Shown in pieces: positions 1 through 64,000 of a stretch of DNA of 64,000 nt (within the stretch, counting starts at the first letter, position 1; each line of letters begins with the position of its first letter). Below the pieces are notes generated by a model. The model did no database searches. It was not told where the DNA came from and saw nothing but the letters and a program-made list of their open reading frames with translations. Made by a program: the position numbers and the translations under genes. This DNA is from Tabrizicola piscis (GTDB lineage Bacteria > Pseudomonadota > Alphaproteobacteria > Rhodobacterales > Rhodobacteraceae), in the NCBI RefSeq assembly GCF_003940805.1, contig NZ_CP034328.1, positions 620,001 to 684,000 of the forward strand, given 5' to 3'.

Positions 1-185
1 ACCTCAGCTTCGGACAAGGCGGAGCGGACGACCTGACGCTGTTCCACGATCTGGTCGGACAGGGACCGCGCGTGGATCGCCAGCTTTTCATTGGCCGCGA
101 AAAGTTCCCGGCTTTTCTGTTCCAGCAGGCGTTCGGCCGCCAGCCGCGCGCGCCGTTCCCTGACCAGACGTTCCGAAAGATCCAT
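1..185 (-). CDS. N-terminus of a putative sensor histidine kinase (partial)
   Basis: The gene runs off the left edge; only the first 61 codons are present, reading leftwards from an ATG at 185. The visible part begins MDLSERLVRERRARLAAERL and is strongly charged with long Glu/Arg/Leu heptads, so it is probably a coiled coil. This opening resembles the cytoplasmic N-terminus of PAS-containing hybrid histidine kinases common in Rhodobacterales, in which a coiled coil precedes the PAS domain. No PAS, kinase or receiver domain lies inside the window, so the assignment rests on resemblance of the N-terminus only. It is divergent from the alpha-2-macroglobulin gene. Confidence 0.55.
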   Translation of the reverse strand, partial: MDLSERLVRERRARLAAERLLEQKSRELFAANEKLAIHARSLSDQIVEQRQVVRSALSEAE

Positions 186-379
186 GCGCGCCCTGTCGAC
201 AGTCTGTCCGTGGGACCGGGCCCCGGAAAGGCCTTGGGGTCCGGATTACGCGACTAGCCTGCCGCATCGAAGTGAACCAAGACTTAACGCAAGCGATGGT
301 CCCGCCGGGATTGTGCAGACTTGCCAGCCCGGCAGCGCCCATGCGACATTTCGGCCCATCCAGTTGGGAGGCATTTTCG

Positions 380-3300
380 ATGCGTTGGTTTCAGACGGCG
401 GTTTTCGCGGCGGCGATTCTTGGCATTTCGGGCGGGCTTTCTGGCCAGGCTCTGGCGCAGGACCTGATTCCCGAACGCCGGGTGGCCGTCACGCAGGATC
501 AGGACCTGCCGGGGGGCGATATCGCTTCGGTCTTCGACACCACGATCGAGGCGTGTGAGCGCGCCTGCCTGACCAACGCGCGCTGCACGGCCTTTGTCTA
601 CAACACGCGGAACGGGTCGTGCTTTGTGAAGAACGGCCCGGGGGACGGGGTGTTCTTCCAGGGGGCCTTCTCGGCCTTCGTGATCGAGGGCGACGCCGCC
701 TTGCGCGCAGCGGCCACGGCGCGGCGGGGGGAACTGGGGTTCCTGCCGGATTGGGACATCCAAAGCGCCTATGAGCAGGCGTCGGGCCTTGGCCGCCAGC
801 ACACCACCGGGCCATGGACGGCCGAGGAGCATCTCCTTGCAGCGGCTGAGGCCGAGGCGCGGGGCGATTGGGCGGGGGCGGCGGCCTTTACCGGTGCGGC
901 GCTGAACCTGACGGACGATGCCGCGACCTGGGGCGAATTCGCCCGCCGCCAGTTGGAGGCGGGGAAGGCCAATCAAAACCAGTCGGGCTATTTCTTCTAC
1001 CAAGCCTTCCAGTCCAGCATGAACGCCTATCTTCGGGCGGAAAACCCAGCCTTGCGCCACACGATCCTTGTCACCCTTGGCGAGGCGCTGGAGCGTAACG
1101 GCCGGGGCCGCGACACAGTGCAGGCGCTGCGGCTGGCGCAGTCCTTGCAGGAACGGACGGATACCGCCGCCCTGCTGGACGATGCCATTGGCAAATACGG
1201 CTTTCGCATCACCGAAACCGTGGTGCAATCCGATCTGGCCCGCCCGCGCATCTGCGCCAGTTTCTCGGAAGATCTTGTCGCCTCGGGCGTGGATTACGCC
1301 ACCTTCGTCCAACTGACCGAACCCGGCATGGTGGTGGAAAGCGGCGGCTGGCGGCAGCTTTGCGTGACGGGGCTGGAACACGGCAAACGCTATAGCGTGA
1401 CCTTCCGCGAAGGTCTGCCCGCCGCCGATGGCCAGAGCATGGCAAAGTCGGTTGAAGTCACCCAATACATCCGTGACCGCAGCCCGGGCGTGCGCTTTCC
1501 GGGCCGGGGCTATGTGCTGCCGAACACGGTGGACGTGGCCTTGCCGGTGGAAACGGTCAACACTGAAAAGCTGGACCTGACGCTGTTCCGCGTCACGGAT
1601 CGCAACCTGCTGCGGTCGATCCAGGACTATTACTTCGGCGCGCCGATGCAAAGCTGGTCCGAGGAATACTTCGCCGACACCGTGGGCGAACAACTCTGGA
1701 CCGGGACGGCCACCGTTGGGCAAGAGGTCAACAAGGACGTCACCACCCGCCTGCCGCTTGGCGACGCGCTGGAGGGGTTGCCTGCGGGCATCTATGCGCT
1801 GAAAGCCGCCGTGCCGGGGGTGGACCCTTACGTCGTGCCCGCAGGCTGGCAGTGGTTCGTGGTGTCCGACCTTGGGCTGACCACGATGACCGGGGTGGAC
1901 GGGCTGCACGTCTTTGTCCGCAGCCTAGGCACAGCCGGGGCCAAAGCGGGGATCACGGTCGAGCTTCTGAACCGCGCCAATGCGGTGCTGGGAACCGCCA
2001 CGACCGATGACCAGGGCTATGCAAGGTTTGACGCCGGGCTGACCCGCGGTCTTGGCGGCAGCGCACCCGCGATGGTGGTAGCGCGTGAGGGCGATCAGGA
2101 CATCGCCTTCCTGTCGCTGACCGACCCGGAGTTTGATCTTTCCGACCGTGGCGTCGAAGGGCGTGAGGCTGCCCCCCCGGTCGATGTCTTCGTGACCACT
2201 GACCGGGGCGCCTATCGCGCTGGGGAAACGGTCTATGTCACCGCCCTTGCCCGCGATGCGCAGCAGGCGTCGGTTGACGGCCTGCCGCTGACCGCTGTGC
2301 TGTCGCGGCCCGACGGCGTGGAGTATTCGCGCCAGCTTGTGGAAGATTCGGGCGCGGGCGGCCATGTCTTTGCCTTGCCCATTGCAGGCAGCGCCCCGCG
2401 CGGGGTCTGGCGGCTGGAGATGTTTGCCGACCTTGAGGCCCCTGCCCTGTCGGCCAAGACTTTCCTCGTCGAGGATTTCCTGCCCGAACGCATCGACTTT
2501 GACCTGACGCTGGCCGACACGCCGCTGTCTGTCGGCACCGACAGCGCCGTCGATCTGACCGTCGCCGCGCGCTATCTGTTCGGCGCGCCGGGGGCTGGCC
2601 TTGCCATCGAGGGCGAGGTGCTGTTGCGCGCAACCGAGGGCCTTGCCGCCTACCCCGGCTATGTCTTTGGCCGCCATGACCAACCCTTCTCGGCGCAGAT
2701 GTCTTCGCTGGACGGGGCCGAGACGGATGAGGCTGGCACTGCCGTGGTCCCTGTCGTCCTGCCCGTGGTGGAGGACCCCAACCGCCCGCTGGAGGCGCGC
2801 GTTACTGTGCGCGTGGCGGAAGATTCGGGTCGGCCGGTCGAACGGTCGGTCACCAAGGCCCTGACACCCGCGAACCCGATGATCGGGGTGCGCCCGCTGT
2901 TTGACGGTGTCGCCCCCGAAGGCGGCGAGGCGCGGTTCAACCTGATCGCCGTGGATGCCGATCAGGCCCTGACTGCCCTGCCGGTGAAATGGACCGTTGT
3001 GCGGGTTGAGACGAATTACCAATGGTATCAAAGTTTTGGCAACTGGAACTGGGAACCCGTGGTCACCCGTACCCCGGTCGCCGAGGGTGAGGTGACGCTT
3101 GGCAGCGCCCCTGTGGAAGTGGCGGCACCGGTCACTTGGGGCAGCTATGAAATCCTTGTGGAACGGAGCGATGGCGAACCAGCCGCGACCTCGACCAGTT
3201 TCTATGCAGGTTGGTATGCCCCCGCCGATGCCACTGCGACCCCCGACACGCTGGAGCTGTCCTTGGACAAGCCCGCCTATGCGCCGGGCGAGGTGGCAAC

Positions 3301-5842
3301 CCTGCGGATCGTGCCGCGTGCGGCGGGGACGGCGCTGATCACGGTGCTGTCAAACCGGCTGGTGGCGATGCAGGCGGTTGAGGTGGTCGAGGGGGAAAAC
3401 CTGATCACCCTGCCCGTGACCGATGACTGGGGTGCCGGGGTCTATGTCACCGCGTCGGTCCTGCGACCGATGGACGTGGCAGCCGGGCGCAACCCGGCGC
3501 GGGCGCTGGGGCTGACCCATGCGGCGATTGATCCGGGCGCACGCGCCCTGACCGCCACGGTCGAGATGGCCGCCGAGGCCGCCCCGCGCGGGCCGCTGGA
3601 TGTGGCCGTGAAAGTGGAGGGCGTGGCTGCGGGTGAAACCGCCTATGTCACCATCGCCGCCGTGGATGTGGGCATCCTGAACCTGACAGGGTTTGAGGCC
3701 CCCGATCCGCAGGCGCATTACTTCGGCCAGCGCCGCCTTGGCGTGGGCATCCGCGACATCTATGGCCGTCTGATCGACGGGCTGAACGGGGCCACGGGCG
3801 AAGTCCGGTCAGGCGGGGACGCAGGCGCGCAGGCGCGGCTGCAGGCCCCACCTCCCACCGAGGAGTTGGTGGCCTATTTCACCGGCCCGTTGACCGTTGG
3901 AGCGGACGGCTATGCGCGGGCAACTTTCGATCTGCCCAGCTTCAACGGCACCGTGAAGGTGATGGCCGTGGCGTGGTCCAAGACCGGCGTCGGGCAGGCC
4001 AGCGCGGATGTGCTGGTGCGCGACCCGGTGGTGGTGACCGCTAGCCTGCCGCGCTTTCTGTCGCCGGGGGACACCTCCCGCCTGCTGCTGGAGATCGTCC
4101 ATGCCACCGGACCCTCGGGCCGGATGAGCCTGGATGTGACGGCGGCGGGGCTGACCCTTGGCACGGTGCCGTCGGGCTTTGACCTTGGCGATCAGGCGAA
4201 AGCGGTGTTCGAAGTGCCGGTGACGGCGGGGGCCGTCGGTATCCATACCATCGACGTGGCCCTGACCACGCCGGACGGCAAGCAGCTGAAGAAAACCCTG
4301 ACCATCCCGGTGCAGGTGAATGACCCCGAGGTGGCCCGCATCTCTCGGCTCGACCTTGCGGCGGGGGCGACGTTCACCTTTGACGACAACGTCTTTGCCG
4401 GGCTGGTGGCGGGGTCGGGCAAGGCAACAATGGCCGTGGGCCCCATCGCGCGGCTGAATGCGCCGGGGCTTCTGGCGGCACTGGACCGTTACCCCTATGG
4501 CTGCACCGAACAGATGACCAGCCGGGCACTCCCGCTGCTTTACTTCGACGAAGTGGCGCGGGTGATGGACCTGCAAGGGGCCGAGGACATCCAGAAGCGC
4601 ATCGATCAGGCGGTGGCCGAGATCCTGACCAATCAGGCCTCGTCCGGCGGGTTCGGGCTTTGGGGGGCCGACTATGGCGACTTCTGGCTGGACGCCTATG
4701 TGACCGACTTCCTCAGCCGGGCCCGCGCGCAGGGGTATCAGGTGCCCGACCTTGCCTTCCGCAACGCGCTGGCGAACTTGCGCAATCAGGTGAACTATGC
4801 GCCTGACTTCAGCCTTGAGACCAATGGCGGGGGTGAGGCCTTGGCTTACGCTCTGATGGTCCTTGCCCGCGAAGGGGCGGCGGCGGTTGGCGACTTGCGC
4901 TACTACGCCGACGTCAAGGGCGATGACTTCGCCACCCCTATAGCCCAAGCACAGCTTGGGGCGGCGCTGGCCTCCTACGGCGATCAGACCCGGGCCGATG
5001 CGATGTTCCGCAAGGCCGCCGCCAAGCTGGAGGCGCAGGGGCCGGAGGTGGGCCAGGTCTGGCGGGTGGACTATGGCACCCGCTACCGCGATGCGGCGGC
5101 GTTGCTGACGCTGGCGGTGGAATCCGGGTCGAACGCGGTGGACCGTGAGGCGCTGACCGACCGGCTTGCCACGACGGGCGGCACGCTGTCCACGCAAGAG
5201 GCGACATGGGCACTGCTGGCCACGAATGCGCTGATCGACCGGCCGGGGGCGGATGGCATCACCATTGATGGCGCGCCCGCCGATGGCCCGCTGGTGCGGG
5301 TGCTGGACGCAGGCGCAGTGACACCGGTGGTGGTCAAGAACGACGGGGCCGATACGACGCTGACGATCACGACCTATGGCGTGCCGTCTGAACCGGAACC
5401 GGCGGGCGGCAATGGCTATGCCATCACGCGCACCTACTACACCATGGACGGGACCGAGGTTGCGCTGGATGGCGTGACCGCTGGCACCCGGCTGGTCACC
5501 GTGCTGGAGGTGACCCCCTTCGGCTATGGCGAAGCGCGGCTGATGGTCAGCGACCCCCTGCCCGCCGGGTTCGAGATCGACAACCCGAACCTGATGTCGG
5601 CAGGGTCCACCTCGGAACTTGGCTGGCTGGACACGTTGCAGGACGTCCAGCACAGCGAGTTCCGGCAGGATCGGTTCCTGACGGCGGTGGATTGGCAGTC
5701 GGATCAAAGCTTCCGGCTGGCCTATGTCGTCCGCGCCGTCAGCCCCGGCACGTTCCACCATGCCGCGGCTTCCGTTGAGGATATGTACCGCCCCGACTTC
5801 CGCGCCCGGGGGGAAACCGGGTCTGTGACCATCGCGCCGTGA
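380..5842 (+). CDS. yfhM: Bacterial alpha-2-macroglobulin family protein
   Basis: A 1,820-residue periplasmic protein of the bacterial alpha-2-macroglobulin family, proposed to trap foreign proteases through a reactive thioester. An N-terminal signal peptide ends near ALAQ/D (about residue 27). A cysteine-rich PAN/Apple-like segment follows at about 45-105, then a long series of MG-type beta domains. The thioester motif CTEQ is intact at residues 1375-1378, inside the context YPYGCTEQM, followed by the alpha-helical TED region. I chose ATG 380 because GGGAGG lies ten bases upstream and the signal peptide begins there; an upstream in-frame ATG at 272 would add 36 residues without a signal. Unlike E. 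coli YfhM, I see no lipobox cysteine, so the protein may be soluble in the periplasm. The next gene is pbpC, the usual partner of this family. Confidence 0.93.
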   Translation: MRWFQTAVFAAAILGISGGLSGQALAQDLIPERRVAVTQDQDLPGGDIASVFDTTIEACERACLTNARCTAFVYNTRNGSCFVKNGPGDGVFFQGAFSAFVIEGDAALRAAATARRGELGFLPDWDIQSAYEQASGLGRQHTTGPWTAEEHLLAAAEAEARGDWAGAAAFTGAALNLTDDAATWGEFARRQLEAGKANQNQSGYFFYQAFQSSMNAYLRAENPALRHTILVTLGEALERNGRGRDTVQALRLAQSLQERTDTAALLDDAIGKYGFRITETVVQSDLARPRICASFSEDLVASGVDYATFVQLTEPGMVVESGGWRQLCVTGLEHGKRYSVTFREGLPAADGQSMAKSVEVTQYIRDRSPGVRFPGRGYVLPNTVDVALPVETVNTEKLDLTLFRVTDRNLLRSIQDYYFGAPMQSWSEEYFADTVGEQLWTGTATVGQEVNKDVTTRLPLGDALEGLPAGIYALKAAVPGVDPYVVPAGWQWFVVSDLGLTTMTGVDGLHVFVRSLGTAGAKAGITVELLNRANAVLGTATTDDQGYARFDAGLTRGLGGSAPAMVVAREGDQDIAFLSLTDPEFDLSDRGVEGREAAPPVDVFVTTDRGAYRAGETVYVTALARDAQQASVDGLPLTAVLSRPDGVEYSRQLVEDSGAGGHVFALPIAGSAPRGVWRLEMFADLEAPALSAKTFLVEDFLPERIDFDLTLADTPLSVGTDSAVDLTVAARYLFGAPGAGLAIEGEVLLRATEGLAAYPGYVFGRHDQPFSAQMSSLDGAETDEAGTAVVPVVLPVVEDPNRPLEARVTVRVAEDSGRPVERSVTKALTPANPMIGVRPLFDGVAPEGGEARFNLIAVDADQALTALPVKWTVVRVETNYQWYQSFGNWNWEPVVTRTPVAEGEVTLGSAPVEVAAPVTWGSYEILVERSDGEPAATSTSFYAGWYAPADATATPDTLELSLDKPAYAPGEVATLRIVPRAAGTALITVLSNRLVAMQAVEVVEGENLITLPVTDDWGAGVYVTASVLRPMDVAAGRNPARALGLTHAAIDPGARALTATVEMAAEAAPRGPLDVAVKVEGVAAGETAYVTIAAVDVGILNLTGFEAPDPQAHYFGQRRLGVGIRDIYGRLIDGLNGATGEVRSGGDAGAQARLQAPPPTEELVAYFTGPLTVGADGYARATFDLPSFNGTVKVMAVAWSKTGVGQASADVLVRDPVVVTASLPRFLSPGDTSRLLLEIVHATGPSGRMSLDVTAAGLTLGTVPSGFDLGDQAKAVFEVPVTAGAVGIHTIDVALTTPDGKQLKKTLTIPVQVNDPEVARISRLDLAAGATFTFDDNVFAGLVAGSGKATMAVGPIARLNAPGLLAALDRYPYGCTEQMTSRALPLLYFDEVARVMDLQGAEDIQKRIDQAVAEILTNQASSGGFGLWGADYGDFWLDAYVTDFLSRARAQGYQVPDLAFRNALANLRNQVNYAPDFSLETNGGGEALAYALMVLAREGAAAVGDLRYYADVKGDDFATPIAQAQLGAALASYGDQTRADAMFRKAAAKLEAQGPEVGQVWRVDYGTRYRDAAALLTLAVESGSNAVDREALTDRLATTGGTLSTQEATWALLATNALIDRPGADGITIDGAPADGPLVRVLDAGAVTPVVVKNDGADTTLTITTYGVPSEPEPAGGNGYAITRTYYTMDGTEVALDGVTAGTRLVTVLEVTPFGYGEARLMVSDPLPAGFEIDNPNLMSAGSTSELGWLDTLQDVQHSEFRQDRFLTAVDWQSDQSFRLAYVVRAVSPGTFHHAAASVEDMYRPDFRARGETGSVTIAP

Positions 5843-5890
5843 CAACCCGGCACGTGGTCTTTCCCGACGGGGGACACCCCCCGTCGACCC

Positions 5891-5954
5891 CTCCTCGAGC
5901 ACTTCGTGCACGCGTCGGTACGCGTAGCGAGGAGTGCACGAAGTGCTCGACGAG
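5891..5954. repeat. Long inverted repeat between A2M gene and pbpC
   Basis: Two 17-base arms (5895-5911 and 5934-5950) are perfect reverse complements, separated by 22 bases; with one mismatch the pairing extends to 5891/5954. Each arm is itself nearly palindromic around GCACTTCGTGC / GCACGAAGTGC. The repeat lies in the spacer after the A2M stop and ends 12 bases before the likely pbpC start. It could act as a terminator, an mRNA stabiliser or a dispersed repeat unit. Confidence 0.75.
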
Positions 5955-5966
5955 CGGACCTTGGTG

Positions 5967-8006
5967 ATGCGCGCGCGCTGGATCATCACCGCAGTGGCAG
6001 CCCTCTGGCTGGCCGCGCTTGGCCGTGACCGGCTGGACGATTGGATCGACGCCACGATCCTGCCGCCCCTTGCCGTCGAAACCTCGGTCGAGGTGCTGGA
6101 CCGCGACGGGCGGCTCTTGCGCGCCTATACCGTGGCCGATGGCCGCTGGCGGCTGGCCCTGCCGCCGGACCGGGTGGACCCGACCTACATCGCGATGCTG
6201 CTGGCCTATGAGGACAAGCGGTTCCAAGACCACGCCGGCGTCGACCCCCGGTCAATGCTGCGGGCAGTGCTGCAGGCGGCATGGAACGGGCGCGTCATTT
6301 CGGGCGGGTCGACCCTGACGATGCAGGTCGCGCGCCTGCTGGAAGAGGGGACGACCGGTGAGGTTGGCGGCAAGCTGCGCCAGATGCGGGTTGCGCTGGC
6401 CTTGGAACGGCGGCTGACCAAGGATCAGATCCTGCAGCTTTATCTGCACCTTGCGCCCTTTGGCGGCAACCTTGAAGGGGTCCGCGCCGCCTCGATCAGC
6501 TATTTCGGCAAGGAACCGCTGCGCCTGACCCCGGCCGAGGCAGCGCTGCTGGTCGCCATCCCGCAAAGCCCGGAAACCCGCCGCCCCGACCGCGCCGCCG
6601 ACCGGGCCGAGGCCGCGCGCAACCGGGTTCTGGCCCGGGCGGTGGGCGAAGGGGTGATCGACGCCGATGAGGCCGAGGCCGCCCTGCGTGAGGCTGTGCC
6701 GGGCCTGCGCAAACCCTTCCCCGCCTTTGCGCCCCATCTGGCCGACCGGGCCCGCGCGGAGGACCCTGCCCGCCTGACCCATACCCTGTCGCTGGACCGT
6801 GACTTGCAGGCCAAGCTGGAAACGCTGGCAGCCGAGGCGGTGGCAGGCCGGGGCGAAGCCTTGCAGGTGGCCATTCTGGTGGCCGACCACGCCTCGGGCG
6901 AGATCCTCGCCTCGGTCGGGTCGGCGGGGTATCAGGCCGATCTGCGGCAGGGCTTTGTCGACATGACGCAGGCGCTGCGGTCGCCCGGGTCAACGCTGAA
7001 ACCGCTGGTCTATGCACTGGCCTTCGATCAGGGGCTGGCGCATCCCGAAACGATGATCGAGGACAAGCCCACCAGTTTTGGCAACTACGCGCCGCAGAAT
7101 TTTGACCGGATGTATCGCGGTACGATCCGGTTGCGTGAGGCGTTGCAACTGTCGCTGAACATCCCCGTCGTGGCCTTGACCGAAGCGCTTGGCCCGGCCC
7201 GCCTGATCTCGGCCATGGAGAAGGCGGGGATGCGGCCGGTGTTTCCCGGCGACCAGCCGGGGCTGGCGATTGCGCTTGGCGGTGTGGGAGTGACGCTGTC
7301 GGACATGGTGCAGCTTTACGCCACGCTTGCCCGGGGCGGTGTGGTGCGGCCGCTGACCTACCGGCTTGAAGACGCGACAGCCGAGGGGCAGCGGGTGGTG
7401 TCAGGCGTGGCCGCCTGGCAGGTGGGTGACATTCTGGCGGGCCTTGCACCGCCGCCGGGGGCACCGAGCAACCGGCTGGCCTACAAGACGGGCACGTCCT
7501 ATGGCCACCGCGATGCCTGGGCGATCGGCTATGACGGGGGCAATGTCATCGGCGTCTGGATGGGGCGGGCGGATGGCACGCCGGTGCCGGGGGCCTTCGG
7601 GGCGGATGTGGCGGCACCTGTCCTGTTTCAGGCCTTCAACCGGCTGAAGCGCCAGCTTGTCCCGCAGCCCCCGGCCCCTTCCGCTACGCTTCTGGTGTCA
7701 AACGCGGAATTGCCGCAACCCTTGCAGCGGTTCCGGTCCCGCAGTGCCGCGTTCGAGGCGGAGGCGGATGCCCCCGCCGTGGCCTTTCCACCCGACGGCG
7801 CCGAGGTGGAACTGTTGCCAGCGGGCCTGATGGTGCGGGTGCGGGGCGGGACGGCGCCCTTCACCTGGCTGGCCGACGGGGTGCCGGTGATCGTGGCGCT
7901 GAACGCGCGTGAGGCCATGCTGGCGCTGCCCGGTCAGGGGTTCGTGACGCTGAGCGTGATCGACGCTGAGGGGCGGTCAGCGCGGGCGAAGGTGCGGGTG
8001 CACTAG
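5967..8006 (+). CDS. pbpC: Penicillin-binding protein 1C (bifunctional)
   Basis: A 679-residue class A penicillin-binding protein that polymerises glycan strands and cross-links peptides at the outer face of the inner membrane. A single N-terminal membrane segment (about 4-18) precedes the GT51 glycosyltransferase domain with EDKRFQDHAG at 82-91 and GGSTLTMQ at 113-120. The transpeptidase domain has the serine motif STLK at 342-345 and KTGTS at 507-511. A beta-rich C-terminal domain typical of PBP1C follows. ATG 5967 is preferred because the membrane anchor starts there; GTG 5964 or GTG 5934 (inside the inverted repeat) are alternatives. The pairing with an alpha-2-macroglobulin gene is widespread in Proteobacteria and suggests that both act in envelope repair or defence. 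Confidence 0.93.
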   Translation: MRARWIITAVAALWLAALGRDRLDDWIDATILPPLAVETSVEVLDRDGRLLRAYTVADGRWRLALPPDRVDPTYIAMLLAYEDKRFQDHAGVDPRSMLRAVLQAAWNGRVISGGSTLTMQVARLLEEGTTGEVGGKLRQMRVALALERRLTKDQILQLYLHLAPFGGNLEGVRAASISYFGKEPLRLTPAEAALLVAIPQSPETRRPDRAADRAEAARNRVLARAVGEGVIDADEAEAALREAVPGLRKPFPAFAPHLADRARAEDPARLTHTLSLDRDLQAKLETLAAEAVAGRGEALQVAILVADHASGEILASVGSAGYQADLRQGFVDMTQALRSPGSTLKPLVYALAFDQGLAHPETMIEDKPTSFGNYAPQNFDRMYRGTIRLREALQLSLNIPVVALTEALGPARLISAMEKAGMRPVFPGDQPGLAIALGGVGVTLSDMVQLYATLARGGVVRPLTYRLEDATAEGQRVVSGVAAWQVGDILAGLAPPPGAPSNRLAYKTGTSYGHRDAWAIGYDGGNVIGVWMGRADGTPVPGAFGADVAAPVLFQAFNRLKRQLVPQPPAPSATLLVSNAELPQPLQRFRSRSAAFEAEADAPAVAFPPDGAEVELLPAGLMVRVRGGTAPFTWLADGVPVIVALNAREAMLALPGQGFVTLSVIDAEGRSARAKVRVH

Positions 8007-8028
8007 CCGCGCCGGGTGCGGTGCACGT

Positions 8029-8096
8029 CCGGAATTTTTGAAAATTCCGGGCCGGAGCCTTCAAAGGCTCCGCCGCGATGTCTTCGAAGACATCGC
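8029..8096. repeat. Triple tandem palindrome (TTCGAA-type), copy A
   Basis: Three palindromes stand in a row between the convergent ends of pbpC and the thiolase gene. The first (8029-8050) has 10-base arms around TG; the second (8053-8072) has 9-base arms CGGAGCCTT / AAGGCTCCG; the third (8075-8096) is a perfect 22-base palindrome with core CTTCGAAG. Similar groups occur at 10522-10588 and 36097-36142. The position between two stop codons fits a bidirectional terminator, but there is no clean T-run after any hairpin. Confidence 0.9.
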
Positions 8097-8121
8097 TTGG
8101 CCCGATTGCCAGCCCCGATTG

Positions 8122-9279
8122 CTAGGCCCGCTCGATGGCCAGCGCGATGCCCTGACCGCCGCCGATGCACATGGTGACAAGGGCCGTCTTGCCGCCCGTC
8201 CGCTCCAGCTCATGCAGGGCTTTCACCATCAGCATCGCCCCGGTGGCACCGACCGGGTGACCAAGCGCAATGGCCCCGCCGTTGGGGTTCACCCGGGCAG
8301 GATCAAGGCCCAGTGCGCGCGAGACGGCCAGGGCTTGTGCGGCAAAGGCCTCGTTCGATTCGACGATGTCGAAGTCCTGCGGCTTGATCCCCAGTTTGCG
8401 GCACAGCGCCTGCACTGCCGGGATCGGGCCAAGGCCCATCACCTTGGGATCCACCCCGGCATGGGCATAGCCCATGATCCGGGCCCGGCTTCCCTTGGCG
8501 CTGCGCGACAGGACCAGCGCCGCCGCCCCGTCATTGATGCCCGAGGCATTGCCTGCGGTCACCGTGCCATCCTTCTGAAAGACGGTTCGAAGCCCGGCCA
8601 GCGCCTCGATGCTGGTGGCCTTGGGGTGTTCGTCGGTGTCAAACACCGTAGGGCCCTTGCGGCCCGGAACCTCGATCGCCACGATCTGATCCTTGAACCG
8701 CCCTTCGGCAATGGCGCGTGCGGCGCGGGTCTGGCTTTCCAGCGCGAAGGCGTCCTGATCGGCCCGGCTGATGCCGTGCTGGGCGGCCACGTTTTCCGCC
8801 GTGACGCCCATATGGCCAGTGCCGAACGGGCAGGTCAGCGCGCCGGTCATCATGTCCAGCGCCCTTGTGTCGCCCATCTTCTGGCCAAAGCGCGCGGCGG
8901 GCAGGATGTAGGGCGACCGGCTCATGCATTCCGCCCCGCCGGCCAGCGCCAGTTCGGCGTCGCCCAGCATCAGCGCCTGCACCGCCGAGACAATCGCCTG
9001 CGCGCCAGAGCCGCACAGCCGGTTGACGTTCATCGCGGGCGTGGTTTCGGGGATACCGGCCTGCATCGCCATGACGCGCGACAGGTACATGTCGCGCGGT
9101 TCGGTGTTGATGACATGGCCCATGACGACATGGCCGATCTGCCCGCCTTCGACCCCGGCCCGCTCCAGCGCGGCTTTCGCGGCCTGCGTGGCGATGTCGA
9201 TCGGGGGCAATCCGGCAAGCGCGCCACCAAACCCGCCGATGGCGCTGCGGGTGGCGGAGAGGATGTGGATATCGGTCAT
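8122..9279 (-). CDS. Acetyl-CoA C-acyltransferase (BktB-like beta-ketothiolase)
   Basis: A 385-residue thiolase. It catalyses reversible condensation or thiolysis of acyl-CoA and acetyl-CoA in the cytoplasm. The catalytic triad is visible: nucleophile Cys89 in NRLCGSG, His341 in GHPVGATG and Cys371 in CIGGGQG. Across its length it resembles BktB of Ralstonia more than PhaA, for example [12 protein letters not shown] near residue 60 and MGVTAENVA in the middle, so it may prefer slightly longer beta-ketoacyl-CoA. There is no phaB or other polyhydroxyalkanoate gene beside it. It is transcribed divergently from the MFS gene. Its exact chain-length preference cannot be read from the sequence. Confidence 0.93.
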
Positions 9280-9412
9280 TGGGTCCTCGCTGAAGTGTTT
9301 CGCACATCATGCACGAAAGCGACGCATGGGAAGAGTCTCCGTAGCGTCACGCCTGCGCCATTGACAGTCCATGGCCCCCGGAGGAGATCAGTGCGACCAA
9401 CAGGAGACCATC

Positions 9413-10513
9413 TTGAAAGACCTGATCAGGGCCAATGCGGGCCTTTTGTTCGCCGGGGTGGCGACCTTCGTGATGATGGGGGCCGGGCAGTCGCTTTATG
9501 GCCCTGCCCTGCCGGCCTTTTCGCGGCTCTTTGGTGTCACGTTGGCCGAGGCGGGGGTGCTGGTGTCGGCCCATTGGGTGGGCTGCTTCATCGGCGTCGG
9601 GTTCATGTACCTGAAAGGTGGCGTGGTCACGCCGCGCCATGCGCTGGCGGCGATGGCGATTGGCGCAGCCGGCGTGGCGGCGCTGGCCGGGTGGTGGGCG
9701 ACGATCGCCGGGGCTGTGGTGTTCGGCCTAGGCTACGGGATGTCGACCGCCGTGTTCAACCCGCGCGTGCTGCGGGCCTTCGCCGACAAGGGCCCGTCGA
9801 TGCTGAGCCTGCTGAACGCGACCTTCGGCGTGGGGGCCATTGCCGCACCGCTGATCTTTGTGGCCTTGGGCAGCGATCCGCGCTGGTCCTTCGGGCTGAC
9901 CGCGGCGCTGGCGGCGGTGATCTGGCTGTTCGCGGGGCCTGCCGGGCGGGCCGGGGCCGCCCCTGCAGCAGAGGTGCGGGCGTTCAAGCCGCATTGGGGC
10001 ATCATGGCCTTTGGTCTGGTCGCCATCGGGATGGAGGCCTGCCTGATCGGCCTTGGACCCACCGCGCTGATCCGGGCCGGTGTCGCGGAAGCGACGGCGG
10101 CAGAACTGCTGAGCGCGTTTTTCGTGGTGTTCCTCCTCGCACGGGTTGGCCTGATCTTTGTGGCACACCGGGTTGCGCCCTTCGTGCTTTACACGGCCTC
10201 TATCGCCGTGGCGGCGGTTTGCGCGCTTGGGTCGGCGCTGGTGTCGCCGGCGGTGTTCTTTGTGGCGATGGGGGCACCGGCGGGGCTGTTCTTCCCGGGT
10301 TTCTACGTCACCGCCAGTGGCAAGATGGGCGAGGATCTGCGGGTGCCGCCAACGATCATTGCCGCGGGTCTGGTGGGCGGGATCGGCGCGCCGTTGATCG
10401 TGGCCCCGCTGATGGCAGGCATGGGCGAGCGCGGGTTCTTCTGGCTGGTGGCAGGGGTAACCGTCACGCTGACGGTGGCGGCGGTCCTGTCCCTGCGGCG
10501 GATGCGCGTGTGA
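9413..10513 (+). CDS. MFS transporter
   Basis: A hydrophobic protein of about 366 residues with eleven to twelve predicted membrane helices in two halves separated by a loop rich in Ala and charged residues near residues 180-190. The glycine-rich helices (for example GLGYGMSTAVFNPR and GAPAGLFFPGFY) fit the major facilitator superfamily. I prefer the TTG start at 9413 because AGGAGA lies five bases upstream and the first helix follows soon after. An in-frame ATG at 9371 would add 14 polar residues. The substrate is not apparent from sequence or neighbours; the gene stands alone between a divergent thiolase gene and a convergent membrane protein gene. Confidence 0.8.
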   Translation: MKDLIRANAGLLFAGVATFVMMGAGQSLYGPALPAFSRLFGVTLAEAGVLVSAHWVGCFIGVGFMYLKGGVVTPRHALAAMAIGAAGVAALAGWWATIAGAVVFGLGYGMSTAVFNPRVLRAFADKGPSMLSLLNATFGVGAIAAPLIFVALGSDPRWSFGLTAALAAVIWLFAGPAGRAGAAPAAEVRAFKPHWGIMAFGLVAIGMEACLIGLGPTALIRAGVAEATAAELLSAFFVVFLLARVGLIFVAHRVAPFVLYTASIAVAAVCALGSALVSPAVFFVAMGAPAGLFFPGFYVTASGKMGEDLRVPPTIIAAGLVGGIGAPLIVAPLMAGMGERGFFWLVAGVTVTLTVAAVLSLRRMRV

Positions 10514-10521
10514 TGCGCGCG

Positions 10522-10588
10522 CCGGAGTTTTCGAAAACTCCGGACCGGAGCCTTTGAAGGCTCCGTCACGATTTCTTTAAAGAAATCG
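10522..10588. repeat. Triple tandem palindrome (TTCGAA-type), copy B
   Basis: Three palindromes lie between the convergent MFS and DUF2585 genes: a perfect 22-base one (10522-10543, core TTTTCGAAAA), one with 9-base arms CGGAGCCTT / AAGGCTCCG around TG (10546-10565), and a perfect 20-base one (10569-10588, core CTTTAAAG). The second shares its arm sequence with the middle palindrome of copy A at 8053-8072. Confidence 0.9.
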
Positions 10589-10598
10589 GTGACTTGGC

Positions 10599-11159
10599 CT
10601 AGCGGCCTGCCTGCCATTCCGCCACGCTTTCCAGCGGGTAGATCAGCATGAGCACGTTCAACGCCAGCCCATCGCGGATGACCCAGATCGTCACCCCTTC
10701 GGCCAGCAGGATCAGCGCGACCGTGGCCCAGACCGGCAGGCGCGAGGCCAGCCAGAAGCCCAGCACCATCGCCAGAATATCCGCCACCACGTTCAGAACC
10801 GAATCGCCGTAGTAATCCAGCGAGATCGTCACCGCGCGGTAGCGTTCGATGATCGCGTCGGAATTCTCCACGATCTCCCACGCCGCCTCGACCGCCGTGG
10901 CGATGGCCAGCCGCCAGCCAAAGGACAGTCGTCTGGCCACCAGCCACAGCGCGCCAAAGAACAGGAAGCCGTGAATGACATGGCTGGGTGTGTACCAGTC
11001 GGAGATATGCTGCGAATTCTCCGAGCTTACCACCTGACCGTGCCACAACTTGATGGTGCCGCATTTGCAGATCGGCTCGCGCCCGATCCACAACAGATAG
11101 GCAGCGGTCAGGAGGATTATCCCGACGACGACAAGGGCTGGCGCAAGGCGTCTGATCAT
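10599..11159 (-). CDS. DUF2585 (UPF0314) membrane protein
   Basis: A 186-residue inner-membrane protein with four to five hydrophobic segments: one N-terminal (about 7-24), one or two in the middle (about 62-92), one near 120-142 and one near 145-175. The features match the UPF0314/DUF2585 family, found almost only in Alphaproteobacteria: an early CKCG motif near residue 32, the HVIHGFLFF stretch and the conserved EIVENSD and DYYGDS motifs. Acidic and histidine residues between the helices could bind metal or take part in catalysis, but no function is established that I know of. It converges on the MFS gene. Confidence 0.85.
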   Translation of the reverse strand: MIRRLAPALVVVGIILLTAAYLLWIGREPICKCGTIKLWHGQVVSSENSQHISDWYTPSHVIHGFLFFGALWLVARRLSFGWRLAIATAVEAAWEIVENSDAIIERYRAVTISLDYYGDSVLNVVADILAMVLGFWLASRLPVWATVALILLAEGVTIWVIRDGLALNVLMLIYPLESVAEWQAGR

Positions 11160-11210
11160 AGCGTGAAGGGACCACGGGTCATGCGTCCCGTCCAGAGGAA
11201 TGAAGATGCG

Positions 11211-11342
11211 ATGTCAAAGATTGTGGCCTTTGTTGCCCTGACAGCGGCGACACCGACTTTGGCCTGCGCGTGCGGGGAGGCTGGCGGATGCGGCTGGACT
11301 TGCCTTCCATCGTTCGGCCCACATGTTGGAAGCTGTGGATGA
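11211..11342 (+). CDS. Possible small cysteine-rich exported peptide
   Basis: A 43-codon reading frame begins at ATG 11211 with AGAGGA 12-17 bases upstream. The product has a short hydrophobic N-terminus (residues 4-15) followed by a Cys/Gly-rich tail with five cysteines (ACACGEAGGCGWTC and a final SCG). It might be a secreted peptide or a lipoprotein-like remnant. Nothing outside the single frame supports it, and several out-of-frame ATGs compete, so this is a weak call. It lies between divergent DUF2585 and the 73-residue membrane protein gene. Confidence 0.25.
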   Translation: MSKIVAFVALTAATPTLACACGEAGGCGWTCLPSFGPHVGSCG

Positions 11343-11388
11343 GGCCCGCAACCACGGCCAGACTGGCCACCGCCCGGGAGGCTTTGAG

Positions 11389-11610
11389 ATGACGGAAAAG
11401 AACCCCTATCGCTTTGGCCCGACGCGGGGCGAGTTGTGGGGCTGGCTTGCGATCAGCGCCGGGGGGCTTGGCCTTCTGGGCGGCGCGCTGGCCTTTCGCG
11501 GCCTGCCAACCGGCCCGGCGCTGGTTGAGGTGGTGGGGATCGCGGGGCTTTTGTTCGGCTATCTTGGCGCACGGTCGATCAAGCGGTTGATCCGGCAGGA
11601 ACATCCCTAG
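11389..11610 (+). CDS. Small hypothetical membrane protein (73 aa)
   Basis: A 73-residue protein with two predicted membrane helices (about 16-36 and 43-61), each glycine-rich, joined by a short turn (GLPTGP). The C-terminus is basic (RSIKRLIRQ), so both ends probably face the cytoplasm. GGGAGG lies eight bases before ATG 11389, which decides the start. I do not recognise a family. It ends 45 bases before the convergent phosphatase gene. Confidence 0.65.
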   Translation: MTEKNPYRFGPTRGELWGWLAISAGGLGLLGGALAFRGLPTGPALVEVVGIAGLLFGYLGARSIKRLIRQEHP

Positions 11611-11655
11611 TTTCCGGCCCGGTCGCCCCTGGCTGCAATCGCAACGGCTGGAAGG

Positions 11656-12396
11656 TCAGCGCAGGTCTTCGACAATCAGCTTGCGGCGGCCTGTCGTGGT
11701 GAGAAGCGAGGCCTCATGCCCTTCGATCACCACGGCGGACAGCGCGCCGCCATAGGCGGCGCTGCTGTCAAGGTTCAGCCGGTTGCCATAATGGGTGGCC
11801 TGATCCAGCGCGGTATGGCCATGCACGATCAACGGGCCGAAACTGCCCGTGTAGGACAGGAACGGCTCGCGGATCCAGACAAGATCGGTCTCGGTCTGGT
11901 TGGTGAGGGCAAGGCCGGGGCGGACACCGGCATGGACAAAGGCGCAGTCGCCCGCGCGGTGCAGCGTCGGGCGCGCGGCCAGAAAGTCGAGGTGCGCCTG
12001 CGGCACAGCGGCAACGGCATCGGCATGGACCTTGGCCACCGGGCGGTCGCCCGCATTTTCCACCCCGTAGGATCGCAGCGTGTCAGACCCTCCAAGGCGC
12101 GGGTGCAGCCAGGAAAGCTCGGCCCGCAGGCCCGGTTCGGGTTCATGCGGATTGGCCATGAAGCGGGTGAACATCCGGTCATGGTTGCCTTTCAGGACCA
12201 CCCAGTCCTGCCCCGCGGCGATGCCTTGGATCAGGAAATCGATCACCCCCCGGCTGTCGGGGCCGCGGTCCACCAGATCGCCGACATGGATGACCTGTCC
12301 CGGACCATGCCGGGCCATGTCATCCGCGATACGGTCATGCGCCGCCTGCAGCAGGCCGAGGTGACCGTGAATGTCGCCGATTGCGTAGAGGTGCAT
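11656..12396 (-). CDS. Serine/threonine protein phosphatase-like metallophosphoesterase
   Basis: A 246-residue calcineurin-like phosphoesterase. The metal-binding motifs appear in order: GDIHGH near residue 7, GDLVDRGPDS near 38-47, KGNHD near 69, and later histidines in FVHAG and VHGHT. The arrangement is that of PP1-like bacterial phosphatases (PrpA/PphA type), which remove phosphate from proteins or diadenosine nucleotides. The start is ATG 12396; a TTG one codon earlier is possible. The gene stands alone, so the physiological substrate is unknown. Confidence 0.88.
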   Translation of the reverse strand: MHLYAIGDIHGHLGLLQAAHDRIADDMARHGPGQVIHVGDLVDRGPDSRGVIDFLIQGIAAGQDWVVLKGNHDRMFTRFMANPHEPEPGLRAELSWLHPRLGGSDTLRSYGVENAGDRPVAKVHADAVAAVPQAHLDFLAARPTLHRAGDCAFVHAGVRPGLALTNQTETDLVWIREPFLSYTGSFGPLIVHGHTALDQATHYGNRLNLDSSAAYGGALSAVVIEGHEASLLTTTGRRKLIVEDLR

Positions 12397-12424
12397 CAAT
12401 GAAGCCTTGCGCCTTTTGCCTGCT

Positions 12425-12480
12425 CCCGGGGGGTTTCACACCCCCCGGTCCCCCCGTGGGATATTTGGGCCAGAATGAAA
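12425..12480 (+). repeat. G5/C5 hairpin plus GGATATTT element, copy 1
   Basis: A G-run (12428-12433) and C-run (12441-12446) form a six-base stem around TTTCACA, followed by another C-run and GGGATATTTGGGCCAGAATG. The same layout (G/C hairpin, second C-run, GAGTATTT or GGATATTT, then an A/G-rich tail) is found at 16927, 30535 (minus) and 38552. It sits between serA and the phosphatase gene. Confidence 0.75.
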
Positions 12481-12497
12481 GGGCAAGGGGTAGTGGG

Positions 12498-14090
12498 TCA
12501 GCTGACCTCGAACTGCAGGGCCTTCACTTGCTGGAACATGCCGGTGCCTTCCAGGGTGTCGATGACCTTGGGGTCGATCGGCTGGTCCAGATAGAGGATC
12601 GCGATGGCGTTCTGGCCGACTCCGGACCGGCCAAGGGTGAAGTTGGCGATGTTGACGTTGTTCTTGCCCATGGTCATGCCGAGCAGGCCGATGATGCCGG
12701 GCACGTCTTCATTCGTGGTGTAAAGCATATGGGCACCGATTTCGGCGTCGATGTTGATGCCCTTGATCTGGATGAAGCGCGGCTTGCCATCGGAGAAGCA
12801 GGTCCCGGCGACTGACCGTTCGCGGCTGTCGGTGACCATGGTGACTTTGATATAGGCGTCAAAGGTGCCGGTCTTGTCCTGCTTGGTGGTGGAGATCTGG
12901 ATGCCCTTTTCCTTGGCCACCACCGGCGCGGAGACAAGGTTCACATCCGGGTTCTGCGCCTTCAGCACGCCTGCGATCACCGCCTGATTCAGGGCGGCAA
13001 GGTTCATGGCGGCGACGGTGCCGTCATAAAGGATGTTGATCGCCTTGATCGGTTCATCCGTCATCTGGCCGATGAAGCTGCCAAGGTGCGAGGCGAGCTT
13101 GATCCACGGGCCCATCACCGCCGCTTCTTCCGCCGTGACGTTGGGCATGTTCAGCGCGTTCTGGACGGCACCGGTCAGCAGGTAATCCGACATCTGTTCA
13201 GCCACTTGCAGGGCCACGTTTTCCTGCGCTTCGGTGGTCGAGGCACCGAGGTGGGGGGTGCAGACGACATTGGGCAGGTTGAACAGCGGGCTTTCGGTGG
13301 CGGGTTCGGTTTCGAACACGTCCAGCGCGGCGCCTGCGACATGGCCGGATTTCAGTGCCTCGGCCAAAGCCGCCTCATCGATCAACCCGCCGCGGGCGCA
13401 GTTGATGATGCGGACGCCCTTTTTCGTCTTGGCAAGGTTTTCGGCCGACAGGATGTTGCGGGTCTTGTCGGTCAGCGGGACGTGGAGGGTTATGAAATCG
13501 GCCCGGGCCAAGAGGTCATCAAGGTCAACCTTGGTCACGCCAAGCTGCTTGGCACGCTCTTCCGACAGGAAGGGGTCATAGGCCACGACCTTCATGTGGA
13601 GGCCTACCGCGCGGTCACAGACGATGCCGCCGATGTTGCCCGCGCCGATCACGCCAAGGGTCTTGTTGAACAGCTCTACCCCCATGAAGCGCGACTTTTC
13701 CCATTTGCCAGCCTGGGTGGAGGCGTTCGCCTCGGGCAGTTGGCGGGCGACGGCGAACATCATCGCGATGGCGTGCTCGGCGGTGGTGATGGAGTTGCCG
13801 AAGGGCGTGTTCATCACGATCACGCCCTTTTTGGACGCGGCCGGAATGTCGACGTTGTCGACCCCAATCCCGGCGCGGCCCACGACCTTGAGGCGCGTGG
13901 CATTGGCCAGAAGCTTTTCGGTCACCTTGGTGGCGGAGCGGATGGCGAGGCCGTCATACTGGTCGATCACCGCAGCAAGGGCGTCCTTGTCCTTGCCGAG
14001 TTTGGGGAGGTAGTCGACCTCCACCCCGCGATCGCGGAAGATCTGGACGGCGGTTTCGGAAAGTTCGTCGGAAACGAGGACTTTGGGCAT
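12498..14090 (-). CDS. serA: D-3-phosphoglycerate dehydrogenase
   Basis: A 530-residue long-form SerA that oxidises 3-phosphoglycerate to 3-phosphohydroxypyruvate with NAD, the first step of serine synthesis. The catalytic domain carries the dinucleotide-binding motif GAGNIGG near 147-153, the RGGLIDE segment near 231 and the catalytic histidine in TPHLGAST near 280. The C-terminal part contains the allosteric substrate-binding region and an ACT domain (NEDVPGIIGLLG near 455), which usually binds serine for feedback inhibition. It lies downstream of serC in the same direction, separated by 109 bases that hold an inverted pair of dispersed repeats, and so probably shares its transcript. Confidence 0.96.
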   Translation of the reverse strand: MPKVLVSDELSETAVQIFRDRGVEVDYLPKLGKDKDALAAVIDQYDGLAIRSATKVTEKLLANATRLKVVGRAGIGVDNVDIPAASKKGVIVMNTPFGNSITTAEHAIAMMFAVARQLPEANASTQAGKWEKSRFMGVELFNKTLGVIGAGNIGGIVCDRAVGLHMKVVAYDPFLSEERAKQLGVTKVDLDDLLARADFITLHVPLTDKTRNILSAENLAKTKKGVRIINCARGGLIDEAALAEALKSGHVAGAALDVFETEPATESPLFNLPNVVCTPHLGASTTEAQENVALQVAEQMSDYLLTGAVQNALNMPNVTAEEAAVMGPWIKLASHLGSFIGQMTDEPIKAINILYDGTVAAMNLAALNQAVIAGVLKAQNPDVNLVSAPVVAKEKGIQISTTKQDKTGTFDAYIKVTMVTDSRERSVAGTCFSDGKPRFIQIKGINIDAEIGAHMLYTTNEDVPGIIGLLGMTMGKNNVNIANFTLGRSGVGQNAIAILYLDQPIDPKVIDTLEGTGMFQQVKALQFEVS

Positions 14091-14120
14091 GGGGATGGTC
14101 CTTGGATATCGGGGGAGAGA

Positions 14121-14192
14121 GTCGGGCTGAAGCCCGACCTACGAATTTGGGAACTGTCGGGCGTGACGGCGTAGGTCGGGCTTCAGCCCGAC
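14121..14192. repeat. Inverted pair of GTCGGGCTGAAGCCCGAC units
   Basis: Two 23-base units, 14121-14143 and 14170-14192, are perfect inverted copies of each other, 26 bases apart. Each unit is a hairpin (GTCGGGCT / AGCCCGAC) followed or preceded by CTACG. The layout is that of REP/BIME-type dispersed repeats. A related single unit lies at 32273-32295. It separates serC from serA. Confidence 0.9.
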
Positions 14193-14199
14193 CCGGCCA

Positions 14200-15357
14200 T
14201 CACGCGGCCTGCGCTAGCGCTGCGATCTCGGCGTGGAAGGCGTGGGCGATCCAGGGCATCAGGTCCTGCACGTCCGCCGTTTCCACCGTCGATCCACACC
14301 AGATGCGCAGGCCGGGGGGCGCGTCGCGGTAGGCCCCCATGTCAAAGCCCGCGCCAGCCGCCTCGATCCGTTTGGCGACGGCTTTGGCGAAAGCCTCGCC
14401 ATCGGTGATGCGGGGGTCGGTGAACTTGAGGCAAACGCTGGTGGTGGAGGCGGTCGCGGGGTCTTCCGCGAGGTTCGCGATCCAGGGGTTCGCGGCGCAG
14501 AAGTCATGCACGACCTTGGCGTTGGCGCTGGCCCGGGCGATCAGGGCCGGAAGCCCGCCGATGGATTTGGCCCATTTGAGGGCCACAAGGTAATCTTCAT
14601 TCGCCAGCATCGAGGGGGTGTTGATCGTCTCACCCGCGAAGATGCCTTCGATCAGCTTGCCCTTGGCGGTCAGCCGGAAGATCTTGGGCAGCGGCCAGGC
14701 GGGGGGGTAGGTCTCCAGCCGCTCCACCGCGCGGGGGGACAGGATGATGACGCCATGCGCGCCCTCGCCCCCCAGCACCTTCTGCCAGGAGAAGGTGGTG
14801 ACGTCGAGCTTTGCCCAAGGCAGGTCCATCGCGAAGGCGGCAGAGGTCGCATCGCAGATGGTGAGGCCGGCGCGGGTTGCCGGGATCGCGTCGCCATTGG
14901 GCAGGCGGACGCCGGAGGTGGTGCCGTTCCAGGTGAAGACGACGTCCTTGTCGAAATCCACAAGGCCAAAGTCCACGATCTGCCCATAGGGCGCCACGCG
15001 CACCGTGGCGTCCAGCTTCAGCTGTTTCACCGCATCGGTGACCCAGCCTTCGCCGAAGGATTCCCACGCCAGCATCTCAACCGGGCGCTGGCCGAGTAGC
15101 GACCACATCGCCATCTCGACCGCGCCGGTGTCCGAGGCGGGAACGATGCCGATCCGGTAGTCGGCGGGCACGCCAAGGATGTCACGCGTCAGCTCGATCG
15201 CCTCGCGCAGCTTGGCCTTGCCAACGCTGGCGCGGTGCGACCGGCCAAGCGGCGCGTCGGCGAGCATATCAAGGGAATAACCGGGGATCTTGGCGCAAGG
15301 GCCAGAGGAAAAGCGCGGATTTGCCGGGCGCTTGGCCGGGGGGGTCAGGTCTGTCAT
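14200..15357 (-). CDS. serC: Phosphoserine aminotransferase
   Basis: A 385-residue class V PLP aminotransferase that converts 3-phosphohydroxypyruvate and glutamate to phosphoserine. The PLP lysine is in [14 protein letters not shown] in the middle of the protein, and the N-terminus has the family's [15 protein letters not shown] opening. ATG 15357 is chosen because GGAAGG lies at the correct distance and the conserved part starts right after; the frame stays open upstream only through leader sequence. It is the first gene of a serC-serA operon, divergent from serB, so all three phosphorylated-pathway genes are clustered. The leader contains a hairpin described as a separate feature. Confidence 0.95.
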
Positions 15358-15361
15358 GGTA

Positions 15362-15405
15362 GCCTTCCAGCTAAAAGCCCTTCGTTGGGGAAGGGTGTCC
15401 CGCCG
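15362..15405 (-). ncRNA. Candidate serC leader RNA element
   Basis: In the 5' leader of serC the transcript forms a six-base hairpin CCCTTC-CCCAAC-GAAGGG (15395-15378 on minus) followed by CTTTTAGCT and the Shine-Dalgarno GGAAGG. The left arm CCTTCC is also an exact complement of that Shine-Dalgarno, so two exclusive pairings are possible. A conserved serC RNA motif is known upstream of serC in Alphaproteobacteria; the position and hairpin agree with it, but I could not run a covariance model. Confidence 0.5.
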
Positions 15406-15513
15406 CCGTGGGTAATGATCTGCGCGCTCTGGCACAAGCCGGAAAATCGCGGTAATGCGCCGCATCGTCGCGAAAAAGCGACACGCCCGTTCACTATCGG
15501 AAACCTGCGCGCA

Positions 15514-16389
15514 ATGTTCACTGTCACCCTTCTGACCAATCCCGCCACCCCGGTGCTGGAGCGCGTGACGGTGGAATCCCTCCGCAACGCCTGGGGTGGT
15601 GGCGAGGCGCGCTGGCTTGATCCCGGCGTGGCGGCGGAATTCGACGTGGGGACGATCCCCGCGAACCGCTGGGAAGTCTGGGAGGGGTTGCAGGGTTTAC
15701 GGGTCGATCTGGTGGTTCAGCCGACGGCGGGGCGGAAAAAGCGGCTGCTCATCGCGGATATGGATTCGACGATGATCCAGCAGGAATGCATCGACGAGCT
15801 GGCGGATGAAGCCGGGGTCGGGGCGCATGTGGCGGGCATCACGGCGCGGGCGATGAATGGGGAGATGGATTTCGAGGCAGCGCTGCGCGAGCGGGTGGGT
15901 CTGCTGACAGGCCTGCCTGAAGCGGTGATTGGCCGCGTCCTGCGCGACCGGATCACGCTGATGCCGGGGGGTGCCACGCTTCTGGCGACCATGAAGGCGA
16001 ACGGTGCCCACACGGCGCTGGTGTCGGGCGGGTTCACGGCCTTCACCTCGGCAGTGGCCCGGCAACTGGGGTTTGATGAAAACCACGCGAACACCCTTGG
16101 CGTCGAAGGCTGCACTTTGACGGGCAAAGTGGCCGAGCCGATCCTTGGCAAGGAAGCCAAGCTGCAGGCGCTACAGGAAATCTCCGCCCGGCTGGGCATC
16201 ACCCCGGCCGAGGCGCTGGCGGTCGGGGATGGCGCCAACGATCTGCCGATGCTGCTTGCCGCCGGAGCCGGTGTCGCACTGCACGCCAAGCCCGTTGTGC
16301 AGGCGCAATGCGACATACGGGTGAACCACGGCGACCTGACGGCGCTGCTTTACCTGCAAGGCTATAGCGGAGACGCCTTCGCATGCTGA
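15514..16389 (+). CDS. serB: Phosphoserine phosphatase
   Basis: A 291-residue HAD-family enzyme that hydrolyses phosphoserine to serine, the last step of the pathway. The nucleophile motif DMDST is at 82-86; the second-phase motifs SGGF in the middle and GDGANDLPM near 245 complete the HAD active site. The first 75 residues form the ACT-like regulatory region typical of proteobacterial SerB. ATG 15514 was chosen over in-frame upstream codons because upstream sequence is shared with the serC leader. A hairpin GTCGC/GCGAC at 15467-15482 lies in its own 5' region. The stop overlaps the start of the next gene by 7 bases. Confidence 0.95.
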
Positions 16390-16850
16390 TCCGCGCCGCG
16401 ACGCCCGCTGACGCGCGCCAGATGGCCGATGTCCTGAATGCCGTGATCGCCCTAGGCGGCACCACGGCGCACGAGCACCCCAAAACCGAAACCCAGGTCC
16501 GCGAAAGCTATGTCACCGGGCCGCATGTCCTGTCTTCGGTCGTGGCAGAACTGGATGGCCGCGTCGTCGGCTGGCAATCGGTGGAACACTGGCAGGGTGA
16601 GGCGCATATCGGCACCTTTGTGCAGCCGGGCCTGCAGGCCAAAGGGGCGGGCACGCGCCTGTTCGAGGCGACCTGCGCCACGCTGCGGCCAAAGGCCGTG
16701 CGCTGGATCATCGCCTCGATCCGGGCGGATAATGTGCCGGGGCTGGCCTATTACGCCCGGATCGGCTTTCGCGACATTGCCGCCGAGCCCGACTTCGCGC
16801 TCTCCGACGGTCGCAAGGTCGGCCGCATCCACCGCCGGTTCGACCTCTGA
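16383..16850 (+). CDS. GNAT family N-acetyltransferase
   Basis: A 155-residue acetyltransferase of the GNAT fold. The acetyl-CoA loop (QPGLQAKGAGTRLF, about 80-93) matches the Q/RxxGxG/A motif, and the C-terminal half has the NVPGLAYYARIGF motif usual in phosphinothricin acetyltransferase-like members. It overlaps serB by 7 bases and is probably cotranscribed with it. The acceptor is unknown; a role in amine or amino acid acetylation is a guess from the family. Confidence 0.85.
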   Translation: MLIRAATPADARQMADVLNAVIALGGTTAHEHPKTETQVRESYVTGPHVLSSVVAELDGRVVGWQSVEHWQGEAHIGTFVQPGLQAKGAGTRLFEATCATLRPKAVRWIIASIRADNVPGLAYYARIGFRDIAAEPDFALSDGRKVGRIHRRFDL

Positions 16851-16926
16851 CCACCGGCTGTCCAAATGAGCGCTTCGCGCGAAGACCTTTTGTCTCGTCG
16901 TCGGGCTTCGCCTCCTCCTCGGCGGC

Positions 16927-17006
16927 GGGGGCGCTTCGCCCCCCGCACCCCCAGAGAGTATTTGTCTAAGGAGCAAATGCAGTTGCTCTTTAGCCAAATA
17001 CTCCCG
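16927..17006. repeat. G5/C5 hairpin plus head-to-head GAGTATTT element, copy 2
   Basis: A seven-base hairpin GGGGGCG/CGCCCCC (16927-16943) precedes two inverted copies of a 24-base unit: 16956-16979 on plus and 16980-17003 on minus, matching at 21 of 24 positions. Both begin GAGTATTTG and continue with CTAA and GAGCAA. The unit also occurs at 38580-38603. The stretch fills most of the 289-base gap between the GNAT gene and the TauE/SafE gene; I see no gene in that gap. Confidence 0.85.
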
Positions 17007-17139
17007 CCGGAGGCTCCGCCCTTTCACCGTTCGGAACGCCAAGGCACCGGTCCGTGGCAACGCCGCCGAGCGGGGCCTCGATGGCCCCCGAGGCGGCTCC
17101 CCCTTGCCCCCGCTGCGGGAAGCGGCCACAAACCTGCGG

Positions 17140-17901
17140 ATGTTCGAGATTGCCACAGAACTGGCCCTGCTTCTGATCCTCGCCGCCTTCTGCGCCGGGA
17201 TGGTTGACAGCATTGCCGGCGGGGGTGGCTTGATCACGGTGCCGGCGCTGCTGCTGGCCGGGGCCTCACCGGTTGAGGCGCTGGCCACGAACAAGCTGCA
17301 GGGCACCTTCGGGTCTGCGACGGCCATGGCCACCTATGCGCGGTCAGGTCATGTTCGCCCGTTGGACCAGTTGGGCATGGCCGCCGTCGCGGCGGCTGCC
17401 GGGGCCGCGGGGGCGCTGGTGGCACATCTGATCCCGGTCGAGGTGTTGCGCATCATCATGCCGGTCGTCCTGATCGGGGTCGCGCTGTTCTTCGCGCTGA
17501 AGCCGGGGCTGACCGATGACGCCCGTGCCGCACGGATCAGCCCGGCGGTATTCGGGCTGACGGTGGTGCCGCTGGTCGCGGCCTATGACGGCTTCTTCGG
17601 GCCAGGAACGGGATCGTTCTACATGATGGGCTTCGTGCTGCTGGCGGGCTACGGCGTGCTGAAGGCGACGGCGCATACCAAGATGCTGAATTTCGCGTCC
17701 AACCTAGGCAGCCTGCTGGTCTTTCTGCCGCTTGGCGCGACGTGGTGGGCGGTGGGGCTGGCGATGGCGGCGGCGCAGGTCTGCGGGGCCGCCCTTGGGG
17801 CGCGGCTTGCGATCCGGATCGGTGCCGGGCTGATCAAGCCGCTGCTGGTCGTCGTCTCGACCGCGATGGCGGTGCGGCTCTTGTGGCAGGCCATGGCCTG
17901 A
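17140..17901 (+). CDS. TSUP family transporter (TauE/SafE)
   Basis: A 253-residue inner-membrane protein with about eight helices in two repeated halves, as in the TauE/SafE sulfite-exporter family. The conserved N-terminal motif GMVDSIAGGGGLITVPALL (near 20-38) and the second-half motif YDGFFGPGTGSF (near 148-159) are both present. Substrates known in the family are sulfite, sulfoacetate and related sulfur compounds; which one applies here is unknown. I used ATG 17140, since the 12 residues added by an upstream ATG at 17104 are polar and lie before the first helix. It has no cotranscribed neighbour with clear sulfur function. Confidence 0.88.
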   Translation: MFEIATELALLLILAAFCAGMVDSIAGGGGLITVPALLLAGASPVEALATNKLQGTFGSATAMATYARSGHVRPLDQLGMAAVAAAAGAAGALVAHLIPVEVLRIIMPVVLIGVALFFALKPGLTDDARAARISPAVFGLTVVPLVAAYDGFFGPGTGSFYMMGFVLLAGYGVLKATAHTKMLNFASNLGSLLVFLPLGATWWAVGLAMAAAQVCGAALGARLAIRIGAGLIKPLLVVVSTAMAVRLLWQAMA

Positions 17902-17986
17902 CGCGGGCCCAACGGGCGCAAATCGCCGCACCTGATTGAGCGGGCCGGTTCAGTTCCTATCTTTGATCAGGAAAGGAACCCGACCC

Positions 17987-18652
17987 ATGACCGATACTTC
18001 TTCTGTCCCGCTTGACCTTCACAAGGCCCCCGAGGGCATCTCTGACCGCATCGCACTTGGCATCGTCAAGTTCATGCGCGTCTTTGCCGACGCCTTCTTT
18101 TCCAAGCGCTACGGCCACCGGGCCGTTGTGCTGGAAACCGTGGCAGCCGTTCCGGGCATGGTGGGGGGCCTTCTGCAGCACCTGAAATCCCTGCGCCACA
18201 TCCGCGAGGATGAGGGCTGGATCCGCGAGCTTCTGGACGAGGCCGAGAATGAGCGGATGCACCTGATGACCTTTATCCACATCGCCAAGCCCTCGCTGTT
18301 CGAGCGGGCGCTGATCATGGGTGGGCAGGCGATCTTCTTCAACACCTACTTCTTCCTTTACCTCTTCGCCCCCAAGACCGCGCATCGCGTGGTGGGCTAT
18401 CTGGAGGAAGAGGCTGTGGTCAGCTACACCGGCTATCTGGAACAGGTCGACAGCGGTTTTGTCGAGAATGTCGCCGCCCCGAAGATCGCCATCGACTACT
18501 GGAAGCTGCCCGCCGATGCGCGCCTGCGCGATGTCATCATCGCCGTCCGCGCCGATGAGGCCAAGCACCGCGACGTGAACCATGGCTTTGCCGATGTGCT
18601 GGCCGCCGGGGCGTCGAAGCGGGCCGTGCCGGAAGGCCGGGCGCTGGACTAG
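17987..18652 (+). CDS. aox: Alternative oxidase (ubiquinol oxidase, diiron)
   Basis: A 221-residue membrane-bound diiron oxidase that passes electrons from ubiquinol to oxygen without proton pumping. The iron ligands appear in the AOX order: Glu in LETVAAVPGM, ExxH in DEAENERMHL, Glu in LEEEAVVSYT and ExxH in ADEAKHRDVNH. A hydrophobic segment near 110-132 fits membrane association. The start at 17987 follows AGGAAAGGAA; an in-frame codon 51 bases upstream lacks support. GTTCCT (17953-17958) and AGGAAC (17974-17979) form an inverted repeat in the leader. The stop codon shares the CTAG tetranucleotide with the convergent zapE stop. AOX is sparse in bacteria but known in marine and freshwater Alphaproteobacteria. 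Confidence 0.92.
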   Translation: MTDTSSVPLDLHKAPEGISDRIALGIVKFMRVFADAFFSKRYGHRAVVLETVAAVPGMVGGLLQHLKSLRHIREDEGWIRELLDEAENERMHLMTFIHIAKPSLFERALIMGGQAIFFNTYFFLYLFAPKTAHRVVGYLEEEAVVSYTGYLEQVDSGFVENVAAPKIAIDYWKLPADARLRDVIIAVRADEAKHRDVNHGFADVLAAGASKRAVPEGRALD

Positions 18653-19728
18653 GCGCCCCAGTCCGCCGCCTGCATCTCACGCAGGCGGCTGGCGGTGCGT
18701 TCGAATTCGAAGGCGCCTTCGCCTTCGATGTAAAGGCGCTCCGGTGCCTCAGCCGCGCTGGCGATCAGGCGGACGCGTGCCTCATAAAGCGCGTCGATCA
18801 GGGTGACGAAGCGTTTTGCCTCGTTGTAATTGGCGGCGGAAAGCTGGGGGATGTCTTCCAGGATGAGCACCCGCACGGCCCCGGCAATCGCCAGAAAATC
18901 CCCCGGACCCAAAGGTTTGGAGCAAAGCTCCCAGAAACTCGCCCTTCCGATGCCATTGGCGAAGCGCGGCAAGGTCAGGGTGCGTCCGTTCACCTCCAGC
19001 ACCAGTGGGGCTTCGGGCGCGCCGCCGGTCAGGTCGGACCAGAGCGCTGCGATCTGGGCCGTGGCCGTTCTGGCGGGGTGGAAGTAGACTTGGGCCCCGG
19101 CAAGGCGATGCTGGCGATAGTCAGTCGGGCTTTCCAGCTCCACCACCTGCAGCCGGTCTTCCAGCATGGCGATGAAGGGCAGGAACAGCACCCGGTTCAG
19201 CCCGGTCTTGTACAGGTCCTGCGGCGGACGGTTCGAGGTGGTGACAATCACGATCCCCGCCGCAAACAGCTTTTCGAACAAGCGCCCCACTATCATCGCA
19301 TCGGTGATGTCGTTGATCTGCATTTCGTCAAAGGCCAGCAGCCTTGTGTCGCGGATCACCGCCTCGGCCACCGGGTCAAGCGCGTCTTCGACACCTGCCT
19401 TGCGGGCGGCATGCAGGCCACGGTGCACCTCCTGCATGAAGGCGTGAAAATGAACGCGGCGCTTTTGCGGGATGTCCACAGTGTCGGTGAACAGGTCCAT
19501 CAACATCGACTTGCCGCGCCCGACCCCGCCCCAAAGATACATCCCCTTCGGCGGCGTCACCGGCTTGGCGAACAGCCCTGCAAACAGGCCGACACGGCGG
19601 GTCGCGTTCGCCTCCAGCCACTGGCGCAGCGATTCCAGCGGGACCAGCAGCGCGTGCTGGGCCGGATCGGCGCGCAAGCTGCCTTCTGCGACGCGGGCCT
19701 CGTAAATCTGGGTCAGGGTCTGGCGCAT
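18649..19728 (-). CDS. zapE: Cell division protein ZapE (AFG1-like ATPase)
   Basis: A 359-residue ATPase of the AFG1/ZapE family, which acts at the Z-ring in E. coli and is related to mitochondrial AFG1. Walker A is WGGVGRGKS (66-74); Walker B is LLAFDEMQ, and TTSNRPP gives the sensor-1 region. Length and order agree with the family. It is the third gene of a minus-strand run, starting only 4 bases after the VOC gene stop. Its stop TAG overlaps that of the alternative oxidase on the other strand. Confidence 0.93.
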   Translation of the reverse strand: MRQTLTQIYEARVAEGSLRADPAQHALLVPLESLRQWLEANATRRVGLFAGLFAKPVTPPKGMYLWGGVGRGKSMLMDLFTDTVDIPQKRRVHFHAFMQEVHRGLHAARKAGVEDALDPVAEAVIRDTRLLAFDEMQINDITDAMIVGRLFEKLFAAGIVIVTTSNRPPQDLYKTGLNRVLFLPFIAMLEDRLQVVELESPTDYRQHRLAGAQVYFHPARTATAQIAALWSDLTGGAPEAPLVLEVNGRTLTLPRFANGIGRASFWELCSKPLGPGDFLAIAGAVRVLILEDIPQLSAANYNEAKRFVTLIDALYEARVRLIASAAEAPERLYIEGEGAFEFERTASRLREMQAADWGA

Positions 19729-19732
19729 GGGC

Positions 19733-20386
19733 TTAGAGGGGCGCGAGGATCAGCCCCTCGGGACCGTCCAGCGCGGCGGCAAGGCCGGGGACCCGCAGGC
19801 GCGACCAAAGGCCGTGGGCGGCACGGGTTGCCTGAGCGGGCTGGTACAGTTCGATCATCCCCCCGGCATAGGCCAGAAACCGGACGGGGATCATGCCTTC
19901 GGGGCGGGTCAGGTCCACGGCGGCGGTCAGGCGGGCACCTTGCGCTTCGAAGAACGCCTGCATCGCGGGCAGGTCGTGGCAGGGGATGCCGATATGGTCA
20001 TGGCCCACGCCGGGGGCGGCCCCGGTGATGCGCTGGCAAAGCTCGATCCGGGCGGTTTCGGGACCGGACAGGTAAACAAAGCGCAAGCCGTCGCCCCAGA
20101 ATTCCGGGATCATCTCAGCCCCGTTCGGGGTGACCGTGGCGTCAAGGCTGGCCCCGGCGGCCATCAGCGCGGCAAGGCTATCGTCGATGTCGGGCACGGT
20201 CAGCGAGATATGGTCGATCCGGCCATGGCCCTGCGGCTGCCCCGCCACCAGATGCACCGCCTGACTACCGCGCCGCATCAGCCCGGCCTCAGGCGCAAAG
20301 CCGAAGACCCCCGCCAGCAGTGCGGCGGCGCGGTCAGGGCTTGGGACGGTCAGTTCGGGGACAAGCACGGGGACCGCCTCAGCCAA
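19733..20386 (-). CDS. VOC superfamily protein with two tandem domains
   Basis: A 217-residue protein with two glyoxalase/VOC-type modules. The first begins VPELTVPSPDRAAALL and continues through IDHISLTVPDID; the second includes VGHDHIGIPCHDLPAMQAFF and ends with GGMIELYQ. His and Glu residues at the usual metal positions (DHI in each repeat, IELYQ) could bind a divalent metal. This arrangement resembles uncharacterised glyoxalase-like proteins in Rhodobacterales. It overlaps the aldo/keto reductase stop by 8 bases and precedes zapE closely, so the three are likely one transcript. The substrate is unknown. Confidence 0.75.
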   Translation of the reverse strand: MAEAVPVLVPELTVPSPDRAAALLAGVFGFAPEAGLMRRGSQAVHLVAGQPQGHGRIDHISLTVPDIDDSLAALMAAGASLDATVTPNGAEMIPEFWGDGLRFVYLSGPETARIELCQRITGAAPGVGHDHIGIPCHDLPAMQAFFEAQGARLTAAVDLTRPEGMIPVRFLAYAGGMIELYQPAQATRAAHGLWSRLRVPGLAAALDGPEGLILAPL

Positions 20387-21200
20387 AGGTCATCGGATCG
20401 GGGCCGCAACGCACCCCTTCGTCAAGCGTGGCCATCGCGGCCATCTCGCCCTCGGTCAGGGCAAAGTCGAACACGTCAAGGTTCTCGGCCAGCCCCGCCT
20501 TGCGCGTGGACCGCGGAATGACCGACGCGCCAAGCTGAACATGCCAGCGCAAGATCACCTGCGCCGGGCTTTTGCCGGTGCGGGCAGCGACGGCCTGCAC
20601 CGGGGCGGCGGTAAAGCTGTTCCCCTGACCCAGTGGCGTCCAGCTTTGGGTGACGATCCCCATCCGGTCATGCAAGGCCCGCAGTTCGGATTGCTGCAGC
20701 CGGGGGTTAAGCTCGATCTGGTTCAAGACCGGGATCACCCCGGTTTCCCCGACCAGCCGCTCCAGATGCGAAGGCTGGAAGTTCGACACGCCGATCGACC
20801 GGATCCGCCCCTCATCCCGCAACTGGACAAACGCCCGCCAAGTTTCAAGATAGCGGTCGCGGGCCGGGCACGGCCAGTGGATCAGGCACAGGTCCACGCG
20901 GTCCATCCCCAGCCGCTTCAGGCTTTCCTCGACCGCGCGCAGCGTGCTGTCATGGCCCTGTGCGTCGTTCCAGACCTTGGTGGTGACGAACACCTCATCC
21001 CGTGACAGGCCGCTTTGCCGGATGCCTTCGCCCTGCCCCACTTCGTTGCCATAGATCGCCGCCCCGTCAATCAGCCGGTAGCCCATGCCCAAAGCCGTGG
21101 CGACGGTTGTCGCGGTGGTTTCAGCCGGCACCTGCCAGATGCCAAGGCCAAGCTGCGGGATCATGTGGCCATCGTTCAGGCGCAGGCGGGTGGGGGTCAT
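20379..21200 (-). CDS. Aldo/keto reductase
   Basis: A 273-residue NADPH-dependent reductase of the AKR family (2,5-diketo-D-gluconate reductase-like, AKR5 type). The catalytic tetrad is present: Asp45, Tyr50, Lys75 and His108. The conserved SIGVSNF and LNQIELNP segments follow, and the NADPH-binding VIPRSTRKAGLAEN sequence lies near the C-terminus. It is the promoter-proximal gene of the AKR-VOC-zapE run. A role in aldehyde or methylglyoxal removal together with the VOC protein is possible but not shown. Confidence 0.93.
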   Translation of the reverse strand: MTPTRLRLNDGHMIPQLGLGIWQVPAETTATTVATALGMGYRLIDGAAIYGNEVGQGEGIRQSGLSRDEVFVTTKVWNDAQGHDSTLRAVEESLKRLGMDRVDLCLIHWPCPARDRYLETWRAFVQLRDEGRIRSIGVSNFQPSHLERLVGETGVIPVLNQIELNPRLQQSELRALHDRMGIVTQSWTPLGQGNSFTAAPVQAVAARTGKSPAQVILRWHVQLGASVIPRSTRKAGLAENLDVFDFALTEGEMAAMATLDEGVRCGPDPMTFG

Positions 21201-21300
21201 CGGGCTTCCTCATTTGACGGCGCGAGAAAGCGGCATGTCGCCGCTGATGGCAAGCGGGAAATGGCTTGGGCGGGCAATGAAGGGGTGCGGCACTTACCAT

Positions 21301-21416
21301 CCGGCGCCTCCCCTCCCCCCCGTGGGGAGGGGAGGGGGGTGGGGGGCACCCGGAAAGGGGGGAAGGGCGGCACCCCCCTCCCATCGCCATATGGGGGAGG
21401 GAATCCCCCGCCCCAA
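21301..21416. repeat. C/G-rich hairpins with a four-tract G-quadruplex motif
   Basis: The 224-base gap between the potA-like stop and the AKR start holds CCTCCCCTCCCC facing GGGGAGGGGAGG, and a second pair CCCTCCC/GGGAGGG further on. At 21324-21346 four runs of at least four G are separated by single bases, an ideal parallel G-quadruplex motif on the plus strand. Related hairpins occur at 53831-53931. Confidence 0.8.
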
Positions 21417-21424
21417 AGCCGCTT

Positions 21425-22471
21425 TCACGATGACCCGCCGTCGCGAAGGGCCAAGGCAGCCGTCTCGGGCCAGGAAAGCCAGACCATCGGCCCACCGGTT
21501 TCGGGCAACCCGCCAAGGGCGCGGTCGGGGGCGGTCAGCTTCAGCGTCTGCCCCTGCCAGTCGAAGATGCAGGTCCCCATCGCGCCGGAAAAGATGCGCT
21601 GCACCAGCCGGGCCTGCAGGCGGTGGCGGGTTTGCGGGGCCTCGACACTGGCCGTCAGCACTTCAGGGCGCAAAGCGATGCTGGCCGTCGTGACCCCCGG
21701 CAGCAGGGTCCCATCGGCCAGCCGCAAACCATTGGGTTCCACCGTCCCGGTCAGGATGTTCGCCTCGCCCAGAAAGCGGGCGGTAAAGGCGTCCTGCGGG
21801 TCATCATAGACCGCGCGCGGGGGGCCGTGGCGGACCAGACGGCCATCTTTCAGGATGCCGATCTGGTCAGACAGGGTCAGCGCTTCTTCCTGATCATGGG
21901 TCACGAAAATCGTGGTGATCCCCACCTCACGCTGGATGCGCTTGAGTTCGATCTGCATCTCGACCCGCAAGGCCCGGTCCAGCGCCGAAAGCGGTTCATC
22001 CAGCAACAGGACCCGGGGCCGCGTGACAATGGCCCGCGCCATGGCCACCCGCTGCCGCTGCCCGCCCGAAAGCTCGGACGGCTTGCGGGCGCCAAGCGGG
22101 CCAAGCTGGACCAGATCCAGCACTTCGGCCACGCGCTTGGCGCGGTCCGGGCCGGGGATGCGCCGCACTTCCAGCCCAAAGGCCACATTCTCGGCCACGG
22201 TCATGTTGGGAAACAGCGCATAGTTCTGGAACACCATGCCGATGTTGCGGTCTTCAACCGCCGTCCCCTCCACCGGCTGATCGCCGATGAAGATGCGCCC
22301 CCTATCGGGCTGCACAAACCCCGCAATCGCGCGCAGCAGTGTCGTCTTGCCGGAACCGGAGGGGCCGAGGAGCCCGAAAAACCCGCCATCCGGGAAGGTC
22401 AGCGTCACATCGTCCAGCGCCTTGGTCGGGCCATAGAACTTCGACAGGCCCTCGACGCGCACTTCGCTCAT
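21425..22471 (-). CDS. ABC transporter ATPase, PotA-like
   Basis: A 348-residue ATPase that drives the adjacent importer. Walker A is GPSGSGKTT (36-44), the signature LSGGQRQ is 134-140, and Walker B LLLDEP is 155-160. A C-terminal TOBE domain (from about 240) marks it as one of the spermidine/putrescine, iron and sulfate group of importers. Its start overlaps the upstream permease stop by 4 bases; it is the last gene of a seven-gene operon. The substrate is unlikely to be known from the ATPase alone. Confidence 0.93.
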   Translation of the reverse strand: MSEVRVEGLSKFYGPTKALDDVTLTFPDGGFFGLLGPSGSGKTTLLRAIAGFVQPDRGRIFIGDQPVEGTAVEDRNIGMVFQNYALFPNMTVAENVAFGLEVRRIPGPDRAKRVAEVLDLVQLGPLGARKPSELSGGQRQRVAMARAIVTRPRVLLLDEPLSALDRALRVEMQIELKRIQREVGITTIFVTHDQEEALTLSDQIGILKDGRLVRHGPPRAVYDDPQDAFTARFLGEANILTGTVEPNGLRLADGTLLPGVTTASIALRPEVLTASVEAPQTRHRLQARLVQRIFSGAMGTCIFDWQGQTLKLTAPDRALGGLPETGGPMVWLSWPETAALALRDGGSS

Positions 22472-23244
22472 CTGGTACCCCCGAACTTTGCATAGCGCGC
22501 GGCCAGCACCATCACCGCCATGGACACCGCGATGATGATCGTCGACACCGCGTTGATCTCGGGCGTGAACCCCTTGCGGATCGCGCTGTAGATCAGCACC
22601 GGCAGCGTGCTGTCGCCCGGTTCGGCCAGAAAGTAGCTGACGACGAACTGGTCAAAGCTGACGGCAAAGGCAAACAGCGACCCGGCGATGATGCCGGGGG
22701 CTGCATGCGGCAGGATCACCTTGCGCGCCACGGTCAGGGGCCGCGCGCCAAGGGAACGGGCCGCCTCCTCCAGCGCGCGGTCAAAGCTTTGCATGCGGGC
22801 AAAGACGGTCACGATGACATAGGGCAGCGCAAGGGCCACATGGCCGATGATGACCGCCGGGGTCCCCCGCCCGATCCCGACGCCGAAGAAGAAGATCAGC
22901 ATCGCCGTCCCGGTGATCAGCCAAGGCACCGCGATCGGCGGGAAAAGCAGCGCCTGCAGGACACGCTTGCCCGGAAAGTCATGCCGCCACAGCGCCAGCG
23001 TCGCCATGGTGCCAAGGACGGTGGCAACCCCCGCCACGACCAGCGCAATCCAGACCGACCGCCAGGCGGCGGCGAGAATCTCATCGTTTGTGAACAGGCG
23101 TTCATACCACTCGGTCGAGAACCGGAACGGCAGGGCGTAGAACTCGGAGGCGTTGAAGCTCATCACCGCCATGACGGCGATGGGGGCGTAAAGGAAGATC
23201 AGGATCAGGCCCAGATAGGCACGGGCCAAGGCATGGCGGATCAT
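22468..23244 (-). CDS. ABC transporter permease, PotC-like
   Basis: A 258-residue inner-membrane permease with six predicted helices and the EAA loop (EEAARSLGARPLTVARKVILP) that contacts the ATPase. Sequence and length resemble PotC/YdcV of polyamine importers. ATG 23244 is chosen because it overlaps the upstream stop in an ATGA and opens directly into the first helix; the frame is open for 255 bases further upstream but only as a shadow of the other permease. Confidence 0.92.
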   Translation of the reverse strand: MIRHALARAYLGLILIFLYAPIAVMAVMSFNASEFYALPFRFSTEWYERLFTNDEILAAAWRSVWIALVVAGVATVLGTMATLALWRHDFPGKRVLQALLFPPIAVPWLITGTAMLIFFFGVGIGRGTPAVIIGHVALALPYVIVTVFARMQSFDRALEEAARSLGARPLTVARKVILPHAAPGIIAGSLFAFAVSFDQFVVSYFLAEPGDSTLPVLIYSAIRKGFTPEINAVSTIIIAVSMAVMVLAARYAKFGGTR

Positions 23245-24092
23245 GTTGCCGCCCTCCGCAGCGCGGGGCTTGCGGCGGCGAGGATCAGGAGCACCACGGC
23301 CAGCAGGATGAACGAAAGCGCCGCCCCCAGCGGCCAGTTGAACACCGCCACGAACTGATCCTCGATCAGCGTGCCATAGGTCGTGCCAACCCGCCCGCCC
23401 AACAGGCGAGGCTCCATGAACGATCCCACGACCGGCACGAACACGAGCACTGCCCCGGCGATCAGACCCGGCATCGCCAAAGGCAGGATCAGCCGCCACA
23501 GGATGCGCGGAAAGCGGGCGCCAAGGCTGCGGGCGGCCTCGATCACCGTATCATCAATGGCTTGCAAGGACAGGTAGGTGGTCAGGATGACGTAAGGCAG
23601 ATAGGAATGGACCAACCCGATCACCATCGCCGTCTCGCTGAACATCAGGTTCAGCTTCACCTCCCACGGGCTGACCGCATTCACCGCCCGGTCCAAGACC
23701 CCGTTGCCGCGCAGCACGATGGCCCAGGAAAACACCCGCACCAGCGCGTTGGACCAGAAGGGCAGGATGACCAGCAAAAATAGCGCCTCACGCGACCGGC
23801 CCTTGATCATCCGGGCCAAAATATAGGCGCAGGGAAAGCCAAGGATCACGCACCAGACAGTCACCCAGAACGCCAGACGCAAGGATTTCCACAGCAGGAT
23901 CGCATAGGTCGGGTTGGTCAGCGCCTGCGTGTAGTTGGCCAATGTGAACGACCAGTCACGATCCCCGAACGAGACATCCGTCAGAAGGCTGAAGAACGCC
24001 ATGGCTGACAGCGGCAGAAAGACCGCCACTGTCAGCCAGACATAGGCGGGCGCCAGCAACCCCAGCGTCCGCAACCGTTCTGTGCCGGTCAA
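23241..24092 (-). CDS. ABC transporter permease, PotB-like
   Basis: A 283-residue permease with six predicted helices, the first at about 10-35. The EAA loop (EAARSLGARFPRILWRLILP) is complete. It resembles PotB/YdcU, the partner of PotC, and forms the heterodimeric membrane channel with the next gene, which it overlaps by 4 bases. It follows the binding-protein gene after 24 bases. Confidence 0.92.
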   Translation of the reverse strand: MTGTERLRTLGLLAPAYVWLTVAVFLPLSAMAFFSLLTDVSFGDRDWSFTLANYTQALTNPTYAILLWKSLRLAFWVTVWCVILGFPCAYILARMIKGRSREALFLLVILPFWSNALVRVFSWAIVLRGNGVLDRAVNAVSPWEVKLNLMFSETAMVIGLVHSYLPYVILTTYLSLQAIDDTVIEAARSLGARFPRILWRLILPLAMPGLIAGAVLVFVPVVGSFMEPRLLGGRVGTTYGTLIEDQFVAVFNWPLGAALSFILLAVVLLILAAASPALRRAAT

Positions 24093-24116
24093 TTGACCAC
24101 CCCCACGGACCCGCCC

Positions 24117-25148
24117 TTACTGGGCCGCCTTCAGCTCTTGCCACAGCGCCAGATAGGTCGCGCGCACGTCATCCGGCACCGGGCGCATGAACTGGACACG
24201 GGCCACCGTCGCCGGATCACCCAGCACCTTGCGGTTGAAGCTCTCCTCCGGCAGGGCTGCCGCGGCGGCGGTGTTTGACGTGGCCGGCGCGCCCTCGGCC
24301 TCCCATTTCACATAGAAATCCGGGTCGATCATCCAGTCGATGAAGGCATGCGCCGCGTCCTGCTTGGTCGAGGTTGCGGGAACCGACAGCCCGTCAAGCC
24401 AGCCAATCGCGCCTTCCTCCGGCACGACAAAGGCCACCGGCAGACCTTCCGACATCGACCGCGCGGCCGAGCCTGACCAGTAGGTCGCCACCGCGAATTG
24501 CCCGGCGGCCATGTTCTGGTTCCAGTCGGTCTCCGCGCTCCAGAACGTGGCGATCTGCGGCATAAGTTCGGTCAGCTTGGCCTTCACCGCGTCAAGATCG
24601 GTGATGTTGTTGATGTTCTGCCCGGTGGCGAGCGCTGCGAATTGCACCGCCTCCAGCGCGTCATCGCGGATCGACACCCGGCCCTTCAGCGCCGGGTCCC
24701 AGAACACGGAAACCGACGTCGGCGCCTCGGGGAAATCGCCGGTGTTCACGGCAAAGGAGGTCAGCCCCCAGGTCCACGGCACGCCATGCAGCGCGCCGCC
24801 TGCGTTCAGGTCTTCGTTGGCCACCAGCGCCGGGTCCACATCCGCCAGATTCGGGACCTTGGCGGCGTCAATCGGGCCGATCAGCCCCTCGGCCTGTGCC
24901 TGCGGGGTGAAGGCCGAGTTGATCAGGACCACATCATAAGCGCCCGGATTGGTGCGCAGTTTGGTCAGCATCTCCTGCTCGGAGGTGAAGTATTCATGCA
25001 CGACCGTATGGCCCGTGGCCTCGGTAAAGGCGGTGATGGCCCAGTCAAGGTCGGTCCCGTAGCCCTGCCAGTTCAGGACCCGGATTTCATCGGCAAGCGC
25101 CATGGGCGCGATCAGCGCCAGGGCGGTGGTGGTAAGGATCGTCTTCAT
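24117..25148 (-). CDS. Periplasmic solute-binding protein, PotD/PotF-like
   Basis: A 343-residue periplasmic binding protein with a standard signal peptide cleaved near MALA/DE (residue 19). The mature N-terminus IRVLNWQGYGTD and the YDVVLINSAF region match the polyamine-type binding-protein family (extracellular solute-binding family 1). It begins immediately after the PfkB gene stop. The combination with an ADP-ribosylglycohydrolase-family enzyme and a sugar kinase suggests a ligand carrying both a basic group and a ribosyl or similar sugar, but this is inference. Confidence 0.9.
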   Translation of the reverse strand: MKTILTTTALALIAPMALADEIRVLNWQGYGTDLDWAITAFTEATGHTVVHEYFTSEQEMLTKLRTNPGAYDVVLINSAFTPQAQAEGLIGPIDAAKVPNLADVDPALVANEDLNAGGALHGVPWTWGLTSFAVNTGDFPEAPTSVSVFWDPALKGRVSIRDDALEAVQFAALATGQNINNITDLDAVKAKLTELMPQIATFWSAETDWNQNMAAGQFAVATYWSGSAARSMSEGLPVAFVVPEEGAIGWLDGLSVPATSTKQDAAHAFIDWMIDPDFYVKWEAEGAPATSNTAAAAALPEESFNRKVLGDPATVARVQFMRPVPDDVRATYLALWQELKAAQ

Positions 25149-26081
25149 TCAGGCCTCCTGTTGCATGGGGATGGGATGGCTGGCAGCAATCGCCAGCACA
25201 TCGGCAAGCGGTGGGGCCGTGGCCGGCCCTTCTTTCGTCGTCGACAGGGCGGCCGCGATATTGGCCAGCCTGCAGGCTGTTGCGGGCGCGTGGCCCGACG
25301 CAAGGGCCGCGACAAAGGCCCCCACATGGGTGTCCCCCGCGCCATTGGTGTCGACCGGCCGCACCGGATGCGGCGGAATGTGGCGTGCCGTGCGCCCCGG
25401 CAGGGCCAGCCAAGCACCGTTGGCCCCGTCGCGCAGGACGGCACCACCGGGACGGCCAGCCAGCGCCTCGGCCGCAGTGGCGGGGTCGTGATGACCGGTC
25501 AGCACCTGCGCCTCGGTTCGGTTGGCGCTGATCCAATGGGCGGCATGCAATGCGGCCTGCAGCGCGTCGGGGCCGATCTGGGCCACCTGCGGACACGGGT
25601 CGAAGACCAGCCTGCCCGGCTGCAGAAACAGCCAGCGGGTCAGCGCGTCCCGGCTGCCCGGGTAAAGCAGCGCATAGCCGGAAAGCATCAGCCAATCATC
25701 CTCGCCCAGCGGCAGGGCGGCAAGGTCAGCGTCGGTAACCACCCCATCCGCACCTTCGCTGGCGATAAAGCTGCGCTCGCCCTTGTCGTCGATCAGCACG
25801 GTGCAACAGCCTTGATCCAGCCCGGGCAGGCGCGGGCGCAGAAGGGTGATCCCCTCTCCGGTCAGTGCCGTGGCGATGCGGTCCGCAAAGGCCCCGCTGC
25901 CAAGTGAGCCGCCATATGCCACGTCCATCCCCATCCGCCGGGCCGCGACCATGGCATTGAAGCCACCGCCCGGGGCAAGGTAGGCCGACCGCACCACCGC
26001 CTCGCCCCCCGGGGCGGGCACGGAGTGCACCCGGTAGACATGGTCCATGATGACACCGGAAAGCTGGACCATGCGGGTCAT
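25149..26081 (-). CDS. PfkB family carbohydrate kinase
   Basis: A 310-residue kinase of the ribokinase/PfkB family. The N-terminal GGGFNAMVAARRMG (38-51) matches the substrate-binding signature, and DTNGAGD (244-250) is the anion-hole and catalytic-base motif with Asp250. ATP-dependent phosphorylation of a sugar or nucleoside is expected. It overlaps the upstream hydrolase by 4 bases. In this context it may trap the sugar released by the ADP-ribosylglycohydrolase-family enzyme. Ribose, fructosamine-type sugars and nucleosides are all possible substrates. Confidence 0.88.
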   Translation of the reverse strand: MTRMVQLSGVIMDHVYRVHSVPAPGGEAVVRSAYLAPGGGFNAMVAARRMGMDVAYGGSLGSGAFADRIATALTGEGITLLRPRLPGLDQGCCTVLIDDKGERSFIASEGADGVVTDADLAALPLGEDDWLMLSGYALLYPGSRDALTRWLFLQPGRLVFDPCPQVAQIGPDALQAALHAAHWISANRTEAQVLTGHHDPATAAEALAGRPGGAVLRDGANGAWLALPGRTARHIPPHPVRPVDTNGAGDTHVGAFVAALASGHAPATACRLANIAAALSTTKEGPATAPPLADVLAIAASHPIPMQQEA

Positions 26082-27097
26082 CTGGCGGCCCTCCGCAAGG
26101 CGATCAGACCACTGACCAGCGGCGCAAGGTCAAGCTGGTTGATCCGTTCGACTTTCTCCACCTGCTCGGCAGGCAGCGACGCTGTTCCGGCGCAGGCGGC
26201 GGCCATGGCGCAGGCGATGGCGCCGATGGTGTCCGTGTCATCGCCGATATTGGCCGCGATCTGCGCCGCCGCCCAAGGGTTACCTCGGGCCAGCCGCACG
26301 ACGCCAAAGGCACAAGCGACCGATTGCAGGCTTTGCACCGAAGTGCCGATCCGGTCGGCAAGGTCGACTTCGCCCTGCCCTTCGTCGCCCTGCCCCGCCA
26401 GTTCCAGCGCTGCGCGAATGCGGTCGGCCATGGCGCGGTGCGCGGCAGGGTCCGTGCCGGTGTTCGGCAGTTCCGCCGCAGCAAGGGCCAAGGGCAGCGC
26501 CTCGTCGAAACTTGCGCCCTCCAGACCCTGACTGATGACCATCGCCACCGCCACGGCCCCGGCCAGCGCCTCGCCCGTGCCATGCGTCAGGCGCGAGACT
26601 TGCGCCACCCGGACCAGCATCCGCGCGGGGTCTGGCGGGGTGGCGATGCCCACCGGCGTGATCCGCATCGCAGCACCATTGGTCGTGCCGCCGCGCCCGG
26701 CTTCCGCCTCGGACGCGCCGGCGCGCAGGGCCATGAGGGCCGCCTTGGTCGACGGGCCAAGCAAGTCGCGCAACCCGCGCGCGGCCACGCTGTCCTCCCA
26801 ACCGATCAGGTCAGCCGCCCAGCCCGCCACATCAAAGCCGCCCCGGTCCGCAATCAGCCGCTGCGCCAGAAGCAGGGTCTGTTCCGTGTCGTCCGTCACC
26901 TGCCCCGCCACCAGCCCATACGACACGGGATGCCCCGGCACCGGATCGACAAAGCTGGTGATCCGCCCATACCCCGCCCGAATCGCCGCGCGGTCCAGCG
27001 TCTGGCTGGGCATCCCCAACGCATCGCCGATCGCCAGCCCCTGCAAGGCCGCAAGGGCGCGGTCATGGCCACGGTCCTGCGGCACAGGGGCGGTCAA
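26078..27097 (-). CDS. ADP-ribosylglycohydrolase (DraG) family protein
   Basis: A 339-residue, all-helical, binuclear-metal hydrolase family member. The metal-binding motifs are complete: GDALGMP (24-30), TDDTEQT (68-74) and GDDTDTIG (285-292). The family removes ADP-ribose from arginine or other groups, and some members cleave other N- or O-glycosides. Location between a GntR regulator and a sugar kinase in an importer operon suggests catabolism of an imported glycoside rather than reversal of protein ADP-ribosylation; no DraT or nitrogenase gene is near. It overlaps both neighbours by 4 bases. Confidence 0.88.
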   Translation of the reverse strand: MTAPVPQDRGHDRALAALQGLAIGDALGMPSQTLDRAAIRAGYGRITSFVDPVPGHPVSYGLVAGQVTDDTEQTLLLAQRLIADRGGFDVAGWAADLIGWEDSVAARGLRDLLGPSTKAALMALRAGASEAEAGRGGTTNGAAMRITPVGIATPPDPARMLVRVAQVSRLTHGTGEALAGAVAVAMVISQGLEGASFDEALPLALAAAELPNTGTDPAAHRAMADRIRAALELAGQGDEGQGEVDLADRIGTSVQSLQSVACAFGVVRLARGNPWAAAQIAANIGDDTDTIGAIACAMAAACAGTASLPAEQVEKVERINQLDLAPLVSGLIALRRAAR

Positions 27098-27846
27098 AAC
27101 TCCATCCTCAGGCCAAAGCGGACCGGGTCCAGCAGGCTTTCCACATATTCAAGGCACTGCCCCTGCCCGTCGCGCACCACCCGCTCCAGCCGCAGCATCG
27201 GCGTGCCGGGCTGCCGCCCCATCATCGCCGCCTCCTCCGGCCCAAGCGCGGGCAAGACCCCCGCCGCCTCGCACCCACTGGCGGGGACCAGACCGAAGGC
27301 CGCCAGCGTCGCGCTGATCGACCCCTCGACAAGCCCGTCGCGGAGCAGCCGGTCAAACCCCGCCCGCCACGGCAACCGGCTGCGCTCCAGCGAGATGCCG
27401 CGCCCCTCCGACCGACAAAACCGCAGCCGGTCGACGCACAGATAGTCGCCAGCCTCCCCGGCAGCCCGATCCAGAAACCGGTCCGCCCGGCCACAGGGAC
27501 CACGGCGGATGTCAAGCACCTGCGTCTCGACCGCATCGCCTTCGCGCGCCAGCGCCAGTGACCAGCCCTGAGCCGCGTCCATCGCACTGCCGTTATACGT
27601 CACGAAAGACCCGATCCCGGTGCGCGTGGTGATCAGCCCCTGCTCTGCCAGAAGCTTCAGCCCGCGCCGCACCGTGTTGCGGCTGACGGAAAACCGCCGC
27701 GTCAATTCCGTCTCGCTGGCAAGGGCGGCCCCATGCGGCGCCCGACCGTTGCGGATGTCGCGCTCCAGCGCAAAGGCGACCCGTTCGGCCTTCGCCAGCC
27801 CGACCTGCCGCACATCGCCCCTCTGCCGCGCATCCCGCGTCTGCAT
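27094..27846 (-). CDS. GntR family transcriptional regulator (HutC/UTRA type)
   Basis: A 250-residue repressor-type regulator. The winged helix-turn-helix covers about 15-80, with LASETELTRRFSVSRNTVRR as the recognition region, and the C-terminal UTRA ligand-binding domain fills 90-245. ATG 27846 was chosen; a GTG five codons earlier overlaps the Shine-Dalgarno-like GAGGTGG. It is the first gene of the operon that it most likely controls. A near-perfect 10-base direct repeat, CCTGTTCCTA and CCTGTACCTT (27861-27880), lies just upstream and may be the operator. Confidence 0.9.
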   Translation of the reverse strand: MQTRDARQRGDVRQVGLAKAERVAFALERDIRNGRAPHGAALASETELTRRFSVSRNTVRRGLKLLAEQGLITTRTGIGSFVTYNGSAMDAAQGWSLALAREGDAVETQVLDIRRGPCGRADRFLDRAAGEAGDYLCVDRLRFCRSEGRGISLERSRLPWRAGFDRLLRDGLVEGSISATLAAFGLVPASGCEAAGVLPALGPEEAAMMGRQPGTPMLRLERVVRDGQGQCLEYVESLLDPVRFGLRMEF

Positions 27847-27860
27847 CGGCCACCTCGCCA

Positions 27861-27880
27861 CCTGTTCCTACCTGTACCTT
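27861..27880. promoter_or_regulatory. Candidate GntR operator (direct repeat)
   Basis: CCTGTTCCTA and CCTGTACCTT stand back to back (8 of 10 identical) between the divergent GntR gene and the PLP-enzyme gene, 15 to 34 bases from the GntR start. This is the only clear short repeat in the 144-base divergent region. The link to GntR binding is inferred from position only. Confidence 0.3.
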
Positions 27881-27990
27881 ACCGCAAGCCCCCTCCCGAT
27901 CAAGCCCGCTCCTGATCAGGCCCGAAATGGGGTTCACCCCGTGCGGCCAAGGCCCTATCACGGCAGAGGCCGCAGTTGCAGGAACCCCCG

Positions 27991-29121
27991 ATGTCCGACG
28001 CCTATTTCCTTTACCACTCCATTGGCATGTACCCCGGCAAGGTTAATGATCTTGCCCATGCGCTCACCGATTTCGCCGCCACCTGGGGCCGCCCGGATGA
28101 TGCGCAATGGGGCGCTGTCCTGCCCCTGCGCCAACGCTTCATCGACCGCTGGAGCGCCATATTGAACGCCGCCCCCGGTACGGTCACCACCTGCGAAAGC
28201 GTGACCCAAGGCCTGCACATGCTGGTCGAGGCGCTGCCAGATCACACCTTGCGCGGCCGCAGCATCCTGGTCGCCGCCGATTGCTTTCCGTCCAACCACT
28301 TCCTTCTGTCCGGCATGGCCGAGGCCCGGGGCTTCACCCTCAAGACCGTCCCCCTGCGCCAGGGCGCATCGTGGGTCGAGGATGAGGATATGCTTGCCGC
28401 CTGGACGCCCGACGTGGCGCTGGCGCTGCTGACATGGGTGTCCTCCACCTCGTCCCACCGAATCGACCTTGGCGCCATGGTGGCACATGGGCGGCAGATG
28501 GGGTCGCTGGTGGGGGTCGACATCACGCAGGCGGCCGGGCTTTTGCCATTCGACGTGACCGAACCGATGGTCGATTTCACCCTGTCCACCTCGCTGAAAT
28601 GGATGTGCGGCACGCCGGGCGCGGGCATCCTTTACGCCACGCCTGACCTGACCGCCGCCTGTCAGCCCCAGTTGCGCGGCTGGTTCAGCCAGCCTGACCC
28701 GTTCAACTGGGACATCACCCGCTTTGCCTATGCCCCCGACATCCGCCGCTTCGATTCGGGCACACCCTCCTGCATGGCGGCGCTTGCCTCACTCCCCGCG
28801 CTGGATTGGCATGCTGGGCAGGACCATGCCGCCCTGCTTGCGCATAACCGCGCCCTGACCGACCGGCTGTTCCAGATCGCTGACGCCTGCAACCTTCCCC
28901 CCGTCACCCCCCGGGCCGAGGGGCAGCGCGGCGGGTCCGTGATGCTGCGCCTGCCGGAAGGGCGGCCCGCCGCCGCCATCGTGGCCGCCTTGCGCACCCA
29001 AGGGATCACCGCCGACGCGCGCGGCCAGACGCTGCGCCTGTCGCCGGGCGTGCTGACCACCCTTGCGGGCTGTGACCATCTGGCAGCCGTGCTCCCAGCG
29101 CTTTTGCGCGACGGGGCCTAG
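27991..29121 (+). CDS. Kynureninase-like class V PLP-dependent enzyme
   Basis: A 376-residue fold-type I PLP enzyme of the aminotransferase class V family, closest in appearance to kynureninases and selenocysteine lyase-like proteins. The PLP lysine is in STSLKWMCGTPGAG; GVDITQAAGL provides the cofactor aspartate and DSGTPS a conserved late motif. ATG 27991 follows a GCAGGA; a TTG five codons upstream is less likely. It is divergent from the GntR operon, so the two may share control. No other tryptophan-degradation gene is near, so the substrate is open. Confidence 0.75.
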   Translation: MSDAYFLYHSIGMYPGKVNDLAHALTDFAATWGRPDDAQWGAVLPLRQRFIDRWSAILNAAPGTVTTCESVTQGLHMLVEALPDHTLRGRSILVAADCFPSNHFLLSGMAEARGFTLKTVPLRQGASWVEDEDMLAAWTPDVALALLTWVSSTSSHRIDLGAMVAHGRQMGSLVGVDITQAAGLLPFDVTEPMVDFTLSTSLKWMCGTPGAGILYATPDLTAACQPQLRGWFSQPDPFNWDITRFAYAPDIRRFDSGTPSCMAALASLPALDWHAGQDHAALLAHNRALTDRLFQIADACNLPPVTPRAEGQRGGSVMLRLPEGRPAAAIVAALRTQGITADARGQTLRLSPGVLTTLAGCDHLAAVLPALLRDGA

Positions 29122-29147
29122 ACCAAGGCCCCGGCGCGCAGCGTGCT

Positions 29148-30407
29148 TCAGCGCAACTGCTGCATCAGCGCCAGCGACGGCTCGCCCGTAACCGGCAGCC
29201 CCTGGCTGGACTGAAAGGCGCTGATCGCGGCCTTGGTCTTTGCGCCGATCACACCGTCCGAGCCTTCGGTATCGAACCCCCGCGCGGTCAAAAGCCGTTG
29301 CAGTTCTTGCCGGTCGGCCTTGGTCATCCCGGCAGCATCCGGCCCAAAGCTGGCCTGCACTGGCCCCCGGCCCAGAATCCGGTCCGACAGATGCCCGACA
29401 CCGATCGCGTAATTCTGCGCGTTGTTGTACCGCAGGATCGTGGCAAAGTTCTGCGTCAGCAGGAAATACGGCCCGCCGCCTGCGGTGCCCCCGCCGATGA
29501 TCGACCCGCCCGCCAGCGTGCCATCCCCGGCAGCGCGCACCCCCAGACCCTGCCATTCCGCCGCCGACTTGCCCTTGCCGCGCCCCAGAAGGCCCGTGTT
29601 GAAACCGGCGGGCAGCGTCACTTCCATCCCCCAGGGCAGGCCCCTCGTCCAGCCGGACCGCTGCAGGTAGGCGGCGGTTGAGGCCAGCGCATCCGTCGGG
29701 TCCTCGTTCCAGATGTCGCGGCGCCCGTCACCGGTGAAATCCACCGCATAGGCCAGATAGCTGGTCGGGATGAACTGGGTATGCCCCATCGCCCCGGCCC
29801 AGCTGCCCACCATGCCCGACGCCGTGATGTCACCCGCCTGCAGGATGCGCAGCGCCGCTGTCAGCTGGGATTCAAAGAACTCCCCCCGCCGTCCGTCATA
29901 GGCCAGCGTGGACAAGGCGCTGATCACCGGCACATTGCCCCGCCGCGTGCCGAAGAAACTTTCCAGCCCCCAGACCGCTGCGACCACATGCGCCTCAACC
30001 CCATAGCGGCCCTCGATGGCCCGCAGGGTGTTGCCGTATTGCGCGAACTTCTGGCGGCCAAGACTGACCCTTTCATCCGAGGCGGCGATGTTCAGGTAAT
30101 CCTCAAGACTGCGCTTGAACTCGGTCTGGTTGCGGTCGCGCTCGATCACGTCCGGCAGGAAGCCAGCCCCACGGAACGCCGCATCCATCGTGCTCTGGCT
30201 TATGCCACGCCCCGCCGCGCGGCCCTTGAAGCCCGCCACCCAAGCGTCCCAACCGGCATTGGGTACAGGTCGCGGTGCAGGGTCCGGCGCGCGATAGCCC
30301 GCGCCGCCCCCACCCGTCCTGCCGCCGCCGCCCGGCATGCAGGCCGACAGCAAAGCTGCCGCCCCGGTCAGCAAGACCCCACGCCGTGTCAGAAAATCCA
30401 TGCCCAT
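29148..30407 (-). CDS. mltB: Lytic murein transglycosylase (MltB family) lipoprotein
   Basis: A 419-residue envelope enzyme that cuts peptidoglycan glycan strands to 1,6-anhydro products. The N-terminus is a lipoprotein signal with lipobox LLSAC, lipidated Cys23. The SLT family-3 domain spans about 50-345, with catalytic Glu149 in VWGLESFFG and the MGHTQFIPTSY segment. A C-terminal peptidoglycan-binding domain (about 360-419) ends the protein. Either ATG 30407 or ATG 30401 may start it; GAGGCAG favours the first. Confidence 0.93.
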   Translation of the reverse strand: MGMDFLTRRGVLLTGAAALLSACMPGGGGRTGGGGAGYRAPDPAPRPVPNAGWDAWVAGFKGRAAGRGISQSTMDAAFRGAGFLPDVIERDRNQTEFKRSLEDYLNIAASDERVSLGRQKFAQYGNTLRAIEGRYGVEAHVVAAVWGLESFFGTRRGNVPVISALSTLAYDGRRGEFFESQLTAALRILQAGDITASGMVGSWAGAMGHTQFIPTSYLAYAVDFTGDGRRDIWNEDPTDALASTAAYLQRSGWTRGLPWGMEVTLPAGFNTGLLGRGKGKSAAEWQGLGVRAAGDGTLAGGSIIGGGTAGGGPYFLLTQNFATILRYNNAQNYAIGVGHLSDRILGRGPVQASFGPDAAGMTKADRQELQRLLTARGFDTEGSDGVIGAKTKAAISAFQSSQGLPVTGEPSLALMQQLR

Positions 30408-30534
30408 CTGCCTCGCCCCGCCTCTGGTTTTGCTTTTGCGCCATGATACTCACGCCTGCGCCCTGCGTCCAACCCCCGCGCACCGCCTACAGGCGGAACC
30501 CCGCAGCCAGCACCCACTGAGGTCTTTCTCTTCT

Positions 30535-30610
30535 AGAAATATCCTCCGGGTAGCCTGCCGGTTTCGCCACCGGTTCAAGAAACCGGCAGGCTGGGGGGTG
30601 GAAAACCCCC
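30535..30610 (-). repeat. G5/C5 hairpin plus GGATATTT element, copy 3
   Basis: Read on minus, a GGGGG-loop-CCCCC hairpin is followed by a 14-base-stem hairpin, then CCCGGAGGATATTTCTAGAAG. This is the same order of parts as in copies 1, 2 and 4, with an extra hairpin inserted between the C-run and the ATATTT motif. Confidence 0.65.
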
Positions 30611-30689
30611 GGCTTCGACGCTGGCCGCAGGCCCTGAACAAGGTGAATCATCCCTGAACGCCCACCAGCAAACCCTTGAAATCATTTGA

Positions 30690-30716
30690 TTGCAAAAGTG
30701 TCCCTGCCCGGGACAC
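30690..30716 (-). terminator. Rho-independent terminator of trmJ
   Basis: Four bases after the trmJ stop the transcript can form GTGTCCC-GGGCA-GGGACAC, directly followed by TTTTGC. This is a standard stem plus T-run and is oriented correctly for trmJ. Confidence 0.75.
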
Positions 30717-30720
30717 CCGC

Positions 30721-31458
30721 TCACTCGCCCTTGTTCTTCAAGGTCCAGGCAATCTGGCGCAGCATCCCGTGAAAGGTCTGCACCTCGGCCCGCGTCAGCC
30801 CCAGCCGCCCCCACATGTTGCGCAGGTTGGACTTCATCCCCTCGGCCTTGGTCTCGGGAAAGAAGAACCCCGCCGCGTCCAGCCGTTCCTCGAAATGGTC
30901 CGCCAGACGGCCGACATCCTCGCGGCTGGCAAACTCGGTCCGGGCCAGTTCCATGACCGTCGCCGGCACCTCCGCCCCCTGCCGCTGCCATTCATACCCC
31001 AGAAGCAGCACACATTGCGCCAGGTTCAGCGACGGGAACTCCGGGTTCACCGGCACGGTCACGATGGCGTTGGCATGGATGATGTCGTCATTCTCCAGCC
31101 CGGCCCGTTCGGGGCCGAACAACACGCCCACCTTCTTGCCCTCGGCCCCCAGCGCGCGGGCCATCGCCATGGCGCGTTCGGGGGTGACGATCTCTTTGAC
31201 CAGCTCCCGCCCCCGCGCGGTGGTGGCAAAGACAAAGTCGCAATCGGCAATCGCCCCCGGCACATCGGCAAACAGGCCCGCCTGATCCAGCACCCTCCCC
31301 GCGCCCGAGGCCATGGCCACGGCCTTGGGGTTTGGCCAACCGTCGCGCGGGCCGGTCACGCGCATCCGCTCCAGCCCGAAGTTGAGCATCGCCCGCGCCG
31401 CCGCGCCGATGTTTTCGCCCATCTGCGGGCGGACAAGGATGAAGACGGGCGGGATCAT
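30721..31458 (-). CDS. trmJ: tRNA (cytidine/uridine-2'-O-)-methyltransferase TrmJ
   Basis: A 245-residue SPOUT methyltransferase that modifies the ribose of nucleotide 32 in tRNA anticodon loops. The N-terminus FILVRPQMGENIGAAARAML is the family's hallmark; GVLFGPERAGLENDD (motif 2) and PSLNLAQCVLLLGYEW (trefoil knot) follow. The C-terminal extension (about 165-245) matches TrmJ rather than the shorter TrmL. ATG 31458 is the start of the conserved region. It is divergent from the ThiE-like gene. Confidence 0.93.
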   Translation of the reverse strand: MIPPVFILVRPQMGENIGAAARAMLNFGLERMRVTGPRDGWPNPKAVAMASGAGRVLDQAGLFADVPGAIADCDFVFATTARGRELVKEIVTPERAMAMARALGAEGKKVGVLFGPERAGLENDDIIHANAIVTVPVNPEFPSLNLAQCVLLLGYEWQRQGAEVPATVMELARTEFASREDVGRLADHFEERLDAAGFFFPETKAEGMKSNLRNMWGRLGLTRAEVQTFHGMLRQIAWTLKNKGE

Positions 31459-31615
31459 GCGTGGCCTTTGCAACCGGGAAGCCTTGCCCGGCAGATAGGC
31501 CAGCGGCGCGGGGCTGGCAAGCCGAAGGCTCATGGCACCCCCGATAGCCAAAGCCGCGAAAGGCTGCTAGATCAGCCGCCAGACCCTTGCCCAGCCGCCT
31601 TTGCCGGAGCCGACC

Positions 31616-32236
31616 ATGGCCAATGAAGACCGCCCGCAGATCACCCTGATCACGCCCCCTGCCTTTGACCCCGAGGTGTTCGGGGACCGCATCGCGCGGG
31701 TGCTGGACGGGGCCGAGATCGCCTGCCTACGGCTGTCGCTGGGCACGAAGGACGAAGATACCCTGCTCCGCGCCGCTGATGCTGCGCGTGAGGTGGCCCA
31801 TGCCCGCGATGTGGCCATCGTGATCGACAACCACCTTCTCTTGGTCGAACGCCTTGGGCTGGACGGCGTTCACCTGACGGACGGAGCCCGCACGGTCCGC
31901 AAGGCCCGCAAGGACCTTGGCGCCGATGCCATCGTGGGCGCCTTCTGCGGCACCAGCCGGCATGAAGGCATGTCGGCGGGTGAAGCCGGGGCGGACTATG
32001 TGGCACTGGGGCCTTTGGGCGAGACGACGCTGGGCGACGGCAGCCGCGTGGAGTTTGACGTCTTCGAATGGTGGTCAGAAGTGATCGAGGTCCCGGTGAT
32101 CGCCGAAGGCGCGCTGACGGCAGAGCTTGTCGCAAAGTTCGGGCCGGTCACGGATTTCTTTGCGGTGGGCGAGGAAATCTGGGGGGCCGATGACCCTCTG
32201 GCCGCGCTCAAAGCGCTGATGGCTCCGTTGGGCTGA
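31616..32236 (+). CDS. ThiE-like thiamine-phosphate synthase family protein
   Basis: A 206-residue TIM-barrel protein of the ThiE/TenI family. Segments LLLVERLGLDGVHLTDG, GAFCGTSRHEG, AGADYVALGPLG and PVIAEGALT follow the barrel order of thiamine-phosphate synthase. Several ThiE active-site positions differ from the usual (for example GTSRHEGMSAGEAGADYV replaces the canonical S-x-H in part), so whether it still joins HMP and THZ phosphates is unclear. The start is ATG 31616, after CGGAG; no other thiamine gene is near. Confidence 0.75.
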   Translation: MANEDRPQITLITPPAFDPEVFGDRIARVLDGAEIACLRLSLGTKDEDTLLRAADAAREVAHARDVAIVIDNHLLLVERLGLDGVHLTDGARTVRKARKDLGADAIVGAFCGTSRHEGMSAGEAGADYVALGPLGETTLGDGSRVEFDVFEWWSEVIEVPVIAEGALTAELVAKFGPVTDFFAVGEEIWGADDPLAALKALMAPLG

Positions 32237-32295
32237 GGCTGAGGCTGAGGCTGTGAGGCTGAAATGGGCGATGCCGGGCTGAAGCCCGGCCTACG
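32231..32295. repeat. GGCTGA tandem hexamers and a single REP unit
   Basis: The ThiE-like stop codon lies in the first of four to five copies of GGCTGA (32231-32262). Directly after comes a GCCGGGCTGAAGCCCGGCC hairpin with CTACG (32273-32295), a variant of the units at 14121 and 14170. It sits between convergent genes. Confidence 0.75.
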
Positions 32296-33112
32296 TGACG
32301 GCGTTGACGTGGGCGGTGCGGATCACGCGTTCGCAGTGCAGGGCCAGAACCTTGCGGTTCTCAAAAGCGTCCACCGGAACTTCCGGGTGAAAGGTCACCT
32401 CGACCCGTCCCTGCCGCCGGGTTGCAAGGGTTTTCAGCAGATGGGTGGCGAAATCCATGTCGCCCCACCAGCCGTAATGGCGTGGATCTTCCCCTTCCGG
32501 CGCGTGAAAGACCACGGTCACAGGCTGGATATGCATGGACCGGACCAGCCCGGGGGCAAAGAAGGCCTCGAACAGCGTGCTTTTGAACGGAAGGACCCGG
32601 ATCGCGTCGGTGGAGGTGCCTTCGGGGAAAAACAGCAAGCGGTGCCCGGCCTGCAGGCGGGATTCGAAAATCTCTTTCTGGCGCTTCGCCTCGGTCCCCT
32701 TGCGGGCGATGAAAAGAGTGCCGGTGGCGCGGGCCAGCCAGCCGATGCCGGGCCAGCTGGCGACTTCGGATTTGGCGACGAAATAGACCCTTTGGGCGGC
32801 GTTGAGGGTGAAGATATCCAGCCAGCTGGAGTGATTGGCCACAATCGCGCCCGGCGCGGTCATCGGCCTGCCATGGATGACCAGCGGCAGCCGCAGGATG
32901 CGCAGCCCGGTGCGACACACGAACTGGGTGATATAGGGCGTCACGGGACGGGCCTGGCCAAAGATCGGCCATTCGATCAGCCGGACCAGCAGCAGGACCA
33001 ACAGCCCGCCATAGGTCAGCGACCCCAGCACTGTGCCGCGCCAGATCACGCGCAGCCAGCCAAGCGGGCGAATCCGCGTGGCCGGGACCGGCGCGTCAAG
33101 CCAGGCGGTCAT
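32291..33112 (-). CDS. olsA: 1-acyl-sn-glycerol-3-phosphate acyltransferase family, OlsA-like
   Basis: A 273-residue membrane-associated PlsC-type acyltransferase. The HX4D motif is NHSSWLD near 93-99; FIARKGT, FFPEGTS and the final PVTV motifs follow. Because it is directly downstream of olsB (4-base overlap), its likely role is O-acylation of lyso-ornithine lipid to ornithine lipid, a phosphorus-free membrane lipid. A role in phosphatidic acid synthesis cannot be excluded, since OlsA enzymes may do both. Confidence 0.9.
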   Translation of the reverse strand: MTAWLDAPVPATRIRPLGWLRVIWRGTVLGSLTYGGLLVLLLVRLIEWPIFGQARPVTPYITQFVCRTGLRILRLPLVIHGRPMTAPGAIVANHSSWLDIFTLNAAQRVYFVAKSEVASWPGIGWLARATGTLFIARKGTEAKRQKEIFESRLQAGHRLLFFPEGTSTDAIRVLPFKSTLFEAFFAPGLVRSMHIQPVTVVFHAPEGEDPRHYGWWGDMDFATHLLKTLATRRQGRVEVTFHPEVPVDAFENRKVLALHCERVIRTAHVNAVT

Positions 33113-33894
33113 GCCGCGCCTGCCTTGCGCAGATAGAATTCCCGGTGGCGGGCCGACATCTGGATGGTGTCCATGACCAGACAGACATCGGTGGTGTTGA
33201 AGGCCCGGTCGACAAAGGCGCCATCGCCGACAAAGCCGCCAAGGCGCAGGTAGGCCTTGATCAGCGCGGGCGTCGCGGCCATGGCCGATTTGCGGTCCAG
33301 CCGGTCCGCCGGGATCAGGTCCATCTCTTGCCGATGCGGCGGGCGGGCGCGGACCCGCATGTCAGGGGGCGCAAGGTGGTGGTGGTGCAGCCACGACAGC
33401 GGCGCGGCCAAGGCTGCGATGTCGGTGCCATGAAAGCTGGCGACGCCGAACAGAACCTCGATCCCCCGGTCCAGCACATAGTCCGCCAGCCCGTTCCACA
33501 AGTGGAACATGGCCGTTCCGCCCCGGTGGTCGGCATGAACGCAGGACCGACCCAGTTCCAGAAGACGGCGACCCGAGGCAAGAAGCGGGGTCAGGTCATA
33601 TTCGCTTTCGGAGTAGAACTGCCCGGCCGCGGCCCGACGATCCCCGGGCAAGACGCGGTAGGCACCGATCACATGGTCAAGCCCTGCCGGATCGCGGCGG
33701 CGGTCCACCAGCACCAGATGATCGAAGAAGGGATCGAAGGCGTCCCGCTCCAGCCGCGCGGCGTGATCGACCAGCGGGCCAGTGCCGCCGAGCTCGACCA
33801 CGAACACCTCATACCGCAGGCGTTGGGCTGCGGTCAGGTCATTGGCCGTGGTGGCCAGACGTAAGATGTAGGGTGAGTCTTCGGCTGTCATCAT
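33109..33894 (-). CDS. olsB: L-ornithine N-acyltransferase, OlsB
   Basis: A 261-residue GNAT-like enzyme of the OlsB family (autoinducer-synthase-like fold) that transfers a 3-hydroxy fatty acid from acyl carrier protein to ornithine. The N-terminal QRLRYEVFVVELGG and the ELGRSCVHADHRGG segments are family signatures. It is the first gene of an olsB-olsA operon. Ornithine lipids are made constitutively or under phosphate limitation; I see no clear Pho box upstream. Confidence 0.92.
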   Translation of the reverse strand: MMTAEDSPYILRLATTANDLTAAQRLRYEVFVVELGGTGPLVDHAARLERDAFDPFFDHLVLVDRRRDPAGLDHVIGAYRVLPGDRRAAAGQFYSESEYDLTPLLASGRRLLELGRSCVHADHRGGTAMFHLWNGLADYVLDRGIEVLFGVASFHGTDIAALAAPLSWLHHHHLAPPDMRVRARPPHRQEMDLIPADRLDRKSAMAATPALIKAYLRLGGFVGDGAFVDRAFNTTDVCLVMDTIQMSARHREFYLRKAGAA

Positions 33895-34011
33895 GCATCG
33901 CTTCAGGCTCGTTCAGGGGTGACTTAGCCACCGCTTGGGGGCAATGCAACCATCCGTCCGCCTGTTTGGGTCAATGGCAATTGCAGGTTGAAATCCCAAG
34001 ACAAATTCGCA

Positions 34012-34194
34012 CTATGGTCGCACAGGCCCAAAGTCACGAACAAGGGAGATGCGATTGCTGTCAATCACCACCTTTCCGGCATGTTCGAAGTTGACCGTTA
34101 CCCGGGCCCCGACGACCGACTGGACCTGACCAAGGCCCCAATCCGCCTGATCCGGGTGGCGTACCAGCATTCCCGGTTCCAGAAGTGCCGACAT
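34012..34194 (-). CDS. DUF3553 small protein
   Basis: A 60-residue protein beginning MSALLEPGMLVRHPDQADWG and containing GLGQVQSVVGARVTVNFEHAG. The pattern of a VRHP-x-DWGxGxV-Q-V motif followed by VNFEHAGKV matches DUF3553, a small Tudor/CarD-like beta-barrel family of Alphaproteobacteria. ATG 34194 follows GGGGGCGGA. It is divergent from chpT with 27 bases between start codons, an arrangement that I believe recurs in Rhodobacterales. A role in nucleic-acid or polymerase binding is suggested only by the fold similarity. Confidence 0.8.
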   Translation of the reverse strand: MSALLEPGMLVRHPDQADWGLGQVQSVVGARVTVNFEHAGKVVIDSNRISLVRDFGPVRP

Positions 34195-34221
34195 TTCCGC
34201 CCCCAATCCGTGGTTCCGCCG

Positions 34222-34818
34222 ATGCAAGACAAGCCCGACCTCGCCGCCCTGATCGCCTCGCGCATTTGCCATGACCTTATCAGCCCGATTGGCGCCATCG
34301 GCAATGGGGTGGAACTGCTGGCGATGGATGGTGGCACGCAGCGGCCCGAGATGGCGCTGATTTCGGAAAGCGTGTCCAACGCGAATGCCCGGATCCGGTT
34401 CTTCCGGATCAGCTTTGGCGCGGCCACGGGCGACCAGCGGATTGCCCGCTCCGAGGTCATGTCGGTGCTGACAGACCTCACCCGCGGGGGACGGGTCAGC
34501 TATGCCTGGACCAGCGTGGCCGACCTGCCCCGGCGCGAAGTGCGGCTGGCCTTCCTGTTGCTGCAATGCGTGGAAACCGCGCTGGCCTATGGCGGCAAGG
34601 TCGCGGTCGTGCGGGACGATATGGGCTGGACGATTCAGGCGGAGGCTGCCCGCCTGCGGATTGATTCCGCCCTTTGGGAAGTGCTGACCGAGCCGCGCGC
34701 ACCGGCCGATATCGGCGCGGGCCAGGTGCATTTCGCGCTGGTGCCAGAGGAACTGGCCCGGCAGGGCCGCCGCCTGGTCACGTCGATCGGCGAGACGTCG
34801 ATCAGACTTACGTTCTGA
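34222..34818 (+). CDS. chpT: Histidine phosphotransferase ChpT
   Basis: A 198-residue dimeric phosphotransferase that relays phosphate from the hybrid kinase CckA to CtrA and CpdR, controlling cell cycle or, in Rhodobacterales, motility and gene-transfer-agent expression. The phospho-accepting His17 lies in [17 protein letters not shown] (13-29). The C-terminal half is a degenerate ATPase-like domain, without ATP-binding motifs, as in known ChpT. ATG 34222 fits the known N-terminus. Its 3' end overlaps the convergent proA gene by 11 bases. Confidence 0.92.
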
Positions 34819-36067
34819 TCGTACCGTTGCCGGTGACGAGATATTTGAAGCTGGTCAGCTGCTCCGCCCCCACCGGCCCCCGCGCATGCAGCTTGCCGGT
34901 GGCGATGCCGATCTCCCCCCCCATCCCGAATTCGCCGCCATCGGCAAACTGGGTCGAGGCGTTGCGCATCAGGATGGCGCTGTCCAGCCGTTCAAAGAAC
35001 CGGGCGGCGGTGGCGTCGTTTTCGGTCAGGATGCTTTCGGTGTGCTGGCTGCCATAGCGGCGGATGTGGGCGATGGCCTCATCCACCCCGTCGACCAGCT
35101 TGGCGGCGATGATCATATCCAGAAATTCACGTCCGAAATCATCGGGTTGGGCCTTGACGGTGCCGGGGACCTTGAGAAGCTCACCTTCCGTCCGGACCTC
35201 GACCCCGGCTTTCAGGAGATCCTCGATCAGCACGGCGCCATGCTTGGTGTAGAACTGCCAGTCGATCAGCAGGCATTCTGCCGAACCACAGATGCCAGTG
35301 CGGCGGGTCTTGGCGTTCACGACGACGGCGCGGGCTTTTTCCAGGTCGGCGTCGCGGTCGGCGTAGACGTGGCAGATGCCTTCGAGATGGGCAAAGACCG
35401 GCACGCGCGCCTCACGCTGGACGAGGCCGACAAGGCCCTTGCCGCCCCGGGGGACGATCACGTCGATATATTCGGTCGCCTGCAGCATGGCGGTGACCAT
35501 GTCCCGGTCGCGGGTGGGGATGAACTGGATTGCGGCTTCGGGCAGGTTGGCGGACTTCAGGCCCGCGACCATGCAGGCATGGATGGCGGTCGACGTCTCG
35601 AAGCTTTCGCTGCCGCCGCGCAGGATCACGGCGTTGCCCGCCTTGAGGCAGAGGGCACCGGCATCGGCGGTGACGTTCGGGCGCGATTCGTAGATCACGC
35701 CGATCACGCCTAACGGGGTGGCCACGCGCTGGATGTGCAGGCCGTTCGGGCGGTCCCATTCGGCCAGGACCCGGCCCACCGGATCACGCTGTTCGGCGAT
35801 CTGGCGCAAGGCGTCGACGATGCCGCGCAGCCGGTTGGTATCAAGGCGCAGACGGTCGAGCATGGCGGGGCTGAGGCCCTTTTGCTCGCCTGCATCAAGG
35901 TCAAGCGTGTTGGCGTCAAGGATGGCATCGCGCCGTTGCCAGACGGCATCGGCAGCGGCGATCAGGGCGGTGGCCTTGCGTTCGGAGCCGGCATAGGCCA
36001 GTTCTGCCGCCGCCGCGCGGGCCTTGGCGCCGATCTCGGCCATCAGGTCAGTGAACTGTCCGTCCAT
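34808..36067 (-). CDS. proA: Glutamate-5-semialdehyde dehydrogenase (gamma-glutamyl phosphate reductase)
   Basis: A 419-residue enzyme that reduces gamma-glutamyl phosphate with NADPH, the second step of proline synthesis. The catalytic cysteine lies in [13 protein letters not shown] and the cofactor-binding segments [16 protein letters not shown] and [10 protein letters not shown] are in the usual places. Length and order match the family. It follows proB after 79 bases filled by two perfect palindromes. Confidence 0.96.
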
Positions 36068-36096
36068 TGCTTGCTCTCCACCTCAAACATCGCGTT

Positions 36097-36142
36097 GCAA
36101 AAGTTTTCGAAAACTTTTGCAAATTCCTTCGAAGGAATTTGC
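36097..36142. repeat. Double tandem palindrome (TTCGAA-type), copy C
   Basis: Two perfect 24-base palindromes, 36097-36120 (core GTTTTCGAAAAC) and 36119-36142 (core CCTTCGAAGG), share the two bases GC. They lie between proB and proA, so here the element is inside an operon rather than between convergent genes. Confidence 0.92.
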
Positions 36143-36146
36143 GACC

Positions 36147-38660
<2,514 letters not shown>

Positions 38661-39200
38661 CTATCCCAGTTTGCGGATGTAGGTCCAGGTTGGCGCAGTG
38701 GTCCCACGCGCGACTGAGAAGCTTTCGGCATCGCCCAGATACTGGAAACCGGCATTGGTCAGGACCCGGGCAGAGCCGGGGTTGTCCTGAAACGCCTCGG
38801 CAAAGAGGGTGCAGTTGCCTTGCGGGTTGGCCGCGACGAGCGCGCCGACTGCTTCGGAGGCGATGCCGTGGTTCCAGAAGGCCGGGGCGACCCAGAAGGC
38901 AACCTCGGACTGACCGCGGTCCATCTTCTTGAGGCTGATGACACCCAGAACTTCGGGCAGGGCGGCGCGGGTGCCGTCCATGACCCAGATATCCTCATCC
39001 CCGCCGGACGCCATGGCGCGGGCGACAAACGCCTCAGCCGTGCCGGGTGGCAGCGGGTGGGGGATGCCTTGCGTCGCCTCGGCCACGCGCTTGTCGCCAG
39101 CGTAAAGCGCGAAGAGACCGACGTCGGACCGGCGCACTGGGCGCAGCGTCAGCCGGTCGGTGGCGATTTCCGCCCTGGGGACGAGCTTTTCAAGGATCAT
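38661..39200 (-). CDS. GNAT family N-acetyltransferase (RimJ-like)
   Basis: A 179-residue acetyltransferase with the opening ATDRLTLRPVRRSDV and later VAFWVAPAFWNHGIASEAVGAL (acetyl-CoA loop) and NPGSARVLTNAGFQYLG, typical of the RimJ/RimL branch. It lies between rpmA and obgE in the ribosomal gene cluster, which suggests but does not prove a ribosomal or translation-factor target. GGGAAG precedes ATG 39200. Confidence 0.87.
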   Translation of the reverse strand: MILEKLVPRAEIATDRLTLRPVRRSDVGLFALYAGDKRVAEATQGIPHPLPPGTAEAFVARAMASGGDEDIWVMDGTRAALPEVLGVISLKKMDRGQSEVAFWVAPAFWNHGIASEAVGALVAANPQGNCTLFAEAFQDNPGSARVLTNAGFQYLGDAESFSVARGTTAPTWTYIRKLG

Positions 39201-39319
39201 GGCTTCCCTCCTTCGAAGCACATGCGGGCGCGGCGCATGCAGGCGTGCCGGATACCCCGGCAATCGCCCGATTTCTTGACCCTTTCGCGGTAACGGCGTG
39301 GCAGTTTGCCACGATCGCG

Positions 39320-39334
39320 CCGGGTCAAGCCCGG
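39320..39334. repeat. CCGGGTCAAGCCCGG dispersed hairpin
   Basis: A 15-base hairpin with five-base arms around TCAAG. The same core occurs in opposite orientation at 52344-52364, extended there to eight-base arms. It lies after the rpmA terminator. Confidence 0.6.
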
Positions 39335-39370
39335 AAACGAGAAAGGGGACCGGCTTTTCAGCCGATCCCC
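39330..39370 (-). terminator. Rho-independent terminator of rplU-rpmA
   Basis: On the minus strand GGGGATCGGCT-GAAA-AGCCGGTCCCC (39370-39345, one mismatch) is followed by TTTCTCGTTT. It lies 30 bases after the rpmA stop and would end the ribosomal-protein transcript before the GNAT gene. Confidence 0.75.
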
Positions 39371-39399
39371 CATCTACAATCCGATTGTAAAGGTTCGGC

Positions 39400-39669
39400 T
39401 TACTCGGCTGCTTCCTGGGCAGGAATAACCGAAATGAAGGTGCGGCCTTTCATGCCCTTCTTGAAGGTCACGCGGCCTTCCACCTTGGCGAAGATGGTGT
39501 GATCGGTGCCCATGCCGACGCCTTCGCCGGGAAACCAGGTGGTCCCGCGCTGGCGGCAGATGATGTTGCCGGGAATGGCAGCCTGACCGCCGAAGAGCTT
39601 GACGCCCAGGCGACGACCGGCGCTGTCGCGACCGTTGCGGGACGAACCGCCTGCTTTCTTGTGTGCCAT
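39400..39669 (-). CDS. rpmA: Ribosomal protein bL27
   Basis: An 89-residue protein of the large ribosomal subunit whose N-terminus reaches the peptidyl transferase centre. [18 protein letters not shown] is the canonical opening, without the cleavable leader found in Firmicutes. The rest, including [10 protein letters not shown] and FAKVEGRV, is typical. It starts 6 bases after rplU ends. Confidence 0.97.
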
Positions 39670-39675
39670 GGGCTG

Positions 39676-40194
39676 TTACTCCTTGGGGGCGGCGGCTTTG
39701 GCCGCGCGCTTCGGTTTCTCGGCGGCGGCTTCAGCGGCCATGGGGGCGGCTTTGGCGGCTTTCGCAGGCTTCGCGGCTTTCGCAGGCTTGGCGGCGGGCG
39801 CTTCGGCCTTGGCGGCACCGGGGGCTTCGTGCGCCACGCGGCGGGCGGCGACGGTGCCGGTGGCAGCTTTCACGCCCGATTTGTCAGCGCCGGTTTCCAG
39901 CACGTCGGTCACGCGGACCAGCGTCAGGTGCTGGCGGTGGCCTTTGGTGCGCTGCGACGAATGCTTCCGGCGGCGCTTGACGTAGTGGATGACCTTTTCA
40001 CCCTTGATCTGGTCGATCACTTCGGCCTGCACGGCAGCACCGGCCACCATCGGCGCACCGATCGTGGTGCCGACCATCAGGATGTCGTTGAACTGGATCT
40101 TGTCACCAGCGGCAGCATCAAGCTTTTCAACGCGCAGCACGTCACCCGCCTGCACCTTGTATTGCTTGCCACCGGTCTTGAGGACCGCAAACAT
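39676..40194 (-). CDS. rplU: Ribosomal protein bL21 with extended C-terminus
   Basis: A 172-residue bL21. The first 105 residues are the normal protein (MFAVLKTGGKQYKVQAGD at the start; KRRRKHSSQRTKGHRQHLT near 73-91). From about residue 120 a low-complexity Ala/Lys/Pro tail rich in AKPAKAA-type repeats is added, a feature common in Rhodobacterales bL21. It is the first gene after a predicted promoter at 40341-40369. Confidence 0.96.
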   Translation of the reverse strand: MFAVLKTGGKQYKVQAGDVLRVEKLDAAAGDKIQFNDILMVGTTIGAPMVAGAAVQAEVIDQIKGEKVIHYVKRRRKHSSQRTKGHRQHLTLVRVTDVLETGADKSGVKAATGTVAARRVAHEAPGAAKAEAPAAKPAKAAKPAKAAKAAPMAAEAAAEKPKRAAKAAAPKE

Positions 40195-40307
40195 GGGTCG
40201 TATCCTTCTTTTGCTCCGCGCCCTGTGGCCCCCGATCGCTCGGGCGTTTGGGGGAGTTTCCTCCGCCTCGGACAGCGCGCCCTTCGCAGGGCGTCATGAA
40301 ATTTAAA

Positions 40308-40333
40308 CCCGGCGAGAGTCGCCCCTCGCCGGG
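40308..40333 (-). promoter_or_regulatory. Hairpin at the start of the rplU leader
   Basis: The predicted transcript begins with CCCGGCGAG-GGGCGACT-CTCGCCGGG, a nine-base stem, followed by TTTAAATTT. A second small hairpin (CGCCCT/AGGGCG) comes soon after. It may end read-through from the DUF2059 gene or control rplU-rpmA expression. Confidence 0.5.
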
Positions 40334-40340
40334 ATGCGCG

Positions 40341-40369
40341 CTTATGCGGCGAAGTGGCCCGGCTGTCAA
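40341..40369 (-). promoter_or_regulatory. Sigma-70-type promoter of rplU-rpmA
   Basis: TTGACA (40369-40364) is separated by 17 bases from CATAAG (40346-40341). The predicted start near 40334 gives a 140-base leader before rplU. Confidence 0.6.
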
Positions 40370-40404
40370 GCGGGTGCGGGGCACAGTTCGCGCAGGGGCA
40401 GTGG

Positions 40405-41268
40405 TCAGATATCCGTGCCCAGCATGGCAACACCGGCGGCGTGGCCAAGGTCACGCGACACGCCGGTAAACACCTCGCTGAAGGCGGTGAACAGGGCGGC
40501 GTTCAGGCGCTGGCCAGCGGGGGTTTCCATGAACTCGATGTAGGCTTGCAGGTCGGATTCGGCCAGCGGGGCATAGGCAAGGCCAAGATAGGCGTAAAGC
40601 CAGGCGCTGGTGTCATCGCGGATCTGGTCTTCCTGCGCCCAGACATCCGACATGAGCTGGTCTTGGGGCATGGCATCGCCGTAGACACCAGATTCAGTCA
40701 TGCCGGTCATGAAAGCGAGATTGCCCGACAAAGAGCCGGCCACGTTCATTTCGATCAGATCACCCGCCTCTATGAAACGGCGCAGCAAGGGAACGATGGG
40801 ATCGCGCGCGCCAAAGCGGTTGTCGGCAGCGACACGGGCAGCCTCTTCCGTTGCGGTGTCAAGGAAGGCGCGCCGGGCCTCGATCTCAAGCCCGACGACA
40901 CGCTTGCCCAGATCGGAGGTGAAAAACGCCAGGATCGTGGACAGGGTTTCGGGATCGTCACCAAGTTCAGTTTGAAGAGCAGCCTCAAACTGGGTCTGGA
41001 GCGCCGCGGCATCATAGATCTTGGCGACCGCGCTGGCCCATTGTGGTCCACCGCCGCCTGGAAACATCTCGTCCTCAAGCGTCTGTCCATAGGCGATGCC
41101 TTCTTCGCGCAGGACCGCAAAGAGCGCGTCAAGCTGCAGCGCCTGCCCCAGCGCAACGATCGACGCCGTGGCCGGGGTCGTGGCATCGGTGGTCTGGGCC
41201 ACGGCCGGAACGACGGCCGGGGTCGCAAGCCCAAGCGTGGCGACAAGAAGAAGGCGGGTCAGCAACAT
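40405..41268 (-). CDS. DUF2059-type exported protein
   Basis: A protein of about 287 residues with an N-terminal signal peptide (LLTRLLLVATLGLATPAVVP) cleaved near VAQ/TT. The mature protein is helical and acidic. The segment with FFTSDLGKRVVGLE resembles the DUF2059 domain, often repeated; the later YAPLAESDLQAYIEFMETPAGQ repeats a similar pattern. I use ATG 41268 since CCAAGG lies upstream; ATG 41289 would add seven residues. Function is unknown; a periplasmic location is likely. Confidence 0.78.
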   Translation of the reverse strand: MLLTRLLLVATLGLATPAVVPAVAQTTDATTPATASIVALGQALQLDALFAVLREEGIAYGQTLEDEMFPGGGGPQWASAVAKIYDAAALQTQFEAALQTELGDDPETLSTILAFFTSDLGKRVVGLEIEARRAFLDTATEEAARVAADNRFGARDPIVPLLRRFIEAGDLIEMNVAGSLSGNLAFMTGMTESGVYGDAMPQDQLMSDVWAQEDQIRDDTSAWLYAYLGLAYAPLAESDLQAYIEFMETPAGQRLNAALFTAFSEVFTGVSRDLGHAAGVAMLGTDI

Positions 41269-41433
41269 GGAAAACCTTGGCGTGGCCATCAGGACAGCTT
41301 TAGAGGTAGCCCCTTACCCGTGACTTGCCAAGGAGGCGATAAGCAACTGGGCGTGATCCGGCCGCGCGGAATGGCCCTTGCGCATTGCGCGGTGCCCGGC
41401 TACATCGCCGTCCACAGACGACCCCTGAAGCGC

Positions 41434-41523
41434 GGAGAGGTGGCAGAGTGGTCGAATGCGGCGGTCTCGAAAACCGTTGTCGGTTTGCGCCGACCCAGGG
41501 TTCGAATCCCTGTCTCTCCGCCA
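41434..41523 (+). tRNA. tRNA-Ser (anticodon CGA)
   Basis: A 90-base cloverleaf with encoded CCA end. The acceptor stem GGAGAGG pairs with TCTCTCC (last pair G-T), the anticodon loop is CTCGAAA with CGA at 41468-41470, a long variable arm follows, and the T arm is CAGGG-TTCGAAT-CCCTG. The long variable arm and G73 discriminator identify serine. It is alone, with minus-strand genes on both sides. Confidence 0.97.
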
Positions 41524-41652
41524 TCTTCCCTTCTGCTATCTGATACAACGCCACTGCGGCGGAGAATGGCCTTGCCGTCAGCTGCGGGTCTGTCTTCCGA
41601 TGCCACGCGGCGTCTGACCTCGCGCTGTTGCGCGATCGTGTCGCGGCCAGAG

Positions 41653-42879
41653 TCAGATTTCCCCGATCCGGATCACGCGGCCATGGTCGGGCGTGGGGCA
41701 ATCGCGGGGGACGGCCCAGATCAGCGGAATGCCGGGGGGCGGCGGCAGGGGGGCGTCAAGGTCGGTCAGGACGACAAGGGCTGAGGGGCGCAGCTGAACA
41801 GCGCGGGCGAAAAGGTCATGATAGTCGGTGCCGCCACCTGTGCGCAGCGGGGTGCTGCCCAGTGCGGACCAACCGTCCGGATCCAGCCGAAGGGTGTCGA
41901 AAACCACCTCGTCAAACAGCAGCAGATGCGCCTCGGCCCCGGTGCGGCGGGTGATGGCCTCAGCCTCGGCCGTGAAAAGGCGCAAGGTTTGCGGGTCGAT
42001 GGACGAAGACGTGTCGAGGCCGATCACGATGCGCGGGCGGTGGGTCTGGCGCTGGCGGCCCGGTTCATAGACCGGCGCGGGGCTACCATGACGCTCGGCC
42101 TCGGCCATGCGGGCGACCCAGGCGCCGGAGGGGCGGCGCCAGCTGGTCTGGGGGCGGTCGGTCAGGGCAAGGGCAAGAAGGCGGCGCAGGTGCACTTCCC
42201 ACGGGGTGGCGGCGGGGGCGAGGTCGGCAAGAATGGCGCCAAGGCGGCCGATGCCTTGCCCGGCCTTGCGCCCCGCCTCCATCGCGCGCAGCATCTGGTT
42301 GCGCCAGTCAGAGGCGGATTGCGGTTTGGCGTCGTCCTGCAGGTCCCCGGCAGCGAGGTCCTCGGCAAAGCCGCGTGACTTGGCCCAGTCCCGCAAGCGC
42401 TGCGCGCGCTTGGGGTCGCTGTGCAACGCCATGGCGAGGCGGTCGGCGTCCCATTTCTCAAGGGCTGCGATCGGGGTGGGTTCGGGCAGGCCGGCTTGGG
42501 CGAGAAGGTCGGTCAGGGTTACGGCGGGGCGCGGGATGGCGTGACCGGCAAGGATCAGCGTGTCGTTGATGATGCCATCGGCGGCAAGGCCGAACAGAGT
42601 GGGATCAAAGCTGTCGCCCAGCCGTTCCTGCAGGGCCGCCTGCCGGGCCGAGTGGCGCAGCGCGACATGCAGGATGTGGTGGGCGACGAGGCCGACCTGT
42701 TCGGGCAAGCCGAGGATGGTGAAATCGGGGCTGTAAGTGATGACCTCGCCCGCCGTTCGGGTCATGCCGTCGCCGTCGCGGTGGCGGCACCAAAGGCCAA
42801 GGACGGCAAGGGCGGGGTCAACCTCACCCAGATGGGCAAGCGCGCGGGCGGCGCGGCGGGTGTGACCCTCAGTCGTCAC
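41653..42879 (-). CDS. VWA-like / DUF2201 putative metallopeptidase protein
   Basis: A 408-residue protein of the DUF2201 family. The N-terminal part has a histidine cluster AHHILHVALRH (H67, H68, H71, H76) in a helix, which gives the family its putative-metallopeptidase name. The C-terminal part from about 283 has a VWA-like fold with the metal-ion site DTSSS (289-293) and TGGGTDY. It overlaps the upstream MoxR-like ATPase gene by 4 bases. MoxR-type ATPases with VWA partners act as chaperones for assembly or metal insertion of client complexes; the client here is unknown. Confidence 0.85.
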   Translation of the reverse strand: MTTEGHTRRAARALAHLGEVDPALAVLGLWCRHRDGDGMTRTAGEVITYSPDFTILGLPEQVGLVAHHILHVALRHSARQAALQERLGDSFDPTLFGLAADGIINDTLILAGHAIPRPAVTLTDLLAQAGLPEPTPIAALEKWDADRLAMALHSDPKRAQRLRDWAKSRGFAEDLAAGDLQDDAKPQSASDWRNQMLRAMEAGRKAGQGIGRLGAILADLAPAATPWEVHLRRLLALALTDRPQTSWRRPSGAWVARMAEAERHGSPAPVYEPGRQRQTHRPRIVIGLDTSSSIDPQTLRLFTAEAEAITRRTGAEAHLLLFDEVVFDTLRLDPDGWSALGSTPLRTGGGTDYHDLFARAVQLRPSALVVLTDLDAPLPPPPGIPLIWAVPRDCPTPDHGRVIRIGEI

Positions 42880-43976
42880 GGCAGGCCCGCCGCCTGACGT
42901 TCGGCGGCATAGTCGGCGTAGGCGTCCGAGGTGGCGAAGGCGTCGGCCCAGCCCCGTTCCAGCGCGCGACCGATGAGGAGTTCAAAGCCGAAGGTGGCAA
43001 GGTCGCCAACGGGAAGGCCTTTCGCCTGCCCCCCCTGCAAGCGCAGATCGGCGAGGATTTCGATGGCGGCGGGAAGGCTGTCCCGGGTGACCGCGCCGAC
43101 AAGGCCGTAGACCAGCGCAGTCAGGCCGTGCAGCGTGGTGGGATAAAGGCCGGCACGGTCGGCACGGGGGGTGGACAGCATGGTGTCGATCTGGACGGTC
43201 GCGGAAATCTCGTCCGCAAGCAGGGCGAATTCGGCGGCGGGGGCGCTGCCCACGGTGCCCGCGATCATCACCCGACGCAGGGCGCGGTCCGGCACGGCGG
43301 CCATGATGCGGCTGACGCGAGTCCAGCTGCGGGGCGTGCAGGCGATCATCTGGCCACGGCGGAGGGCGTCTTCGGTCGTCTCCAGAAGGTCGGGCCGGGT
43401 GCGGATGAAGGCGGCCACCGTGGGGTGGATACCTGCGGGCAGCGCGTAGTGCTTCAGCCAGTCGTCGGCCGAGGCCTGCACGATCATGTGGACCAGCCGG
43501 TCGCTGAGCGCGGTGCCCATGTCATAGGCAATCGCCCCATCCTCAACCTGGTTGCCTGCCGCCACGATCAGCACATTGGCGGGCAGCACATGCCGTCCGA
43601 CGCGGCGTTCCTGCAAAAGGCCGTAGACGGTGGGCTGCAACGAGGGCGCGGCAGAGGTCAGTTCGTCCAGAAACAGGATCGCGGGGGCGTCGGTGTCGGG
43701 CAAGTCTTCGGGGCGGTACCAGACGGTTTTCGCGGTGGCATGGTCGAAATAGGGCAGACCGCGCAGGTCCTGCGGTTCGATCGTCGTCAGGCGCAGGTCA
43801 TAGAGTTCCGCGCCGATACGGGTGGCGAGGGTCTGCACCACCTCGGTCTTGCCGACGCCGGGGCGGCCATGCAGCATCCAGGAGGCGGTCAGCGCACCGG
43901 CGGCCTGCGCGTCCCAGGCGGCTTGCAGGACGCGCAGCGCCTCACCAGCGGAAACTGTAGTGGCGTTGACGGTCAT
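42876..43976 (-). CDS. MoxR-like AAA+ ATPase
   Basis: A 366-residue AAA+ protein. Walker A is GRPGVGKT (37-44), Walker B ILFLDELTSA (100-109), sensor 1 VAAGNQ, and SDRLVHM precedes the lid domain. The family acts as hexamers with VWA-domain partners. It overlaps both the membrane protein gene upstream and the VWA-like gene downstream by 4 bases, so the three products are likely made together. Confidence 0.9.
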   Translation of the reverse strand: MTVNATTVSAGEALRVLQAAWDAQAAGALTASWMLHGRPGVGKTEVVQTLATRIGAELYDLRLTTIEPQDLRGLPYFDHATAKTVWYRPEDLPDTDAPAILFLDELTSAAPSLQPTVYGLLQERRVGRHVLPANVLIVAAGNQVEDGAIAYDMGTALSDRLVHMIVQASADDWLKHYALPAGIHPTVAAFIRTRPDLLETTEDALRRGQMIACTPRSWTRVSRIMAAVPDRALRRVMIAGTVGSAPAAEFALLADEISATVQIDTMLSTPRADRAGLYPTTLHGLTALVYGLVGAVTRDSLPAAIEILADLRLQGGQAKGLPVGDLATFGFELLIGRALERGWADAFATSDAYADYAAERQAAGLP

Positions 43977-44659
43977 GACGCGGCCTTTCGCTTGTCAAGA
44001 AGGGCGGCCAGCCGGGCATGGGCGCTGACGGCGCGGGCCTCTTGCGTGATGCTGCGCAGATAAAGGTTCTCGCGATGGTTGACGGCCAGAAGATCGCGTT
44101 CCGTCAGATCGGCGTCGAAAAGCGCGGCAAGGGCGGCACGGTCATCGGCGTCCAGCACCAGAAGGTGCGGCTGCGGCACGTCGGTCTGGACAGACACCAG
44201 CGTCAGCGGCGGGACGCGGCCAAGGTCGGATTGTTCGATCACCAACTGCAACTGGCCTTCCGTCAGGTCATGCCGGGCGGCGAGAGCGCGCAGGATGGCC
44301 CGGGCGCGGAAGGCCAGGGTGTCCAGCCGACGGGCCGCCTCATCCGCGCTGACGCCATTGGCGCGGGCGGCCCGGGTCGGACGCATGACGCGCAGTTCAA
44401 CCCAGGCGACGACGATCACCATGACTAGCGGGGCCTGCATCACCGGCATGGCCCAGTCGCGGGAAAAAAGCGGGACGAGGGCAAAGGGCAGCAGCGGGAC
44501 GATGAAGCGCAAAAACTCCATCTCAAGCAGCAGGCGCAGCCACAGCCGCAGGCCCGCGCCACGCGGGATGATCTGCACCCGGCCAAGGAACTTTCGTGGC
44601 AGGCTTTTGGTCTGCAGGATGCCACGGTTGGCTATGGTGGCTTCGGTCATGATCAGCAT
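43973..44659 (-). CDS. Membrane protein of the MoxR/VWA-like trio
   Basis: A 228-residue protein that I cannot assign to a named family. The N-terminus is basic and cytoplasmic (residues 1-45); two close hydrophobic segments (about 50-65 and 72-90) probably cross the membrane as a hairpin; the remaining 135 residues are soluble and helical with many charged residues. ATG 44659 follows GGGGAAG. First gene of the operon with the AAA+ ATPase and VWA-like protein, so it may anchor that pair at the membrane. Confidence 0.7.
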   Translation of the reverse strand: MLIMTEATIANRGILQTKSLPRKFLGRVQIIPRGAGLRLWLRLLLEMEFLRFIVPLLPFALVPLFSRDWAMPVMQAPLVMVIVVAWVELRVMRPTRAARANGVSADEAARRLDTLAFRARAILRALAARHDLTEGQLQLVIEQSDLGRVPPLTLVSVQTDVPQPHLLVLDADDRAALAALFDADLTERDLLAVNHRENLYLRSITQEARAVSAHARLAALLDKRKAAS

Positions 44660-44735
44660 CGGCTTCCCCGCCCCGTGGGTAAGCTAGTGCCCTGCCCGCG
44701 CTTTGCCAGCACAGCCCGGTTCCCTTGGGCCCGCG

Positions 44736-45515
44736 TCATGCGCGCAGCGTGAAGCCGCGGGCGATGTGGTTGCGGACGAACCAAATCATCGCCAGCCCCG
44801 GCAGCAGCGACAGGCAGGTCATCGCCATCACCATGCCGATGTTGGTCTGGAAAGTGAACATCGCCTGGATCGCCATGGTGATCGGCTTGCCGCCCGTCAC
44901 GGTCAGGATGCGGGCAAAAACCACCTCGACCCAAGAGAAGATGAAGCAGAAGAAGGCGGCGACGCCGATCCCCGGCGCAATTGCCGGCATGAGGTGGCGA
45001 AAGAAGAAGGCCGGGCCGGTGTGGCCGTCGATGAACGCGGTTTCGTCCAACTCACGCGGGACGGCGCGGATGAAGCTTTCAAGGATCCAGATCGCCACCG
45101 GCAGGTTGAACAGGCAGTGCACCAGCGCAATCCCGACGGGGGAGTTTACCAGCCCAAGCTCGGCAAACAGGATGAAGATCGGCAGGGACAGGACAACCGG
45201 CGGCGTCACGCGGAACACAAGGATCGCCAGCAGAAAATGCCGATCGCCCATGAAGCTGTAGCGCGCAAGGGCATAGGCGGCGGGCAGCGCCACGGCGATG
45301 CAGAGCGAGACGTTGAGAAAGACATAGATCGCCGAATTCAGCATGGCTGCGCGCAGTTCCGGCGTGGCAAGAACGGCGGTGTAGTTCATCAGGCCAAATG
45401 TCCCCCGCGCGACCCCCTCACCCCCCAGCGTGGCGGTGAAGCTGAGGAGGATCGCCTGCGCCAGCGGCAAAAGGATGAACCCGGCCAGCGCCAGTAGGGC
45501 AAGGACGCGCATCAT
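44736..45515 (-). CDS. Sugar/glycerol-type ABC permease, GlpQ-like
   Basis: A 259-residue permease with six predicted helices and an EAA-type loop (ELDETAFIDGHTGPAFFFRHLMP). It belongs to the MalG-type group and, with its partner, looks like the GlpQ permease of the GlpSTPQV glycerol importer of rhizobia. Its start overlaps the partner stop by 4 bases. No ATPase or binding protein is adjacent. Confidence 0.82.
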   Translation of the reverse strand: MMRVLALLALAGFILLPLAQAILLSFTATLGGEGVARGTFGLMNYTAVLATPELRAAMLNSAIYVFLNVSLCIAVALPAAYALARYSFMGDRHFLLAILVFRVTPPVVLSLPIFILFAELGLVNSPVGIALVHCLFNLPVAIWILESFIRAVPRELDETAFIDGHTGPAFFFRHLMPAIAPGIGVAAFFCFIFSWVEVVFARILTVTGGKPITMAIQAMFTFQTNIGMVMAMTCLSLLPGLAMIWFVRNHIARGFTLRA

Positions 45516-46363
45516 GCCTCACGCCGCCTTGTGGCAAGGACAAAGGCCCAGACGACGCACAGGACGATCAGGAAATACAAGACCGCGCGGGCAGCGGCCT
45601 GACCGTAGGAGAAACCCTTGATCTCCTCGCCCAGCTCGACCGTCAGAAAGCGGGTCGCGTCACTCGGCCCGCCGGCGTTGATCCCGAAAGCCTCGGTGTA
45701 GATCATGAAACTGTCGACGAAGCGGAGCAGGAAGACGATGGCCAAGGCCCCCGCAATGCGTGGCAGTTCGATATGGCGAAAGACGGCAAGGCGGCTGGCA
45801 CCGTCAATGGCGGCGGCCTGACGGTAGGCGGGTGGGATCGACGACAGGCCCGCGTAGGCCAGCACCACGACCAGCCCAAGCCAGTGCCAGGTGTCCATCG
45901 TCAGGATCAGCGCCCATGTGTGCCAGGCGGTGAACTTGTAATCAAATCCCACCGCCGCAAGCCCCGGCCCCAGCAGCCCCGTGTCCGGGTTGATGAGGCC
46001 CAGCCACAGCATCGGGATCATGTTCCACGGCACCACCAGCGGCAGGGCCACCAGCATCAGCCCCCAGACCGCCCAGCGCCCGCATGTCAGAAGGACCAGC
46101 GCCACCATGATGCCAAGTGGCACCAGAATGCCCAGCACCAGCGCCGAGAACAGCAGGCTGCGGCCAAGCGAGGCCCAGAAACGGTCAGAGCCAAGAATCT
46201 CGGCAAACCATTCAACCCCGACCCAATGCACGTCCTGCAAGGTGAAGATGTCGTGAAAGCCGTAGTTGATCACCGCCAGCAGCGGCAGCACACCGACCAC
46301 CCCCAGAAGCAGCATCGCCGGCAGCAGCAGCCACCAGGCGCGGTTGTCATATGGCGGCATCAA
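45512..46363 (-). CDS. Sugar/glycerol-type ABC permease, GlpP-like
   Basis: A 283-residue MalF-type permease with six predicted helices. The N-terminus (NRAWWLLLPAMLLLG, NYGFHDIFTL) and the DGASRLAVFRHIELPRI loop resemble rhizobial GlpP. It begins 67 bases downstream of the LysR gene. The usual partners glpS, glpT and glpV are missing on both sides, so it must use subunits coded elsewhere or be a remnant. Confidence 0.82.
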   Translation of the reverse strand: MMPPYDNRAWWLLLPAMLLLGVVGVLPLLAVINYGFHDIFTLQDVHWVGVEWFAEILGSDRFWASLGRSLLFSALVLGILVPLGIMVALVLLTCGRWAVWGLMLVALPLVVPWNMIPMLWLGLINPDTGLLGPGLAAVGFDYKFTAWHTWALILTMDTWHWLGLVVVLAYAGLSSIPPAYRQAAAIDGASRLAVFRHIELPRIAGALAIVFLLRFVDSFMIYTEAFGINAGGPSDATRFLTVELGEEIKGFSYGQAAARAVLYFLIVLCVVWAFVLATRRREA

Positions 46364-46430
46364 TCCCTCCGGCTACGGCCCAGCCGACAGCCAAGCGCTG
46401 CGGGTGTCAAGGGCGAACCGGCGCGGGGAC

Positions 46431-47381
46431 CTAGCGCCGCCAGACCACCGCGTTCTCATGCCGCTGGATCAACTGCTTCATCGCATCGAACGCCTCGACC
46501 ACGAAATCGGCGAAGGCGGCGGCGGCGGGGTTCTGGTCGCCCTCCTCCAGCCGCAGGATGCCAAGGTTGCGCTGCGGTTGGGGAATGTCGACCGGCAGGA
46601 CGGTGATGCGGCTTTGCTTGCGTTCCGCGAAGGCGACCGAAAAGGGCAGGACCGCAAGCGCATCGGTTTCCGCCAGATAGTTCATCAGGCTGAGAAGCGA
46701 GCCGCCGGAATAGCGGATATCCAGGTCGATCGACCCCAGCGAGGATCGGATGGCGAACAGGTCGGCCAGAAGCGGCGACCCCGGCAGCGGCGCGACCCAA
46801 GGGTAAAGCGCCAGTTCCCCCAGATCGAGGCGCTTGGTGCGGATCAGCGGATGGCCAGGGCGGCAGCAGACCACGTTGCGCGCGGCAAGGATCGGCTGGA
46901 ACCGCAGGCCCTTCGGTTCGCCCGAAAGGCCCAAGGGCACGATGCCAAGGTCAAGCTGGGCCGCACGCAGGCCAAGGCTGACTTCGGCAAGGTTGCCATA
47001 GCTTTGTTCCACCATGACATCGCTGTGTTTGTTCTGAAACTCGGCAATCATGCGGCTGATCATGGCGTCCATGAAGAAGGGCACGCCGCAGACACGGACC
47101 AGACCCCGGGTGCCGCGCAGCAGGCTTTGCACCGCCTCGGTCGCGCGGCGGCTTTCGATCAGGATGCGGCGGCCATGGGTGGCAAGCTGGATGCCAAGCT
47201 GGGTGGCCTGCAAGGGCCGCTGGCCGCGAATGAACAGGGGCTTGCCCACCCGCGCCTCAAGCTGGGCCAGCGAACGCGAGACGGCGGGTTGCGCCAGACC
47301 CAGCGCCTCGGCCCCTTTGCTGACGCTGCCGGCATCGACGACAGCGGCAAGCTGGATGAGGTGGGTTTCGTTCAGCTTCAT
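46431..47381 (-). CDS. LysR family transcriptional regulator
   Basis: A 316-residue LysR protein. The N-terminal winged helix-turn-helix (about 1-65) includes GSVSKGAEALGLAQPAVSRS; the ligand-binding domain follows from about 90. It is divergent from the hydroxyquinol pathway genes (85 bases between starts), the classical place for a LysR activator of aromatic degradation, for example of the GbpR/PcaQ group. A strong promoter for its own transcription is visible at 47390-47418. Confidence 0.92.
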   Translation of the reverse strand: MKLNETHLIQLAAVVDAGSVSKGAEALGLAQPAVSRSLAQLEARVGKPLFIRGQRPLQATQLGIQLATHGRRILIESRRATEAVQSLLRGTRGLVRVCGVPFFMDAMISRMIAEFQNKHSDVMVEQSYGNLAEVSLGLRAAQLDLGIVPLGLSGEPKGLRFQPILAARNVVCCRPGHPLIRTKRLDLGELALYPWVAPLPGSPLLADLFAIRSSLGSIDLDIRYSGGSLLSLMNYLAETDALAVLPFSVAFAERKQSRITVLPVDIPQPQRNLGILRLEEGDQNPAAAAFADFVVEAFDAMKQLIQRHENAVVWRR

Positions 47382-47389
47382 AACAAAGT

Positions 47390-47418
47390 GGTATATTGAC
47401 TGACATGATACTTATCAA
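47390..47418 (-). promoter_or_regulatory. Promoter of the lysR gene
   Basis: TTGATA (47418-47413), 17 bases, then TATACC (47395-47390). The expected start near 47383 almost coincides with ATG 47381, so the mRNA may be leaderless. The GTAT/ATAC inverted half sites (47391-47394, 47408-47411) in the same place could be a LysR binding site affecting both directions. Confidence 0.55.
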
Positions 47419-47466
47419 CCACGGGGATCGGCGGCCCTAACCTCATCTCGGTGGGGGAGCACTACG

Positions 47467-48339
47467 ATGGACAGTCGGCCAGCCTTGGTTGGAGAGAACA
47501 GGATTGCCGCCGCGCTGCGCGCCCGGTTGCAGCAGTCCGGTCCTGACCGCCTGAGTCTGGCTGTGGGTCTCATCCTTGAACATGCCTTTGCCGTCCTGAA
47601 GGACCTCAAGCCAAGCGAAGCCGAGTTCGAGCAGCTTTTGCAGTTCCTCACCGATGTGGGCTATGCGACCGATGCGCGCCGGCAGGAATGGGTGTTGCTG
47701 GCGGATGTGTTCGGCTTTTCCGATCATGTCGCGGGCTGCAGCGCCGGGCGGGACCCGACCGCGACGCCGTCGACGCTGCCCGGACCCTTCTTTCGCCCCG
47801 ATGCGCCGCGCCTGGAAAGCGGCGCAAACCTTTGTCGCGACGGGGTGGGCGCCCCGCTGGCCGTGCGCGGACGGGTCACGTCAACCGATGGACAGCCGAT
47901 CTGTGGCGCCGAAGTTGACGTATGGCATGCCAACGGCAAGGGCCGGTACGAAAACCAGGACCCTGACAGCCAGCCCGAACATAACCTGCGTGGCCGGTTC
48001 GTGACCGACGCCAATGGCGGCTTTGCCTTCCGGACCGTGCGGCCCGGCGGGTATTCCTTGCCGGACGATGGCCCGGTGGGGCGGCTGGCGCAGCGGTTGG
48101 GCCTGTCGCTGGACCGCCCGGCGCATCTGCATTTCGCGGTGACCGCCCAGGGTCATCAACGCCTGGTCACCGCCATTTTCGACGGCAGCGACAGCGCCAT
48201 CGACCGCGATGCCTTGTCGGCGGTCAAGCCCGCGCTGATCGGCACCTTCAAACCCGAGGCCTTTGGCCATTCCCTTGACGTGGCGCTGGTCCTTCTTCCC
48301 GACGCCACGCCCCAGCCCAATGATCTGCAGAAAGGATGA
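47467..48339 (+). CDS. Intradiol ring-cleavage dioxygenase (hydroxyquinol 1,2-dioxygenase-like), first copy
   Basis: A 290-residue non-haem iron(III) enzyme. The N-terminal helical dimerisation domain (about 20-95) precedes the beta-sandwich catalytic domain. Iron ligands are Tyr161, Tyr196, His220 and His222, at the same residue numbers as in the second copy at 57647. The signature LPGPFFRPDAP lies at 104-114. The overall pattern favours hydroxyquinol or catechol as substrate, giving maleylacetate or muconate. It is the first gene of the catabolic cluster and overlaps the next reading frame. Confidence 0.88.
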   Translation: MDSRPALVGENRIAAALRARLQQSGPDRLSLAVGLILEHAFAVLKDLKPSEAEFEQLLQFLTDVGYATDARRQEWVLLADVFGFSDHVAGCSAGRDPTATPSTLPGPFFRPDAPRLESGANLCRDGVGAPLAVRGRVTSTDGQPICGAEVDVWHANGKGRYENQDPDSQPEHNLRGRFVTDANGGFAFRTVRPGGYSLPDDGPVGRLAQRLGLSLDRPAHLHFAVTAQGHQRLVTAIFDGSDSAIDRDALSAVKPALIGTFKPEAFGHSLDVALVLLPDATPQPNDLQKG

Positions 48340-48344
48340 CAAAC

Positions 48345-49298
48345 ATGGCTCTTGTGTCCGGCTATCACCATCTGACGATGAGCACGCATGGCGTGCAGGA
48401 AGATTTCGACTTCTACACCAAGACGCTGGGCCTGCATTCGGTCAAGCGCACGGTGCTGTTTGACGGCACCCTGCCGGTCTATCACCTGTATTACGGGTCG
48501 CCCAACGGGGATGCCTCGACGATCATCACCACGTTCCCGTTCAAGAAGCCCGGCATCTACGGGCGACGTGGCAGCAACCAGACCCGCACGATCATGCAGG
48601 CGATCCCGATGGGGTCGGCCGAGTTCTGGCTGGACCGGCTGAACCGCATGGGCGTGCCTGCAACGAAGGGTGACCGCTTCGGCCTGACCCGGGTGATCTT
48701 CGCCCATCCCTGCGGCATCCCGCACGAGCTGGTCGAAAACCCCGGCGATACCCGCAAGCCCATCACCAACGCCGCGCAAGGCATTGGCGAGGCACATGGC
48801 ATCCGTGGCATCTTTGGCGGCACGGTCGCAGTGATGGACGCCACCGCGATGGAGGAGTTCCTTGACATCGGCATGCAGTTCCGGCGTGAGGCGACGGATG
48901 ACAACGGCAGCCTCTGGGTCGTGCCGGAAAACAACGGCCTTCATTCTGTGATCGAGCTTGTGGTCGACAAGGGCCCGCAGGGCACTTGGACGCTTGCGGG
49001 GGGGACGGTCCATCACCTGGCGTTCAACACCGGGACCGAGGACAACCAGATCGCGCTCAAGGCCCGGCTGGAGGGCATGGGCTATACCGATGTCAGCGAA
49101 CAGAAGGACCGCAACTACTTCAAGTCAATGTACATGCGGTCGCCGGGCGGCGCGCTGTTTGAGTTGGCCTGGACCGTACCGGAAGGCTGGGCCAAGGATG
49201 AACCGGCCGACGCCATTGGCAAGTCGTTGGTGTTCCCACCATGGTTCGAAGACCGCCGCGCCGAGATGGTCGCCGGGCTGGAGCCTGCGAACTTCTGA
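48345..49298 (+). CDS. VOC-type ring-cleaving dioxygenase (PcpA/LinE/MhqO-like)
   Basis: A 317-residue extradiol-type iron(II) enzyme resembling PcpA and LinE, which cleave (chloro)hydroquinone between a hydroxylated carbon and its neighbour. Likely iron ligands are one histidine of YHHL (8/9), one of VHH (223/224) and Glu273 in LFELAW. The VKRTVLFDGTLPVYHLYYG segment (33-51) strongly resembles PcpA. AAAGGA precedes ATG 48345; an ATG at 48336 overlapping the previous stop is also possible. It is translationally coupled to the esterase gene by TGATG, as in mhqO-mhqD of Bacillus. Confidence 0.87.
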   Translation: MALVSGYHHLTMSTHGVQEDFDFYTKTLGLHSVKRTVLFDGTLPVYHLYYGSPNGDASTIITTFPFKKPGIYGRRGSNQTRTIMQAIPMGSAEFWLDRLNRMGVPATKGDRFGLTRVIFAHPCGIPHELVENPGDTRKPITNAAQGIGEAHGIRGIFGGTVAVMDATAMEEFLDIGMQFRREATDDNGSLWVVPENNGLHSVIELVVDKGPQGTWTLAGGTVHHLAFNTGTEDNQIALKARLEGMGYTDVSEQKDRNYFKSMYMRSPGGALFELAWTVPEGWAKDEPADAIGKSLVFPPWFEDRRAEMVAGLEPANF

Positions 49299-49957
49299 TG
49301 CCGGGCATCGTCGACATCCAGCGCCTTGGCGCAACGGCGGACCGGGCAAGGGTGCTGTGCATCCTTGTCCACGGTCGCAACCAGTCGCCCGAGGCGATGG
49401 AGGCTGCCGTGCTGCGCCACCTGACCACGCCGGATGTGGCTTTTGCCCTGCCTCGGGCGGGCGACAAATGCTGGTATCATGCGCTGGCGATCACTCCGCT
49501 GACTGCCGAGACGAGGGCCGAACTTGGCGCTTCGCTGGCTGACCTTGCTGCGCTGGTGCAGGCCCTGCGGGCCGAGGCCCCAGGTGTGCCCCTGGTCCTG
49601 GCAGGCTTTAGCCAGGGCGCTTGCCTGTCATTGGAATATGCCTTCACCGGCGTTGATCTTCCCGATGCCATGGTCGCATTGACCGGCTGCCGGGTTGGGG
49701 TGGTGGGCGACGACCGCCCTGCCCGGCTGCCCCATGGCCTGCCGGTCTATCTGACAGCGGGGCGCGAGGATCCGTGGATCCCCCTGCCCGCCTTTGCCGA
49801 AGTTGCGCTTGAACTGGGCCTTGGTGGCGCGGCCCTGCGGATGGACGTGTTCCCTAACCGCCCACACGAAGTCTCTGCCCCAGAGATCGCCATGCTGGAC
49901 GGCATTTTGGCCGACCTTGCAGCAGGTCATCCCCCCAGCTTCGGAGGCACTAGATGA
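49298..49957 (+). CDS. Phospholipase/carboxylesterase family alpha/beta hydrolase (MhqD/YpfH-like)
   Basis: A 219-residue serine hydrolase. The nucleophile Ser105 is in AGFSQGACL, with the later Asp in GREDPWIP and His in NRPHEVS completing the triad; HGRNQSPEAM (25-34) provides the oxyanion region. Members of this family accompany hydroquinone dioxygenases in quinone-resistance operons. TGATG coupling joins it to the dioxygenase, and it overlaps the maleylacetate reductase start by 4 bases. The substrate is uncertain. Confidence 0.85.
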   Translation: MPGIVDIQRLGATADRARVLCILVHGRNQSPEAMEAAVLRHLTTPDVAFALPRAGDKCWYHALAITPLTAETRAELGASLADLAALVQALRAEAPGVPLVLAGFSQGACLSLEYAFTGVDLPDAMVALTGCRVGVVGDDRPARLPHGLPVYLTAGREDPWIPLPAFAEVALELGLGGAALRMDVFPNRPHEVSAPEIAMLDGILADLAAGHPPSFGGTR

Positions 49958-51012
49958 CCCGCCCGTTCACCTTCCCCGGCCTAGCCACCCGCGTGGTCTT
50001 TGGCCATGGCACGCTGGCGCAGGTGCCCGAAGAGGTAGCTCGCTTTGGCCACAGCCGCGCGCTGGTCCTCTCCACACCCCAGCAAGAGCCGCAGGCGCAG
50101 GCCCTGGCCGATGCGTTGGGGGCGCGGTCGGCTGGGGTCTTTGCCGGGGCCACGATGCACACTCCGGTCGAGGTGACAGAACAGGCGGTGGCCGCTTATG
50201 CCTCGGCGGGCGCGGATTGCGTGGTCAGCTTGGGCGGCGGGTCGACCACCGGCCTAGGCAAGGCCATCGCCACCCGCACAGGGGCGGATCAGGTGGTCGT
50301 GCCCACCACCTATGCCGGGTCCGAGATGACGGATATTCTGGGCGAAACCGCAGGGGGTGAGAAGACCACCCGCCGCGATGCCAGCATCCGGCCCGAGGTG
50401 GTGGTCTATGATGTGGACCTTACCCTGACCCTGCCGGTGGGCCTGACTGTCACCTCAGCCCTGAACGCCATCGCCCATGCGATGGAGGGGTTCTATGCCC
50501 CAGACCGCCACCCGATCACCGAGGCGCTCAGCCGCGATGCGATGACGGCCTTTGCCCGGGCGCTTCCCGTGCTGGTGGGGAACCCGCAGGACCCGACCGC
50601 CCGGGCCGATGCGCTTTATGCCGCCTGGGGCTGTTCCACGACCCTTGGCCATGTGACCATGGCGCTGCACCACAAGCTGGCGCATGTCCTTGGCGGCAGC
50701 TTCGGCCTGCCCCATGCCGAGACGCATGCCGTGCTTCTGCCCCACACCACCGCCTACAATGAAGCGGCGGTTGAGGGCCTGTTGAACCCGATCCGCGATG
50801 CCTTTGGCCATCCGACAGCCGCGGCTGGCCTTTGGCACCTCGCCAAGTCCTGCGGCGCTCCAACGCGGCTGGCCGACCTTGGCCTGACCGTCGCCGACCT
50901 TGACCGCGCGGCAGAGATTGCCGCGCGCAACCCCTATGCCAACCCGCGGCCCATCACCCGCGACGGCATCCGCCACCTGCTGCAACACGCCTTTGACGGG
51001 GATTGTCCCTAA
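49954..51012 (+). CDS. Maleylacetate reductase
   Basis: A 352-residue iron-containing-type alcohol dehydrogenase that reduces maleylacetate to 3-oxoadipate with NAD(P)H. The cofactor-binding motif GGGSTTGLGKA is at 94-104, and the conserved PTTYAGSEMTDILGET segment is characteristic of this enzyme rather than other group III dehydrogenases. HHKLAHVLGGSFGLPHAETH contains the histidines near the active site. It links both ring-opening routes to the central intermediate. Confidence 0.93.
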   Translation: MTRPFTFPGLATRVVFGHGTLAQVPEEVARFGHSRALVLSTPQQEPQAQALADALGARSAGVFAGATMHTPVEVTEQAVAAYASAGADCVVSLGGGSTTGLGKAIATRTGADQVVVPTTYAGSEMTDILGETAGGEKTTRRDASIRPEVVVYDVDLTLTLPVGLTVTSALNAIAHAMEGFYAPDRHPITEALSRDAMTAFARALPVLVGNPQDPTARADALYAAWGCSTTLGHVTMALHHKLAHVLGGSFGLPHAETHAVLLPHTTAYNEAAVEGLLNPIRDAFGHPTAAAGLWHLAKSCGAPTRLADLGLTVADLDRAAEIAARNPYANPRPITRDGIRHLLQHAFDGDCP

Positions 51013-51045
51013 GCCATCAGAACTGAAAAAAGGGAGGAATGACAG

Positions 51046-52320
51046 ATGATTACCAGACGCAAACTGCTCCGCTCCGGTGCGGCGACGGGCCTTGCCATGG
51101 CCACCCCCGGCCTGTTCGCCCCCGCTATCGCGCAAGGGGCCAAGATCCGCATCGGCTATGTCAGCCCCCAGTCCGGGCCGCTGGCGGGTTTTGCCGAAAG
51201 CGACAGCTACAACATCGAAAGTTTCCTTGCGACCGAGGTCGGCCAGAACTTTGAGGTCATCGTCAAGGACAGCCAGTCCGACCCGAACCGCGCCGCCGCC
51301 GTGGCCAAGGAACTGATCGTCGATGACGAGATCAACCTGATGATCGTCGCCTCGACCCCCGAAACCACCAACCCGGTAGCCACGACCTGTGAGGCCGAAG
51401 GGATGCCTGTCATCTCGACCAAGGCACCGTGGCAGCCGTGGTTTATCGGCCAGCAGGGCAACCCCGGCGACCCGGCAAGCTGGAAGCCTTTCGATTTCGC
51501 CTTCCACTACTTCTGGGGGCTGGAGGATGTGATTGCCGTCTTCCTGAACATGTGGAACCAGATTGAGACCAACAAGCAGGTCGGCGGGCTGTTCCCCAAT
51601 GACGGCGACGGCAATGCCTGGGGTGACCCGAACGTCGGCGTCGGCCCCGGCTTTGCGGCGCAGGGCTATACCCTCAACGATCCGGGGCGCTATCAGAACC
51701 TGAATGACGATTTCAGCGCCCAGATCAACGCCTTCAAGGCCGCGAACTGTGACATCGTCACCGGCGTCGTGATCCCGCCCGACTTCACCACCTTCCGCAA
51801 CCAAGCGCTGCAGCAGGGCTTCAACCCCAAGATCATCACCGTGGCCAAGGCCATCCTCTTCCCGCAGTCGGTCGAGGCGTTGGGTGAGGCGGGGCACAAC
51901 CTGTCCTCCGAAGTGTGGTGGAGCCCGTCGCACCCGTTCAAATCCTCGCTGACCGGGCAGTCGGCAGCGGAGCTTGCGGCGGATTACACCGCCAAGGCGG
52001 GGCGGCCCTGGACCCAGCCGATCGGCTTTGTCCATTCGCTGCTTGAGGTGGCGTCGAACGTCATGGGCCGGGTGTCGGACGTGACCGATGCCGAAGGCGT
52101 GGCTGCGGCGATTGCCGCCACCGACATGGACACGATGGTCGGCAAGGTCGCCTGGAACGGCGCGGGCGTGCCGCCTTTTGCCGCAACCAACGTCTGCAAG
52201 ACCCCGCTGGTCGGGGGCCAGTGGCGGCGCAAGGAGGACGGGACCTTCGACCTTGTCATCGTCGACAACCAGACCGCGCCGGACATCCCGACCGGAGGCA
52301 CGATGGAGGCGCTGGCCTGA
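51046..52320 (+). CDS. Branched-chain amino acid-type ABC substrate-binding protein
   Basis: A 424-residue periplasmic binding protein with a twin-arginine-like signal (TRRKLLRSG; cleavage near AIAQ/GA at about 30). The mature part (IRIGYVSPQSGPLAGF, VKDSQSDPNRAAAVAKELI) matches the Leu/Ile/Val-type family often used for aromatic acids and phenolic compounds. It begins 33 bases after the reductase, after AGGGAGGAATG. The location in a phenol-degradation cluster suggests that an aromatic compound is the ligand. Confidence 0.93.
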   Translation: MITRRKLLRSGAATGLAMATPGLFAPAIAQGAKIRIGYVSPQSGPLAGFAESDSYNIESFLATEVGQNFEVIVKDSQSDPNRAAAVAKELIVDDEINLMIVASTPETTNPVATTCEAEGMPVISTKAPWQPWFIGQQGNPGDPASWKPFDFAFHYFWGLEDVIAVFLNMWNQIETNKQVGGLFPNDGDGNAWGDPNVGVGPGFAAQGYTLNDPGRYQNLNDDFSAQINAFKAANCDIVTGVVIPPDFTTFRNQALQQGFNPKIITVAKAILFPQSVEALGEAGHNLSSEVWWSPSHPFKSSLTGQSAAELAADYTAKAGRPWTQPIGFVHSLLEVASNVMGRVSDVTDAEGVAAAIAATDMDTMVGKVAWNGAGVPPFAATNVCKTPLVGGQWRRKEDGTFDLVIVDNQTAPDIPTGGTMEALA

Positions 52321-52343
52321 TCGCCAGCCAAGGAAAACAACGC

Positions 52344-52364
52344 GCCCCGGGCTTGACCCGGGGC
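52344..52364. repeat. GCCCCGGGCTTGACCCGGGGC hairpin
   Basis: Eight-base arms around CTTGA between the binding-protein gene and livG. The core is shared with 39320-39334. It could reduce read-through and so set the ratio of binding protein to other subunits. Confidence 0.7.
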
Positions 52365-52384
52365 CTCCACCAAGGACTGGGCCA

Positions 52385-53104
52385 GTGACTGTCCTCGAAC
52401 TCACCAATGTCTCGAAAAGCTTCGGCGCCCTCAAGGTGACCGATGACGTCAGCTTTGCCGTGCCAAAGGGGCAGGCGTTGGGGATCATCGGGCCGAACGG
52501 GGCCGGGAAATCCACGCTCTTCAACCTGATCACCGGCAATTATCTGGCGGATGCGGGAACGGTCACCTTTCTTGGGCAGGATGTGACCCGGGTGCCCGCC
52601 ATGACGCGGGTGCGCATGGGGGTGGGGCGCAGTTTCCAGATCCCGCAGCCTTTCGAGGGGCTGACGGTGTTCGAAAACCTGCTGACCGCCGCCGCCTTCG
52701 GTCAGGGCAAGCGCGAGGCCGAGGTTGAGGCGGGTTGTGCCGCGATCCTGCGGGACACCGAGCTTCTTCGCCGCGCCAACGATCTGGCGGGGTCGCTGTC
52801 GCTTCTGGACCGCAAGCGGCTTGAAATGGCGCGGGCAATGGCGACGGGGCCGGAACTTCTCCTCCTCGACGAGATCGCCGGGGGGCTGACCGAGGGCGAA
52901 TGTCAGGCGCTGGTCGCCACGATCAAGGCGCTGCATACCAAGGGCACCACGATCATCTGGATCGAGCATGTGCTGCATGCGCTGACGTCCGTGGTGGAGC
53001 GTCTGCTTGTGCTGGATTTCGGCAAGGTGATCGGCATCGGCGCACCGGCCGAGATCATGGCCTCGCGTCAGGTGCAGGAAATCTATCTGGGGCTGGAGGT
53101 TTAG
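52385..53104 (+). CDS. livG: ABC transporter ATPase, LivG-like
   Basis: A 239-residue ATPase starting at GTG 52385 after AAGGA. Walker A is GPNGAGKST (36-44) and Walker B LLLLDE. The signature region reads SLSLLDRKRLEMARAM, where LSLLD replaces the usual LSxGQ, a variant seen in some LivG paralogues. The C-terminal EIMASRQVQEIYLG is typical of LivG. It is followed after 3 bases by livF. Confidence 0.92.
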   Translation: MTVLELTNVSKSFGALKVTDDVSFAVPKGQALGIIGPNGAGKSTLFNLITGNYLADAGTVTFLGQDVTRVPAMTRVRMGVGRSFQIPQPFEGLTVFENLLTAAAFGQGKREAEVEAGCAAILRDTELLRRANDLAGSLSLLDRKRLEMARAMATGPELLLLDEIAGGLTEGECQALVATIKALHTKGTTIIWIEHVLHALTSVVERLLVLDFGKVIGIGAPAEIMASRQVQEIYLGLEV

Positions 53105-53107
53105 CGG

Positions 53108-53809
53108 ATGCTGGAGACCCATGGCCTGACCGCGTCCTACGGCCAGTTCAAGGCCCTGTTCGGGATCGACATCACAGTCGCCCCCGGGGAATGCGTGGCG
53201 ATCATCGGGGCGAACGGGGCGGGCAAGACCACACTGCTGAGGTCGATCAGCGGCGTGCTGCGCAACGCGCCGGACATGGTGCTGCACAAGGGCACGCCCA
53301 TCGGCGCGCTGGCGGCAGACGCCGTCCTGCAACGCGGGATCGCCATGGTGCCAGAGGGGCGGAAGCTGTTCCCCTCACTCTCGGTAGAGGAAAACCTGCT
53401 GATCGGCGGGCAGGTGCGGCGGGGCGACGGGCGCTGGACGCTGGAAACCGTCTACGCCCTGTTCCCGATCCTGAAGGAACGCCGCCTGTCGCCCGCCACG
53501 GCCCTGTCCGGCGGGCAGCAACAGATGGTCGCCATCGGCCGCGCGCTGATGTCGAACCCCGAGCTTCTGCTGTGCGACGAGATCAGCCTTGGCCTTGCCC
53601 CTGTAGTCATCCGCGACATCTACGCCGCCCTGCCCCGCATCCGCGAAACCGGGGCGGCTATGGTGATCGTCGAACAAGACATCACCCGCGCTTTGGCCGT
53701 GGCCGACCGCGTCTACTGCCTGATGGAGGGTCGCGTCACCCTGACCGGCGCCACCACCAGCATCACGCGCGAGGCCGTCCACGCCGCCTATTTCGGAGAC
53801 GCTGCATGA
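53108..53809 (+). CDS. livF: ABC transporter ATPase, LivF-like
   Basis: A 233-residue ATPase. Walker A is GANGAGKTT, the signature LSGGQQQMVAIGRAL and Walker B LLCDE are intact, and the ending VHAAYFGD is typical of LivF. It forms the second nucleotide-binding subunit of the five-part importer. Confidence 0.93.
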   Translation: MLETHGLTASYGQFKALFGIDITVAPGECVAIIGANGAGKTTLLRSISGVLRNAPDMVLHKGTPIGALAADAVLQRGIAMVPEGRKLFPSLSVEENLLIGGQVRRGDGRWTLETVYALFPILKERRLSPATALSGGQQQMVAIGRALMSNPELLLCDEISLGLAPVVIRDIYAALPRIRETGAAMVIVEQDITRALAVADRVYCLMEGRVTLTGATTSITREAVHAAYFGDAA

Positions 53810-53830
53810 CCCGTACCCTGCGCCAAGTGG

Positions 53831-53931
53831 CCCTCCACCCCCATCCCCTCCCCACAAGTGGGAGGGCTGGCGACCAGTGCTGCCATGTTGCGCCGCCCTC
53901 TCCCCCTCGTGGGGGAGGGATGGGGTGGCGG
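53831..53931. repeat. C/G-rich nested hairpins between livF and livH
   Basis: Two local hairpins (CTCCCCACAAGTGGGAG at about 53848 and TCCCCC-TCGT-GGGGGA at about 53901) are enclosed in a longer pairing of CCACCCCCATCCC with GGGATGGGGTGG. The same type of hairpin occurs at 21301-21350. It interrupts an otherwise tight operon. Confidence 0.75.
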
Positions 53932-53960
53932 GGCACCACGCACCATCAAGGGACAAGCGC

Positions 53961-54824
53961 ATGATCTGGCTTGATACCATCGTGCAGGGGCTGCTGCTGG
54001 GTGGGCTTTACGCCCTCTTTGCCGCAGGCCTCAGCCTTGTGTTCGGGATCATGCGGCTGGTGAACCTTGCGCATGGCGATCTGATCGTGCTGGCGGCCTT
54101 CATCGTGCTGGTGGTGGTCGAGGCGACGGGGCTGAACCCGTTCCTGTCGGCCCTGATCGCGGCCCCGGCCTTGTTCGCCTTTGGCTGGGCGCTGCAATGG
54201 TTCGTGCTGAACCGGGTGCTGGGCAAGGACATCCTTCCACCGCTCCTTGTCACTTTCGGTCTGTCCATCGCCTTACAGAACGGGATGCTGGAGGTGTTCT
54301 CGGCCGACAGCCAGCGCATCCGCGCAGGCGCGCTGGAAAGCGCCTCGGTCGATCTGGGGGTGGTCACGGTGGGGATCATGCCGCTGTTGACCTTCGCCTC
54401 GGCCGTTCTGGTGATCTTCGGGCTAAACCAGATCTTCTACCGCACCGCGCTTGGCCGGGCGTTCAGGGCCACGTCGGACGACCCGGTGACCGCCAGCCTG
54501 ATGGGCATCAACCCCCGGTCAGTCTTTGCGATGGCCACCGGGCTGGCCATGGTCATCGTCACCATCGCCGCCCTTTACCTTGGGATGCGGTCGAACTTTG
54601 ATCCCTCCATCGGCCCGGCCCGCCTGATCTTTGCCTTCGAGGCCGTGATCATTGGCGGACTTGGGTCGCTTTGGGGCACGCTTCTGGGCGGGGCGATCAT
54701 CGGGATCGCGCAGACGGTTGGCGCGCAGATCAACCCGGAATGGCAGATATTGGCAGGGCATCTGGCGTTTCTCGTCGTGCTTCTGGTGCGGCCAAGGGGC
54801 CTGTTCCCCCGGGCGGTGGACTGA
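53961..54824 (+). CDS. livH: ABC transporter permease, LivH-like
   Basis: A 287-residue permease with about eight hydrophobic segments. VQGLLLGGLYALFAAGLSLVFG at the start, MRLVNLAHGDL and the late GGLGSLWGTLLGG are family landmarks. ATG 53961 is chosen because the frame upstream is repeat DNA. Its stop overlaps livM (TGATG). Confidence 0.93.
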   Translation: MIWLDTIVQGLLLGGLYALFAAGLSLVFGIMRLVNLAHGDLIVLAAFIVLVVVEATGLNPFLSALIAAPALFAFGWALQWFVLNRVLGKDILPPLLVTFGLSIALQNGMLEVFSADSQRIRAGALESASVDLGVVTVGIMPLLTFASAVLVIFGLNQIFYRTALGRAFRATSDDPVTASLMGINPRSVFAMATGLAMVIVTIAALYLGMRSNFDPSIGPARLIFAFEAVIIGGLGSLWGTLLGGAIIGIAQTVGAQINPEWQILAGHLAFLVVLLVRPRGLFPRAVD

Positions 54825-55891
54825 TGGACCATCCCATGCAGATCACCGTCACCACCCGCACCCGCGCCAGCACTGTTGCCGGATTTGTGGCGCTGGGATT
54901 GATCGGGCTAGGGCTGGTCTTGCCCGCCTTCGCCTCGCGCAGTCTGATCCAGGACCTGTTCTTCATCCTGACGATGCTGACCCTTGCGCAGCTTTGGAAC
55001 CTGATCGCGGGCTATGGCGGGATGGTCAGCGTCGGCCAGCAGGCCTTTGTCGGTATCGGCGCCTATGCGATGTTCGCGGGCGTCATCCTCTGGGGCTGGG
55101 ACCCGGTTCCGGCGATCCTGCTGGGCGGGGCCGCGGCCTTCCTTCTTGCCATCCCCATGGCCTTCTTCGCCTTCCGCCTGCAGGGCGCCTATTTCGCCAT
55201 CGGCACTTGGGTGATTGCCGAGGTGACCCGTCTGGTCATCGCCCAATGGAAGACCCTTGGCGGCGGCACCGGCACCAGCCTGCCGCGTGAGGCGACATCA
55301 GACATCATCGGTGTCGCCACGATTGCCGAGGTCTTTGGCCTGCGCGATGCTGCCGCCCGCGATGTGCTGGCCTACTGGCTGGCGCTGGCGCTGGCGGTGG
55401 GAACGATGGCCGCGATCTATGCGCTTTTGCGGTCGCGCAACGGCCTTGCGCTTACGGCGCTGCGCGACAATGACAATGCCGCCCGGTCAGTGGGGGTGGA
55501 TGCCGGGCGGCTGAAATGGCTGGTGTTTCTTACCGCCGCCGCGATGACCGGCCTTGTCGGTGCGCTGATCTACATGCAGACCGCCCGCATTTCGCCCGAC
55601 GCCGCTTTCAGCGTCACCAGCTGGACCGCCTATGTCATCTTCATCGTGGTCATCGGCGGCATCGGCCGGCTGGAAGGGCCGATTGTCGGCGTCCTTGTCT
55701 TCTGGGGGCTGCAGACCGCCTTTGCCGATTACGGCAGCTGGTATCTTCTGGCCCTTGGTCTTCTGGCCATTGTCACGATGCTTTTCGCCCCGCGCGGGCT
55801 TTGGGGCCTGATCGCCGATCGTACCGGCCTTGCCCTGTTTCCGATCCAGCGCCGGCTGACCCTGACCTCTGAAGGAGCCTCCAATGCCTGA
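54824..55891 (+). CDS. livM: ABC transporter permease, LivM-like
   Basis: A 355-residue permease with about ten hydrophobic segments and the usual LivM motifs: GYGGMVSVGQQAFVGIGAY and the late GGIGRLEGPIVG. It overlaps livH by one base and the flavin hydroxylase by 8 bases, tying the transporter to the catabolic enzymes. Confidence 0.93.
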   Translation: MDHPMQITVTTRTRASTVAGFVALGLIGLGLVLPAFASRSLIQDLFFILTMLTLAQLWNLIAGYGGMVSVGQQAFVGIGAYAMFAGVILWGWDPVPAILLGGAAAFLLAIPMAFFAFRLQGAYFAIGTWVIAEVTRLVIAQWKTLGGGTGTSLPREATSDIIGVATIAEVFGLRDAAARDVLAYWLALALAVGTMAAIYALLRSRNGLALTALRDNDNAARSVGVDAGRLKWLVFLTAAAMTGLVGALIYMQTARISPDAAFSVTSWTAYVIFIVVIGGIGRLEGPIVGVLVFWGLQTAFADYGSWYLLALGLLAIVTMLFAPRGLWGLIADRTGLALFPIQRRLTLTSEGASNA

Positions 55892-57638
55892 TATCACCAC
55901 CGACGTCCTTATCATTGGCACCGGCCCCGCCGGGTCGGCCACCGCAGCCCTTCTGGCCTCATACGGGGTCGATGTGCTGGTGGTGAACCGCTACCGCTGG
56001 CTTGCCCACACGCCGCGCGCCCATATCACCAACCAGCGCACGATGGAGGTGCTGCGCGACCTTGGCCCCGAGGTCGAGGCCGAGGCCTACATGCACGCCG
56101 CCGATCAGGACCTGATGGGGGAAAACGTGTTCTGCGAAAGTCTTGCCGGGGAAGAACTTGGCCGGATGAAAAGCTGGGGCAACCACCCGCTGTCCCGCGC
56201 CGAACACCTGATGTCCTCGCCCAGCCGGATGAACGACCTGCCCCAGACCTTCATGGAGCCGATCCTGTTCAAGACCGCGTGCTCACGCGGCGCGCAAAGC
56301 CGGATGAGCACGGAATACCTGTCCCATGTGCAGGATGCGGATGGCGTGACCACCACCTGCCGCGACCGGCTGACGGGCAAGGATGTGGTGATCCGGTCTA
56401 AGTTCCTTGTCGGTGCCGATGGCGGCAACAGCCTTGTGGCCGAACATTGCGGCTTGCCGTTTGAAGGCAAGATGGGCGTCGGCGGGTCGATGAACATCCT
56501 CTTCCGGGCCGACCTGTCGCGCTATGTCGCGCATCGCCCGTCGGTCCTGTACTGGGTCATGCAGCCCGGCGCGGATGTGGGCGGCATCGGCATGGGGCTG
56601 GTCCGCATGGTCCGGCCGTGGAACGAATGGCTGATCGTCTGGGGCTATGACATCAACCAGCCCGCCCCGGTGGTGGATGCCGCGATGGCCACGCAGGTCG
56701 CGCGCCAGCTGGTCGGCGACCCGGAGCTTGAGATCGAGCTGATCAGCGCCAACACCTGGACGGTGAACAACCAATACGCCACCCACATGCAGCAGGGCCG
56801 CGTCTTCATCATGGGTGACGCCGCGCACCGGCATCCGCCGTCGAATGGCCTTGGGTCCAACACCTCGATCCAGGACGGGTTCAACCTGGCTTGGAAGCTG
56901 GCGGCGGTGGTCAAGGGCCATGCAGCCCCTGCCTTGCTTGACAGCTACTCCCCCGAACGCGCACCCATTGCCAAGCAGATCGTCACCCGCGCCAACCAGT
57001 CCATCGGCGAATTTGGCCCGATCTTCGAAGCGCTGGGGATGGACGGCGGCGTCGACCACCAGAAGATCCAGGCCAGCATGGCCGCCCGTTGCGACGCGAC
57101 CGAGGCGGGGGCTGCGCAACGCGAAGCCCTGCGCAAGGCGATCGAATTCAAGAAATATGAATTCGACTGCCACGGGGTCGAGATGAACCAGCGCTACACC
57201 TCCACCGCCGCAGTCACCGATGGCCAGCCCCAGCCCGCCCCGAACGCGGATATGGAGCTGCACTACCAGCCCACCACCTGGCCCGGCGCGCGGCTGCCGC
57301 ATGTCTGGGTCTTCAGCGCTGATGGCAAGCAGCACTCCACGCTCGACCTGTGCGGTCGGGGGCAATTCACCCTCTTGACCGGCATCGGTGGCGAGGCTTG
57401 GGTGGCGGCAGCCAAGGCCGAAGCGGCCAAGCGCGGCATGCCGATCCGCACCCATGTGATCGGCCCACGTCAGGCGATTGCCGACCATACCGGCGACTGG
57501 GCCCGCGCCTCGGAAATCGCTGACAATGGCTGCCTTCTGGTGCGCCCCGACCACCACGTCGCCTGGCGCAGCGCGACCCTGACCCTAGACCCCGCCGCCG
57601 ACCTTGCGCGGGTCCTGACCTCCATCCTTGGCAAGTGA
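55884..57638 (+). CDS. FAD-dependent phenol/resorcinol-type monooxygenase (TfdB-like)
   Basis: A 584-residue class A flavoprotein monooxygenase. The FAD motif GTGPAG is at 12-17 and GDAAHRHPP at 311-319 binds the FAD phosphate and ribityl; NGLGSNTSIQDGFNLAWKLA follows. A thioredoxin-like C-terminal domain (about 465-584) is the usual third domain of phenol hydroxylases. The overall pattern resembles 2,4-dichlorophenol 6-monooxygenase and resorcinol hydroxylases. Beside hydroxyquinol dioxygenase, it most likely hydroxylates a dihydroxybenzene such as resorcinol to hydroxyquinol, using NAD(P)H. Confidence 0.88.
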   Translation: MPDITTDVLIIGTGPAGSATAALLASYGVDVLVVNRYRWLAHTPRAHITNQRTMEVLRDLGPEVEAEAYMHAADQDLMGENVFCESLAGEELGRMKSWGNHPLSRAEHLMSSPSRMNDLPQTFMEPILFKTACSRGAQSRMSTEYLSHVQDADGVTTTCRDRLTGKDVVIRSKFLVGADGGNSLVAEHCGLPFEGKMGVGGSMNILFRADLSRYVAHRPSVLYWVMQPGADVGGIGMGLVRMVRPWNEWLIVWGYDINQPAPVVDAAMATQVARQLVGDPELEIELISANTWTVNNQYATHMQQGRVFIMGDAAHRHPPSNGLGSNTSIQDGFNLAWKLAAVVKGHAAPALLDSYSPERAPIAKQIVTRANQSIGEFGPIFEALGMDGGVDHQKIQASMAARCDATEAGAAQREALRKAIEFKKYEFDCHGVEMNQRYTSTAAVTDGQPQPAPNADMELHYQPTTWPGARLPHVWVFSADGKQHSTLDLCGRGQFTLLTGIGGEAWVAAAKAEAAKRGMPIRTHVIGPRQAIADHTGDWARASEIADNGCLLVRPDHHVAWRSATLTLDPAADLARVLTSILGK

Positions 57639-57646
57639 GACCGAAC

Positions 57647-58522
57647 ATGACCACCGAAAGCGGATACTTCACCGAAGCCACCTCGGCCGCAGTCGTCACC
57701 GCCCGCAACGCAGGCGCGCAGGACGAACGCCTGAAACAGGTGATGGAGGTCATCACCCGCAAGCTGCACGAGGCGGTGAAAGAGATTGAGCCGACCGAAG
57801 CGGAATGGTTCCGCGCCATCATGTTCCTGACCGACACCGGCCACATGTGCAACGAATGGCGGCAAGAGTTCATCCTGTTGTCGGACGTCCTTGGCGTGTC
57901 GATGCTGGTCGATGCGATCAACAACCGCAAACCCTCTGGCGCGTCGGAAAGCACGGTCCTTGGACCCTTCCACGTCGCCGATGCGCCGGAATTGCCGATG
58001 GGGGCGGACATCTGCCTTGACCAGAAGGGTGATCCGATGCTGGTCCGTGGACGCATTCTGGACACCCATGGCAACCCGATTGCCGGGGCCAAGATCGACG
58101 TCTGGCAGGCCAATGACGAAGGCTTCTACGACGTCCAACAAAAGGGCCTGCAGCCCGATTTCAACCTGCGCGGCGTGTTCCGCACCGGGCCGGATGGCAG
58201 CTATCACTTCCGGGGCGTGAAGCCGAAATTCTACCCGATCCCGGACGATGGCCCGGTCGGCAAGCTGCTGGGTGCGCTTGGCCGCCACCCCTTCCGCCCC
58301 GCGCATCTGCACTTCATCATCGAAGCGCCCGGCTATGCGCGGCTGGTCACCCACATCTTCGACCCCGATGATCCCTACATCCACTCGGACGCGGTGTTCG
58401 GCGTGAAGGAAAGCCTGATGGCCGAGTTCACCCCCGTCTCCGACCCCGCGAAAGCCAAGGCTGCAGGCTTTGACGGGCCGTACTTCGACACCGAGTTCGA
58501 TTTCGTCCTGGCCCCCGCGTGA
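57647..58522 (+). CDS. Hydroxyquinol 1,2-dioxygenase, second copy
   Basis: A 291-residue intradiol dioxygenase converting hydroxyquinol to maleylacetate. Iron ligands are Tyr161, Tyr196, His220 and His222. The helical N-terminal domain with LTDTGHMCNEWRQEFILLSD and the VLGPFHVADAPELPMGADI segment match characterised hydroxyquinol dioxygenases more closely than the first copy does. A GTG at 57635 overlapping the previous stop is an alternative start. It lies directly after the flavin hydroxylase whose product it would use. Confidence 0.92.
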   Translation: MTTESGYFTEATSAAVVTARNAGAQDERLKQVMEVITRKLHEAVKEIEPTEAEWFRAIMFLTDTGHMCNEWRQEFILLSDVLGVSMLVDAINNRKPSGASESTVLGPFHVADAPELPMGADICLDQKGDPMLVRGRILDTHGNPIAGAKIDVWQANDEGFYDVQQKGLQPDFNLRGVFRTGPDGSYHFRGVKPKFYPIPDDGPVGKLLGALGRHPFRPAHLHFIIEAPGYARLVTHIFDPDDPYIHSDAVFGVKESLMAEFTPVSDPAKAKAAGFDGPYFDTEFDFVLAPA

Positions 58523-58524
58523 CC

Positions 58525-59349
58525 ATGAAACCCTGCATCATCTGCGTCGCCATCACCGGCTCATTGCCGCGCAAGGCGCACAACCCGGCCGTGCCGATCA
58601 CCATTGCCGAACAGGTGGAAAGCACCCATGCGGCATTCGAGGCGGGGGCCTCCATCGCCCATTGCCATGTCCGCAACGATGATGAGACCCCCTCCTCCGA
58701 CCCCGAGAAATTCGCCCAGCTGCTGGAGGGGTTGCGGAAGCATTGCCCCGGGCTGATCGTCCAGTTCTCCACCGGAGGGAGGTCGGGCGCGGGGCGGGAA
58801 CGCGGCGGGATGCTGCCGCTTCGGCCCGACATGGCATCGCTGACGGTGGGATCGAACAACTTTCCGACCCGGGTCTATGAAAACCCGCCCGATCTGGTGG
58901 ACTGGCTGGCAAGCGAGATGCTGGCCTACAACATCAAGCCCGAGATCGAGGCCTTCGATCTTGGTCATATTCACCAAGCCGCAGCCATGGCGCGGGATGG
59001 GCGGCTGCGCGGCCCGCTTTATGTGCAGTTCGTGATGGGCGTGAAGAACGCGATGCCCGCCGACCGCGACGTGTTCGACTACTACATCCGCACGGTGAAC
59101 CGTCTTCTGCCGGATGCCGAATGGTGCGCCGCCGGGATCGGGCCGCATCAGATCGAGCTGAATGAATGGTGCGTCGCCGCCGGGGGCCATGCCCGCACCG
59201 GGCTGGAGGATAACCTGCGGCTGGACCGCACGACCCTCGCCCCGTCGAACGCGGCACTGGTGCAGCGCGTGGTGGACCTCTGCCACCGCTACGACCGCAA
59301 GGTCGCCACCCCGGCCGAGGCGCGGGCGATCCTGGGCCTGGCCAGCTAG
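58525..59349 (+). CDS. Beta-keto acid cleavage enzyme (BKACE; 3-keto-5-aminohexanoate cleavage family)
   Basis: A 274-residue zinc-dependent TIM-barrel enzyme that exchanges acyl groups between a beta-keto acid and acetyl-CoA, giving acetoacetate and a CoA ester. Zinc ligands His46 and His48 lie in IAHCHVR; Glu228 in ARTGLEDN is the expected third ligand, and QFSTGG and VGSNNFP are family landmarks. In this cluster the natural substrate may be 3-oxoadipate, giving succinyl-CoA and acetoacetate. The stop shares CTAG with the convergent oxidoreductase gene. Confidence 0.9.
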   Translation: MKPCIICVAITGSLPRKAHNPAVPITIAEQVESTHAAFEAGASIAHCHVRNDDETPSSDPEKFAQLLEGLRKHCPGLIVQFSTGGRSGAGRERGGMLPLRPDMASLTVGSNNFPTRVYENPPDLVDWLASEMLAYNIKPEIEAFDLGHIHQAAAMARDGRLRGPLYVQFVMGVKNAMPADRDVFDYYIRTVNRLLPDAEWCAAGIGPHQIELNEWCVAAGGHARTGLEDNLRLDRTTLAPSNAALVQRVVDLCHRYDRKVATPAEARAILGLAS

Positions 59350-60278
59350 GCCCGCGCCAGAACATCCTCGGCGATGGCAGTGCCGCTGGTCCATGCGGCC
59401 TCGACCCGCGGGCCGATGCACCAGTCGCCGCCAAGGTACAGCGTGCCATCCGCGCTGCGCAGGAAGTTCTGGCCAAGGGCTTGGGTCACCCGGGCGTAGC
59501 GCCAGCGGTGCGCGGCGGCATGTGCAACCATTTCCGGCGCGGCCCCCAGCCGGTCGCACAACAAGGGCAGCATCAGGGCGGCGATCTGGGTCGGGTCCTT
59601 CTCCAGATGTTCGACGCTGAAGGCTTCACCTGCCTGCGCGACCCAGGCGGTGACTGCGCCGGACGGGCGGCCCGGTTTGCTGCTGTCCTGCGCGATCCAG
59701 GACAAAGGATCATCAGGGTCCTTTCGGGTGACAAAGGGCGCGGGGCCCGCGATGCCGGCCATCAGCGTCAGGCATGGGGCAAGGCGCACCCCGGCGAGCG
59801 GCGCGACCAGCGGATGATCTGCGCCCAGCAGGCCTGCCACCTGCGGGGCAGGAATCGTGATGACCACGCGGGCGGCGGCAAGGTCGGCGTCGCCCACGCG
59901 CAACTGCCACCCCCCTGCCACCGTCAGCACCCGCGACACGAGGGCGTTCTGCCGCACGTCAAGCCCCGCGCCCAAAGCCTTGGCCAGCGCCGACATGCCG
60001 GGGGTCCCTACGCTGTGGCTGCGCCCCGTGCCATCTGCCCAAGGCGCGACCGCCCCTTGGGCAGCAAGGTCGCGCAGCAGGGCGGCAAAGCCGTCCTCCC
60101 GTGCCGTCACATATTGCGCCCCGTGATCGAACTGCATCCCCTCGGCCCGCCGCGTGGCGACACGCCCGCCGATGCCGCGCCCCTTGTCGAGGACTAGGGT
60201 CGGCACCCCGGCCTGCGTCAGCCTGCGGGCACAGGCCAGCCCGGCGATCCCGGCACCGATCACCACAACCGGGGTCAT
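59346..60278 (-). CDS. NAD(P)/FAD-dependent oxidoreductase, renalase-like
   Basis: A 310-residue flavoprotein. The N-terminal Rossmann motif VVVIGAGIAGLACARRL and GRGIGGRVATRR are typical of renalase-like amine-oxidase-fold proteins; GGDWCIGPRVEAAWTSG near the C-terminus closes the FAD site. It overlaps the photolyase-like gene stop (ATGA), so the two are cotranscribed. Renalase-like enzymes oxidise wrong isomers of NAD(P)H; whether this one does is unknown. Confidence 0.85.
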   Translation of the reverse strand: MTPVVVIGAGIAGLACARRLTQAGVPTLVLDKGRGIGGRVATRRAEGMQFDHGAQYVTAREDGFAALLRDLAAQGAVAPWADGTGRSHSVGTPGMSALAKALGAGLDVRQNALVSRVLTVAGGWQLRVGDADLAAARVVITIPAPQVAGLLGADHPLVAPLAGVRLAPCLTLMAGIAGPAPFVTRKDPDDPLSWIAQDSSKPGRPSGAVTAWVAQAGEAFSVEHLEKDPTQIAALMLPLLCDRLGAAPEMVAHAAAHRWRYARVTQALGQNFLRSADGTLYLGGDWCIGPRVEAAWTSGTAIAEDVLARA

Positions 60279-61495
60279 GCCGCTACCAGCCGCGCAAGGA
60301 TCTGCGGGATCTGCTGCTTGACCTTGAAGAACCCGGCCGAGGCATGGGGCCAGATCGTGCTGTCCCACTCACGCCGCCATTCGGCCAGCACGATCCCCTT
60401 CGCGGCCAGATATGGCGTGGCCTCGTCCATCCAGTCCATCAGGGGCCCTTTCGTGATGTAAGGCGTGGCAATCTGGCTGGCCCCGACGGAAGCCGCCCAT
60501 TTGGCCAGCCCATCGGGGTGATCGGCCCGCAGGTTGATCGGCGTCAATCCAGCCCGCGCGGCAGTGTCGGCCAGCGCCCCGGCCTCAAACGTGGCCACTG
60601 CAGCGGCCACTGGCAAGGGCGACCGCAAATGGCTTGCGGCAAGCGTGGCGGTCGCGACGATGTTCAGCCCGGCAAGATCGAAATCCTCGATGCAGCAATC
60701 CTCATCCGTCAGCAGAAGTGCGGTCGGCCGCCCCGGTTCCGGCGCGCGTGGGCTGCGGATCGGTTGCAAGGACGGCAGACCGTCGGGTTCGGTCGCCTCC
60801 AGCCCTTGGGTCACCTCAACCAGATCGGTCTCGCGCGGCGTGAAGCGCTGGCCGGTGAAGGTGGCAATGTTCCAGGCCTGCGCATGATAGGGCTTGCCCC
60901 GCGTGTGCAGCCCCGCAACCCAGCGCCAGCCAAGCGTGTTCGACGCGGCATCGCCGTCCAAAAGGTGGCGATAGAAGAAATCCGCCCCCAGCCGCCACGG
61001 CAGCCCCAGCGTGAAGATCCAGATCGAGGCGAACCACATCCGCGCGTGATTGTGCAGATAGCCGGTCTCCACCAGCTCTTCCGCCCATGCGTCCATGCAG
61101 GCAAGCCCGGTCTGGCCATCCATCGCGCGCTCGACATCGCGGCGCAGGCGGCGGTCACGGTCAAGGGCAGCAAGGTCAGCCTCCAACCCCTGACGGTAAC
61201 TGGCCCAGACCTGCGGTCGGCGTTCCAGCCAGCCCTTGAAGTAGCTGCGCCAGATCACCTCTTGCACGAACTTTTCGGACGCCTCGGGGCCATGGGCGGC
61301 AAGGGCAGCGGTCACCACCTCAGCCTCGGTCACCAGACGGCGGCGGATATAAGGCGACAGCACCGACACCGCCTTATGCTGGCCCGGCCCCCGGTCGTAG
61401 TTGCGCCCGTTGGCATAGCGCCACCCCATCGCGGGCACGAAAGCCTCCATTCGGGACAGGGCCTCGGTTCGGATCGCAATGAAGGTGGGGGGCAT
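60275..61495 (-). CDS. Photolyase/cryptochrome-type FAD-binding protein with reversed domain order
   Basis: A 406-residue protein. The helical FAD-binding domain of photolyases is at the N-terminus (about 20-220), shown by FVQEVIWRSYFKGW, GYLHNHARMWFAS (145-157) and the LDGDAASNTLGWRW motif (179-192). An alpha/beta domain of about 170 residues follows (235-406), with TALLLTDEDCC, HLRSPLPVAA and the ATPYITKGPL segment. In normal photolyases the alpha/beta antenna domain is first. AGAGGA precedes ATG 61495. It probably binds FAD; repair or photoreceptor function is open. Confidence 0.82.
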   Translation of the reverse strand: MPPTFIAIRTEALSRMEAFVPAMGWRYANGRNYDRGPGQHKAVSVLSPYIRRRLVTEAEVVTAALAAHGPEASEKFVQEVIWRSYFKGWLERRPQVWASYRQGLEADLAALDRDRRLRRDVERAMDGQTGLACMDAWAEELVETGYLHNHARMWFASIWIFTLGLPWRLGADFFYRHLLDGDAASNTLGWRWVAGLHTRGKPYHAQAWNIATFTGQRFTPRETDLVEVTQGLEATEPDGLPSLQPIRSPRAPEPGRPTALLLTDEDCCIEDFDLAGLNIVATATLAASHLRSPLPVAAAVATFEAGALADTAARAGLTPINLRADHPDGLAKWAASVGASQIATPYITKGPLMDWMDEATPYLAAKGIVLAEWRREWDSTIWPHASAGFFKVKQQIPQILARLVAA

Positions 61496-61716
61496 TCCAT
61501 TCCTCTGCTGGTCAGGCGGCACAACCTGTTCTTCCAGCGCAAGAAATCAACAGTCGGCGGCAGGGTTTCCCACCTGCCAGATCGGCGCGCATCCAGGCGA
61601 CTGCCGTGTGGGTCTGCCCTATCGGCTGCAAAGCCCGCGCGCCTTGCCCAAGATTTGGGCAACCGCACGGACCGACACTTCAGAAGAACCATCGCTTGTG
61701 CCGAATCGTATAGGTA

Positions 61717-61734
61717 TTTTACTCATTGGTAAAA
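61717..61734. promoter_or_regulatory. AT-rich inverted repeat upstream of the BMP transporter
   Basis: TTTTAC-TCATTG-GTAAAA lies 39 bases before the binding-protein start, within an AT-rich patch (61705-61750) unlike the surrounding DNA. It may be an operator or part of the promoter. No -35/-10 pair is clear. Confidence 0.35.
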
Positions 61735-61772
61735 AGAAGACGAAGAAACCACCAACCGGGATAGGAAAGCCA

Positions 61773-62786
61773 ATGACCATCGGGACATTCACGATTTCGC
61801 GGCGCGGACTGCTGCTTGGCGGCGCGGCTGTGGCCGCTGCGGCGAACCTGCCGCGCGCCGTTCTGGCACAAGAGCCGGTCCGCATGGCCGGCATCTACAC
61901 CGTGCCGGTCGAACAGCAATGGGTCAGCCGCATCCACATCGCTGCCGAGGCGCTGAAGGCCGCGGGCACCGTGGATTACAGCTACACCGAAAACGTCGCC
62001 AACACCGATTACCCCCGCGTCATGCGCGAATACTGCGAGGCGGGCGTCAAGCTGATCGTAGGCGAGATTTTCGGCGCCGAGGCCGAAGCGCGCGAGGTTT
62101 GCGCCGAATACCCGGACGTAGCCTTCCTCCTCGGGTCCTCGTTCATGCCGGATGAGGCGGCGAACCCGAACCTATCGGTGTTCGACAACTACATTCAGGA
62201 CGCGGCCTATCTGTCCGGCATCGTCGCGGGCGGGATGACGGCGGGCAATATCGGCATGGTCGGCGGCTTCCCGATCCCCGAGGTGAACCGCCTGATACAC
62301 GCCTTCATGGCCGGGGTGCGCGAGGTGAAGGCGGATGCGACCTTCCAGGTCAGCTTCATCGGCTCGTGGTTCGACCCGCCGAAGGCCAAGGAAACCGCAT
62401 TTGCGATGATCGACGGCGGCGCGGACCTGCTTTACGCGGAGCGCTTCGGTGTGTCGGATGCGGCCAAGGAACGCGGCGTTCTGGCCATCGGCAACGTGAT
62501 CGACACGCAGGCCGACTACCCCGATACGGTCGTGACCTCCGCCCTTTGGCACTTTGAACCCACGCTGAACGCCGCCGTCGCCGCCGTGCAGGCCGGCAGC
62601 TTCAAGGCCGAAAACTATGGCACCTATTCCTACATGATCGCTGGTGGCTGCTCGCTTGCCCCCCTCGGCACGTTTGAGGGCAAGGTTCCAGCCGAAGTCA
62701 TGGCCCTCGTGGCCGAGAAGGAAGCGGCGATCAAGGCAGGCAGCTTCACCGTGGCGATCGACGACAGCGAACCGAAATCGTCGTGA
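61773..62786 (+). CDS. BMP family ABC transporter substrate-binding protein
   Basis: A 337-residue lipoprotein-like binding-protein family member (PnrA/BMP). The N-terminus SRRGLLLGGAAVAAAANLPR is a twin-arginine-type signal, cleaved near VLAQ/EP at about residue 30. The mature part includes VRMAGIYTVPVEQQW and the NIGMVGGFPIPEVNR segment of the family. Known members bind purine nucleosides. ATG 61773 follows AGGAAAG. Its stop overlaps the ATPase start. Confidence 0.92.
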   Translation: MTIGTFTISRRGLLLGGAAVAAAANLPRAVLAQEPVRMAGIYTVPVEQQWVSRIHIAAEALKAAGTVDYSYTENVANTDYPRVMREYCEAGVKLIVGEIFGAEAEAREVCAEYPDVAFLLGSSFMPDEAANPNLSVFDNYIQDAAYLSGIVAGGMTAGNIGMVGGFPIPEVNRLIHAFMAGVREVKADATFQVSFIGSWFDPPKAKETAFAMIDGGADLLYAERFGVSDAAKERGVLAIGNVIDTQADYPDTVVTSALWHFEPTLNAAVAAVQAGSFKAENYGTYSYMIAGGCSLAPLGTFEGKVPAEVMALVAEKEAAIKAGSFTVAIDDSEPKSS

Positions 62787-64000
62787 CCCAAGCGCAGGCA
62801 AAGGCGGAGGTTGTCCTCCGCCTTGACCGCATCACCAAAGCCTTCGGTCCGGTGCGGGCGAATGACGCCATCTCGCTGACGCTGCGGCGGGGCGAGGTGG
62901 TGGCCCTTCTGGGCGAAAACGGCGCGGGCAAGACCACGCTGATGAACATCCTCTTCGGTCACTATGTGGCGGATACGGGAACGGTTGAGGTGTTCGGCCA
63001 CCCCCTTCCACCCGGTGCGCCGCGCGCGGCGCTGCAGGCAGGGGTGGGGATGGTGCACCAGCATTTCACGCTGGCGGGCAACCTGACCGTTATCGACAAC
63101 ATCACCCTTGGCACCGAAAGCCTCTGGTCACGCGGACGCGGGCGTACGGCTGCGCGGGCGAAGGTCGAAGCCTTGGCCCGCGACTTTGGACTTGCCGTCG
63201 ACCCCTTGGCCAAGGTCAGCCGCCTGACCGTTGGCGAACGCCAGCGGGTTGAGATCCTCAAGGCCCTCTACCGCGATGCGAAGATCCTGATCCTTGATGA
63301 ACCCACCGCCGTCCTGACCCCGCAAGAGGCCGAGGCCCTGTTCGCCACCCTGCGGAAAGCCACCGCCCTTGGCCTGTCGGTCATCTTCATCAGCCACAAG
63401 CTGCATGAGGTGATGGCCATCGCCGACCGCTGCCTTGTCCTGCGCCATGGCCGCGTCGTGGGTGAGGTGGATACCCACGCCACCGACAAGACCCAGCTTG
63501 CCGCCCTGATGGTCGGCGGGGAACTGACCCTGCCCAAGGCCGAGGCTCGGGCGGCGGGGCCGGTTCTGATGGAGCTTCAGGCCGTCTCCACCCCCGACCG
63601 GGGGGCGGCACCGGGCCTGAAAGCGGTCTCCCTGGGCTTGCGTGCGGGGCAGATCACCGGGCTGGCCGGCGTTTCCGGCAATGGGCAGGCAGCCTTGGCG
63701 GACCTGCTTTCTGGCCTTGCCATGCCAACCTCAGGCTCAATGTCGCTGCAAGCCAAGCCGATCACCCGCTGGTCGCCGCGCGTTGCGGTGGCCGAAGGCG
63801 TGGGCCGCATCCCCGAAGACCGCCACCACACCGGCAGCATCGCCGACTTCGACCTGACCGAAAACGCCGTGCTGGAAGGCTACCGCACCCCCCGCTTCTC
63901 GCGCCGGGGCTGGATGAACTGGCCCGCCGCCCGCGCCTTCGCGGCCGAGATCATCGCCGCCTATGACGTGCGCTGCCCCGGCCCTGCCACCCGCATCCGC
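62783..64000 (+). CDS. BMP-type ABC transporter ATPase with two nucleotide-binding domains (partial)
   Basis: The gene begins at GTG 62783, overlapping the preceding TGA, and runs off the right edge after 406 codons. The first domain has Walker A GENGAGKTT (44-52), LTVGERQRVEILKAL as signature, and Walker B ILILDEPTA. The second domain starts near 255, with GVSGNGQAALADLL in place of a standard Walker A and GRIPEDRHHTG, both typical of RbsA/MglA-like and nucleoside-type ATPases. It should be followed by two permease genes outside the window. Confidence 0.92.
   Translation, partial: MTQAQAKAEVVLRLDRITKAFGPVRANDAISLTLRRGEVVALLGENGAGKTTLMNILFGHYVADTGTVEVFGHPLPPGAPRAALQAGVGMVHQHFTLAGNLTVIDNITLGTESLWSRGRGRTAARAKVEALARDFGLAVDPLAKVSRLTVGERQRVEILKALYRDAKILILDEPTAVLTPQEAEALFATLRKATALGLSVIFISHKLHEVMAIADRCLVLRHGRVVGEVDTHATDKTQLAALMVGGELTLPKAEARAAGPVLMELQAVSTPDRGAAPGLKAVSLGLRAGQITGLAGVSGNGQAALADLLSGLAMPTSGSMSLQAKPITRWSPRVAVAEGVGRIPEDRHHTGSIADFDLTENAVLEGYRTPRFSRRGWMNWPAARAFAAEIIAAYDVRCPGPATRIR

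Follow-up and report, generated by a model that had tools for sequence, protein, structure and literature searches.

The predicted hydroxyquinol pathway encoded in the window (the whole stretch of 64,000 nucleotides from Tabrizicola piscis that was analysed) very likely finishes with a beta-keto acid cleavage enzyme (BKACE), to judge from sequence comparison. The textbook ending takes three genes where BKACE uses one. Pfam and NCBIfam profile scans detected no CoA-transferase or thiolase among the twelve genes of the cluster; the preliminary description had claimed as much, and this stands for the cluster but not for the genome, which encodes PcaIJ/PcaF-type proteins elsewhere.

Gene content and proposed route

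The cluster (46431-59349) comprises twelve genes that run in one direction and, diverging from them, a LysR gene; each is an open frame at the place given:

46431..47381, minus strand: LysR-type regulator, divergent from the operon (Pfam HTH_1 and LysR_substrate)
47467..48339, plus strand: intradiol ring-cleavage dioxygenase 1 (PF00775/PF04444; solved relative 8r2x)
48345..49298, plus strand: ring-cleaving dioxygenase of the PcpA/MhqO (hydroquinone) type (4huz and 3oaj matches)
49298..49957, plus strand: small alpha/beta hydrolase, phospholipase/carboxylesterase type (PF02230, 4h0c)
49954..51012, plus strand: maleylacetate reductase (3hl0 and 3w5s matches)
51046..52320, plus strand: ABC importer periplasmic binding protein (PF13458)
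52385..53104, plus strand: ABC importer ATPase 1, LivG type (PF00005 and BCA_ABC_TP_C on frame 52088-53101; start set at GTG 52385)
53108..53809, plus strand: ABC importer ATPase 2, LivF type (open frame; aligns with annotated ABC ATP-binding proteins)
53827..53936, no strand: palindromic dispersed repeat (35-nt arms, 77% complementary)
53961..54824, plus strand: ABC importer permease, LivH type (PF02653; UrtB/LivH models under cut-off)
54824..55891, plus strand: ABC importer permease, LivM type (PF02653; LivM model under cut-off)
55884..57638, plus strand: flavin aromatic hydroxylase, HbpA-like (PF01494, 363 bits; 4cy6)
57647..58522, plus strand: intradiol dioxygenase 2, hydroxyquinol 1,2-dioxygenase type (8r2x, 3n9t and 1tmx matches)
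58525..59349, plus strand: BKACE, predicted 3-oxoadipate:acetyl-CoA acetyltransferase (PF05853, NF053568)

The gene content listed in the preliminary description was borne out, including two intradiol dioxygenases with solved hydroxyquinol-type relatives, and a Liv-type ABC importer (51046-55891). The best solved relative of dioxygenase 1 is the 6-chlorohydroxyquinol dioxygenase 8r2x (191 bits). Dioxygenase 2 scored 322 bits against 8r2x, 275 against 3n9t (PnpC) and 271 against 1tmx, versus 145 for the best catechol dioxygenase, with all NCBIfam catechol and chlorocatechol models under cut-off; on these scores it is assigned as a putative hydroxyquinol 1,2-dioxygenase. The claimed maleylacetate reductase matched two solved proteins of that name (3hl0, 398 bits; 3w5s, 392 bits) and had no NCBIfam match at E 1e-40; it would serve as the reductase of a hydroxyquinol/maleylacetate pathway. 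A flavin hydroxylase gene is present as described, although its closest match is HbpA (4cy6, 2-hydroxybiphenyl 3-monooxygenase, 610 bits) and not the TfdB type (6u0p, 2,4-dichlorophenol 6-monooxygenase, 447 bits), so that TfdB was rejected as its best name; none of the 25 NCBIfam models listed for it was above cut-off.

Two genes had been overlooked, those for the PcpA-like dioxygenase and the hydrolase. The former scored 216 bits against PcpA (4huz) and 144 against MhqO (3oaj), and aligned with them over the His...His...Glu stretches that we take to be the metal ligands of this type of dioxygenase; the latter reached 28.8 bits for PF02230 (cut-off 23; longer frame 49241-49954) and 72 bits for 4h0c. 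The top NCBIfam model for the LysR protein was PcaQ, at 109 bits far under its cut-off of 303.8.

Ten of the eleven gaps between the co-directed genes are of at most 64 bases, and the remaining one (151 bases, 53810-53960) contains the dispersed palindromic repeat, which has 63 matches in its own genome, itself included. A scan for promoters and terminators gave no excess over shuffled sequences. We infer a single transcript for the twelve genes. The spacing of 2 bases reported between dioxygenase 2 and BKACE is exact if the latter starts at ATG 58525; a GTG in the same frame, at 58519, would as start codon make it overlap dioxygenase 2.

From this gene content we infer every catalytic step and substrate of the operon, and we consider the scheme as a whole, from phenolic import through hydroxyquinol and 3-oxoadipate to a BKACE ending, to be likely. 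The Liv-type system would import a phenolic compound, probably resorcinol or a substituted resorcinol, which the HbpA-like flavoprotein would convert to a hydroxyquinol; ring cleavage by dioxygenase 2 would produce maleylacetate, to be converted to 3-oxoadipate by the maleylacetate reductase. BKACE would then, in one step replacing PcaIJ and PcaF, turn 3-oxoadipate and acetyl-CoA into succinyl-CoA and acetoacetate. The PcpA-like dioxygenase and the hydrolase may supply this maleylacetate pool as well, through a side branch for hydroquinone. Acetoacetate activation still needs enzymes encoded outside the operon: it would be carried out by ScoAB, which the host genome also encodes, followed by cleavage by a housekeeping thiolase.

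The BKACE protein, its relatives and a survey of the host's family

The protein belongs to the BKACE family (PF05853, 322.5 bits versus a gathering score of 24.8) and passes the curated NCBIfam equivalog NF053568, 3-oxoadipate:acetyl-CoA acetyltransferase (497.7 bits versus a cut-off of 350), in line with its predicted activity. Residues H46, H48 and E228 align with Kce and are unchanged in 87 of 87 relatives; their Kce equivalents are presumably the zinc ligands of the TIM barrel. E140 and E142 are invariant among the aligned relatives; for BKACE15, passages of PMC11961710 give the catalytic glutamate as E171. Glu14 of Kce binds the 5-amino group of its substrate, according to excerpts of PMC10470551; this position is Leu or Val in the BKACE relatives and Leu in the window's protein. 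Arg116 and Arg232 are invariant in the same 87 relatives, at positions where Kce has Asp and Phe, and they also set the window's BKACE apart from the host genome's other one. Leu or Val instead of Glu, together with the two arginines, would fit an acidic substrate tail.

Among the best 80 of at least 587 BKACE relatives, 44 lay near protocatechuate genes and nine near those of the hydroxyquinol route; both pathways lead to 3-oxoadipate. The remaining 27 were beside neither gene set, some of them on short contigs, and their contexts were viewed through a few gene clusters. Homologues of dioxygenase 2 (≥61% identical) occurred near BKACE in eight other relatives' loci and four other survey genomes, on several branches of the BKACE tree. 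By a quick tree method, hydroxyquinol-linked copies needed ten label changes (gains or losses), at least six of them forced by well supported branches, with 34 of 86 inner branches weak; a single origin of these copies was not supported. The label was nonetheless clustered: in 8 of 500 shuffles was the number of changes as low.

We then surveyed 150 genera of the host's bacterial family, with statistics that ignore kinship. BKACE of this type was present in 107 of them, which rules it out as a rarity of this cluster; the count drops an under-cut-off match (G070) but includes three matches interrupted by one stop (G047, G038, G025) and the incomplete gene G144. BKACE co-occurred with pcaH, being found in 88/94 pcaH-positive versus 19/56 pcaH-negative genomes (Fisher p = 4.6e-15, kinship ignored). 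The six pcaH-positive genomes lacking it had either cat-type PcaIJ (two) or more than one pcaJ/scoB copy (four), features seen in 25 of 88 comparators (p = 0.0009). BKACE and PcaIJF exchange places within protocatechuate operons: two of these six genomes had the order pcaC-H-G-[pcaI-pcaJ-pcaF]-pcaB and another genome pcaD-C-H-G-[BKACE]-pcaB, PcaB in all three being matched at only 29-38% identity. BKACE (SPO_RS19985) likewise follows pcaG in the pca operon of Ruegeria pomeroyi DSS-3, and two Billgrantia loci carry BKACE and PcaIJF together. A scoB-family match was absent from 4/107 BKACE genomes, and BKACE lay beside or near ScoAB in at least four loci, chosen because survey matches placed the genes close.

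Hydroxyquinol dioxygenases sharing 57% identity or more with dioxygenase 2 numbered 22 in 20 survey genomes; BKACE was within 12 kb of six of these genes and somewhere in the genome in 14 of the 20. The other six genomes all had cat-type PcaIJ or more than one pcaJ/scoB copy, as did seven of the 14. The BKACE ending proposed for the hydroxyquinol pathway in the preliminary description is supported by the NF053568 match, by relatives near 3-oxoadipate routes, by the PcaIJF swaps and by two other genomes in which a CoA-transferase pair and PcaF go with a rearranged version of this hydroxyquinol gene set. Further BKACE substrates may exist, since 50 of 121 survey copies were away from both pcaH and the hydroxyquinol dioxygenase gene, and the 27 relatives above from both gene sets.

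PcaIJ/PcaF in the host genome and the substrate of BKACE

The preliminary description had proposed a genome search for pcaIJ and held that such a pair, if required for growth on hydroxyquinol, would count against a BKACE ending; the first half of this was found. A single run at C1:3123.3-3127.3 kb encodes PcaF (673 versus 597 bits) together with both CoA-transferase proteins, I and J, which rules out a genome without PcaIJ/PcaF, and the run adjoins a second maleylacetate reductase, so BKACE may be redundant. That the distant set finishes the hydroxyquinol route, leaving BKACE redundant or minor, is nevertheless unlikely. Operons of the same type without an adjacent BKACE do form the survey majority (16/22 genes). 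However, the run adjoins a pcaQ-like LysR gene (287.8 bits, under the 303.8 cut-off) and lies ~12 kb from a chlorocatechol dioxygenase gene, suggesting separate regulation; BKACE starts directly after dioxygenase 2; and of the closely similar operons without BKACE (L103-L106, L131, L133 and L123 of Rhizobium leguminosarum), those at L103-L106 are in genomes with BKACE on another contig. Dioxygenase-reductase pairs without BKACE were also seen (L107, L132, L134, L135).

There is a smaller chance still that BKACE cleaves another beta-keto acid, such as 3-oxoadipate carrying chlorine or a methyl group, or a keto acid derived from a side chain of the imported phenol. Dioxygenase 2 is nearest a chlorohydroxyquinol enzyme and the PcpA-like protein nearest a dichlorohydroquinone enzyme; against this, the 3-oxoadipate model was passed far above cut-off, and near relatives lie in protocatechuate operons, which yield plain 3-oxoadipate. 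BKACE enzymes are described as promiscuous in passages of PMC4922564, where the beta-ketoadipate group is listed under G3 (G4 as cited in parts of PMC8963497). A chance gathering of separate aromatic genes, with BKACE unrelated to the preceding dioxygenase, would fit the 27 of the best 80 relatives near neither gene set and the adjacency at only 6/22 survey genes, but is highly improbable given the recurrence of dioxygenase 2 homologues beside BKACE on separate branches.

Comparison with known systems

The idea of a BKACE ending finds precedent in the catechol and protocatechuate branches, for which it is already published; the case in the window belongs to the hydroxyquinol branch, for which our literature searches listed no such paper. 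The survey suggests that one enzyme ends aromatic degradation across much of the host's family, in more than one branch. Whether BKACE with housekeeping ScoAB, and not PcaIJ/PcaF, is the family's normal aromatic ending, whichever branch yields 3-oxoadipate, we judge an even bet. If so, the Roseovarius nubinhibens CoA-transferase reported as PcaIJ (PMC12442348) would chiefly activate acetoacetate made by BKACE. Such an ending would also explain why growth of that organism on 4-hydroxybenzoate persists after inactivation of pcaF and a second thiolase, the double mutant reaching a lower final density (PMC12442348); if confirmed, it would offer a simple explanation for published roseobacter mutant phenotypes. 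Public plasmid records mostly label the BKACE gene '3-keto-5-aminohexanoate cleavage protein', which hides its use in aromatic pathways, and confirmation would mean revising genome-based calls of 'incomplete' aromatic pathways.

In Methylobacterium pca operons, a DUF849/kce gene between pcaG and pcaB stands in for pcaIJ and pcaF and closes the beta-ketoadipate route, as described in passages of PMC8963497 and PMC12379598; the branch there is protocatechuate, in contrast to hydroxyquinol/maleylacetate in the window. For catBCD-COG3246 of Ralstonia eutropha H16, a catechol branch, parts of PMC6449761 propose that the COG3246 protein cleaves beta-ketoadipate and remark on its association with protocatechuate dioxygenase genes; the word 'hydroxyquinol' is absent from the main text of that paper. 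CsTAL of anaerobic phloroglucinol degradation likewise belongs to the BKACE family, acts at the end of a polyphenol pathway and has another residue in place of Glu14 of Kce, although that pathway is anaerobic and the substrate is 3,5-dioxohexanoate (excerpts of PMC10470551).

A similar layout is seen in the hydroxyquinol-type operon of a Rhizobium leguminosarum plasmid (L123), with LysR, dioxygenase, maleylacetate reductase, ABC importer, flavin monooxygenase and intradiol dioxygenase in the same order but without the PcpA-like gene, the hydrolase and BKACE. The Paracoccus versutus pTAV3 cluster (L124) shares the maleylacetate reductase, HbpA-like monooxygenase, intradiol dioxygenase and ABC importer in another order, and at both loci the proteins aligning with ATPase 2 sit at the equivalent place. 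On pTAV3, unlike in the window, pcaF and the genes of a 3-oxoacid CoA-transferase pair lie on the opposite strand, ~3 to 6 kb past the monooxygenase gene; a BKACE gene lies on the same plasmid, ~210 kb away.

Gene content of the hydroxyquinol operon

Between 46431 and 59349, one LysR gene is divergent from twelve genes on the + strand, in which each frame has a single terminal stop. In order, these comprise:

47467–48339, +, intradiol dioxygenase 1
from 48345, +, PcpA/MhqO-like ring-cleaving dioxygenase
+, small alpha/beta hydrolase
+, maleylacetate reductase
+, five-gene Liv-type importer
53827–53936, between two importer genes, inverted pair of REP-like palindromic elements
+, HbpA-like flavin hydroxylase
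57647–58522, +, intradiol dioxygenase 2
58525–59349, +, BKACE, predicted 3-oxoadipate:acetyl-CoA acetyltransferase

Ten of the eleven intergenic gaps measure −8 to 64 bases, while the remaining one (151 bases, 53810–53960) is occupied by the palindromic elements; we infer that the twelve genes form a single transcript. The element has 63 matches across the window's own genome (G000), its own copy counted, two of them directly after a second, carnitine-cluster BKACE (C1:2877394–2877513). A − strand frame with Amino_oxidase and NAD_binding_8 matches (59346–60368) converges on the operon's BKACE with a 4-base end overlap.

Dioxygenase 2 scored 322 bits against 6-chlorohydroxyquinol dioxygenase, 275 against PnpC and 271 against hydroxyquinol 1,2-dioxygenase, its best catechol dioxygenase match being 145 bits; the maleylacetate reductase reached 398 and 392 bits against solved maleylacetate reductases. 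BKACE exceeded the cut-offs of both Pfam PF05853 (322.5 vs 24.8 bits) and NF053568, the NCBIfam 3-oxoadipate:acetyl-CoA acetyltransferase model (497.7 vs 350). Gene content and family scores confirmed the preliminary description of a hydroxyquinol gene cluster ending in BKACE. Its TfdB-like hydroxylase, however, is closer to HbpA (610 bits, vs 447 for the 2,4-dichlorophenol enzyme), and it overlooked the gene at 48345, whose scores against PcpA (216 bits) and MhqO (144) make a hydroquinone side branch feeding maleylacetate plausible.

Predicted substrate and downstream steps

All 87 of the relatives compared share H46, H48 and E228 of the window's BKACE, which correspond to the zinc ligands in Kce, the 3-keto-5-aminohexanoate cleavage enzyme of the same family. 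At position 14 these relatives have Val (54) or Leu (33), whereas Kce has a Glu reported to bind the 5-amino group of its substrate (PMC10470551). Arg116 and Arg232 are likewise invariant among relatives, the corresponding residues being Asp and Phe in Kce, and Tyr and Trp in the carnitine-cluster BKACE. Judged from sequence, this pattern would fit a substrate with a second carboxylate. The closest solved relatives (3fa5, 3chv and 3no5) have titles that name no function; 3FA5 and 3CHV are reported among DUF849 templates, and beta-ketoadipate as one substrate class of group G3 (PMC4922564).

G000 (4.39 Mb, 100% complete, five contigs) contains two BKACE genes, the second adjoining carnitine 3-dehydrogenase and scoring 170 against NF053568, under the cut-off. 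A genome search for pcaIJ, suggested in the preliminary description, found a CoA-transferase pair with PcaF in a second aromatic locus at C1:3110.7–3127.3 kb (C1:3110653–3127297; loci L101 and L095), which contains:

chlorocatechol dioxygenase, just over cut-off (360.0 vs 359.25)
Rieske protein
FadL/TodX-type porin
flavin hydroxylase, 54% identical to the window's hydroxylase
pcaQ-like regulator, under model cut-off
two CoA-transferase subunits
PcaF (673 vs 597 bits)
further maleylacetate reductase

As a ScoAB pair is also encoded (C1:3233.6–3234.9 kb), both the canonical ending and the downstream needs of a BKACE route are on hand. The same genome gave no match to pcaH when searched. G000 also encodes another dioxygenase of the hydroxyquinol type (L102 8842–9855; C1 about 858.8–859.9 kb), which shares 56% identity with dioxygenase 2; genes for a Peripla_BP_4 binding protein and an ABC ATPase-like frame precede it, and an ApbA/PanE-like gene follows.

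BKACE followed by ScoAB and a thiolase would have the same net result as PcaIJ followed by PcaF (3-oxoadipate + CoA to succinate + acetyl-CoA), but would pass through succinyl-CoA and acetoacetate as free intermediates and require only one dedicated gene. Activation of acetoacetate would depend on genes outside the operon. A thiolase-family gene 37 kb from the operon (8122–9279, −; 382 bits against the PcaF model, under cut-off) could be an acetoacetyl-CoA thiolase.

Distribution of BKACE and PcaIJF endings

A single scan of 84,980 species genomes confirmed at least 587 BKACE relatives, the closest named locus (BKACE 95% identical) being from a Rhodobacteraceae MAG (L015). Among the best 80 of 587, a protocatechuate gene lay within about 10 kb of BKACE in 44 and hydroxyquinol genes in 9, with neither in the other 27; maleylacetate reductase, or dioxygenase 2 at ≥45% identity, defined hydroxyquinol and otherwise any pca gene defined protocatechuate, and contig ends shortened some stretches. 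Representatives of recurrent neighbour clusters exceeded cut-offs for PcaG, PcaH, PcaC, PcaD, PobA and PcaQ; PcaB was under its own. On a quick-method tree (88 BKACE rows plus outgroup), the hydroxyquinol label requires 10 changes, of which well supported branches force at least 6. Six copies that group together (L021, L023, L027, L054, L056, L073; support 87) lay near no dioxygenase gene of the kinds searched for, three of them (L027, L054, L073) lying close to an acyl-CoA dehydrogenase-like gene; this group possibly uses another substrate.

In a survey of 150 genomes of the family to which L015 points, Rhodobacteraceae (one per genus, identical set in every search), BKACE was over cut-off in 107, pcaH was found in 94, the pcaJ/scoB family in 140 and G000's PcaJ type in 5, of which one (40% identity) contains two stops. 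BKACE occurred in 88 of 94 pcaH-positive vs 19 of 56 pcaH-negative genomes (p = 4.6e−15, kinship ignored). Of the six pcaH-positive genomes without it, G013 and G054 had cat-type PcaIJ, and G029, G041, G071 and G084 had multiple pcaJ/scoB copies; one or the other applied to 25 of 88 comparators (p = 0.0009); the second copy in G071 adjoins PcaF (L137). Gene order is pcaC-pcaH-pcaG-pcaI-pcaJ-pcaF-pcaB in G013 and G054 and pcaD-pcaC-pcaH-pcaG-BKACE-pcaB-scoA-scoB in G034 (pcaB matches weak, 29–38% identity). A scoB-family gene was present in 103 of 107 BKACE genomes vs 37 of 43 others (p = 0.03), and the survey search found none in G013 and G054, the two genomes whose slot is taken by PcaIJF. 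ScoAB lies beside or near BKACE in L119–L122, loci chosen for close BKACE and scoB. In two Billgrantia loci (L070, L090), PcaI, PcaJ and PcaF directly adjoin BKACE, so that one pca cluster holds both endings.

Of 121 surveyed BKACE genes, 60 had pcaH within 12 kb, 11 had a dioxygenase-2-like gene at that distance (identity to dioxygenase 2 being as low as about 40% in some) and 50 had neither. Conversely, 22 dioxygenase genes shared at least 57% identity with dioxygenase 2, and BKACE was within 12 kb of 6 of them; the 22 represent 20 genomes, 14 with BKACE somewhere. Cat-type PcaIJ or multiple pcaJ/scoB copies occurred in all six lacking BKACE and in 7 of the 14. Absence of pcaH in 3 of 5 genomes with adjacent BKACE vs 3 of 15 others hints, as a trend only, that hydroxyquinol operons include a BKACE chiefly in genomes that have none from a pca operon.

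The hydroxyquinol set occurs with BKACE in the window, L015, L032, L035 and L108, and on shorter contigs or in smaller clusters in L016, L017, L022, L051, L065, L109 and L111. Neither ending is in reach in L103–L107, L110, L112 and L129–L136, while G110, which has no BKACE, carries a rearranged set with a CoA-transferase pair and PcaF (L127–L128). In L127–L130 (G110, G084), LysR and a binding protein accompany a group made up of dioxygenase 1, the hydrolase and the PcpA-like gene, and dioxygenase 2 lies separately. BKACE as the end of the hydroxyquinol route is supported at the level of predicted function, although a canonical set exists elsewhere in G000 and most operons of this type have no BKACE next to them.

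Comparison with known systems

Published accounts place a COG3246 protein with catBCD in R. eutropha H16 as beta-ketoadipate cleavage enzyme, remarking on a protocatechuate association (PMC6449761), and describe pcaIJ and pcaF replaced by DUF849 in Methylobacterium pca operons (PMC8963497), growth of M. extorquens with pcaHGBL + kce (PMC12379598) and a BKACE relative as last enzyme of anaerobic phloroglucinol degradation (PMC10470551). Among the matches listed from open-licence literature, no paper placed BKACE in the hydroxyquinol/resorcinol branch.

In Roseovarius nubinhibens, growth on 4-hydroxybenzoate is reported to be abolished by loss of a 3-oxoacid CoA-transferase subunit and to match the wild type when either pcaF or a second thiolase alone is inactivated, the double mutant reaching a lower final density (PMC12442348). 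The authors read the thiolases as acting on 3-oxoadipyl-CoA and conclude that complementation by other enzymes or routes is possible; "DUF849" and "acetoacet-" are absent from the main text. A BKACE route, with the CoA-transferase acting on acetoacetate, predicts the same mutant pattern on the assumption that BKACE is present there, though the authors' reading may also hold; in Ruegeria pomeroyi DSS-3, BKACE lies after pcaG.

Unlike the window, Paracoccus versutus pTAV3 has a rearranged hydroxyquinol set with a CoA-transferase pair and PcaF, BKACE being present at a distance, and the Rhizobium leguminosarum set (L123) has neither BKACE nor CoA-transferase/PcaF in reach. The window's BKACE adds a member to a known family, and its predicted hydroxyquinol ending extends a published idea to another branch.
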